Shown here: piece after piece, positions 1 through 34,851 of the stretch
Position numbering within the stretch: the stretch's first letter is position 1
How the letters are laid out: each line of letters begins with the position of its first letter
Source: Sphingomonas sp. LaA6.9
GTDB taxonomy: Bacteria; Pseudomonadota; Alphaproteobacteria; Sphingomonadales; Sphingomonadaceae
Assembly: GCF_022601895.1 (NCBI RefSeq)
Contig: NZ_JAKVIO010000041.1
Location: 1 to 34,851, forward strand
Reading direction: 5' to 3'
DNA length: 34,851 nucleotides
Program-made: the position numbers and the translations under genes
The notes under the pieces: generated by a model
Databases searched by the model: none
Seen by the model: the letters and a program-made list of their open reading frames with translations, nothing else
What the model was told of the DNA's origin: nothing

Positions 1-170
1 CCGGGCCATTCCGTAAGGGTTCCGGCGAGTGACACTGACGACTGATAGTCGCTCGCGGCGTGCGGCACCGGTTGCGTCCCGAGATCGGGAATGGAGGCAC
101 AGGCGCTGGTCAGCAGTGCGGCCGTCAGCAGCACCGCGCAGCGAGACTGCGCAGTTCGATTCGATTTCAT
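1..170 (-). CDS. Efflux RND outer-membrane lipoprotein (NodT/OprM type), N-terminal part
   Basis: The minus-strand frame opens at an ATG at 170-168 and runs off the left edge, so only about 56 residues are visible. The start is a lipoprotein signal: charged MKSNR, a hydrophobic stretch, and a lipobox-like LTSAC with the Cys near residue 26. After it comes a short Pro/Ala-rich stretch (IPDLGTQPVP) and a segment ending in a TEWP motif, as in the mature N-termini of sphingomonad NodT-family outer-membrane factors. These proteins form the outer-membrane channel of tripartite RND or MFP pumps. It is transcribed away from the TetR gene at 285 and shares its operator-containing intergenic region, the usual layout of a repressor and the pump it controls. 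The rest of the pump would lie beyond the window. The lipoprotein signal is clear; the family rests on a short stretch. Confidence 0.65.
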   Translation of the reverse strand, partial: MKSNRTAQSRCAVLLTAALLTSACASIPDLGTQPVPHAASDYQSSVSLAGTLTEWP

Positions 171-195
171 CTTTTCAAGCCTCGTACCGATTAAA

Positions 196-262
196 CAGTA
201 CCGTACGGTCTAGTCTAACACACAGGGCTTGTCAATGCAAAAATAGACCGTATGGTACCGTT
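196..262. promoter_or_regulatory. Divergent promoter region with two TetR-type operators
   Basis: Two near-identical sites lie here: ACCGTACGGT at 200-209 (perfect 10-bp palindrome, within CAGTACCGTACGGTC) and ACCGTATGGT at 247-256 (within GACCGTATGGTACCG, inverted relative to the first). Their centres are 47 bp apart. Reading leftward toward the efflux gene, a TTGACA (complement of 230-235), a 17-nt spacer and TAGACC form a promoter whose -10 overlaps the first site. The second site lies just upstream of that -35 and followed by a T-rich stretch. The same layout recurs before the genes at 1267 and 2161. For the rightward tetR gene, TTGTCA (229-234) and TATGGT (251-256), 16 nt apart, are a possible promoter under the second site. 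Confidence 0.7.
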
Positions 263-284
263 TAGTTTTGAGGGATTAGTGGCG

Positions 285-917
285 ATGGCGCGGACGAGAT
301 CAGATGAAAAACGGCGCGAGATCATCCGAGTCTCGGCTGAGACATTCCAGGAGTTGGGATACGAGCGCACGTCCATGCTCACGATCGCGGAGCGCATGCG
401 CGGTTCAAAGCAGACTCTCTACAACTATTTTCCATCGAAAGAGGATCTGCTGCGCGCGGTGCTCGACTTCGATGTGGGCGAAATCGCCGACCAGGCGATG
501 GAAGAGTTCCTCGGCGAAAGGAGCCTGCGCAAAGGGCTGATACGCCTCGGGGAAATCTATCTAGCGCGCCAGCTCGACCCGCTGGCGATCTCCAACATGC
601 GCATTGTCGCAACCCAGCCGGCGGAGTCCGGCATCGGCGAGGACTTCTACGAGAACATCCTTTGCGTGGCGTGGAAACGCGTTGCGGATGCTTTCAAGGC
701 TCTCATGGGAGAAGGCAAGCTTCGGCGCGCCGACCCCTGGATTGCCACCATGCACTTCAAGGGCCTGATGCTGCAGGACCTGCTCGAAAGGCAGCTTCTG
801 AACGCGGCCAAGCACGTGGATCCCAAGGAAGTGGAAGCAGCCGTGAAACATGCGGTCGATGCCTTTCTCAGGATCTATGGCAATGAGGAGCCGAAGCCGG
901 GAAAGGCGCGAGGCTAG
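285..917 (+). CDS. TetR/AcrR family transcriptional regulator (first of two paralogues)
   Basis: A 210-residue DNA-binding repressor. Residues about 10-55 are a classic TetR_N domain (REIIRVSAETFQELGYERTS, then GSKQTLYNYFPSKEDLL as recognition helix and cap). The remainder is an all-helical ligand-binding and dimer domain of AefR-like type with a DPWIATMHFKGL segment. I chose the ATG at 285 because AGGG lies 10 nt upstream; the upstream in-frame ATG at 252 lies inside the operator and adds residues atypical of the family. It is divergent from an efflux lipoprotein and probably represses both by binding the GACCGTACGGTAC sites. A second, clearly related TetR is at 3500-4114, sharing the ELGYERTSM, SKEDLLRAVL and C-terminal DLLER segments. 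The ligand is unknown. Confidence 0.93.
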   Translation: MARTRSDEKRREIIRVSAETFQELGYERTSMLTIAERMRGSKQTLYNYFPSKEDLLRAVLDFDVGEIADQAMEEFLGERSLRKGLIRLGEIYLARQLDPLAISNMRIVATQPAESGIGEDFYENILCVAWKRVADAFKALMGEGKLRRADPWIATMHFKGLMLQDLLERQLLNAAKHVDPKEVEAAVKHAVDAFLRIYGNEEPKPGKARG

Positions 918-1013
918 TCGCACTTCACTTTCCGCGCGTGCGAGGGCGCACATTCATCGTGATCAGGCCACCCGGCTGCGATTGCTCCGCCTCAATTCCA
1001 ATGCTGTCTCTCG

Positions 1014-1030
1014 CGACTCGCAGCGAGTCG
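1014..1030. repeat. 7-bp inverted repeat with 3-nt loop
   Basis: CGACTCG and CGAGTCG are separated by CAG, about 100 nt downstream of the first tetR stop codon. There is no T-run after it, so it is at most a weak transcript-end hairpin. The rest of 918-1110 shows no convincing gene. Confidence 0.3.
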
Positions 1031-1109
1031 ACGCTGCCCATTCGCGCTAATCGTCAGCGCCCTGGACCATTTCTGCCGCTAACTTCAGAGCAGATATCGC
1101 TGCGAAGCA

Positions 1110-1180
1110 ACGCCGTACGCCTTGGTCCATTTTATCAAATTGACACCGCATCAATAATAGACTAGACCGTACGGTACCGA
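1110..1180 (+). promoter_or_regulatory. TetR-controlled promoter upstream of the sleB-like gene
   Basis: TTGACA at 1140-1145, a 17-nt spacer and TAGACC at 1163-1168 form the promoter. An operator identical in core to the one at 200-209 (GACCGTACGGTACCG, 1165-1179) overlaps the -10. Upstream, GGTCCATTTT (1124-1133) preceded by a degenerate half-site (GCCGTACGC, 1112-1120) mirrors the arrangement before the genes at 170 (leftward) and 2161. The 12-nt stretch TAGACTAGACCG is shared exactly with the efflux promoter. The operator centres are about 49 bp apart. Confidence 0.65.
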
Positions 1181-1266
1181 ATTCTCATGACAGGCTTCGG
1201 CATTCCGCGCGGCGGCCCTGACGCAGAGCCGCCTTGAACGTCGTGAACGAAACGTCGGAGTCAAAT

Positions 1267-1848
1267 ATGAAGCACAGAGTATGTGCCCGCGGCATCGCCG
1301 CGGCCTCGCTTGCGTTTGCAGCGACTAGCGCTTCGGCCGCTCCCCCGGTCGCAGCCTGCGCCAATGCATTGCCCGTTGTTGCATCGCCGAGCGAAGCGAA
1401 GCCGGCCTCTGGTAATCAGGTCGGCAAATCGCTCGACGAGCTGGTTCGAGATAATGCGGCCGCGGTTGGTACGGACGAGGAGCTGGGGTGCCTCGCCGGC
1501 GCGGTCTATTTCGAGGCGCGCGGGGAGCCGCTCGAAGGCCAGCTGGCCGTAGCCGAGGTGGTGCTGAACCGTGCCGCGTCGGGCGAGTATCCAGCCTCGA
1601 TCTGCGAGGTTGTGAAGCAGCCTGCGCAATTCTCGTTCGTCCGCAACGGTCTCTTCCCGCCGATCGACGAGACCAGTGTCGCCTGGCGGACGGCTGTGAC
1701 GGTGGCTCACATCGCATTCGAGAAGCTGGCGGACGAGCTCGCACCCGACGTGCTCTGGTATCATGCCGATTACGTGGCGCCCGCATGGGGGCGCCGCCTC
1801 GCTCGTGTCAGTCAGATTGGGGCGCACATCTTTTACCGTCGCGGCTAG
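1267..1848 (+). CDS. Secreted cell-wall hydrolase, SleB family (Hydrolase_2)
   Basis: A 193-residue protein with a Sec signal peptide (residues 1-25, ending SASAA) and a C-terminal SleB/CwlJ-type domain from about residue 75. The domain core is visible as LAGAVYFEARGEPLEGQLAV followed by VLNRA; the Glu in YFEARGE is the presumed catalytic acid. The PAQFSFV segment and the aromatic C-terminus also fit the family, whose members cleave peptidoglycan glycan strands as lytic transglycosylases or amidases in the periplasm. The ATG at 1267 has GGAG 6 nt upstream and gives a proper signal peptide; a TTG at 1234 would add 11 unlikely residues. Its promoter carries the operator found at the efflux/tetR genes, so it probably belongs to that regulon. 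Envelope remodelling during pump expression is an inference. Confidence 0.85.
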   Translation: MKHRVCARGIAAASLAFAATSASAAPPVAACANALPVVASPSEAKPASGNQVGKSLDELVRDNAAAVGTDEELGCLAGAVYFEARGEPLEGQLAVAEVVLNRAASGEYPASICEVVKQPAQFSFVRNGLFPPIDETSVAWRTAVTVAHIAFEKLADELAPDVLWYHADYVAPAWGRRLARVSQIGAHIFYRRG

Positions 1849-2075
1849 CCAGGCTCACTTTGCGGTCGGCCGCGCCGTCATTCGGCCTGAATTTCTGGAT
1901 GCGCGCCCACGACAGGCCTGCGCATTGGCTGCCGCTTCCGGTACGGTCGATCGCCGACCCGGACCTTGCACCATCGATCAACGACCTGTCGAATCGGGCG
2001 CGATTCGCTCGTCAGGCTTCGGTTCTGGGTCCGGCAACCACGCTCGATCCACCCTAAACCCATGCAAAATCACGA
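1849..2075. other. Intergenic, no gene recognised
   Basis: Open frames cross this stretch, but none has a recognisable protein, a good start site or a ribosome-binding site. It separates the SleB-like gene from the next TetR-controlled promoter. Confidence 0.5.
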
Positions 2076-2142
2076 CTGTACGGTACGGTCCATTTTTATA
2101 TTGACGCATGATCTAAAAATGGACTAGGCCGTACGGTACAAG
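2076..2142 (+). promoter_or_regulatory. TetR-controlled promoter with two operators before the four-gene run at 2161
   Basis: The upstream operator-like site (GTACGGTACGGTCC, 2078-2091) runs straight into a T-stretch and TTGACG (-35, 2101-2106). After 18 nt comes TAGGCC (2125-2130), overlapping a second site GGCCGTACGGTAC (2127-2139). The site centres are 48 bp apart. The arrangement is the same as at 196-262 (read leftward) and 1110-1180. The block GGTCCATTTTTATATTGACG here matches GGTCTATTTTTGCATTGACA at the efflux promoter with identical spacing. Confidence 0.65.
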
Positions 2143-2160
2143 TTGAGAAAAGGACATCCG

Positions 2161-2505
2161 ATGAACGCCGTTTCCACCATCGAACCCCAGCGCCAAGCCA
2201 AAATGAGCTGGCAGGTTATCGACATGGCGCGCAACGACGGACCGCACAGCCTCAATCCTGATGGCATCGTTGTTCGTATCGCGCGCAGCCTGTTCGGAAT
2301 AGCCGTTCCCCGCCGGTTGGCGAACGATGGGCTGGAGGCGCTGCGGCGATTCTCGGTTCGTGCCTGGATTTCGGATTTCGTTCCCGCCAGGGAAGTGCAG
2401 GATTTCCTCGATGCCGGATACACCGTGACCGACGCCAAGCGGATTCTCGCCTACGTCGCTCATCACCGCGGCTTCACTCCGTCCCTCCCGGTTAGTCCGG
2501 CCTGA
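2161..2505 (+). CDS. Hypothetical protein, first gene of a TetR-controlled run
   Basis: A 114-residue soluble protein that I do not recognise. It has no signal peptide or membrane segment. The middle contains IARSLFGIAVPRRLANDGLEALRRFSVRAW; the end (REVQDFLDAGYTVTDAKRILAYVAHHRGF) looks helical. The ATG at 2161 is preceded by AGAAAAGGAC (2146-2155) at good spacing. The gene starts about 30 nt after a strong-looking promoter with two TetR-type operators. It is followed after 107 nt by a membrane protein, a winged-helix protein and a TetR gene in the same direction. Being first in such a run suggests a product needed when the repressor is lifted; no function can be assigned. Confidence 0.7.
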   Translation: MNAVSTIEPQRQAKMSWQVIDMARNDGPHSLNPDGIVVRIARSLFGIAVPRRLANDGLEALRRFSVRAWISDFVPAREVQDFLDAGYTVTDAKRILAYVAHHRGFTPSLPVSPA

Positions 2506-2612
2506 AGTTTACTGGCCTGGAAGATGTCCTCCCCTCCCTTCCAGTGCCGGATCGCTCTGCCCGCGCCGTTGCGCCCTACCGGCGCGGGCAGAGCCCCAGA
2601 GGATTTGTGACG

Positions 2613-3137
2613 ATGGCTGCATCAGCAACAGAACAAGTTCCTCGCCGATCCCGGCAGCACTGGGAATCTGCGCATCGATCAATCCTCGCGATCTGTGGGT
2701 CGTTGATCGCGCTGCTCGGCGTCGTGCTGACGTGCATGAGCGCCATTTCTCTGGATCGCGGTTCATTCTTCCTTTTCGCCGGCTGCGGGCTGATCCTTTC
2801 CGGGACTTTGCTGGCGAAGCGGCACGTCGCCGGAGCCTGGACTTACATGGCCATTTTCGCGGCCACGCTGGCCTGGTCGCTTCAAGACGCTGGACTTGGC
2901 AGCTCATCGGTCACGAACCGGATGCTCGGGCCAATTATCATGCTTGTCATTCTGGCGCTGCTGATGCCGGCGCTTCGACGCTGGTCTCGCCTACGCACCG
3001 TTTGCGTGCTCGCCGTCTTGATCATTGCGACGGTGCTTGTGGGCAGCTTGTTCGACGGCAGCGACGTTCCGGCCGCAGACCCGGTGGTGGCGGCTTCCCA
3101 GTTCCATAACGCTCAGACCAAGGGAGACCTGCAATGA
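2613..3137 (+). CDS. Small membrane protein resembling the N-terminal anchor of PQQ glucose dehydrogenase
   Basis: A 174-residue protein with five predicted transmembrane helices, at about residues 25-46, 50-68, 75-90, 100-120 and 128-145. The order and spacing of features match the membrane domain of quinoprotein glucose/quinate dehydrogenases (Gcd): Gly-rich helix 2 ending in a short basic loop, then AWTYMAIFAATLAWSLQDAG, then R-x-x-x-P and a helix ending in Pro. The catalytic PQQ beta-propeller that normally follows is absent; the protein ends after a short polar tail. The stop overlaps the next start (ATGA), so this looks like a real short gene and not a truncation. The ATG at 2613 has AGAGGA upstream. 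In Gcd the domain docks on the membrane and binds ubiquinone; whether this copy binds quinone is unknown. Confidence 0.65.
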   Translation: MAASATEQVPRRSRQHWESAHRSILAICGSLIALLGVVLTCMSAISLDRGSFFLFAGCGLILSGTLLAKRHVAGAWTYMAIFAATLAWSLQDAGLGSSSVTNRMLGPIIMLVILALLMPALRRWSRLRTVCVLAVLIIATVLVGSLFDGSDVPAADPVVAASQFHNAQTKGDLQ

Positions 3138-3472
3138 GCAACGAACCGCACCGCAACGTCCAAATCCGTCGACAGGCGCCAACCGCAATCCTGCCGCCCG
3201 CCATGATCGAGGAGTCCGCCTGGGACATTCTCCTGGCTCTTCATTCGGACCGCTGGTGCGACCTGAGCCTCGCCAAGCTTGCCTCCCTGGTCAGCGTGAC
3301 GCCATCGGCATTGAACCGCTGGCTTACCGCCCTCGAAGTCCGCCAATTCATCACTGGCACCAGGCACAGTTTCACTGGCGAGCTTCGCGCCGTTCTGACC
3401 CCGCCGACACGGCAGCTGCTCGACAGATATCTGTCGGCTTCAAGCGATCTGCAGGTTGGAACTCCCCATTAA
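3134..3472 (+). CDS. Small winged-helix (MarR-like) DNA-binding protein
   Basis: A 112-residue protein with a winged-helix fold at about residues 25-95. A helix (SAWDILLALHSDRW) is followed by a helix-turn-helix (LSLAKLASLVSVTPSALNRWLTALE), a beta-wing (FITGTRHSFTGELRAVLTP) and a terminal helix. This resembles the short MarR-like winged-helix proteins frequent in sphingomonads, whose sequence pattern is (A)WD(I/M)LL(D/A)L then a helix with a (T/S)ALRW-type recognition end. It starts inside the stop of the membrane-protein gene (ATGA overlap) and is followed 27 nt later by the second TetR gene. It is probably a local regulator co-produced with that run. Its target sites are unknown. Confidence 0.75.
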   Translation: MSNEPHRNVQIRRQAPTAILPPAMIEESAWDILLALHSDRWCDLSLAKLASLVSVTPSALNRWLTALEVRQFITGTRHSFTGELRAVLTPPTRQLLDRYLSASSDLQVGTPH

Positions 3473-3499
3473 ATCCTTTGACAGTAATCGCGGAGATGA

Positions 3500-4114
3500 A
3501 TGCCAATGCGTGTGCGTAAAGAAGAGAAACGCCTAGAAATCATTGCAATTGCTGCAGGGCTCTTTGATGAGCTTGGCTATGAGCGCACCTCGATGTCCGC
3601 CATTTCGGCCCGCGTCGGTGGATCAAAAGCGACGCTCTACGGCTATTTCTCTTCCAAGGAGGATTTGCTTCGCGCGGTCCTGAACCATGATGTCAACGAG
3701 GAGGCGGACCGACTGCTCCATGAATTTCTGGCGGAAAAGGACCTGCGCAGCGGCCTTGTCCGACTCGGGATTTCCTATCTGTCGCGGCATCAATCGCGCG
3801 CCGCGAGCATTCGGACCGTCGCCAACCAGCCGATCGCGCGGGAGTTCTACGAGACCGCGCTTCGTCCGGCGTGGCAGCGCCTCGCCGACCGTTTCGCGTT
3901 GATGATGAAGGAAGGGCGCCTCAACTTCGCTGATCCGTGGACCACTGCGATGCACTGGAAAGGCCTCACTGAATGGGACTTGCTCGAGCGGCACCTGCTC
4001 TTCGCGAAAGACGCCAGCGACCCCAACGACATCGTGACGGCGGCGACCGCAGCAGCAGACGCTTTCCTGAAGGTTTATGCGGCCGTTCCCGAACCGCAGG
4101 GGGCAACGCTGTGA
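3500..4114 (+). CDS. TetR/AcrR family transcriptional regulator (second paralogue)
   Basis: A repressor of about 204 residues. The TetR_N helix-turn-helix is at residues 10-55 (LFDELGYERTSMSAISARVGGSKATLYGYFSSKEDLL), followed by an AefR-like helical effector domain. It closely resembles the TetR at 285-917 over the whole length; the recognition-helix region differs at a few positions (KATLYGYF against KQTLYNYF), so operator preference may overlap. GGAG at 3492-3495 is 4 nt from the ATG at 3500 and 10 nt from the in-frame ATG at 3506, so the start may be two codons later. It is last in the run beginning at 2161, whose promoter has two TetR-type operators; autoregulation is likely. A TTTGACA just upstream could give an extra promoter. 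Confidence 0.92.
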   Translation: MPMRVRKEEKRLEIIAIAAGLFDELGYERTSMSAISARVGGSKATLYGYFSSKEDLLRAVLNHDVNEEADRLLHEFLAEKDLRSGLVRLGISYLSRHQSRAASIRTVANQPIAREFYETALRPAWQRLADRFALMMKEGRLNFADPWTTAMHWKGLTEWDLLERHLLFAKDASDPNDIVTAATAAADAFLKVYAAVPEPQGATL

Positions 4115-4330
4115 CCCAGTTCAATGGCACTCGGTGCCCCATCTTCTCGGCGAACTGTTCGGGCGATCAGTGTTTTGAGGATTGTTCGGACCCCGCTAAA
4201 ATGCACGCCCGCATTATCAACTCATGCGAGCAGCGCGAACAGGGGATGGGCCAGTCGGTGGTCGTCAGCCATGGCTGGTCGATGCATTGAACGGCCCGCC
4301 CCGAGATCGTTGGGCGGCCCTCTCTGATTC

Positions 4331-4950
4331 GACAACCCGGGCTTCTCGGCCATGCTCGCCGAGTTCGATGGGCTTTATCCGGACGTCGGTTTTGAGTTCG
4401 AACTCAGCGGTCGGCTCATCAACCTAGTCGAGGAAGGATTTGACCTTCTTCTGCGCGCCACCGTCCCTTCATTGCTCGATCAGGGCCTCATCGCCCGTCC
4501 GGTCGTCGACATGCCTTTTCACCTCGTGGCGTCGCCAGCCTATCTCAATCGGGTAGGGCGGCCCGGGAAACTGGCCGATCTCAATGGACAGAAACTCCTG
4601 CTGTGCAAAGGCATGCACGTCGGCGCCGCAGTCCCGTTCGAGGGATCGTATGGCCGCGAGATCGTCAAGTTCCAGGTGGGGCTTGAAAGTGGCAATGAGT
4701 CGCTTCCGCATCTCGTCGCGCTCGAGGGGATGGGCATGGCCCTGTTGCCCGACCTCATGGTCGAGGACGATTTAGCCTCCGGGCGCCTCGAGGCGTTACT
4801 GCCAGGCACCGCACAGATCGCCACCAAAATCTATGCGGTGTATCCCAGCCGCAAGTTCTTTCTGCCAAGGTCCGCACCTTCATCGATTTCTTCAATGCCA
4901 AGGTTCAGGAACTCACCCGCGAGCGCGAGGCACGCATTCGAGCACTGTGA
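4331..4950 (+). pseudogene. LysR-type regulator remnant: effector domain only, with a frameshift
   Basis: The sequence encodes the substrate-binding domain of a LysR regulator: LAEFDGLYPDVGFEFEL, LVEEGFDLLLRA, LIARPVVDMPFHLVASPAYL, and GMGMALLPDLMVEDDL. The N-terminal helix-turn-helix and linker are missing; an in-frame stop lies at 4325-4327 and no LysR HTH appears upstream (4115-4330 shows nothing else). Near 4858 the reading frame changes: up to IYAVYPSRKF one frame fits, after which SAKVRTFIDFFNAKVQ in the frame of 4861 continues the typical LysR C-terminus to a stop at 4948-4950. One base appears to have been lost. The gene is thus broken at both ends. It sits directly before an SDR gene, a frequent LysR partner. 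Confidence 0.8.
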
Positions 4951-5041
4951 GGACAGCAACCATGAACCAGCAGGCGGTTGATCGCCGCTGCCGACGCCAT
5001 GACATTTGGCGTCCCCCTTGGTTCTCAAAAAGGTTGCCAAC

Positions 5042-5842
5042 ATGACTTACCGGGATTCCCCGTTCCACACCGCTCGCACCAGCGAAGAGCGGCTCCCTCT
5101 CCTCCAGGGCAAGACAGCCATCGTCACCGGCGCCGGCTCGGGCATCGGGCGCGCGGTTGCGCTTCTCTTTGCCCGCGAAGGTGCCAACGTCATCGTCGCT
5201 GACCAGGCCAATGGTGCCGGCGAGGAAACCGCCGCTGCCATCGAGTCGACCGACGGACGCGTCAGTTTCATGGCGGGAGACATCGCTGACCCCAAATATC
5301 ATCTCGGGTTGGTGACATTTGCAAAGCATCGCTACGGCTGGCTGGACATTGCGGTCAACAACGCCAGCAACAGTTCGGCGTCGGCACCGCTCGCCGGAAT
5401 TCCGATCGAGATGTGGGACAAATTTACCGCAATCAGTCTGTCAGGCGTGTTCTATGCGTTACGCGCGCAGATTCCCGCGATGATCGATGCAGGCGGAGGC
5501 GCCATCGTCAACCTGGTTTCTGCCGCCGGCGCAGACGCTGCGCCCGGAGTCGGCGCCTATACCGCCTTTATGCAAGGTCTGGTCGGTCTCACCAAAGGTG
5601 TCGCGCTGGAATATGGACAGCAGGGCATACGGGCCAATGCGGTCGCGCCGGGCTACGTAGACACGCAGCCGAGCAACCTCCATTCATCCGGGGAGCACGC
5701 GAAACTTGCGGCGCATCACGCGATGAACCATGCCGAACAGGCGGCCGAGATTGCGCAGCTCGTCCTGTTCCTGGCAAGTGCGCAATCAAGCTATATCAAC
5801 GGCAGCTGCATGCCGATGAACAGCGGAGCACTCGTGCAATGA
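5042..5842 (+). CDS. Short-chain dehydrogenase/reductase-like protein lacking the catalytic lysine
   Basis: A 266-residue classical SDR fold. The cofactor loop TGAGSGIG is at about residues 32-39; the acidic VADQA after beta-2 suggests NAD(H) preference; DIAVNNAS matches the NNAG region, and the NLVSAAG serine is in place. The active-site motif reads YTAFM where YxxxK is expected: the Tyr is present, but the Lys that positions the ribose and lowers the Tyr pKa is Met. RANAVAPGYVDT and the terminal YINGSCMPMNSG match the family. The start at 5042 has AAAAAGG 8 nt upstream. It may have altered or no redox activity. It follows a broken LysR gene whose regulation it may have lost. Confidence 0.85.
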   Translation: MTYRDSPFHTARTSEERLPLLQGKTAIVTGAGSGIGRAVALLFAREGANVIVADQANGAGEETAAAIESTDGRVSFMAGDIADPKYHLGLVTFAKHRYGWLDIAVNNASNSSASAPLAGIPIEMWDKFTAISLSGVFYALRAQIPAMIDAGGGAIVNLVSAAGADAAPGVGAYTAFMQGLVGLTKGVALEYGQQGIRANAVAPGYVDTQPSNLHSSGEHAKLAAHHAMNHAEQAAEIAQLVLFLASAQSSYINGSCMPMNSGALVQ

Positions 5843-6377
5843 GTGCGCGACCGGTCCGTTAGCGGCTGTCACGGCCGAGCACTCCCGGCCGGCTCGCCGT
5901 CGTGAACCAACGGGCCAAGTTCCATCCACCGGGCGGCCGTTGATCGCTTGGCAGCACGGGGCGAGTTCGGCCTCAAACATCAGGAACAGGATCCATGAAC
6001 GTGATTCAAGCGCACGCTTGGCCAAGACTGCGCATTGCTGACGGGCATGCCCGGCCATTCCGCTGGTCCATTACGGGCAACTCACCGGCACCGATTAGGA
6101 AATCGTTGAAATGGCGCGCCGGGCCTCCGTTGTAACCGAGAGATAGCGAGCAATTTGAAACCGCCGTTCGGCACGCTGGCTCCATTTTCGTTCACAATCG
6201 CTGAGAGGCTGGCAGTTCGCTGCCGGCCGCTCTTTGTTGCGCGTACCTCCGCAGATTGTGCACCCTGAGGACACGATCCTTGAACCGGATTGTGATTGAT
6301 GAACCCTTGGGAAAGGTCGATGTCGCTGCCACCCGCTCCGATGTGGAAGCGGTCAGTTCAAGAAACAGGAGTATAGA
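5843..6377. other. Long intergenic stretch, no gene recognised
   Basis: No frame here has recognisable protein similarity or a credible start. The last part (6360-6377) carries AGGAG at 6366-6370, the ribosome-binding site of the following outer-membrane protein gene. The region could contain decayed gene pieces, but I could not identify any. Confidence 0.45.
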
Positions 6378-6986
6378 ATGCGCCTCCCCACGACCGTGCT
6401 CACCTTCACCCTTCTCACCAATGCTTTCACCGGCACGGCGTTTGCGGAGGAATTCAACGGGCCGTTTGTCGGAGTCCAGGCGGGGTGGACCTCGGCCGAG
6501 GTGCAGGATCCCCAGACCCCGCTTGGCGTCGTCGCGATGGAGGACGATCAGCAATCGTTCACTGGCGGTGTCTACGCCGGGGTCGATCACCGCCTGAACG
6601 AGCGGATCGTGCTCGGGGCTGAAGCCGGCTTCGATGTCACCAACGACGACAAGCTGCACGGGTTCAGCGGCATCAGCTCTTACACGCTCGATCCGAAATA
6701 CTCCTTCGATCTGACCGCGCGCGCCGGCTATCTGGTGACGCCGGACACGCTCCTTTATGCCCGCGGCGGCTATACCAATGCCCGCGTAAAAACCACGATG
6801 ACGGACATTGCGGGGACGCAATCCGCGACCACCAATCAGGACGGCTGGCTCGTCGGCGGCGGTGTCGAGCGTCAGCTCATGAGCAACGTGTCTGCACGGA
6901 TGGAGTATCGCTATTCGGACCTCAGCGAGGACGATGGCAAGTATGATCGCCACCGTGTTCTCGCGGGCGTGAGCTACCGCTTCTGA
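6378..6986 (+). CDS. Outer-membrane beta-barrel protein (porin-family, OmpA-like barrel)
   Basis: A 202-residue protein with a Sec signal peptide (MRLPTTVLTF to about residue 23, TAFAEEF) and an eight-stranded type barrel. Alternating strands are visible: GPFVGVQAGW, FTGGVYAGVDHRL, IVLGAEAGFDV, FDLTARAGYLV, LLYARGGYTNA, DGWLVGGGVERQL, VSARMEYRYSDL, and a C-terminal HRVLAGVSYRF ending in the Phe used by the BAM machine. This is the opacity/OmpW-like 'porin family' barrel (OMP_b-brl). AGGAG lies 7 nt before the ATG. It stands alone, with an 11-bp hairpin directly after it. Its role is structural or adhesive by family; nothing shows a substrate. Confidence 0.85.
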   Translation: MRLPTTVLTFTLLTNAFTGTAFAEEFNGPFVGVQAGWTSAEVQDPQTPLGVVAMEDDQQSFTGGVYAGVDHRLNERIVLGAEAGFDVTNDDKLHGFSGISSYTLDPKYSFDLTARAGYLVTPDTLLYARGGYTNARVKTTMTDIAGTQSATTNQDGWLVGGGVERQLMSNVSARMEYRYSDLSEDDGKYDRHRVLAGVSYRF

Positions 6987-6997
6987 ACCACCCAGAC

Positions 6998-7021
6998 GGG
7001 CGGGGGCCAAGGCTTCCGCCC
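6998..7021 (+). terminator. Hairpin after the outer-membrane protein gene
   Basis: GGGCGGGGGCC and GGCTTCCGCCC form an 11-bp RNA stem, counting two G-U pairs, around AA, 11 nt after the stop codon. No T-run follows, so it may be an atypical intrinsic terminator or an RNA-end stabiliser. Confidence 0.5.
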
Positions 7022-7062
7022 GCTCGACTGTCTGACAACCGAGACATCTCCAAGGAAACATC

Positions 7063-7668
7063 ATGGCACTCAAACTGAACATCATCATCGGCTCCACGCG
7101 TCCCGGTCGCGTGGGTCCTGTCGTCGCGTCATGGATTAAGGAGGCCGCCATTGAGCACGGCAAGTTCGACGTCGAGCTGGTCGACCTCGCTGCCTTCAAC
7201 CTACCGCTGCTGGACGAGGCCAGCCATCCGAAGGCCCAGCAATATGCCAACGAGCCCACCAAGCGGTGGAGCGCCAGCGTGGCATCGGCGGATGCCTTTC
7301 TCTTCGTGACGCCGGAATACGACTATTTCGCCCCTGCGGCACTGGTAAACGCGGTGCAGGCACTCATGCCGGAGTGGTTCTACAAGCCCGCCGGCGTGGT
7401 AAGCTACGGTGGCATCTCGGGTGGGTTGCGGTCAGCACAGGTCCTCCGCCAACTCTTGAGCAATGTGAACGTGCATGCGCTTCCGCAAGTGATCCCGCTT
7501 CCGAACTTCCCGCACTTCATTGGTCAGGACGGCGTGTTCCGCCCGAACCAGCTGATGAAGGATGGGCTCAACGATCTCATGGACGAGCTTCACAAATGGG
7601 CTGGTGCGCTGAAGACGCTGCGGCCTGACGCCGCTCAAGAAGACGAATTGCTGCTACAGGGGGTCTGA
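7063..7668 (+). CDS. NADPH-dependent FMN reductase family protein
   Basis: A 201-residue flavodoxin-fold protein. The phosphate-binding loop GSTRPGRVG is at residues 10-18, the flavin-contacting TPEYDYF at about 87-93 and GGISGGLRS at about 113-121, in the order expected for the NADPH-dependent FMN reductase/azoreductase family (FMN_red). Members reduce FMN, quinones or chromate in the cytosol using NAD(P)H. AAGGAAA precedes the ATG. Neighbours are a barrel protein and a glycine-rich protein, so no pathway is implied. It could in principle supply reduced flavin to the flavin monooxygenase at 31821, but distance and lack of shared control argue against a dedicated role. Confidence 0.88.
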   Translation: MALKLNIIIGSTRPGRVGPVVASWIKEAAIEHGKFDVELVDLAAFNLPLLDEASHPKAQQYANEPTKRWSASVASADAFLFVTPEYDYFAPAALVNAVQALMPEWFYKPAGVVSYGGISGGLRSAQVLRQLLSNVNVHALPQVIPLPNFPHFIGQDGVFRPNQLMKDGLNDLMDELHKWAGALKTLRPDAAQEDELLLQGV

Positions 7669-7806
7669 TGACCCCTGCGTACGCGAAGCAGCGCGATCGG
7701 CACCAATTCGGTGGTGACCATCGCTGCTAGGGCCCCGCTTGCCCTGGCAGCGAGCGGCGGCAGCGTTCCGACCGGGCATTGCCTAACCCCTTCTGACACA
7801 TGCAAC

Positions 7807-7831
7807 GGGCGGCGGCGGGGCGCCTCCGCCC
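7807..7831 (+). repeat. GC-rich hairpin in the leader of the glycine-rich protein gene
   Basis: GGGCGG-c-GGCG and CGCC-t-CCGCCC can pair into a 10-bp stem with one mismatch and a 3-nt loop. It ends about 6 nt before the GAGGAA ribosome-binding site (7837-7842), so it may affect translation or mRNA stability. Confidence 0.4.
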
Positions 7832-7847
7832 GCGACGAGGAACCAAC

Positions 7848-9065
7848 ATGAAGAAGATCCTCTTGAGCGCCGCCGCGACCATCGGCCTGGTCGTGTCCGT
7901 CGCCGCAACGGCCTCTCCCTTTGGACCGCCACCGTCGCCACCGTCTGCGCCGGGTGGTGGGTTGCGCGGCGGCGGTTTGCCAAGTTTGCCGTCCGGTATT
8001 CCGCGAGGGTCGAGCGGCACCGGTCTACCGGATCTGGCTCGCGGCGGCGAGCCCACCCGCCTGCGAGGCGGTGACAATGGGCCTCGTGAAATCGCTCGTG
8101 ACGCGCCCCAAGGACGGCGCGGCGGCAGCTTTGGCCTCGAAAGTGCCGGTTTGCGCAGCGGCCGAAATGGCGACCGGACAGCAGGGTTGCGCAATAGCCG
8201 CTCCGCTGCCAGCGCCGCCGGGGTCAGCGACGGCAACAATGGTGGGGCCCTCGCCGGCTATCGAAACGGCCACAGCGGCTCGTTCGAAGGCCATGCACGC
8301 GGCAGGGACGCGACCGGTGAGATTCGGGGCTATGGCAACGGCAAACGCAGCGGTGTGGCCGGATACGGCTATGGCGATGGCGGCGGCGCCGTCGCCGGCT
8401 ATCGCAACGGCCGCAATAGTGCGGGCGTTGCCGGGTTCAGCGACGGCAACAATGGTGCCGCCGTCGCCGGTTATAGAAATGGCCGCAGCGGCTCGTTCGA
8501 AGGATATGCGCGGGGCAGTGACGCGAGCGGTGAGATACGGGGCTATAGCAACGGCAAGCGCGGCGGTGGGGCCGGATACGTCTATGGCGATGGCGGCGGC
8601 GGAGCTGTCGCGGGGTATCGCAACGGCGCCAATGGCGCGGGCGTTGCCGGCGTCAGCGACGGCAATGGTGGTGCAGTCGTCGCGGGCTATAAAGACGGCC
8701 GCCGCGGCGGCGCCGTCGCGGCCTATGACGACGGAAATGGGCATGCCGGAGTCGTGAGCGTGCAAGAAGGGAGCGGCCGCTCGCGCAGCTATTCCGGACG
8801 CACCAGCTATACCTACCATGTCTATGACGACGACGATTACTATTACCGTCGCGGTTGTCGCCGCTCGACCGTCGCTGGAATGGCCGCGGGTGCGATTACG
8901 GGTGCCGCCGCCGGTGCCGCGACCGCGAGTGCCAGCAGTAGCGACGATGATAGCAGCGACACTTCGGAGACGCGCAAGAAAAACACAGCGAATGGCGCGA
9001 CCAGCGGTGCTGTCGGAGGCGCGGTCGGCGGCGCCGTCGGGGCAGCGGTAGCAGGCGACTGCTAG
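7848..9065 (+). CDS. Secreted glycine-rich repeat protein with C-terminal glycine zipper
   Basis: A 405-residue protein with a Sec signal peptide (MKKILLSAAATIGLVVSVAATAS). Then come a Pro/Gly-rich linker, tandem repeats of 71-72 residues, a Ser/Tyr/Asp-rich stretch and a C-terminal hydrophobic Gly/Ala block. Each repeat contains SDGN, VAGYRNG, SGSFEG, GEIRGY-NGK and GYGDGGG elements. The terminal block (TVAGMAAGAITGAAAGAATA; later SGAVGGAVGGAVGAAVAG) has the spaced Gly pattern of glycine-zipper membrane segments. The ATG at 7848 has GAGGAA upstream; an earlier in-frame start at 7800 lacks the signal peptide. I do not recognise a family. The export signal and terminal zipper suggest an envelope-associated or surface protein. 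The final residues are DC. Confidence 0.75.
   Translation: MKKILLSAAATIGLVVSVAATASPFGPPPSPPSAPGGGLRGGGLPSLPSGIPRGSSGTGLPDLARGGEPTRLRGGDNGPREIARDAPQGRRGGSFGLESAGLRSGRNGDRTAGLRNSRSAASAAGVSDGNNGGALAGYRNGHSGSFEGHARGRDATGEIRGYGNGKRSGVAGYGYGDGGGAVAGYRNGRNSAGVAGFSDGNNGAAVAGYRNGRSGSFEGYARGSDASGEIRGYSNGKRGGGAGYVYGDGGGGAVAGYRNGANGAGVAGVSDGNGGAVVAGYKDGRRGGAVAAYDDGNGHAGVVSVQEGSGRSRSYSGRTSYTYHVYDDDDYYYRRGCRRSTVAGMAAGAITGAAAGAATASASSSDDDSSDTSETRKKNTANGATSGAVGGAVGGAVGAAVAGDC
8220..8772 (+). repeat. In-frame tandem repeats of 213/216 nt
   Basis: Unit 1 is 8220-8432 (213 nt), unit 2 is 8433-8648 (216 nt), and a shortened, more diverged unit 3 starts at 8649. Each unit starts at a Gly-(Val/Phe)-Ser-Asp-Gly-Asn codon run. 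Units 1 and 2 are near-identical at DNA level in several stretches, for example around AGCGACGGCAACAATGGTG. The one-codon length difference is an extra Gly in the GDGGG tract. Confidence 0.85.
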
Positions 9066-9571
9066 GCAGAATTGAGTCGAGCCGCGACCGTGCGAGCGAT
9101 GTCACCGGTGACTTTGAGGTCGGAGGTCACGTCGCCTGGAGCCATTGCTTTTCCACCGGGGCCTTGAGGACAAGGAAGAATGCCTCATGCGTCGGCACGC
9201 TGCCCCCAACGGGCCCTCTACCTTCGACTTCGGCCCACTCGCCGGGAATGGCAGCTAAGTCCGACAAAGGGGTCATAGAATCGTGGGCGAGGGCCGGTCT
9301 GATCGAATGACCGCTTCTCAAGGTTCGCTCCTGAAACCGGCCTGTCGGGACTGTTGTCTAATTGATTTTCGCATCACGCATCCTCATCGTACCCGGTGGC
9401 CAATGGTTGTCTTCGAGGTCACCGGACTGCGGTGTGGGCGTTTGTCCGAGCCTTCATGATCGCGGCCGGGCGGTAATGGGTGGACGTCTCTGGGTCCGAC
9501 ACGAGGTTTGTGCCTCCACAGTCCCGGCGAGATCGTCCGGGCATAGCTGACCGGGATGAGGAGCGCCGGGC
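9066..9571. other. Intergenic stretch with a perfect palindrome, no gene recognised
   Basis: GTCACCGGTGAC at 9101-9112 is a perfect 12-bp palindrome shortly after the glycine-rich gene. The remainder has only short frames without recognisable products. The right part probably contains the downstream end of the IS110-type element, but its tip cannot be placed without comparison copies. Confidence 0.45.
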
Positions 9572-10575
9572 TCAAGCCCAGCGGAACTCGGTCTCGTTCA
9601 GCCAAAGCGAGTGGAGTAAAACGGCAAGCTTGCGGGCGACCGCGGTTCGGGCGCGTTTGTTCCCCTTGGTTTCGGCAATGCGCTTGCCCCATTGTTGGAG
9701 CGCGAAGGGCCGCTGCACGCGACACAGCATGACACTGGCTGACTCATTCAGCGCGCGGCGCAGCATGGGGTCGCCTGCATTGGAGATATTTCCTCGGGTG
9801 TCGCGTTCACCCGACTGGGTGCGACGGGGTACCAGGCCTGCATAGGCGCCGGCATCCTCGCTTCTGGCGAGCCGGTGAGGATCCTCGATACTGGCAGCGA
9901 AGGTGAGAGCGGTGATGGGACCGACGCCAGGCACGCTCATCAGGCGGGCGCAAGCGGGATCAGCGGCGGCGCGCCCTTCGAGCAAAAGATTGGACGCGCG
10001 CAATTGCGCTTCCATCACTTCAATGGAGGCAACGAGCGGCGCAAACAGCGCTTCGAGATCAGGGCGCTGCCGATAGAGCGCGGTCAGGCGCTCGGCGCGC
10101 CTTCCCGGTGTCCTGACACTCCCCAATCGCAGCCCGAACAACTTCAAGAGCCGCGCAACTGATTGGCCATGGCGTTGCGCCCGGTAATGAGCTGCGCGCG
10201 GATGCGTAAAGCGGCGCGGTCGCTGTGGGTCGCGGATGCCTTCATGTGGATACGCTTGAACCAGCCAGTGCGGGCGAGTTGAGCAAGTCCCTCAGCATCG
10301 TTGTTGACCCGCGTCGAAAGCACACCCTTGGCATGGCGCGCGCAAATGCACTCGACCGGTACATCTCGTTCCACCAGACCATGGTAGAGGACAGTCGAAA
10401 GCGGCCCGGTTTCCAGGACCACCCGCACAAGGCCAGGGCAGTGTCGATTGAGCCATTTGGCCAGCGCATCCGGGTCGCTCGCCACGACATCGCGCTGTAA
10501 CACTGCACCTTCGGCATCGACCAGGCACACATGCGTGGTCTTGTCGCTTACATCCAATCCTGCCTAAATCGTCAT
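9572..10575 (-). mobile_element. IS110-family transposase, inactivated by a stop codon and a frameshift
   Basis: Read leftward from the ATG at 10575-10573, the frame meets TAG at its fourth codon (10566-10564), then continues as GLDVSDKTTHVCLVD, VVLETGP and NDAEGLAQLARTGW, the RuvC-like DEDD domain of IS110 transposases. Near 10153 the frame breaks after NQLRG (followed by S-stop). The expected continuation LLKLFGLRLG lies in the neighbouring frame, so one base was lost. The second part, to 9572, contains the Transposase_20 domain: SVPGVGPITALTFAASI, AYAGLVPRRTQSGE, RGNISNAGDPMLRRAL, with the serine that helps catalysis. Two independent lesions make it inactive. IS110 elements lack long inverted ends and use a bridge RNA from flanking non-coding DNA, so the outer borders are not defined here. 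Confidence 0.88.
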
Positions 10576-10873
10576 CGGTCACCTTCCTGCATTGAAGCGT
10601 GTAGGCGACTTCGTACCATCCAGGAGGGTGGCTAAATCAATTACGCAGTGTCCGACTGAGCAGTCGCGACCGTTGACGATGTACCAAGGGCGGCTTTGAT
10701 TGTCGTCGGTCGAAAAGCCTCTTGTCAGGACGCGACGACATTGCACTTGGCTTCCATGAACGCTGTTTTTCCGACGATCTGATCGTGATGGAATGCACGA
10801 ACGAACTCGGGAACAAGGCGGGAAGGTCGGTCGGTTTCCAGCTCGCTCGCGAGGTGACAGCTCTTTCTGTCGA
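10576..10873. other. Non-coding stretch upstream of the IS110 transposase
   Basis: No gene is recognised. The part next to the transposase start is where an IS110-group element would carry its non-coding left end and bridge RNA; I could not fold or delimit it by eye. Confidence 0.4.
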
Positions 10874-11083
10874 CTAGTTACGCCTGATCACAAGCTTCGT
10901 GGTACCGCAGAGGCTACAGACATCCTTGCGTCGTTCGAAACCGTCACTGCCTGCCAGCTCCCGCGTCTGCTGGTTCGCATGCTGCCGAACGGAGAGGTGC
11001 AGTCGATCGGCAATGCAATCATCGCATACCGGCTCGGGTGAAAGCCGCGATACGAAATTTCGAACATCCTCAAGAACCGTCAT
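10874..11083 (-). CDS. Small zinc-ribbon-like protein
   Basis: A 69-residue protein with two Cys pairs, PVCDDCIADRL near residues 18-28 and DVCSLCGTTKLVIRRN at the end, spaced to bind one zinc ion. Between them is a helical, basic stretch (LSVRQHANQQTRELAGSDGFERRKD) that could be a helix-turn-helix, since CIADRLHLSVRQHAN resembles 'DDIADRLGLS...R..AN'. GGGGGG lies 3 nt before the ATG. It reads as a complete gene, not a fragment. No family name can be given; similar two-Cys-pair proteins usually bind nucleic acid or act as small regulators. It lies between the IS110 remnant and traG, on the opposite strand to the conjugation genes. Confidence 0.65.
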   Translation of the reverse strand: MTVLEDVRNFVSRLSPEPVCDDCIADRLHLSVRQHANQQTRELAGSDGFERRKDVCSLCGTTKLVIRRN

Positions 11084-11420
11084 TGTCCCCCCATTTTCCG
11101 GTTCCCATAGCTGCTATGGCGCGCGGTTCCAGCAGGAATGTTCCTTTGTGCGACACGGACCCCGGCCTGGCGATGACGCATTGGGATGATGTGCTTCAAG
11201 ATGTGGTTGGCGTGAAGGGGGGGGCGAGGCCATGGTCGCTACGAGTCGCTCGCGAACGGCTTCCAACGCCGCCCGAATCTCGACGCCGGGCCAGGCCGAT
11301 TGCGTGAAACGCGCTCTGTGTCACTCTGTGCACATCTGGCGCACTCCCGGTTTGATCAAAATTCGCTGACTCTCCCGCCCAATCCCGCGCTGCTTCCCGT
11401 GGGTCTGGCGGAGAGTGCCG
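11084..11420. other. Leader region before traG, no gene recognised
   Basis: In Tn4371-like elements a relaxase (DUF3363 type) and a signal peptidase normally precede traG; neither is present. The stretch contains GGAG at 11410-11413 as the traG ribosome-binding site. No convincing promoter or oriT could be pinpointed. Confidence 0.5.
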
Positions 11421-13454
11421 ATGACACCGACAAAATTGCTGATTGGACAGATCCTCGGCGTTTTCGCCATCGTCATCGCGGGCGTCTGGTCCGCGACCCA
11501 GTGGACAGCAAGCGCGCTCGCCTACCAGGGCGAGCTTGGCAGCCCCTGGTTCCATGCACTCGGCCTTCCGGTTTATCGGCCCTGGGCACTCTTTGGCTGG
11601 TGGTATCATTTCGAGGCCTATGCGCCTCACATCTTCGATACAGCCGGCGCAATCGCTGCCGCGAGCGGGTTTCTCGGTTGTGCCTCTGCCATCATCGGGT
11701 CGCTCTGGCGCGCGCGCCAGGCACGCCACGTCACCACCTATGGCTCGGCGCGTTGGGCCAATTTGAGTGAAATCCGCAAGGCCGGTCTTTTTGGTGACGG
11801 GGGTGTCTTTCTCGGCAGGTTGGGGTCCGCCTATCTGCGTCACGACGGTCCCGAGCATGTCATGGCCTTTGCGCCCACGCGCAGCGGCAAGGGCGTCGGG
11901 CTCGTCGTGCCCACGTTGCTAAGCTGGACGGGCTCGGCGGTCATCCATGACATCAAGGGCGAGAACTGGGAGCTGACCGCCGGATGGCGCTGGCGCTTCT
12001 CGCACTGCCTGCTCTTCAACCCTACCGATATCCGATCGGCGCGCTACAACCCGCTTCTCGAGGTGCGACTGGGTGCCGACGAGGTCCGCGATGTCCAGAA
12101 CATCGCCGACATCCTCGTCGATCCCGAAGGCGCGCTCGAACGCCGGAGCCACTGGGAAAAGACCGCGCATGCGCTGCTCGTCGGCGCGATCCTCCATATC
12201 CTCTATGCCGAGAAGGAGAAGACGCTGGCCCGGGTCGCTACCTTTTTGAGCGATCCGCAGCGCAGCTTCGTCGCGACCCTCGGCGCAATGATGGCGACCA
12301 ATCATATCGGCACAGCCGACGAGCCATGCGTCCATGCCGTGGTGGCATCGGCCGCGCGCGAGCTCCTCAACAAGTCCGACAACGAGCGCTCGGGCGTGCT
12401 GTCGACCGCCATGTCGTTCCTTGGTCTCTACCGCGACCCGATTATCGCCGAGGTTACTTCACGTTGTGATTGGCGGATCGAGGACCTGGTCGCCTCGCCA
12501 TCGCCCGTCTCGCTCTACCTGGTCGTGCCGCCGTCTGACATTTCGCGAACCAAGCCGCTTGTCCGCCTGATCCTCAACCAGATCGGCCGGCGCCTGACCG
12601 AGCGGTTGCACGGCGCCAACGACGCGCCCCGCCACAAATTGCTGATGATGCTCGACGAGTTCCCGGCACTCGGCCGGCTCGAATTCTTCGAGACATCGCT
12701 CGCCTTCATGGGCGGCTATGGGCTGCGTGCCTTCCTCATCGCGCAGAGCCTCAACCAGATCGTGAAGGCTTATGGCGAGAATAATTCGATCCTCGACAAC
12801 TGCCATGTCCGGATCGCCTTTGCGACCAATGACGAGCGGACCGCCAAGCGCGTGTCCGATGCGCTCGGCACCGCGACCGAGCAGCGTGCGATGCGCAACT
12901 ATGCCGGGCACCGGCTCGCACCGTGGCTCGCGCATGTCATGGTCAGCCGCCAGGAAACCGCGCGCGCACTCCTGACCCCGGGTGAGGTGATGCAGCTCGC
13001 TGCGTCCGACGAACTCGTCCTGGTATCGGGACTTTCGCCGATCCGCGCAAAGAAGCTGCGCTATTTCAAGGAGCCCGCCTTCCGGGCGCGGGTGCTGCCA
13101 CCGCCGGTGCTGTCGCTGGATGGTTATGCCGACTGCCCCAAACCGCGCGTTGATGACTGGGCGGGGCGCATCAGCGCGCCTGACGAGCGGCTTCTTGCTG
13201 ACTTTGAGGAATTCGCAGTCGAAACCGCCGACGGTGGTATGAAGCAGGAACGCCAACCAGGCCTTGCCGAAGACGCTGCTCCCAGGCCCACACCTCTCAC
13301 CACGTCCGACAAATTGGGCATCGACGAAGATGACGCAAACCCGGGCGCTGATGCGCGGGCAATGAACGTTGCGCGCGGTGTTGCCGTCGTGACGGCGGCG
13401 CACGGCATCAACGAAGCGGTCGAACAGGACCGCGAACCTGTGCCGGGCTATTGA
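11421..13454 (+). CDS. traG: Conjugal transfer coupling protein TraG (VirD4 type)
   Basis: A 677-residue coupling ATPase that links the relaxosome to the type IV secretion channel at the inner membrane. Two N-terminal membrane helices (residues about 7-27 and 75-95) precede the ATPase domain. Walker A is APTRSGKGVG (151-160), preceded by the typical YGSARWA segment, and Walker B is LLMMLDEFPALG. HDIKGENWELTAGWR, NPL and SLNQI blocks are all family hallmarks. The ATG at 11421 has GGAG 7 nt upstream; a GTG two codons earlier is less favoured. The C-terminal 100 residues are polar and probably disordered. It is first in a dense cluster with trb genes. The relaxase it would serve is not in the window. 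Confidence 0.95.
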   Translation: MTPTKLLIGQILGVFAIVIAGVWSATQWTASALAYQGELGSPWFHALGLPVYRPWALFGWWYHFEAYAPHIFDTAGAIAAASGFLGCASAIIGSLWRARQARHVTTYGSARWANLSEIRKAGLFGDGGVFLGRLGSAYLRHDGPEHVMAFAPTRSGKGVGLVVPTLLSWTGSAVIHDIKGENWELTAGWRWRFSHCLLFNPTDIRSARYNPLLEVRLGADEVRDVQNIADILVDPEGALERRSHWEKTAHALLVGAILHILYAEKEKTLARVATFLSDPQRSFVATLGAMMATNHIGTADEPCVHAVVASAARELLNKSDNERSGVLSTAMSFLGLYRDPIIAEVTSRCDWRIEDLVASPSPVSLYLVVPPSDISRTKPLVRLILNQIGRRLTERLHGANDAPRHKLLMMLDEFPALGRLEFFETSLAFMGGYGLRAFLIAQSLNQIVKAYGENNSILDNCHVRIAFATNDERTAKRVSDALGTATEQRAMRNYAGHRLAPWLAHVMVSRQETARALLTPGEVMQLAASDELVLVSGLSPIRAKKLRYFKEPAFRARVLPPPVLSLDGYADCPKPRVDDWAGRISAPDERLLADFEEFAVETADGGMKQERQPGLAEDAAPRPTPLTTSDKLGIDEDDANPGADARAMNVARGVAVVTAAHGINEAVEQDREPVPGY

Positions 13455-13457
13455 GCC

Positions 13458-13871
13458 ATGCGCAAATCCACCACCCGCTATCAACTCGTCCTGTCGAAGC
13501 GCCTGAGCGCACGGCTGGAGGCGCTTGCCGCAAAGCCCGGCGTGACCAAATCAGCGATCCTTTCCGACGCGTTCGAGGCCTGGCTTGCGCACGGCGCTGT
13601 CAGCGACCTCGAAGACCGATTTAGCCTCAGGCTCGATCGCATGACGCGCGCGCTCGGTCGTGTCGAGCGCAACAGCCATGTCCTCCTCGAAACGCTGGCG
13701 CTGTTCGTACGCTACGAGCTCGCGATCCATGCGCCGCTGGCGCCCGACGATGCGGCGGGACGCGCGGTCGCGCGCGATCGATTCAACGCCTTTGTGACCC
13801 AGGTCGGACGCCAGATTGCAGCAGGCAATTACAGCATCGCGCCCGATGCTGCCCAAGAGAGTGGCGAATGA
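13458..13871 (+). CDS. Ribbon-helix-helix (CopG-like) protein of the trb cluster
   Basis: A 137-residue protein whose first 45 residues form a ribbon-helix-helix: TTRYQLVLSKRLSARLEALAAKPGVTKSAILSDAFEAWL, with the beta-strand, helix and 'TKSAIL' turn of CopG/MetJ-type DNA-binding proteins. The rest is helical (DRMTRALGRVERNSHVLLETLALFVRYELAI). It lies 3 nt after the traG stop, and trbB begins inside its stop codon (ATGA). A gene of this kind sits between traG and trbB in Tn4371-like and related conjugative elements. It probably autoregulates the cluster or helps relaxosome assembly, which is inference. Confidence 0.85.
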   Translation: MRKSTTRYQLVLSKRLSARLEALAAKPGVTKSAILSDAFEAWLAHGAVSDLEDRFSLRLDRMTRALGRVERNSHVLLETLALFVRYELAIHAPLAPDDAAGRAVARDRFNAFVTQVGRQIAAGNYSIAPDAAQESGE

Positions 13872-14854
13872 CGACCACGCTTTCTGACAGCCGCAGGCGC
13901 GCGATGATCAGAACCGCGCTTGGGTCCGCCATCGTCGAGGCCATGTATCGACCCGGTGTCATCGAGATCATGGTCAATCCCGACGGCCATTTGAGGTTCG
14001 ACATATTGGGTGAGGGACGCGTCGACACCTGCGTCTGGCTGTTACCCGACCAGGTCGAACGCATCATCCGGCTGGTCGCGAGCCATGCTAGGGTCGAGGT
14101 CCATGCAAGTGCTCCGATCGTGTCGGCGGAGCTTCCGCCACATGGTGACGGAAGGGCAGGGGAGCGCTTCGAGGGCGTGCTGCCGCCGGTCGCGACTGCA
14201 CCCTGCTTCTCGATCCGCAAACCCGCCGAGCGTCTCTACACGCTGACTGACTATGTGCGTGACGGGATCATGGGCGAAGCCCAGGCCGACACGCTCAGGC
14301 TAGCGATCGACTATCGAGCGAATATCCTTGTCGCTGGCGGCACAAGCTCGGGCAAGACCACGCTCGCCAATGCCCTGCTTGCCGAGATGGCAGGACGCGA
14401 TGAGCGCGTGATCCTCATTGAGGATACGCGCGAGCTGCAATGCCCCGCACCCGACAGCGTGGCGCTGAGAACCCGGCCGGGCAATGTCTCGATGGGTGAC
14501 CTTGTCCGCTCGACGCTCAGGCTCAGGCCCGACCGCATCATCATCGGTGAGGTGCGCGGGGCCGAGGCTCTCGACATGCTGAAGGCGTGGAACACGGGAC
14601 ATCCCGGCGGGATCGCGACGGTCCATGCCAATAGCGCGAGCGCTGCGCTCACCCGGATCGAGCAGCTCGTCCAGGAGGCGGTGATGAGTGTGCCCCGGCA
14701 CCTGATCGCCGAGGCCATCGATATCGTCGTCTTCATCTCCGGGCGCGGCCTTGACCGAAGAGTTTCCACGATCGCGCGCGTGACCGGCTTTGAGCCTGGA
14801 GGTGCTTACCGCCTCGTCGATCTTTCCCCTCCCTTCAACGTCCCTGGAGAATGA
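13868..14854 (+). CDS. trbB: Conjugal transfer ATPase TrbB (VirB11 type)
   Basis: A 328-residue hexameric secretion ATPase acting at the cytoplasmic face of the mating channel. The N-terminal domain (to about residue 120, with MVNPDGHLRFD) is followed by the ATPase core. Walker A is GGTSSGKT (157-164), followed by an Asp box (LIEDTREL), Walker B RPDRIIIGEVRG, and the His-box GGIATVHANS. Length is normal. The start overlaps the preceding stop and the end is just before trbC, implying one transcript. Confidence 0.95.
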   Translation: MTTTLSDSRRRAMIRTALGSAIVEAMYRPGVIEIMVNPDGHLRFDILGEGRVDTCVWLLPDQVERIIRLVASHARVEVHASAPIVSAELPPHGDGRAGERFEGVLPPVATAPCFSIRKPAERLYTLTDYVRDGIMGEAQADTLRLAIDYRANILVAGGTSSGKTTLANALLAEMAGRDERVILIEDTRELQCPAPDSVALRTRPGNVSMGDLVRSTLRLRPDRIIIGEVRGAEALDMLKAWNTGHPGGIATVHANSASAALTRIEQLVQEAVMSVPRHLIAEAIDIVVFISGRGLDRRVSTIARVTGFEPGGAYRLVDLSPPFNVPGE

Positions 14855-14856
14855 CC

Positions 14857-15207
14857 ATGACCCGCTTGGCTTTGTCTTTGCTGCATCACTTGCCTTCGGT
14901 TCGGCCGGTGCTGCTGGGTGCATTGGTCGCAGCTTCGCTGTCGCTGGCCGTGCGCGCCAGCGCGGCGGGCTCGGGCATGCCCTGGGAGCAGCCGCTTCAG
15001 CAGGTGCTGGAGTCGGTCCAGGGGCCCGTCGCCAAGATCGTGGCAGTAATCATCATCATCACCACGGGGCTGACGCTCGCCTTTGGTGAGACGGCGGGCG
15101 GCTTTCGCAAACTCATCCAGATCATCTTCGGCCTGTCGATCGCCTTTGCCGCCTCCTCCTTCTTCCTGAGCTTCTTCAGCTTTGGCGGCGGGGCGCTGAT
15201 CGCATGA
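14857..15207 (+). CDS. trbC: Conjugal transfer pilin precursor TrbC (VirB2 type)
   Basis: A 116-residue precursor with a long leader peptide ending near RASAAGSG, followed by two hydrophobic helices, VAKIVAVIIIITTGLTLAFG and IIFGLSIAFAASSFFLSFFSFG. This is the layout of TrbC/VirB2 pilins, which are processed and in some systems cyclised into the mating pilus. I prefer the ATG at 14857, which has GGAG 7 nt upstream, over the ATG at 14851, which is only 1 nt from it. trbD starts inside its stop codon. Confidence 0.9.
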   Translation: MTRLALSLLHHLPSVRPVLLGALVAASLSLAVRASAAGSGMPWEQPLQQVLESVQGPVAKIVAVIIIITTGLTLAFGETAGGFRKLIQIIFGLSIAFAASSFFLSFFSFGGGALIA

Positions 15208-15488
15208 GCTCGGAATTCCATGGCAGCGGCCAGCACATCGAGGGTTTCGAGGCCCCGATCCACGGCGCACTCGGACAGCCAATCCTAATGGCAGGCGCGC
15301 CGCGCGGGATCGCGATCATCAACGGCACGATCGCCGCGGCCATTGGGCTCGGTCTTCAGCAATGGCTCGCAGGCCTTGTGCTCTGGGCGATCGGGCACAG
15401 TCTTGCGGTGTTCGCCGCGCGGCGCGACCCCGATTTCGCGCCCGTGCTCCTGCGTCATCTGCGCCAGAAGGGCTGGCTCACATGCTGA
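15204..15488 (+). CDS. trbD: Conjugal transfer protein TrbD (VirB3 type)
   Basis: A 94-residue inner-membrane protein of the mating channel. A polar N-terminus (EGFEAPIHGALGQPILMAGAPR) leads into two adjacent hydrophobic helices (IAIINGTIAAAIGLGLQQWLAGLVLWAIGH), and the C-terminus contains the RRDPDFAPVLLRHLRQKGWL motif, very typical of TrbD. The start overlaps the trbC stop (ATGA). Length is normal. Confidence 0.93.
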   Translation: MSSEFHGSGQHIEGFEAPIHGALGQPILMAGAPRGIAIINGTIAAAIGLGLQQWLAGLVLWAIGHSLAVFAARRDPDFAPVLLRHLRQKGWLTC

Positions 15489-15495
15489 GGCTCCC

Positions 15496-17955
15496 ATGAT
15501 GAACCTGCGCGAATATCGCAACTGTGCCGACAGGCTTGCCGATCACCTTCCCTGGGCGGCGCTTGTCGCGCCGGGCGTGATCCTCAACAAGGATGGCAGC
15601 TTCCAGCGCACGCTCAAGTTCAGGGGCCCCGATCTCGAAAGCGCGACCGACGCCGAACTCGTCTCGACCTGCGCGCGCGCCAATAACGTGCTGAAGCGCT
15701 TCGGAACGGGCTGGGCGCTGTTTTTCGATGCCGAAAGGCGCGAGGCGCTGGGTTATCCCAAAGCCGCATTTCCCGATGCCGCGTCCTGGCTGGTCGACGA
15801 GGAACGGCGCGCTGCGTTCGAGGCCTCAGGCCAGCATCATGAGAGCCATTTCCATCTGACGCTCACCTGGCTGCCGCCGGCGGACGCGAGCGACGCCGCT
15901 GTTCGCTCGTTGATCGACCATCCCGATCAAGCTCAGACGCGTGATTGGCGCACCACCCTTGTGTCCTTCATTGCCGAGACCGACCGTGCGCGCGATCTGT
16001 TCGCGGGCTTCATGCCCGAAGTCGTCGCTTTAAACGACGCCGAGACGCTCACCTATCTCCACGGCGCGATCTCGAACCGGCGGCACAAAGTCGCGGTGCC
16101 CAAGACACCGATCTACCTCGACGGGCTGCTCGCCGACACGCCCCTCCTCGGCGGGCTCGAGCCCCGACTTGGAGACGCGCATCTGCGCACGCTCACGATC
16201 CTCGGCTTTCCCGGCATGAGCCGGCCCGCCATTCTCGATGCGCTCAATCACCAGGACTTTGGCTATCGCTGGGTCACGCGTTTCATCGCGCTCGACAAGA
16301 CCGATGCCACACGGGTGCTGACGAAACTGCGTCGGCAATGGTTCAACAAGCGCAAGTCGGTGACAGCCCTTCTGCGCGAGGTGATCTACAACCAGCCCGT
16401 CCAGCTGCTCGACAGCGACGCCGACAACAAGATGGTCGACGCCGATCTCGCGCTCCAGGCGCTCGGCGGCGATCATGTCGCGTTTGGCTATCTGACGACG
16501 ACGATCACCGTTTCTGACAGCGACCGCGCGCGTGCCGACGACAAGGTGCGCGCCGTCGAGCGCATCGTGAACGGGCTTGGCTTTACCTGTATCCGCGAGA
16601 CCATCAACGCGCTCGAGGCCTGGCTGTCCTCGCTCCCCGGACAGATCTACGCCAATGTCCGCCAGCCCCTCGTCCACACGCTCAACCTCGCGCATCTCAT
16701 GCCGCTGTCATCGGTTTGGGCGGGTCCTGCTGCAAACCGGCACCTTTCGGCACCGCCGCTGCTCCACGCCCAGACCTCGGGCTCGACGCCCTTTCGCCTT
16801 TCCACCCATGTCGGCGATGTCGGCCATATGTTCGTGGTCGGACCGACAGGGGCGGGCAAGTCGGTTCTGCTGGCGCTGATCGCGCTCCAGTTCCGGCGCT
16901 ATGCGCGCGCGCAAATCTTCATCTTCGACAAGGGATTTTCCGCACGCGCGGCGGTGCTGGCAATGGGCGGGGCGCACCATGCGCTCGGGGCTTCAGGCGA
17001 TAGCGACCGGGATGCTGACGAGACACTGGCCTTTCAACCGTTGAGAGCCATTGACCAGGCTAGTGAGCGCAGCTGGGCAGCCGAATGGATCGCGGACCTA
17101 CTCGCGCACGAGAAGGTCCTGGTCACCCCCGAGATCAAGGAGGCACTCTGGTCGGCGCTGACGAGCCTGGCATCGGCGCCCCCCGAAGAACGAACACTGA
17201 CCGGGCTTGTCATGCTGCTCCAGTCCAATGTGCTGCGCACAGCCCTTGGCGCCTATACGCTCGAGGGCCCCTATGGCCGGCTGCTCGATGCTGCCGAACA
17301 GCGCCTCGACCTCGCCGATATCCAGTGTTTCGAAACCGAGGCGCTGATGGGACAGGCGGGCGTGGTGGCACCCGTGCTCACCTATCTGTTTCACCGTCTC
17401 GAGGAGCGCTTCGACGGCCGCCCTACTTTGCTGATCCTCGACGAGGCCTGGATCTTCCTCGATCATCCGCTCTTTGCGGCGCGCATTCGCGAATGGCTGA
17501 AAACGCTCCGCAAGAAGAATGTCGCGGTGCTGTTCGCGACGCAGAGTCTTTCGGACATCGCCGACAGCAACATTGCGCCCTCGATCATCGAGAGCTGCCC
17601 ACAGCGCATCCTGCTTCCCAATGATCGCGCGATCGAACCCCAGTCGCGCGCCGCCTATGAGCGTTTCGGGCTCAACCATGCCCAGATCGCGCTCATCGCG
17701 CGCGCGACACCCAAGCGGCACTATTATCTCCAGTCCGCGCGCGGCAACCGGCTGTTCGAGCTTGGCCTTGGACCCGTGGCGCTCGCGCTCTGCGGTGCCT
17801 CCGACCCCCAGGCCCGCATCGACGCCCTCCTCGCTGAACATGGCGCTGACCAGTTCGCCGCGCATTTTCTGAAAGGAGCCGGCCTCGACTGGGCCGCGCG
17901 CGCACTCGCCGATTTTCCCGGTCCCCAAGCCCCAGCACAAGGAGAAGATGCATGA
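15496..17955 (+). CDS. trbE: Conjugal transfer ATPase TrbE (VirB4 type)
   Basis: An ATPase of about 819 residues that drives pilus biogenesis and substrate transfer. The N-terminal CagE/TrbE domain opens with MMNLREYRNCADRLADHLPW. The C-terminal half carries Walker A (GPTGAGKS, about residues 449-456), then FIFDKGFSARA and Walker B (TLLILDEAWIFL) with the following LKTLRKKNVAVLFATQSLSD helix. GAGG at 15487-15490 fits the ATGs at 15496 or 15499; earlier in-frame codons overlap trbD and are unlikely. The stop overlaps the trbJ start. Full length, no lesion seen. Confidence 0.95.
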   Translation: MMNLREYRNCADRLADHLPWAALVAPGVILNKDGSFQRTLKFRGPDLESATDAELVSTCARANNVLKRFGTGWALFFDAERREALGYPKAAFPDAASWLVDEERRAAFEASGQHHESHFHLTLTWLPPADASDAAVRSLIDHPDQAQTRDWRTTLVSFIAETDRARDLFAGFMPEVVALNDAETLTYLHGAISNRRHKVAVPKTPIYLDGLLADTPLLGGLEPRLGDAHLRTLTILGFPGMSRPAILDALNHQDFGYRWVTRFIALDKTDATRVLTKLRRQWFNKRKSVTALLREVIYNQPVQLLDSDADNKMVDADLALQALGGDHVAFGYLTTTITVSDSDRARADDKVRAVERIVNGLGFTCIRETINALEAWLSSLPGQIYANVRQPLVHTLNLAHLMPLSSVWAGPAANRHLSAPPLLHAQTSGSTPFRLSTHVGDVGHMFVVGPTGAGKSVLLALIALQFRRYARAQIFIFDKGFSARAAVLAMGGAHHALGASGDSDRDADETLAFQPLRAIDQASERSWAAEWIADLLAHEKVLVTPEIKEALWSALTSLASAPPEERTLTGLVMLLQSNVLRTALGAYTLEGPYGRLLDAAEQRLDLADIQCFETEALMGQAGVVAPVLTYLFHRLEERFDGRPTLLILDEAWIFLDHPLFAARIREWLKTLRKKNVAVLFATQSLSDIADSNIAPSIIESCPQRILLPNDRAIEPQSRAAYERFGLNHAQIALIARATPKRHYYLQSARGNRLFELGLGPVALALCGASDPQARIDALLAEHGADQFAAHFLKGAGLDWAARALADFPGPQAPAQGEDA

Positions 17956-18683
17956 AGAAATTCATCCTCGCAGCACTGATGGCGAGCAGCGCCACCATTT
18001 CGATGACGATGCTGGCGATGGTCCCCGTGACGCCCGCACGCGCGATGCCCGTCTTCGACAGCGCCAACTATGCGCAGAACCTGCTCATCGCTGCGCGCAC
18101 GCTCGAACAGATCAACCAGCAGATCCGGTCGCTCCAGAATGAGGCGGCAATGCTGGCGAACATGGAGAAGCATCTCGAGCGGATCGACTTTCCCGAGCTT
18201 CAGCAGCTTCGCACAAAGCTCGCCGAGATCGAGGCGCTGATGGACAAGGCCGAGGGCATCGATTTCAGGATCGGCCGGATCGACGACCAGTTTCGCAAAT
18301 TCTTCCCTCAGCAGTTCGATCGCGCGCTTCGCGGCGACCAGCATGCGGGTCAGGCGAAAGACCGGCTCGAGACCGCGATGGCCGCTTTCAGGCAGACGAT
18401 GCGCGTCCAGGCCGAAGTCGTCGGCAATGTCGCGGAGGACGCTGAGGCGCTGTCGGCGATCGTTGCAAAGAGCCAGGGCGCCCAAGGCAGCCTTCAGGCG
18501 GCGCAAGCGACCAACCAGCTGCTCGCGCTGACCGCCAAACAGCAATTCCAGATCCAGCAGCTCATGGCAGCGCAATCGCGTGCCGATGCCATCGAGCAGG
18601 CAAGGCGCGTCCAGGCCGAGTCCGATGCGCGCGCGGCCACGCGAAAGTTCCTCGGATCGGGCACGGCCTACACGCCTCGATAG
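17952..18683 (+). CDS. trbJ: Conjugal transfer protein TrbJ (VirB5 type)
   Basis: A 243-residue periplasmic protein with a Sec signal peptide (MKKFILAALMASSATISMTM to about residue 31, PARA) and a largely alpha-helical, coiled-coil-rich body (NLLIAARTLEQINQQIRSLQNEAAML; LLALTAKQQFQIQQLMAAQSRADA). This matches TrbJ, the minor pilus-tip component equivalent to VirB5. Start and trbE stop overlap. After it a 121-nt gap with a strong hairpin precedes trbL; the entry-exclusion gene trbK, often found at this point, is absent. Confidence 0.92.
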   Translation: MKKFILAALMASSATISMTMLAMVPVTPARAMPVFDSANYAQNLLIAARTLEQINQQIRSLQNEAAMLANMEKHLERIDFPELQQLRTKLAEIEALMDKAEGIDFRIGRIDDQFRKFFPQQFDRALRGDQHAGQAKDRLETAMAAFRQTMRVQAEVVGNVAEDAEALSAIVAKSQGAQGSLQAAQATNQLLALTAKQQFQIQQLMAAQSRADAIEQARRVQAESDARAATRKFLGSGTAYTPR

Positions 18684-18731
18684 GTTCGGGCCCGGATAGA
18701 CGGCGGCGAATTCGCCTCCCCGTCGCCGTCG

Positions 18732-18773
18732 CCGCGGGGCGTGCCCTCAGCTCCCCTCGGGTGCGCCCCGCGG
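18732..18773 (+). repeat. GC-rich hairpin between trbJ and trbL
   Basis: CCGCGGGGCG (18732-18741) and CGCCCCGCGG (18764-18773) are perfect 10-bp inverted arms; inner CCC/GGG can extend the stem. No T-run follows. It lies in the only sizeable gap in the trb cluster and could partly terminate or stabilise the upstream message. Confidence 0.75.
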
Positions 18774-18804
18774 CTTGTCATCTTCCAGGACATAAGCGAC
18801 CGAC

Positions 18805-20112
18805 ATGAATGATCTGAACGTCATCGACCGGTTTCTGGCGACCTTCATCACCTATATCGACAGCGGGTTCGGACTGCTCGGTCCCGATGTCGGGTTCCTC
18901 ACGACGGTGCTGATCGGGATCGACATCACGCTCGCAGGGCTCTTCTGGGCGATGGGCGACGAGCAGGACGTTGTCGGTCGCTTCCTGAAGAAAATCCTCT
19001 TCATCGGCGCATTCGCGTTCATCCTGAACAGCTTTTCCGCGCTCGCCGACATCATCTTTCAGTCCTTTGCGGCCGCCGGCCTCACCGCAGGCGGCGGGAC
19101 CATGTCATCGGGCGACCTGCTCAAGCCCGGAAGGCTCGCCGCCACGGGCTTCGAAGCCGCCTGGCCGCTCCTCGAACAGGCCTCCGAGATGCTCGGGTTC
19201 ACGAGCTTTTTCGATAATTTCCTGACGCTCGCGATCCTGCTCTTCGCCTGGGCGCTCGTGATCATCGCCTTCTTCATCCTCGCGGTGCAGATGTTCGTGT
19301 GCATCATCGAGTTCAAGTTGACGACGCTTGCGGGCTTCATCCTGGTGCCCTTTGCGCTGTGGAACCGCACGAGTTTCCTTGCCGAGCGCGTCCTCGGGAG
19401 CGTCGTGAGCTCAGGCATCAAGGTCATGGTGCTTGCGGTCATTGTCGGCATCGGCTCGGGATTCTTCGCCGAATTTGTGGATGCGCTTCAGGGGCGTGAG
19501 CCCGATATCGGACAGGCCATGAGCCTTGTGCTCGCAAGCCTGTCGCTGTTCGGGCTTGGCATCTTCGGACCCGGCATCGCTTCGGGGCTTGTTTCGGGCG
19601 CGCCACAGCTGGGAGCAGGCGCCGTGGTCGGCACAGGCATTGGTGCTGCCGGTATCACCGCGATCGCGGGAGGCGCAGCGCTCGGCGCTGCACGCATGGC
19701 GGGTGGGGGTGCGCTTGGCGCGATCCGTGCCGGCACCGCCATGGGGTCAGCCGTATCGGCGAGCTACCGGCTTGGCCAGGAGGGGGCAGGGTCCTCGAGC
19801 ATCGGCGCCGGCCTTGGCGGCGTTGCGCGCGCCGCGGGCGGCGCCATGCGCCAGAAGGCGTCGACCACGCTTGGCGTGTCCCAAGCAGCGGCATCTGGGC
19901 GAAGCGCTGCCTGGTCGGCGATGACGGGAAGTGGAAATGCCCCCGACGCTACTACTGCCACGGCTTCTGACGCAGCCGCGCCCGCATGGGCGCAGGCGCT
20001 CCACGCCAACCAGGTGGCCCGCCAGCGCCGGCACGCCGTGCTCCACGCGCTCGGCGAAGGTTCGAGCGGCGGGGCGTCCGCCACCCCCGACATCAAGCAG
20101 AAGGAAGACTGA
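18805..20112 (+). CDS. trbL: Conjugal transfer protein TrbL (VirB6 type)
   Basis: A 435-residue polytopic inner-membrane protein. Six or so hydrophobic helices lie between residues 30 and 255 (FLTTVLIGIDITLAGLFWAM; LFAWALVIIAFFILAVQMFV; and others), including the conserved IIEFKLTTLAGFILVPFALW segment of TrbL. The last 170 residues are Gly/Ala/Ser-rich and low in complexity (ITAIAGGAALGAARMAGGG), as is usual for this family. The protein forms part of the channel through which DNA passes. Shine-Dalgarno pairing is weak (AGGA, 14 nt away). trbF begins 5 nt after its stop. Confidence 0.93.
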   Translation: MNDLNVIDRFLATFITYIDSGFGLLGPDVGFLTTVLIGIDITLAGLFWAMGDEQDVVGRFLKKILFIGAFAFILNSFSALADIIFQSFAAAGLTAGGGTMSSGDLLKPGRLAATGFEAAWPLLEQASEMLGFTSFFDNFLTLAILLFAWALVIIAFFILAVQMFVCIIEFKLTTLAGFILVPFALWNRTSFLAERVLGSVVSSGIKVMVLAVIVGIGSGFFAEFVDALQGREPDIGQAMSLVLASLSLFGLGIFGPGIASGLVSGAPQLGAGAVVGTGIGAAGITAIAGGAALGAARMAGGGALGAIRAGTAMGSAVSASYRLGQEGAGSSSIGAGLGGVARAAGGAMRQKASTTLGVSQAAASGRSAAWSAMTGSGNAPDATTATASDAAAPAWAQALHANQVARQRRHAVLHALGEGSSGGASATPDIKQKED

Positions 20113-20117
20113 AAGCC

Positions 20118-20885
20118 ATGATCTTCAAGCGCGCTGTCCAGCGATATGGACGCACCCCCGAACCCGAAACCCCCTATCAGCGTGCCGGCCAGCTCTGGGA
20201 CGAGCGGATCGGCTCGGCTCGCGTCCAGGCGCGCAGCTGGCGGCTCATGGCCTTTGGAAGCCTGGCGCTGGCGACCGCCATGTCGGCAGCTCTTGTCTGG
20301 CAATCGCAGCAGAGCAGGGTCGTTCCCTATGTCGTCGAGGTCGACGCATTGGGTGAGGCGCGCAGCGTCAGCGAGGCGGACGTCCAATATCAGGCGGGCG
20401 ACCAGCAGATTGCCTGGCACCTTGCGCGCTTCATCGAGAATGTGCGGACCATATCGCTCGATCCCGTGCTGATGCGCCGCGACTGGCTTGCTGCCTATGA
20501 TTTCGCGACCAAGCGCGGCGCGCAATTTCTCGACGCGCATGCACGCAGCACCAAGCCCTTTGCGGATCTCGGTGAGCGGACTGTCGCGGTACAGGTGACC
20601 AGCGTCGTGCGCGCATCCGACCGCTCCTTCCAGGTCAAGTGGCAGGAAACGGAATTTGAAAATGGTGGCATGACAGGCGTTGCGGATTGGACCGCGATCG
20701 TCACCATCGTGTCAAGGCCGCCCGACACGGCCGACACGCTCAGGAAGAATCCGCTCGGAATCTATGTCGATGCCATCGACTGGAGCCGCGAGCTCGAGCC
20801 GCTGCCCCCACCGCCACTGCCGTCGATCGGTTCCACCATGGAGGAAGCCCTGGAGGCACTTCCAGCAGAGGAGATCCGGCCATGA
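20118..20885 (+). CDS. trbF: Conjugal transfer protein TrbF (VirB8 type)
   Basis: A 255-residue bitopic inner-membrane protein. A cytoplasmic N-terminus with TPYQRAGQLWDERIGSARVQARSWRL is followed by one membrane helix (about residues 45-62) and a periplasmic VirB8-like domain beginning VVPYVVEVDALGEARSV. All these blocks are characteristic of TrbF, a scaffold between TrbL and TrbI. The ATG at 20118 has AAGGAAG upstream; earlier in-frame codons lie inside trbL. Its stop overlaps the trbG start (ATGA). Confidence 0.93.
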   Translation: MIFKRAVQRYGRTPEPETPYQRAGQLWDERIGSARVQARSWRLMAFGSLALATAMSAALVWQSQQSRVVPYVVEVDALGEARSVSEADVQYQAGDQQIAWHLARFIENVRTISLDPVLMRRDWLAAYDFATKRGAQFLDAHARSTKPFADLGERTVAVQVTSVVRASDRSFQVKWQETEFENGGMTGVADWTAIVTIVSRPPDTADTLRKNPLGIYVDAIDWSRELEPLPPPPLPSIGSTMEEALEALPAEEIRP

Positions 20886-21808
20886 AGCGCAGATCTGTCG
20901 CCCCGCCTGCCTGTCTGGCGGCATTCGTCCTCATGGCCGCGGACGGCCCGCCACCGACGATTCTTGGGGCGACGCTTCCGCGAGCAGTGTCCGCTGCCAG
21001 GCCGGTGCCTGGCCACAAAGGACGCGCGGCAGGAGCTGTCACTCAGGTCGCGAGGGCCAACAGGTCGGCTCTTGTCGAGCCCAAGGGGGCGGGCTTCATC
21101 AACGCAGTCCAGATCTTTCCCTATAGCGATGGCGCGATCTACCAGGTCTATACGGCTCCCGAGCGCGTCACTGACATCGCGCTCGAGCCCGGCGAGGGGC
21201 TCGGCGCGGTCGCGAGCGGTGATACGGTCAGGTGGGTGATCGGCGACACCACGAGCGGTTCCGGGCCCGACAAGCGAACCCATATATTGGTGAAGCCCTT
21301 TGCCGCCGGTCTTGCCACCAATCTGGTTGTCACGACCGACAGGCGGACCTATCATCTGGCGCTCAGGAGCACAGCCGGGACTGCCATGTCAGCGGTCAAG
21401 TGGACCTATCCGGGCGACGCGCTGCTGGCACTCAAGCGTTCCGAGGACGAGGCGGCGGCAGCAGCTCCGATCGCGACCGGTTTCGACCTCGAGCAGCTCA
21501 ACTTCAACTATGCGCTCAGTGGCGATACGCCCAGCTGGCGGCCGCTCAGGGCCTTCGATAATGGGCGGCAGACCTTTATCGAGTTTCCGGTAACGCTTGC
21601 CGTCGGTGAGGCGCCGCCGCTCTTCATCGTGCGCGCCAAGGGCGAGGCCGAGCTGGTCAACTACCGCGTGCGTGGTCGCTTCTATGTGGTCGACCGGATC
21701 TTCGATGCCGCCGAATTGCGCCTGGGCACCAGGCGCCAGGACGTAGTGCGGATCGCGCGGACAGGCGAGGCGCGTGCTCGGCCCCGTCGCCCGCGGAGCG
21801 GGCAGTGA
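20882..21808 (+). CDS. trbG: Conjugal transfer protein TrbG (VirB9 type)
   Basis: A 308-residue periplasmic/outer-membrane core component. The first 35 residues include a hydrophobic secretion signal. The VirB9/CagX domain follows: FPYSDGAIYQVYTAPERVTDIALEPGE, then GDTVRWVIGDTTSG, ILVKPFAAGLATNLVVTTDRRTYHL, and a C-terminal FNYALSGDTPSWRPLRAFDNGRQTFIEFP. It forms the outer-membrane ring with TrbI. Start and stop overlap with neighbouring genes (ATGA and GTGA). Confidence 0.94.
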   Translation: MKRRSVAPPACLAAFVLMAADGPPPTILGATLPRAVSAARPVPGHKGRAAGAVTQVARANRSALVEPKGAGFINAVQIFPYSDGAIYQVYTAPERVTDIALEPGEGLGAVASGDTVRWVIGDTTSGSGPDKRTHILVKPFAAGLATNLVVTTDRRTYHLALRSTAGTAMSAVKWTYPGDALLALKRSEDEAAAAAPIATGFDLEQLNFNYALSGDTPSWRPLRAFDNGRQTFIEFPVTLAVGEAPPLFIVRAKGEAELVNYRVRGRFYVVDRIFDAAELRLGTRRQDVVRIARTGEARARPRRPRSGQ

Positions 21809-23049
21809 GCGGGGCCGCGTCCCCCAACCCGGCGGTCGATGCGCCGGGTTCAGCACCGTCTGCGGCCCCATCCACTCTGGCAAAGGCCGATCCCGAAACC
21901 CTCGTCCTTCGAGGCACGCCTGCGCGCGCCATTCGCGTCAAGCGCAGCGTCGTGATCGCAGGCGCGGCGCTGGTATCGGTCAGCGTCTGTGCCACGGCCT
22001 GGGTGGCGCTGACGCCGCGCGCGTTCGATCTCGTCCAGCGGTCGCAGGATCGCGCAGAGCCGGCGCGGGGGCCAAGCGATGCGCTTGCAGGGCTGCCCGA
22101 CAATTATGGCGACGCGCCGAAGCTTGGGCCAAGACTTCCCGGCGACCTCGGTCGCCCGATCCTCGAACATCGCCGTGCCATGGCGACGGAATCCGGACCG
22201 GACGATTTGACGCGTACCGCTCAAGCCGCGGTGGCAGAGCGCGAGCGGAAATCGGCGGAGCTGAAAGCCGCGCGCGAATCCACCTTGCTGTTCCAGTCGC
22301 ATGATCGCGGATCGCTGAGCACTGCTCCGGTCACGGCGGTAGCCGAGACCCTTGCCAGTCCGGCTGAGCCTGCCAGGATCGCGATCGATCCCGAACGCGA
22401 TCCGGCTGCGCAACAGCGCAAGGCCGATTTCGTGGGTGCACGCGACAGGGGTAGCAATGTGAACCCCCATGTCCTGTCAGCACCGGCCTCGTCCAACATG
22501 CTCCTGGCAGGCAGCGTCATCCCGGCGAGCCTGATCACGGGTCTGCGCTCCGACCTTCCCGGGCTTGTGATCGCGCAGGTGACCGAGCGCGTGTTCGACA
22601 GCGCAACCGGACGGATATTGCTGATCCCGCAAGGAACCCGCCTCATTGGCAGCTATGACAGCGTGGTCGCCTTCGGGCAGCGCCGCGCGCTCGTCGTCTG
22701 GCAGCGGATCATCCTGCCCGATGGCAGCTCACTCAAGATCGACAATGTACCTGCAACCGATGCTTCCGGTTTTGCGGGGCTTGCCGACAAGGTCGATTTT
22801 CACACATGGACGCTGCTCAAGGGTGTCGCCTTGTCGACGCTGCTAGGGGTCGGTTCCAACCTCACATTTTCGGGCGAGAGCGACCTGGTGCAGGCGATCC
22901 GGGAGTCGACTCAAGACAGTGCCGCGCGCGCTGGCGATCAGCTCACACAGCGCAATCTCCAGGTCCAGCCGACAATCACGATCCGCCCAGGCGCCCTGGT
23001 TCGCCTGGTCGTTCACCGCGATCTGATCCTCGCGCCCTGGCGGGAATAG
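21805..23049 (+). CDS. trbI: Conjugal transfer protein TrbI (VirB10 type)
   Basis: A 414-residue energy-sensing core protein spanning both membranes. It has a GTG start overlapping the trbG stop, a cytoplasmic Pro/Ala-rich N-terminus, one inner-membrane helix (VVIAGAALVSVSVCATAWVAL, about residues 49-70), a periplasmic linker and the VirB10 barrel. The barrel carries LLAGSVIPASLITGLRSDLPG, ILLIPQGTRLIGSYDSVVAFGQ, RRALVVWQRIILPDG and a terminal GALVRLVVHRDLIL. Full length; last of the core trb genes. Confidence 0.95.
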   Translation: MSGAASPNPAVDAPGSAPSAAPSTLAKADPETLVLRGTPARAIRVKRSVVIAGAALVSVSVCATAWVALTPRAFDLVQRSQDRAEPARGPSDALAGLPDNYGDAPKLGPRLPGDLGRPILEHRRAMATESGPDDLTRTAQAAVAERERKSAELKAARESTLLFQSHDRGSLSTAPVTAVAETLASPAEPARIAIDPERDPAAQQRKADFVGARDRGSNVNPHVLSAPASSNMLLAGSVIPASLITGLRSDLPGLVIAQVTERVFDSATGRILLIPQGTRLIGSYDSVVAFGQRRALVVWQRIILPDGSSLKIDNVPATDASGFAGLADKVDFHTWTLLKGVALSTLLGVGSNLTFSGESDLVQAIRESTQDSAARAGDQLTQRNLQVQPTITIRPGALVRLVVHRDLILAPWRE

Positions 23050-23059
23050 GAGAACAGCC

Positions 23060-23287
23060 GTGCCCGATCTCAAGCTTGCCCGTATCCCGGATCGCACGCC
23101 GGTTAAGCTGACGATCCTGCTGTCTCCAGAGCTCAAAAGGACGCTCGACGATTATGCGGCAATCTACAATGAAACTTACGGTGAAAGCGAAGCGCTAAGC
23201 GAGTTGCTGCCCCCCATGCTGGCTGCGTTTCTTGCCAGTGACCATGCGTTTGCCAAGGCGCGAAAACATCGCGAAGGCCGCGAATGA
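23060..23287 (+). CDS. DUF2274 family protein
   Basis: A 75-residue protein with a GTG start and AGGAG upstream, 10 nt after trbI. Sequence LKLARIPDRTPVKLTILLSPELKRTLDDYAAIYNETYG is typical of DUF2274, a small ribbon-helix-helix-like family found directly after trbI in conjugative elements. The fold suggests DNA binding, but function is unknown. Its stop overlaps the next start (ATGA). Confidence 0.88.
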   Translation: MPDLKLARIPDRTPVKLTILLSPELKRTLDDYAAIYNETYGESEALSELLPPMLAAFLASDHAFAKARKHREGRE

Positions 23288-23517
23288 AAGCTGGCTCAGG
23301 CGCAATGATTACCGACTTTGCAGGCCTGATCACGGTTGCGGAATTTGCGAAATTGACGAGGTTGTCGCGGCGACAGATCGATCGGCTCCGCAAGCAACGG
23401 CCACCCGGCTTTCCGCGCGAATATGAGTTGGCTGGCCGAACGACGAAGCACCACCGATGTCCGCGATTCAAACTCGTCGAAGTGCTCGCCTGGGTGGACT
23501 CGCGCGCCCTCTGGTAA
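23284..23517 (+). CDS. AlpA-like helix-turn-helix protein
   Basis: A 77-residue DNA-binding protein of the AlpA/MerR-like HTH type: GLITVAEFAKLTRLSRRQIDRLRKQRPPGFPREYEL, then RCPRFKLVEVLAWVDSRALW, where the terminal W-containing helix is the usual end. AlpA-type proteins often control excision or integrase genes of integrative elements. Its start overlaps the DUF2274 stop, and its last 50 nt overlap, on the opposite strand, the 3' end of the integrase fragment. Confidence 0.82.
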   Translation: MKAGSGAMITDFAGLITVAEFAKLTRLSRRQIDRLRKQRPPGFPREYELAGRTTKHHRCPRFKLVEVLAWVDSRALW

Positions 23518-23968
23518 TTCGGCGTGAACGCCACTTCGGAAACAGCGCGGCCGGCACCTCAAGATCCTCCTCAACGGGCACACCAAGCAGTGATGCTACA
23601 CCCTGTTTGCGCGCAATTTCGGCTACTTCATTCTCCCATTTGAGGAACGCCTCGCGCTTTTCTTCCTCCATTTCATACCTGTCATAGGTCCGCTCAAGGC
23701 CTTTCTTCACATGATTGAGCATTGCCTCAGCCGTATCGTAGTCAATCTTCAGCCGCTTCGTATTCGACCGGACTGTTCGGCGCAGGTCGTGCGGGATCCA
23801 ATGTTCGACAGGGCGCCCGGCAAATTCCGACATCCGGGCAAGAAGGCGGTCGCGCACCTTGCACCAGGTCTTCTGATGGAATTGCCCGTCCGATCGCGAT
23901 GAAGGCAGCACCCACTCATTGTTCGATTGGAAAAGTGACCATCCCCATGGCCCAAGCGGGATGACCAA
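23468..23968 (-). pseudogene. Tyrosine recombinase (integrase), C-terminal fragment
   Basis: A 166-residue fragment holding the end of the catalytic domain of a phage-type integrase. It has HWIPHDLRRTVRS (box II His-x-x-Arg, H60/R63 of the fragment), AEAMLNHVKKGLERTYDRYE with the second His (H86) and the nucleophilic Tyr (about Y95). The N-terminal arm-binding and core-binding domains and the first catalytic Arg are missing; upstream (24000) the frame closes with a stop and no integrase similarity. The fragment is convergent with and overlaps the AlpA-like gene. It probably marks the right boundary of the integrated element and cannot catalyse recombination alone. Confidence 0.85.
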
Positions 23969-24289
23969 TGCCGTTACGATGATAGGCCTTGACCGACGAC
24001 CTCGTCATGTGAGCGGTCGTTCCCTCCAATCTGAATGAGTGGCAGGTTTCGCGAGCGGACAACCGCCCCTCGAATTTCGGAGATGTCGGCGCTAAACGCC
24101 ATTTAGCGGAAATATGGCGACGCGCCTTCATGCGCCGAAAGCTGTGGTAGGGGTATCCGCGCCTCAACTGTTGTCTTTCAACGGCCGTTTCCCGATCTGC
24201 GTGCGCGTCTCCCCTATCGCCGTATCGGCGAAACCATGGGGATCAAGCTGTAGCTATCAAGACGAGGCAAAGACTCCTAAACAAGCGTA
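23969..24289. other. Intergenic region between the integrase fragment and the LacI gene
   Basis: No gene recognised. This is the junction between the conjugation remnant and the catabolic locus. No tRNA gene or clear direct repeat is visible. The last 80 nt hold an inverted repeat (see 24217-24231). Confidence 0.5.
24217..24231. promoter_or_regulatory. Inverted repeat upstream of lacI-type gene, possible operator
   Basis: TCGCCG-TAT-CGGCGA is a perfect 6+6 inverted repeat around 3 nt, about 60 nt before the LacI-type start. It could be a site of autoregulation, but its sequence differs from the GATATCGATATC sites elsewhere in the locus. Confidence 0.35.
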
Positions 24290-25297
24290 ATGAAGAATAC
24301 GATCAAGGATGTAGCTGAAGTCGCTGGTGTTTCGGTCAAGACTGTGTCCCGCGTCCTCAACGACGAGAAATACGTCAGCGCGGACCTGCGTCAACGCGTC
24401 GAAGGGGCCATCGCGCGGCTGAACTTCCGTCCGAGCCTCGTCGCCCGCATGCTGCGTCGGCAGCGCTCGTTCCAGATCGCGCTGATCTACGACAATCCCA
24501 ACCCTTATTTCGTCTATAATGTGCAGGAAGGTGTCCGCGCGTGTTGTGCCGAGCGCGGATACCGGATGCTTGTCCAGCCATGCAGCATCCATTCGCCAAC
24601 CCTGGTCGACGATCTCGGTAGCCTGATCGAGCAGACGCATCTCGATGGTCTGATCCTGACGCCGCCGGTCACCGACAGCCTGCCTGCGCTCGAGGAATTG
24701 GGGCGCCGCGGCATCCGCCATGTCCGCATAGCGCCGGGCACGAATCTGATGGCCACCCCGTCGGTCCATATCGACAATGTCGCGGCCGCCGACGAAATGA
24801 CCCGCCATCTGCTGGACCTCGGCCATCGTCGCATCGGCTTCGTGGTCGGGCATCCGGCCTATATCACGAGCAACCAGCGGCTTCTGGGATATCGCGATGC
24901 GTTGCGCCGTGCCGGGGTCGCCTATGATCCGGAGCTGGTGCGCCCCGGTCAGTTCAGCGTGCAATCGGGCGTTGGCGCGGCCGAGGCGCTTTTTGCGCTC
25001 GCCAACGCGCCCACAGCGATCTTCGCGAGCAACGACGACATGGCAGCGGGCGTGCTCGCCACAGCACTCAGGCGCGGCATGACGGTCCCCGATGATCTTT
25101 CGATCGCGGGGTTCGACGATACCGAACTCGCGCAAAGCGTGTGGCCTCCGCTCACCACCATCCATCAGCCATTTCGCGATATCGGCTATGCGGCGGCGGA
25201 CGTGCTGCTGTCGGAGGATGGGAATGACGGTCCCGAACGTCGCCGGCTTGAATATCGGCTCGTCGTGCGGGAATCGACCGCCGCACCTCGAAGCTAG
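24290..25297 (+). CDS. LacI family transcriptional regulator
   Basis: A 335-residue sugar-responsive repressor. The N-terminal helix-turn-helix is TIKDVAEVAGVSVKTVSRVLNDEKYVS (residues 4-30). It is followed by the hinge helix (FRPSLVARMLRR), whose Leu inserts at a central CG step of the operator, and a periplasmic-binding-protein-like effector domain (IALIYDNPNPYFVYNVQEGV; HLLDLGHRRIGFVVG; PTAIFASNDDMAAGVLATALRRG). It lies at the left end of the catabolic locus, convergent with the MFS gene. Two CG-centred palindromes before the TonB receptor and between the divergent oxidoreductases are its probable targets. The start has no strong Shine-Dalgarno. Sulfo-SMO loci also carry a LacI-type regulator (SmoD), which fits. 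Confidence 0.93.
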   Translation: MKNTIKDVAEVAGVSVKTVSRVLNDEKYVSADLRQRVEGAIARLNFRPSLVARMLRRQRSFQIALIYDNPNPYFVYNVQEGVRACCAERGYRMLVQPCSIHSPTLVDDLGSLIEQTHLDGLILTPPVTDSLPALEELGRRGIRHVRIAPGTNLMATPSVHIDNVAAADEMTRHLLDLGHRRIGFVVGHPAYITSNQRLLGYRDALRRAGVAYDPELVRPGQFSVQSGVGAAEALFALANAPTAIFASNDDMAAGVLATALRRGMTVPDDLSIAGFDDTELAQSVWPPLTTIHQPFRDIGYAAADVLLSEDGNDGPERRRLEYRLVVRESTAAPRS

Positions 25298-25336
25298 GAC
25301 GGGCGCCGCGAGATTGGGATGTCGGCTAGCGACGGG

Positions 25337-26587
25337 TCAATGCGCGGCCTCTGGCCGGGGCGCCACGCGAATGCCCTCGAATGGCAGGCGCGGCAGCAGC
25401 AGCTGAATCACGCCCACCGCCATGAGATACGAGAATCCCGCGAAGAGGAAGAGCGGAAGGTAGCCCAGTCCCGCCGCGAGGATCAGTCCCGCTGCCTTGG
25501 CTATCACCATGCCCCCGATATTGCCCGCGAATGCGCCGAAGCTGGTGATGCGCCCGACCTTCTCGGGAGGCGACACGTCAGCGATCAACGTGAACAGGCT
25601 GGAGGAAAAGGCCTGGTGCGCAGCCATAACGAGCCCGAGTAGCGCGACCGCCAGCCAATAGTCATGCGCGAGATCGGCGAAGGGCAGGGGGGTCGCGAAG
25701 AGCGCCGCGACGAACAGCGCACCTTTTCGAACCCTTTCGATGCCATAGCCGCGCGCAATCAGTCGCGTCGTTACCGTACCCGCGATCAGCGCGCCCAGAG
25801 CTGCGCAGCTATAGGCGATGGCGAGGGGCGGGCCGAGCGCCACGCCCTCGAGCCCGAAGCTGCGATGAAAGAAATCGGGCATCCAGAAGAGCATGAGCCA
25901 CCAGGTCGCGTCGGACAGGAACTTGGCTGCCGCAATGGCCCAGCTGCGCTTCTCGGTGAGGATCGTTCCACCCACCCTGGTAGCGGGTTTCTCGCCAGGC
26001 GCGTCATGATCGCCGGTGAAATGAACGCCGCGCGTCGCCAGCAGCCAGAGCACGGCCCAGACCAGCCCGAGCACGCCGCCGATGAGAAAGGCCGAGCGCC
26101 AGCCCCACAGCACCGCGACGAGCGGAATCGCGAGTGGGGTCACGATCGCGCCAAGGCTGCCAACGGCGTTGAGCAGGCCGTAGCCCGTGGAGCGCCTCTC
26201 AGGGGGAAAGATCGCGGCGATGGTCTTGATGGCCGCAGGAGTGCCCATGGCCTCGGTCGCGCCGAGCGCGATCCGGCAGAAGACGAACTGGCCGAAGCCG
26301 CGCGCCACCGCATGCGCCATTGCGGCGACGCTCCACAGCGCCACGCCGACGGGATTTGCCCATTTGACCCCAAGCCGATCGACGATCCAGCCGGTGAACA
26401 GGAAAGCGAGCGCGGCCGAACCCTGAAACCACGCAGCGAGCGTGCCATAGTCATTGTCGCTCCAGCCCAGATCCGCAGCGATCACGGGTTTGAGGACCGA
26501 AATGATCTGGCGATCGACGAGATTGAGGATCGTCGCAGTCAGTGCGAGCGCGAACAGGAGGTTGCGGCGACGGGGCGAAAGGATCAC
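25337..26587 (-). CDS. MFS transporter, hexuronate/anion:cation symporter type (ExuT-like)
   Basis: A 416-residue inner-membrane protein with about twelve transmembrane helices. ILNLVDRQIISVLKPVIAADLGWSDNDYG at the first helix and GWIVDRLGVKWANPVGVALWS at the helix 2-3 loop, with FCRIALGATEAMGTPAAIKTIAAIFPPERR after helix 4, are hallmarks of the ACS family that imports hexuronates and other sugar acids. It starts with GTG 7 nt after the PhyH gene, so it is translated from the same leftward message. In this locus it most likely brings the substrate taken up by the TonB receptor into the cytosol. Substrate is inferred from context only. Confidence 0.9.
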   Translation of the reverse strand: MILSPRRRNLLFALALTATILNLVDRQIISVLKPVIAADLGWSDNDYGTLAAWFQGSAALAFLFTGWIVDRLGVKWANPVGVALWSVAAMAHAVARGFGQFVFCRIALGATEAMGTPAAIKTIAAIFPPERRSTGYGLLNAVGSLGAIVTPLAIPLVAVLWGWRSAFLIGGVLGLVWAVLWLLATRGVHFTGDHDAPGEKPATRVGGTILTEKRSWAIAAAKFLSDATWWLMLFWMPDFFHRSFGLEGVALGPPLAIAYSCAALGALIAGTVTTRLIARGYGIERVRKGALFVAALFATPLPFADLAHDYWLAVALLGLVMAAHQAFSSSLFTLIADVSPPEKVGRITSFGAFAGNIGGMVIAKAAGLILAAGLGYLPLFLFAGFSYLMAVGVIQLLLPRLPFEGIRVAPRPEAAH

Positions 26588-26594
26588 GCGGGGG

Positions 26595-27347
26595 TCAACC
26601 GGTTGTCACCCGTTCGCCGTGTCGCAGGATCGGAATCGCGTTGCGGCGCAGATGGCGGGTGCCCGGATCCAGCATCGCCTCGGGCGTATATTGCGCGAGA
26701 TAGACGCGGCGCGGCCGATCCGTCCGGTTGGCACCCGTCGCATGGAGCGTGAGGCTCGAAAAGACGACAACGTCGCCCGCCCTGGCTTCGACGATCTGTC
26801 CCTCGGTTTCGGCGGGCGCGCCTGCCAGGTCATTGGTGCCCGGCTGGCGTTCATGCGGGAGGATGCCATGCTTGTGGCTGCCCGGGATCAGGCGCACGGT
26901 GCCATTCTCTTCGGTCGCGTCATCGAGCGGGCACCAGCAGGTGAGATAGGGTGCGTGATCCGCGGGGCCGCCATTGCCGACGACATAGCCCGAATCCTGA
27001 TGCCAGGAGAAGGGCATGCCGCCCTCGGGGCCCTTCACGACATATTGATCGAAGAAGAAATAGGCATCGTCGCCCAGCGTCGCGCGGCAGATATCCGCCA
27101 TGGCCGGGCTGAACAGCACGGTGCGGAGTTGCGGCGCGACGCGCTGGCATTCGTTCGCGAAATAACGCTTGCCGCGATGGCTGATGCCGAGCGTATCAAC
27201 GCCCAGCGCATCCATCCGCGCGTCTTCGCGTGCGACGAAGGCGTCACATTCGGTGCGGAGCAGGTCGAGCGCCGCGCCAGCAAGAGCGCCGGGGAACACC
27301 GCATAACCCTGCTCGGCGAACTGCCGGGTCTGATCCTCGAACGGCAT
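26595..27347 (-). CDS. Phytanoyl-CoA dioxygenase (PhyH) family Fe(II)/2-oxoglutarate oxygenase
   Basis: A 250-residue jelly-roll oxygenase. The facial triad is visible: WHQD (His116, Asp118) and the distal His202 in SLTLHATGANRT, with Arg213/214 in RPRR to hold the 2-oxoglutarate carboxylate. TCWCPLDDATEENGTVRLIPGSH is the family's typical core. No CoA-binding feature is evident, and bacterial members act on many small molecules. It lies 20 nt after the TonB receptor and 7 nt before the MFS gene, so it is part of the same operon. An Fe(II)/2OG sulfoquinovose dioxygenase (SqoD) is known in other bacteria; whether this protein belongs to that group cannot be judged from sequence by eye. Confidence 0.9.
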   Translation of the reverse strand: MPFEDQTRQFAEQGYAVFPGALAGAALDLLRTECDAFVAREDARMDALGVDTLGISHRGKRYFANECQRVAPQLRTVLFSPAMADICRATLGDDAYFFFDQYVVKGPEGGMPFSWHQDSGYVVGNGGPADHAPYLTCWCPLDDATEENGTVRLIPGSHKHGILPHERQPGTNDLAGAPAETEGQIVEARAGDVVVFSSLTLHATGANRTDRPRRVYLAQYTPEAMLDPGTRHLRRNAIPILRHGERVTTG

Positions 27348-27367
27348 TATGCGGCGTTCCCTTTTGC

Positions 27368-29659
27368 TCAGTAGTTGAAGCGGACGTTCACGCCAAAATA
27401 GCGATCCACGTCACGCGGCAGAAGATAGCGGAAGCTGCCGCCCGGGCCACCGGGAGTGATCAGCGTCGCATAGCTCTCATCGGTCAGGTTGCGGCCGATG
27501 AAATTCACGCGCCATACGCCATCGGGATCGACCAGCGCGATATTGGCGTCGACGACGACATAGCCATCGATCGTGATCGCACGGCGTGTCACCGGATTGG
27601 CTTCGAGCGAGGAGACCTGATCGCTGGTGAGTGCTACCTGCCCGCCAATCTCGACATTGGCAAAGCCGCCGGTCTCGATCGTCCAGAGCCCGCCGACATT
27701 GCCCTTCCACGTCGGCGCCAGCGGAAGTTGTTCACCCCGTCGCGTGCTGCTGCCCGCCGGAGCATTGGGCGGCAGGTTGAATTCGTCGATCTGCGCATCG
27801 GTATAGGACAGGCCCGCGTTGAACGTGAATTCGCGCGAAGGACGGATGACGGACTCGATCTCGAAGCCCTTGGTCGAGACCGAACCGGCATTGGTGAGCT
27901 GCGTGATCACCGAACCGGCCAGGTTGACGAAGCTGTTGGCCTGGAAATTGTCGTATTTGGCATAGAATAGAGCGGTGTTCAGCGTCAGCTTACCGTCGGC
28001 GGTCTTGAACTTGGTGCCCAGCTCATAGGCGTCGGCGGTTTCCGCCGCGATCGGATCGAGCTGCCCCGCATTCTGGTTGAAGAAGACGTTGAAGGCCGGG
28101 CCCTTATAGCCCTGGCTGTAGGTGGCATAGGTCATCAGCTCGTCGCTGATATCGGCCTGCACGCCCACGCGGCCCGAGAAATCGTCGTTGCTCGTCGAAA
28201 GATCGTAGTTCGCGCCGACATTGAGCAGGCCCGGCCCGCCGCCATTGGTGGCGGGAATGCGGTTATTGAACGCATCGACATTGTCGTGCGTGTAGCGTCC
28301 GCCCGCGATCAGGCGCAGCCAGTCATTCACGTTGACGGTCAGGTTGCCGAAGATCGCGAAACTCTCGATCGTCGAACCGAAGGTCCCCACCGCACTCGGG
28401 AAGCGCAGCGTGGAGGAACCGGGCGCGCAGGGCGCGAGGCCGGGCGACACGGGCGGCAGCGTCGTTGCCGAGCAGACGATGTCGTCGCGCTGGAAAGTCC
28501 GCTGCTGCTTGGCGTTGTAGTAGAAGCCGCCCACGACATATTCGAGCGTCTGGTTGCCCGGCGACGCCAGCCGGATTTCCTGCGTGAAGGTTTCGGACGG
28601 CTGCGGGCCGAAATCGTCGAGCTGATGGCCGCCTGCGATGTTGTAGACGGTATCGATGAAGTCGCCGTCGCGGATGCCGAAATTGCGGTATTCGCGATAG
28701 GCGGTGATCGACGTGACCGTCCCCGCGCTGCCTACATCGAGATCGGCCTGGAGCGAGACGCCCCAGCTCTTTTCCTTGGTGCGGGTCAGCGTGTTCTGGC
28801 GGATCTCGCGCGTTTCGTCGCCCTTCAGGTCAACGCCGATCAGCGAGCCAGCGAGCGCGCCCGCGGGGGTGGTGCCGACCACTTCGGCGCAGCAGTCGCT
28901 GTTCTGTTTGCGATAATCGCCGATCAGCGTGAAGGTCAGCGCCGGGCTCGCTTCGGCGACGATCATGCCGCGGGCGCCCCAGCGCTCATAGCCGTTGACG
29001 GTGCGGTCGAGCGTGATGTTGCGGACGGTGCCGTCGAACCAGCCATAATTGCCGGTAAAGCGGCTGGTGATGCCCTCGGCGATCGGAATGTCGATCGCGC
29101 CGCGCAGCTTGTATTCCTCATCGGTTGTCGCCAGCGCCTCGACGAAGCCGCCCAGTTCGTCGCCGGGGCGGCGCGTGACGACGCTGATTACGCCCGCCGA
29201 CGCGTTCTTGCCAAACAGCGTGCCTTGCGGTCCGCGCAGCACCTCGACGCGTTCGATGTCGTAGAGGTCGCCAAAGGCCTCGCCCGAGCGGGCATAGGTG
29301 ACGCCATCGACCACGAAGCCGACGCTGGGTTCGGCCGCAATCGAGAAGTTGATCGTGCCGACGCCGCGCAGGAACACCGAGGAATCGAGCGTGGTCGCGC
29401 TGTCCTTGATGTTGAGGCTGGGCACAAGCTGCTGGAGCGACTGTATGTTGACGACGCCGCGCTGGTCGAGCTGCGCGGCACTCACCACGCTGATCGCCGC
29501 GGGCACCTTCTGCAAATTCTCCTCGCGCTTTTGCGCCGTGACAACGATATCGCCCGGATCGGCTGGCTGCGCCGCGGGAGGCGTATCCTGCGCCTGCGCA
29601 ACCTGCGTCATCGAAATAAGCAGCGCACCCGCGCTTGCGTTCACCAGAAACCGTCGCAT
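27368..29659 (-). CDS. TonB-dependent outer-membrane receptor
   Basis: A 763-residue receptor with a Sec signal (MRRFLVNASAGALLISMTQVAQA), a TonB-box region DIVVTAQKREENLQKVPAAISVV (about 36-58) and a plug domain (LRGVGTINFSIAAEPSVGFVVDGV; IERVEVLRGPQGTLFGKNASAGVISVVTRRP). The barrel ends with the signature RNLTDESYATLITPGG and a C-terminal Tyr (VRFNY). This class is abundant in sphingomonads and takes up diverse organic compounds. CC pairs at NSDCCAE and two more Cys near DIVCSATT/GLAPCAP may form loop disulfides. The start has GGGGAGG upstream. It follows the Gfo/Idh gene after 138 nt, which contain an operator-like palindrome, and is followed by the PhyH and MFS genes. Confidence 0.95.
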   Translation of the reverse strand: MRRFLVNASAGALLISMTQVAQAQDTPPAAQPADPGDIVVTAQKREENLQKVPAAISVVSAAQLDQRGVVNIQSLQQLVPSLNIKDSATTLDSSVFLRGVGTINFSIAAEPSVGFVVDGVTYARSGEAFGDLYDIERVEVLRGPQGTLFGKNASAGVISVVTRRPGDELGGFVEALATTDEEYKLRGAIDIPIAEGITSRFTGNYGWFDGTVRNITLDRTVNGYERWGARGMIVAEASPALTFTLIGDYRKQNSDCCAEVVGTTPAGALAGSLIGVDLKGDETREIRQNTLTRTKEKSWGVSLQADLDVGSAGTVTSITAYREYRNFGIRDGDFIDTVYNIAGGHQLDDFGPQPSETFTQEIRLASPGNQTLEYVVGGFYYNAKQQRTFQRDDIVCSATTLPPVSPGLAPCAPGSSTLRFPSAVGTFGSTIESFAIFGNLTVNVNDWLRLIAGGRYTHDNVDAFNNRIPATNGGGPGLLNVGANYDLSTSNDDFSGRVGVQADISDELMTYATYSQGYKGPAFNVFFNQNAGQLDPIAAETADAYELGTKFKTADGKLTLNTALFYAKYDNFQANSFVNLAGSVITQLTNAGSVSTKGFEIESVIRPSREFTFNAGLSYTDAQIDEFNLPPNAPAGSSTRRGEQLPLAPTWKGNVGGLWTIETGGFANVEIGGQVALTSDQVSSLEANPVTRRAITIDGYVVVDANIALVDPDGVWRVNFIGRNLTDESYATLITPGGPGGSFRYLLPRDVDRYFGVNVRFNY

Positions 29660-29797
29660 TCAAGCCTCCCCATAGAATCTCTACTTTTTTAATAGAGTTA
29701 TTTTCAGCTTGCCAAGGTCAGAAAAACTTTATCCCTGTCATGGTAAGATATCGATATCCTATCCGCTGCCCGGCGCAAAGCCGTGCGTTGCGTTCGT
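29660..29797 (-). promoter_or_regulatory. Leader of the TonB-receptor gene with LacI-type operator and a hairpin
   Basis: GATATCGATATC at 29747-29758 is a perfect 12-bp palindrome centred on CG, within an 18-bp near-palindrome TAAGATATCGATATCCTA (16 of 18 positions symmetric). Nearer the gene, CTCTA (29679-29683) and TAGAG (29693-29697) form a small inverted repeat around an A/T run. The ribosome-binding site GGGGAGG lies just before the ATG. The first site matches the one at 30909-30920, so both are probably bound by the LacI-type regulator. A promoter may lie here in addition to read-through from the Gfo/Idh gene. Confidence 0.6.
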
Positions 29798-30886
29798 TCA
29801 AAATCCGAGCTCGGCCATCTCCACAACGCGCTTCTCGCGCGCGCTCAGTTCCGCCGCCGCACCGATTGCGACGGCGCGCAGGCCGTCTTCCGCGGTGACT
29901 TCGACAGGGGCTTCGCCGCGGACCGCGGCGATGAAGCGCTGGTGTTCGTAAAAGGTCGAGCCATGATGGCTCCCGGCTGCGAGCGCCGCCGCGTCGACCT
30001 CGACATATGTGCGCTCTGCGCGCTTCGGATTGCCGAATCCCGTGCGCGGCGAGCGAACAATCGCGCCTTCCGGAATGAACACCTCGAGCCGGGCCTCATC
30101 GCCGACCGCCGCGATCTCCTCCTGGTTCTCGGCTCCGTCGGCGAACATTGAGAGATCGAGCATCGCACGCACCCCATTTGCGAAGTCGACGGTGGTGTAG
30201 CTGTTGTCGATGATGTCGGGGCGCTCGCCTTCGTAGAGCTCGTCGAGATGGTTCACGTCCATGGCCCCCGAGCAATAGACGCGCACGGGCTCGGACCGGA
30301 CGATCAGCCGCATAAGATCGAAGAAGTGGCAGCATTTCTCGACCATCGTGCCGCCGGTATTGCGGCTGAAGCGATTCCAGTCGCCAACCTTCTCCAGGAA
30401 GGGAAAGCGATGCTCGCGGATCGAGAGCATGCGTAGTGTGCCTGTGCGCCCGGCATGCACCTGCTCGATGAATGCCGCCGCGGGAGGCATGTAGCGATAC
30501 TCCATCGCGGTCCAGAACACCTTGTCGGTCTTCGCGGCGCGCTCGACGATCCATCGGGCGTCTTCGATCGTCGTCGCGAGCGGCTTCTCGCAGAGAATAT
30601 GCAGGCCAGCGTCAAACAGCGGCTCAAGGACCGCGCGATGCGTGAAGTTGGGGCTCGCGACGATGACCGCGTCGATACCGCCCGCGGCGGCCAGCTCAGC
30701 GCTGTTATCATATGCCCTCACACCAGCCGCGCGCCCGCCAAGCGCGGCCTTCGCCTCAGCCAGCGAGGTACCTGTGGGATCGGCCAACGCCACCACCTCG
30801 GCGCCCGGCGTGATCGCGAGATTGTGGATATGCTCAACGCCCATCATCCCGCTTCCGACCAGACCGTAACGAACGGGGTTTCCCAT
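29798..30886 (-). CDS. Gfo/Idh/MocA family protein, candidate NAD-dependent sulfoquinovosidase (GH188-like)
   Basis: A 362-residue protein with an N-terminal Rossmann domain (YGLVGSGMMGVEHI, residues 7-20; LADPTG; CEKPL at 99-103 with Lys101) and the C-terminal alpha/beta domain. EYRYMPPAAAF and the NTGGTMVEKCCHFFDLM block (Lys184, His187, Asp190) supply the usual active-site side. Family members use a tightly bound NAD to oxidise or hydrolyse sugars. A GH188 subgroup (SqgA) of this fold hydrolyses sulfoquinovosides by a transient NAD oxidation. The neighbours here (aldo/keto reductase and SsuD-like monooxygenase, divergent by 20 nt) are those of the sulfo-SMO route, so this is a good candidate; a simple sugar dehydrogenase is the alternative. 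First in the leftward operon. Confidence 0.8.
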   Translation of the reverse strand: MGNPVRYGLVGSGMMGVEHIHNLAITPGAEVVALADPTGTSLAEAKAALGGRAAGVRAYDNSAELAAAGGIDAVIVASPNFTHRAVLEPLFDAGLHILCEKPLATTIEDARWIVERAAKTDKVFWTAMEYRYMPPAAAFIEQVHAGRTGTLRMLSIREHRFPFLEKVGDWNRFSRNTGGTMVEKCCHFFDLMRLIVRSEPVRVYCSGAMDVNHLDELYEGERPDIIDNSYTTVDFANGVRAMLDLSMFADGAENQEEIAAVGDEARLEVFIPEGAIVRSPRTGFGNPKRAERTYVEVDAAALAAGSHHGSTFYEHQRFIAAVRGEAPVEVTAEDGLRAVAIGAAAELSAREKRVVEMAELGF

Positions 30887-30904
30887 TGGCGATTTCCTTG
30901 ATTA

Positions 30905-30922
30905 CTATGATATCGATGTCTG
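30905..30922. promoter_or_regulatory. LacI-type operator at the divergent start codons
   Basis: TATGATATCGATGTCTGA contains GATATCGATGTC (30909-30920), matching GATATCGATATC (29747-29758) except for one base and equally centred on CG. It overlaps the first codons of the aldo/keto reductase gene and lies about 20 nt from the start of the leftward Gfo/Idh gene, so one bound repressor could block both genes. Confidence 0.6.
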
Positions 30923-31824
30923 ACCTTGCTTTCTCACCCGAATCCAGACCGCTCGGCAAGAGCGGATTGACCGTCAGCCCGCTTGCCTGGGGCATGTGGC
31001 GCTTCAGGGGCGACGATGTCGCCGCCGCCCGCAAGCGCGTGGAAGCCGCGCTCGACGCCGGAATAACGCTCTTCGACACCGCCGATGTCTACGGGCCTGA
31101 CAATGGCGAACCTTTCGGCGCCGCCGAGGTGCTACTTGGTCGCGTCTTCGCCGAGGCACCCGAATTGCGCGAGCAAATGACGCTGGCGACCAAGGGCGGC
31201 ATCGTGATCGGCACGCCTTATGATTCGAGCGCACCCTATATCGAAGCGGCGATCGATGCCTCGCTCAGGCGCCTCGGTGTCGAGCAGATCGACCTGTGGC
31301 AGATCCACCGGCCCGATATCCTCACCCATCCGCACGAGATCGCGCGCGCGTTCGAGACGGCGCATGAAAAGGGCAAGGTCCGCGTCTTCGGCGTGTCGAA
31401 CTACACACCGAGCCAGGCCGCCATGCTCCAGCATTTCATGGATCGGCCACTCGTCAGCCACCAGCCTGAATTTTCTCCCCTTACGCTGGCGCCGCTCACA
31501 AACGGCCTCATGGATCAGGCCATCGCGAACGACATGGCGGTGCTCGCCTGGTCACCGCTCGGTGGCGGCAGGATCGCCGCGCCGCTGACGCAAGCAGAGC
31601 ACGCTGTCGCCATGCTCCTCGATGCCAAGGCGCAAGATTACGGCGTCTCGCGTACGGCGGCTGCCTACAGCTGGATCATGGCGCATCCCGCGCGGCCGAT
31701 TCCGATCGTGGGATCGCAACAGCCCGAGCGGATTCGGGAAGCGGCTGGCGCGCTGACGCCGCGCTGGACCCGCGCCGAATGGTACGCGGTGCTCCAGGCA
31801 TCGATGGGGGAGAGTTTGCCATGA
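30907..31824 (+). CDS. Aldo/keto reductase (SmoB-like, candidate 6-oxoglucose reductase)
   Basis: A protein of about 305 residues with the (beta/alpha)8 barrel of aldo/keto reductases. The catalytic tetrad is complete: Asp57 and Tyr62 in FDTADVYG, Lys96 in LATKGG, His134 in LWQIHRPD. SNYTPSQ and the NADPH-binding IVGSQQPERIREA near the C-terminus are present. In the sulfo-SMO pathway SmoB reduces 6-oxo-glucose to glucose; position directly upstream of, and overlapping with, an SsuD-like monooxygenase supports that role. Starts at ATG 30907 or 30916 are both possible; neither has a clear ribosome-binding site and the operator overlaps them. The stop overlaps the next start (ATGA). Confidence 0.88.
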   Translation: MISMSDLAFSPESRPLGKSGLTVSPLAWGMWRFRGDDVAAARKRVEAALDAGITLFDTADVYGPDNGEPFGAAEVLLGRVFAEAPELREQMTLATKGGIVIGTPYDSSAPYIEAAIDASLRRLGVEQIDLWQIHRPDILTHPHEIARAFETAHEKGKVRVFGVSNYTPSQAAMLQHFMDRPLVSHQPEFSPLTLAPLTNGLMDQAIANDMAVLAWSPLGGGRIAAPLTQAEHAVAMLLDAKAQDYGVSRTAAAYSWIMAHPARPIPIVGSQQPERIREAAGALTPRWTRAEWYAVLQASMGESLP

Positions 31825-32900
31825 CGCAATCGTGCGAAATCAGCTGGTTTTCTGCTCTGTGCGACGATGATTATGAATTCCTCGGCGTTCCCGATCCGTT
31901 GCTTCGATCGAGCTGGGAGCATTGCCGCGATATCGTGATGGGTGCCGAGAGCGGTGGGTTCGACAACATCCTGCTCCCTTCGGGCTATGCTCTGGGCATC
32001 GATACCACCGCCTTCGCGGCGGCCATCGCGCCGTTGCTGCAACGCATGCGGCTCCTGATGGCGGTGCGCATCGGCGAGTCCTGGCCGCCCCAGCTCGCGC
32101 GCCAGATCGCGACGATCGATCAGATGCTTGGCGGCCGGCTCACGGTCAACATCATCAGTTCGGATCTGCCGGGGGAAACGCTGCCTTCGGGCCCGCGCTA
32201 CGCACGCACGGTCGAGGCGATGCACATCCTCAAGACCATGCTCAACGGTGAGCCGCTCGACCATGATGGCGAGTTCTGGAAGCTCAAGCTCGATCCGCCG
32301 CGTATCCGGACCGTGTCAGGCAAGGCACCCTTGCTCTATTTTGGGGGGCTGTCCGAGGATGCCCGTGAGGCCGCGGCCAAAGGCTGCGACGTCTACCTGA
32401 TGTGGCCGGACAAGGAAGATGTGGTGAAGGCCACCATCGCCGATATGCAGGCGCGCGCGGGGAAGCATGGGCGCAGCCTGCGCTTTGGCTACCGCGTCCA
32501 TGTCGTGGTGCGCGAGACCGAGGCCGAGGCGCGCGCCGCCGCCGACCGTCTGCTCTCGAAGCTCGACGCCGAGGCGGGGGCGGCCATTCGCGCCCAGTCG
32601 CTCGATTCAAAGTCCGCGGGCGTGGCGGCGCAGGCGGCACTGCGCGAAGGCGCCTCCGATGACGGTTATGCAGAACCGCATTTGTGGACAGGCATCGGTC
32701 GCGCGCGTTCGGGCTGCGGTGCTGCGATCGTTGGCGATCCCGATCAGGTTCTCGCCAAGCTCCAGGCCTATCAAGCGATGGGGATCGAAGCGTTCATCCT
32801 GTCGGGCTATCCGCACGCCGCAGAAGCGGACCTCTTCGCGCGCTATGTACTCCCGAAAATGAAGCATGGGCCGCTGATCCAGATGACGCAGGCAAATTGA
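31821..32900 (+). CDS. LLM-class flavin-dependent monooxygenase, SsuD/SmoC-like (candidate sulfoquinovose monooxygenase)
   Basis: A 359-residue bacterial luciferase-like monooxygenase that uses FMNH2 and O2. The overall layout follows alkanesulfonate monooxygenase SsuD: ISWF start, GFDNILLPSG, LLMAVRIGESWPPQLARQIATIDQMLGGRLTVNIISSD, LYFGGLSEDAREAAAKGCDVYLMW, RFGYRVHVVVRETEAEARAAADRLL, LWTGIGRARSGCGAAIVGDPDQV, and EAFILSGYPHAAEADLFARYVLP. Differences from SsuD, such as the CDDDYEFLGVPD N-terminus, agree with the SmoC group that splits sulfoquinovose to 6-oxo-glucose and sulfite. It starts at ATG 31821 overlapping the aldo/keto reductase stop, with a GGGGGAG ribosome-binding site. No partner flavin reductase is adjacent. 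Substrate assignment rests on context and pattern. Confidence 0.85.
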   Translation: MTQSCEISWFSALCDDDYEFLGVPDPLLRSSWEHCRDIVMGAESGGFDNILLPSGYALGIDTTAFAAAIAPLLQRMRLLMAVRIGESWPPQLARQIATIDQMLGGRLTVNIISSDLPGETLPSGPRYARTVEAMHILKTMLNGEPLDHDGEFWKLKLDPPRIRTVSGKAPLLYFGGLSEDAREAAAKGCDVYLMWPDKEDVVKATIADMQARAGKHGRSLRFGYRVHVVVRETEAEARAAADRLLSKLDAEAGAAIRAQSLDSKSAGVAAQAALREGASDDGYAEPHLWTGIGRARSGCGAAIVGDPDQVLAKLQAYQAMGIEAFILSGYPHAAEADLFARYVLPKMKHGPLIQMTQAN

Positions 32901-33162
32901 GGGAGCGTGAGGTTGATTTGGGGGGCGCAATGACGCGAAGATTTGAGACACCGTGACTTCGGTCGCTGTGACAATAGGCGCGTTTATGAAGCCGCAATCT
33001 CTTGGATCGCGAGCAATAGACTCTTTCAGTCCTACAGCGGTTCCTTAGCGGATGGCGTGGCTAGGGATGGTGAAACCTACCGAGTAGGCGAAGGAAAAAA
33101 TTTGAACAAAACGCAGGTTCCGAGACGTCGGCTTTCGGGAGGTCCGTGGTCGGTTTCCTATG
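32901..33162. other. Non-coding stretch after the monooxygenase gene
   Basis: No gene recognised. CCTAC-CGA-GTAGG at 33076-33088 is a small perfect hairpin followed by an A-rich run, too weak to call a terminator. It abuts the IS remnant. Confidence 0.4.
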
Positions 33163-33662
33163 TCAGAAATGTGGGCGCTTGCCGTCGCGGGTGGCGATGT
33201 GTCGGAAGTGCTTCAGTTTGGAGAAGAAGCGCTCGATCAGGTTGCGCTCGCGGTAGAGGCGCTTGCTGAAGCAGGGCTTCCATTTGCGGTTGGACTTGGC
33301 CGGAATGTTGGGCGTGGCGCCCTGCTCCTCGATGAGGGTGCGGATGCGGTCTGCATCATAGGCTTTGTCGGCCAGCACGATGGTGCGTGGGCCCAGCCGA
33401 TCCAGCAGCGCACCTGCAATCTGCCCGTCGTGCGCCTGGCCCGCGGTCAAGCCGAGCCGGATCGGGAGCCCTTGCGCATCGACGATGACGTGGATCTTGG
33501 TTGTGAGCCCGCCGCGGGAGCGACCGAGACAATGATCTCGATCCCCCTTTTTGCCGTCGCAGCCTGCTGGTGCGCCCGGACGGAAGTGCTGTCGATCATC
33601 TGGATATCGCAGTCGTGCGCGATCACGCGCCACTCAAAATCGGTCAGGTCATATCGGCTCAT
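33163..33662 (-). mobile_element. IS5-family (IS427-like) transposase remnant with internal deletion
   Basis: The N-terminus MSRYDLTDFEWRVI is typical of IS427-like transposases, but it jumps straight to AHDCDIQMIDSTSVRAHQQAATA, so roughly 75-80 residues between are deleted. The first catalytic Asp (MIDSTSVR) is kept. The frame then needs a -1 shift at an A5G5 run (complement of 33545-33554) to continue as KKGDRDHCLGRSRGGLTTKIH. This is the kind of overlap where related elements use programmed frameshifting. The second Asp (LADKAYDAD) and Glu (ERNLIERFFSKLK) are present, but the C-terminus is cut after HIATRDGK. The sequence before the start codon (to about 33710), with GGGATTCCCAGCG and a GGGATTTCTGATTC element, is probably the 5' terminal end; the 3' end is missing. 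Confidence 0.85.
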
Positions 33663-33861
33663 GCCGACCCTGAATCAGAAATCCCTCACGCTGGGAATCC
33701 CGTTTATGGGTTCACGGCCTAATATAGATAGTTGTATCAAATATATACGTTCTGATTTCCAGAAATTTACCCCTATTTATCCCTGCCTCTTGCCGGTCCG
33801 GTGATCGCCCTTTGTCCACGGCGCTGATGTCCCTCGGCACCATGTTCGAAAGGCAAGGATC

Positions 33862-34056
33862 ATGATAAAACGACACCTCGTCAGTGCGCTGGCCATTCTC
33901 GCAGCCACGACCCCGGCTGCCGCCTATGTGCGATGTGCTCCGACCGCTCCGGCCCAGGCCGCATCGGTGGTGCCTGTCATCGACTACAAGAGCACCACGA
34001 TCGACGGCGTGAAAGTGTTCTACGCCAGACGTGCGCGAACAACTCGGCTTTGCTGA
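33862..34056 (+). pseudogene. Alpha/beta hydrolase N-terminal fragment
   Basis: About 54 recognisable residues: a Sec signal peptide (MIKRHLVSALAILAATTPAAA) and a segment IDYKSTTIDGVKVFY that opens many exported alpha/beta hydrolases, where it should continue R-E-A-G and lead to the oxyanion HGF motif. Instead the frame goes into ARRARTTRLC and stops. The junction is at about 34022-34030, beyond which the DNA belongs to an oppositely directed regulator fragment. The hydrolase core with its catalytic triad is absent. Confidence 0.7.
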
Positions 34057-34204
34057 CCGTTTCACCGGCTCGGCGCACCAGTAGCGTCAGAATGTCGAAA
34101 GCCCGGCCGCCCAGAGTGACAGTTTCACCGCGGTGCAACAGCGCCTGGCGGTCCCGTATCAATTCGAAATCGCCGAACTGAAAAGATGATCGTTCGGCGT
34201 TCAA
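33977..34204 (-). pseudogene. Winged-helix (OmpR/CadC-type) regulator N-terminal fragment
   Basis: Read leftward, the frame encodes FQFGDFELIRDRQALLHRGETVTLGGRAFDILTLLVRRAGETVSKAELFAHVW. This is the DNA-binding domain start of a Trans_reg_C/CadC-type regulator, cut just before the recognition helix region ends. After HVW it reads through the joint into antisense of the hydrolase fragment (RRTLSRRRS). No good start codon is visible (TTG at 34204), so the upstream side may also be damaged. Confidence 0.7.
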
Positions 34205-34590
34205 TTGGTATCGCCTTTCGCGTGACGCTGCCCAATATCCTGGAAGCTCATTTGACTTTCGTAGCGCGGTGCACGCACCATCGCCAGCAATAGCGGATCA
34301 ATTCCCTTGCTATTGCCTGTATATGAGCGGTGCCTTGCGGGCGTCGTCCGCCGCAAGCTTCTGGGCAGCAACGAGGCTGCCACAGGGTTTTACGTCCCGA
34401 CATGGGTGCCCTTGCCGAACGCAGAATCGGGGTATTTCGGGCAGGTGAACGAATGGCCGCTATCCGGGATGCATTGAGGCGCTCTGAACGACCGCTATGC
34501 CGGCGGGTCTCGACAGTCCGGTTAGGGCGAAAGGCGTGCGAGCCGCATTTGTTAAGGTCACAATGGTAATAGCCGCGCAGGATTATTGGA
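34205..34590. other. Stretch without a recognised intact gene
   Basis: A plus-strand frame from about 34276 to 34464 has no start but protein-like composition (GFYVPTWVPLPNAES, FGQVNEWPLSG). I could not identify it; it may be a decayed gene. Confidence 0.35.
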
Positions 34591-34800
34591 GTGACTGAAG
34601 TGCAGATCGATCAGAACAGATGGAACGCGGTCTGGGCGGAAGATCTCGATGTTCTGCGGAACCTGAGGAAGGACGGCGACAATCCCTTGGTCCCGCGCGA
34701 GATTGATGTCTCCTTTCGGGGGCCGCTTGAAGCGTTGAGGCGCTTGCGCGCTGTCTGCTCGGATTTCGGGTTCGGGGTCGTGTCCCTGATGATGGTGTAG
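34591..34800 (+). pseudogene. RraB-like (ribonuclease E inhibitor family) protein, apparently frameshifted
   Basis: A GTG-started frame with GGAG upstream encodes 69 residues: NRWNAVWAEDLDVLRNLRKDGDNPLVPREIDVSFRGPLEALRRL and a DFGFGVVSL strand. This matches the N-terminal pattern of RraB-like proteins (a helix with a D-x-x-V-L-x-x-L motif, 'GD-x-L-x-x-P-R-x-V-D', then a helix and 'GF-x-V'). It stops at 34798-34800. In the neighbouring frame the end reads DDGVARWERS, then EADRPRATHMR in the third frame, both plausible family continuations. One or two indels have probably broken it, though the window edge prevents certainty. Confidence 0.5.
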
Positions 34801-34851
34801 CTCGGTGGGAGCGAAGCTGACCGGCCGCGCGCTACCCATATGCGCTGTAGC

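Follow-up and report, generated by a model that had tools for sequence, protein, structure and literature searches.

The window, the whole stretch of 34,851 nucleotides of Sphingomonas sp. LaA6.9 analysed here, carries an island of seven open reading frames with candidate operators, whose predicted functions point to sulfoquinovose (SQ), an abundant sulfur sugar of plant membranes:

24290-25297, plus strand: LacI-family regulator (Pfam LacI and Peripla_BP_3), probable repressor of the SQ regulon, which would bind the palindrome described below
25337-26587, minus strand: MFS carrier, probable inner-membrane importer (PF07690, 1.8e-54)
26595-27347, minus strand: PhyH-family Fe(II)/2-oxoglutarate dioxygenase (PF05721, E 6.5e-31)
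27368-29659, minus strand: TonB-dependent outer-membrane receptor (Plug and barrel domains)
29746-29759, no strand: candidate LacI operator ahead of TonB, AGATATCGATATCC, differing from the consensus at 2 positions
29798-30886, minus strand: predicted GH188 NAD-dependent sulfoquinovosidase (SqgA family; Gfo/Idh/MocA fold), by sequence kinship and contact residues
30908-30921, no strand: candidate LacI operator in the GH188/AKR gap, TGATATCGATGTCT, 1 mismatch, overlapping the AKR start codon
30916-31824, plus strand: aldo/keto reductase (AKR), SmoB/SquF-like putative 6-dehydroglucose reductase; the better start is the ATG at 30916
31821-32900, plus strand: putative flavin-dependent SQ monooxygenase (SMO) of SmoC/SquD type, LLM superfamily, by identity, bit scores and tree

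The ORF check and Pfam search of the window recovered all six ORFs named in an earlier note on this DNA at their coordinates, each with the expected domains; the PhyH gene, which lies inside the span of that note, had been overlooked. The AKR and SMO genes overlap by 4 bases (ATGA), and the PhyH gene starts 20 nt behind TonB and ends 7 nt ahead of MFS, forming a TonB-PhyH-MFS operon. Genes for trb conjugation adjoin the island.

A contig scan of genomes confirmed 575 relatives of the monooxygenase, of which the best 80 were kept; together with L001-L004 of the own genome (L001 is the window) they give 84 loci, many of them truncated. Across these 84 loci, homologues of at least 40% identity were found for AKR in 75, MFS in 59, LacI in 48, GH188 in 45, TonB in 44 and PhyH in 9. 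In the 52 loci that reach 20 kb, drawn from the best 80 of the 575 relatives, a LacI homologue (at least 48% identity) was present in 38. A TonB match was seen in 37, that of L073 being to a distant receptor, and the other 15 gave none; GH188 occurred in 29 loci, GH31 in 16, both in 0 and neither in 7 (Fisher p 2e-8 for mutual exclusion, kinship among loci ignored), and 27 of the 29 GH188 loci had a TonB match.

The monooxygenase is 55.9% identical (193/345) to 7olf and scores 394 bits to 7olf and 386 bits to 7oh2, both of which we take to be SmoC, versus 227 bits for the best SsuD. Placement in a SmoC/SsuD phylogeny had been set beforehand as a test of its SsuD/SmoC-like character: the branch parting the two SsuD rows from the other 30 rows was supported 100/100, with the window protein outside the SsuD group, and the same tree placed it outside the branch holding 7olf and 7oh2. 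By sequence, the enzyme is closer to SmoC-type entries than to SsuD. A flavin reductase (SmoA/SsuE) is absent from the seven ORFs of the locus; such a gene is not a universal part of these clusters, N. aromaticivorans lacking it as well. The own genome encodes one PF01613 and nine PF03358 proteins, flavin reductases away from the locus, and a single PF00174 protein that may be a sulfite oxidase. The nearest solved relatives of the aldo/keto reductase are 7bbz/7bby (1.4e-46; deposited as aryl-alcohol dehydrogenase), presumably SmoB, in agreement with its earlier description as SmoB-like. Since the lead of SmoB (162 bits) over E. coli YdhF (145 bits) is slight, the predicted substrate of this reductase leans mainly on gene context.

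The Gfo/Idh protein is 51.6% identical (181/351) to chain 8qc2 and groups with 8qc2, 8qc3 and 8zn9 (E 6e-110 to 2e-97), the next match having an E of 5e-24. It keeps 8/8 published SQ-contact residues (K107, Y136, R166, L170, K172, E189, H193 and H321), including the sulfonate triad R166, L170 and K172; the residue roles are those given in PMC10755693. The protein is a GH188 member, as had been suspected, and is predicted to cleave SQ glycosides in an NAD+-dependent manner. Both sequence-based outcomes that the earlier note had named as refuting its reading, a monooxygenase in alkanesulfonate or non-sulfonate clades and a Gfo/Idh protein outside GH188, were looked for and did not occur. GH31 (PF01055) had no match in the own genome while 6/14 control genomes were positive, in keeping with GH188 replacing GH31 here. 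It is very improbable that the true substrate of the locus is an alkanesulfonate, or a sulfonated sugar other than SQ. SsuD belongs to the same superfamily, the alkanesulfonate monooxygenase model scoring 252 bits on our protein with a cut-off of 518, and the position apart from the 7olf/7oh2 branch would also suit such a substrate; against it stand the complete set of contact residues, the SmoB-like reductase, the complementarity of GH188 and GH31, and the characterised SQ activity of Novosphingobium SquD, known here through the text of PMC9594981.

Turning to regulation, the core GATATCGATATC suited the window (2 matches with at most 1 mismatch versus 0.08 expected) and was rejected as operator in favor of TGAYANCGNTRTCA because it was found, at up to 2 mismatches, in 1/37 divergent GH188/AKR loci. 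The core was taken from the GH188/AKR gap and the Y/R letters were set after viewing the window TonB-upstream and L153 MFS-upstream sites, so that these sites are not independent of the motif. Counting within 200 bases and strictly upstream of a gene, we found the consensus palindrome TGAYANCGNTRTCA in front of GH188 in 35/51 loci, of MFS in 25/69 (59 permuted palindromes: mean 0.10, maximum 4) and of TonB in 17/65 (59 permuted palindromes: mean 0.08, maximum 2); among the 25 MFS loci, 2 come from genomes that had entered the count before, many loci are closely related, and the count leaves aside L121, L122, L126, L130, L149 and L154 as repeats of other loci. The window's own TonB-upstream site, having 2 mismatches, falls outside this count. 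Sites inside the TonB gene, including that at 29539 in the window, are codons of the TonB box (DIVVT) and were excluded as operators. Upstream of LacI and PhyH, a site occurred in 1/54 and 1/20 loci, permuted motifs reaching maxima of 1 and 4, and among the loci listed (28) L062, L083, L118, L123, L124, L127, L129, L136, L137, L139, L140 and L151 had no site with at most 1 mismatch. The palindrome is probably the LacI operator and would tie the TonB receptor and MFS carrier to the SQ regulon. The earlier note had joined both to the SQ enzyme genes, and a candidate operator common to a good part of the relatives agrees with this.

Taken as a whole, the island is very probably a sphingomonad-type sulfolytic SQ (sulfo-SMO) catabolic locus, and the same assignment in the earlier note is upheld at the level of sequence; it rests on family membership, GH188 contact residues, gene linkage, common sites and co-occurrence. 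We infer the substrates, the direction of transport, LacI binding and the entire role of PhyH, and the pathway would run as follows. SQ glycosides, e.g. sulfoquinovosylglycerol, would cross the outer membrane through the TonB receptor and then reach the cytoplasm by way of the MFS carrier, whose best NCBIfam model is a D-galactonate transporter below cut-off. GH188 would release SQ via transient NAD+ oxidation, SMO, supplied with FMNH2 by a reductase whose gene lies outside the locus, would cleave the C-S bond to give sulfite and 6-dehydroglucose, and AKR would reduce the latter to glucose. LacI, acting via TGAYANCGNTRTCA, would probably govern the divergent GH188 and AKR-SMO genes as well as the TonB-PhyH-MFS operon.

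The core sulfo-SMO route is already known. Annual SQ production is put at roughly 10 billion tons in PMC10755693. The earlier contrast with a pathway described in Agrobacterium, using an ABC importer and GH31, is outdated because sulfo-ASMO/sulfo-SMO has been characterised in the sphingomonad Novosphingobium aromaticivorans (SquD, SquF; PMC9594981) and sulfo-SMO clusters with GH188, that of Sphingomonas sp. Leaf17 among them, are in print (Figure 5 legend; Kaur et al. 2023, PMC10755693). Like the N. aromaticivorans cluster, for which PMC9594981 describes an SsuD-like SQ monooxygenase and an aldo/keto reductase without SsuE, the window locus combines these two enzymes; in two other Novosphingobium, plasmid clusters hold alpha-glucosidase (GH31-type) genes in contrast to GH188 here. 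Homologues of SmoC and SmoB link the locus to the Smo genes of Agrobacterium, whereas GH188 replaces GH31, TonB and MFS stand where Agrobacterium has an ABC importer (PMC9594981), SmoA is missing and SMO lies outside the SmoC branch. GH188 also stands in for GH31 in the published SqgA clusters; TonB and MFS are not named in the main text of PMC10755693, though its figures or supplement may show them. What the window adds is the common palindrome linking receptor and carrier to the regulon, and the PhyH dioxygenase in the TonB-PhyH-MFS operon.

The PhyH-family enzyme of the window has methylphosphonate hydroxylase PhnY, which hydroxylates next to the hetero-atom, as its best NCBIfam match, far below cut-off, and residues H116, D118 and H202 are kept in 22/22 aligned rows. 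A PDB profile search with these 22 rows gave EvdO2 as top match (4.6e-27), no SQ dioxygenase being among the 47 names listed; an AlphaFold model built on 9 alignment rows had a mean pLDDT of 35 and was set aside. A homologue of at least 67% identity occurs in 14/397 Sphingomonadaceae, 13 of the 14 with SMO as against 103/397 overall (Fisher p 1.5e-7, kinship ignored). A search for PhyH covered the genomes behind 50 of the 80 loci (best 80 of 575), and 15 were positive; these 50 were hand-chosen with a bias toward loci with a TonB match, and L029, L031, L039, L041, L058, L061, L066, L082 and L083 lay outside the search.

PhyH follows the receptor in a TonB tree of 61 rows, made by a quick method and with long branches: a clade of 10 rows, all PhyH-positive, adjoins 31 rows that are all PhyH-negative, and the PhyH label changes 4 times versus 20.2 in shuffles, with 0/500 as low. 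Rows below 550 aa, loci lacking a PhyH verdict, and L117, L121, L122, L126, L130, L132 and L154 (same genomes, near copies, fragments) were left aside; L042 and L149 belong to the same genome, the L073 row is a distant receptor picked in error, that genome having the right one in L181, and L014, L075 and L077 are PhyH-negative rows close to PhyH-positive clades. It is very improbable that TonB, PhyH and MFS form an unrelated operon merely neighbouring the SQ genes in the island: their order and position vary between loci and TonB receptors are numerous in sphingomonads, and this is countered by the TonB matches in nearly all the longer GH188 loci, the common sites upstream of TonB and MFS, the low number of PhyH changes on the receptor tree, and genome G165, in which a single site with 1 mismatch precedes the PhyH gene of an unlinked PhyH-MFS-GlpD-GlpK operon by about 95 bases.

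In G128 the order is GH188-AKR-PhyH-MFS-TonB in a locus that has no SMO, PhyH occupying the usual SMO position, and this raised the candidate of a SqoD duplicate, i.e. a second C-S cleaving SQ dioxygenase of the sulfo-SDO kind, a Fe/2-oxoglutarate dioxygenase close to SQ genes; the PhnY match would suit it. We consider it unlikely that two oxygenases serve one bond. G128 retains SMO on another contig, and G226 carries PhyH in a sulfo-ED-like SQ locus with no match to SMO or to a SquF-type reductase (E <= 1e-40), so that an aldehyde product would there lack a known reductase. Moreover, candidate sulfo-SDO locus L213 (GH188, AKR, TRAP; genome of another class) uses a TauD-family (PF02668) dioxygenase, whereas the window enzyme is of the PhyH family, and the two showed no similarity (hhalign probability 0.5%, a weak test with a single-sequence template). 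G226 and the TauD enzyme make the SqoD duplicate less likely. PhyH may instead process a modified SQ compound ahead of either the SMO or the sulfo-ED pathway, most likely working before the SMO step on a compound imported by its receptor clade. Tentatively, and at somewhat less than an even chance, we propose that it is an undescribed 2-oxoglutarate entry oxygenase, acting oxidatively to trim or open a modified form of SQ taken up by a dedicated TonB clade and feeding both sulfolytic (SMO) and sulfoglycolytic (ED) routes.

Within the literature library searched, there was no paper joining sulfoquinovose with PhyH or phytanoyl-CoA dioxygenase and, in titles and the beginnings of abstracts, nothing on SQ glycosides crossing the Gram-negative outer membrane. 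The PhyH gene hints at a substrate or step missing from the SQ pathway texts consulted, and a survey keyed to SmoB and SmoC only, e.g. ISME 2026, would overlook the TonB/PhyH module. With the common candidate operator, the regulon and the receptor assigned to it can be put to the test.

Open reading frame and domain searches recovered in the window all the genes that the earlier note had named for a sulfoquinovose (SQ) locus of the sulfo-SMO type. The closest solved structures to the flavin monooxygenase (SMO) were 7olf (E 4e-117; 193/345 residues identical) and 7oh2 (1e-114), which we take to be SmoC structures and which were deposited as methanesulfonate sulfonatase and alkanesulfonate monooxygenase; the SsuD entries came next, at 5e-66 or weaker, and on curated SsuD models the protein scored half the cut-off. 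In a 32-row tree, the two SsuD rows separated from the other 30 with support of 100/100, the window SMO fell within a set of nine sphingomonad and Caulobacterales rows (96/93), and both SmoC chains grouped (97/99) with a Ruegeria locus (L162), a same-order locus (L096) and an Emticicia plasmid row (L163). Phylogenetic placement outside the SsuD rows and the wide lead of 7olf and 7oh2 thus bear out the proposal that the enzyme is SmoC-like. The Emticicia row comes from E. oligotrophica plasmid pEMTOL05 (34 kb, Bacteroidota), on which an SMO-like gene of 47% identity adjoins a sodium/solute symporter gene. SMO was present in 103 of 397 Sphingomonadaceae genomes and homologues were found on 29 plasmid records, 15 of them at 60-80% identity; the window's own genome carried no further close copy, its remaining matches standing at 26%.

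The top structure matches of the aldo/keto reductase (AKR) were 7bbz/7bby (1.4e-46), presumably SmoB, followed by the putative reductase 4r9o and E. coli YdhF. None of the seven ORFs of the island encodes a flavin reductase; the genome has one PF01613 protein and nine PF03358 proteins, one of which lies in the window (~7063-7668) and is without an NCBIfam match. As a possible sulfite oxidase, the genome encodes one PF00174 protein.

For the Gfo/Idh protein, suspected earlier to be a GH188 sulfoquinovosidase, 8qc2 (181/351 residues identical), 8qc3 and 8zn9 scored far over all other matches. The substrate-residue check agreed with the assignment: all eight ArSqgA residues (K107, Y136, R166, L170, K172, E189, H193 and H321), with roles taken from the excerpt of PMC10755693, are kept. 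The published Glu163 is one place off when numbered along the 8qc2 chain, where that position is Val (Arg in the window), and the adjacent Glu is kept. Since position L170 is Leu, the window enzyme differs from the Tyr variant reported in the part of PMC11465081 at hand. A search of the genome for GH31 gave no match.

One scan for SMO relatives retained the best 80 of 575 confirmed candidate loci. Among the 52 of these spanning at least 20 kb, per-family identity thresholds gave AKR in 47, MFS in 42, LacI in 38, TonB in 37 (one, L073, a distant receptor), GH188 in 29, GH31 in 16 and PhyH in 4, a number that the 10-kb flanks undercount: for seven GH31 loci without PhyH in the flanks, it lay farther along the same contig in five and on another draft-genome contig in two. 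In the same 52 loci, GH188 and GH31 never occurred together (0/52) and seven had neither; TonB accompanied GH188 in 27/29.

Because sulfo-ASMO is described for N. aromaticivorans and A. tumefaciens (excerpts of PMC9594981 and PMC12890257), Novosphingobium is given as an SQ assimilator with predicted sulfo-SMO (excerpt of PMC13372026), and sulfo-SMO clusters with GH188 are published, the Figure 5 legend naming Sphingomonas sp. Leaf17 (PMC10755693, seen as an excerpt), the core SQ route is already known, and the additions made here are the receptor and operator evidence and PhyH. The figures of the latter paper may show TonB or PhyH genes. A literature search for sulfoquinovose and Sphingomonas returned no paper on the subject, judged by titles.

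The window is a complete contig (C12) of a 4.39-Mb genome in 95 contigs, and holds the following features beyond the genes named earlier:

11415-20112: trb-type conjugation set (TraG, TrbB-like ATPase, TrbE, TrbL), upstream of the SQ island, its end adjoining the island
23468-23968: integrase-like fragment, match under the Pfam cut-off
26595-27347, minus strand: PhyH-family dioxygenase gene, 20 nt from the TonB receptor gene and 7 nt from the MFS gene
33163-33633: IS transposase fragment (DDE_Tnp_1), directly after the monooxygenase gene

With gaps of this size, TonB-PhyH-MFS look like a single operon. TrbE scores above its curated cut-off, and given the trb-type genes and the integrase-like fragment alongside, the island appears to be carried as cargo by a conjugative element; no plasmid record covered more than 12% of the island by megablast.

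PhyH homologues of at least 67% identity were found in 14 of the 397 Sphingomonadaceae genomes (next best, 35%), 13 of which also carry SMO; in a phylum-wide sample of 398 genomes, matches outside the window's own genome were at most 41%. Among plasmid records, two have a close homologue, which in each lies no more than two genes away from SMO. Three arrangements were seen: TonB-PhyH-MFS with GH188, as in the window; SMO-PhyH-MFS-sulfatase-TonB, as in pKN1; and PhyH oriented divergently to a LysR gene, with TonB and GH31 close by and, in some loci, an acyl-CoA ligase as well. In genome G165, whose SQ locus has a window-type TonB, PhyH is unlinked, lying in PhyH-MFS-GlpD-GlpK on a separate contig with a one-mismatch palindrome ~95 bases upstream. 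In the TonB tree, all 10 rows of the clade holding the window receptor (from 9 genomes) were PhyH-positive and all 31 rows of its sister PhyH-negative; the label required 4 changes versus 20.2 in shuffles, and three PhyH-negative rows lay close to other PhyH-positive clades. The sulfatase gene between MFS and TonB, found in Sphingobium yanoikuyae plasmid pKN1 (L136, 12000-13562) and likewise in L076, L123 and L127, hints at a possible sulfate ester on the substrate linked to PhyH. In the LysR-type loci L137 (4755-6398), L117/L119 and L151, a fatty-acid CoA ligase gene adjoins the GH31 sulfoquinovosidase and TonB genes, and is possibly linked to the acyl chains of the sulfolipid.

A palindrome of the form TGACANCGNTGTCA was found in the GH188/AKR gap of relatives, the window copy being TGATATCGATGTCT at 30908. 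Counting sites with at most one mismatch and at most 200 bases strictly upstream of a gene, with the Y/R letters of TGAYANCGNTRTCA chosen once the sites upstream of TonB in the window and upstream of MFS in L153 were also known, revealed sites at GH188 in 35/51, AKR in 10/83 (the site overlaps the AKR start), TonB in 17/65, MFS in 25/69, GH31 in 1/21 and SMO in 0/94 loci. For 59 permuted palindromes, TonB had a mean of 0.08 and a maximum of 2, and MFS a mean of 0.10 and a maximum of 4; the counts for LacI (1/54) and PhyH (1/20) were not beyond the permuted maxima of 1 and 4. From the central CG form of the palindrome and the adjacency, we infer that LacI binds this candidate operator. The TonB-box codons (DIVVT; window 29539-29552) look like the candidate operator, a trap in motif counting.

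PhyH also occurs outside SMO loci, in sphingomonad genome G226 (C1:179000-212000; L129 and L151), which gave no SMO match and no SquF-type reductase at the threshold applied. Its PhyH neighbours are SDR, IlvD-like, aldolase-like, aldehyde dehydrogenase and YeiH-like genes, together with a YihQ-type GH31 (945 bits versus a cut-off of 553 for PRK10426, which we take to be YihQ), a sulfolactate-dehydrogenase-like gene matching below cut-off, and SMP-30-like and SuyAB-like genes named by reading, the SuyAB-like ones matching the galactarate dehydratase model below cut-off. These genes match parts of the sulfo-ED pathway, and on sequence grounds the locus is a sulfo-ED-like set; it seems to run on to sulfite, because the sulfolactate-dehydrogenase-like and SuyAB-like genes are present. 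PhyH would then act ahead of both the SMO and ED routes, since a step useful to both would precede them. In L213 (7975-12239; genome G573, of another class), a TauD-family dioxygenase gene lies with GH188, GntR, SmoB-like reductase and TRAP carrier genes, making it a candidate sulfo-SDO locus.
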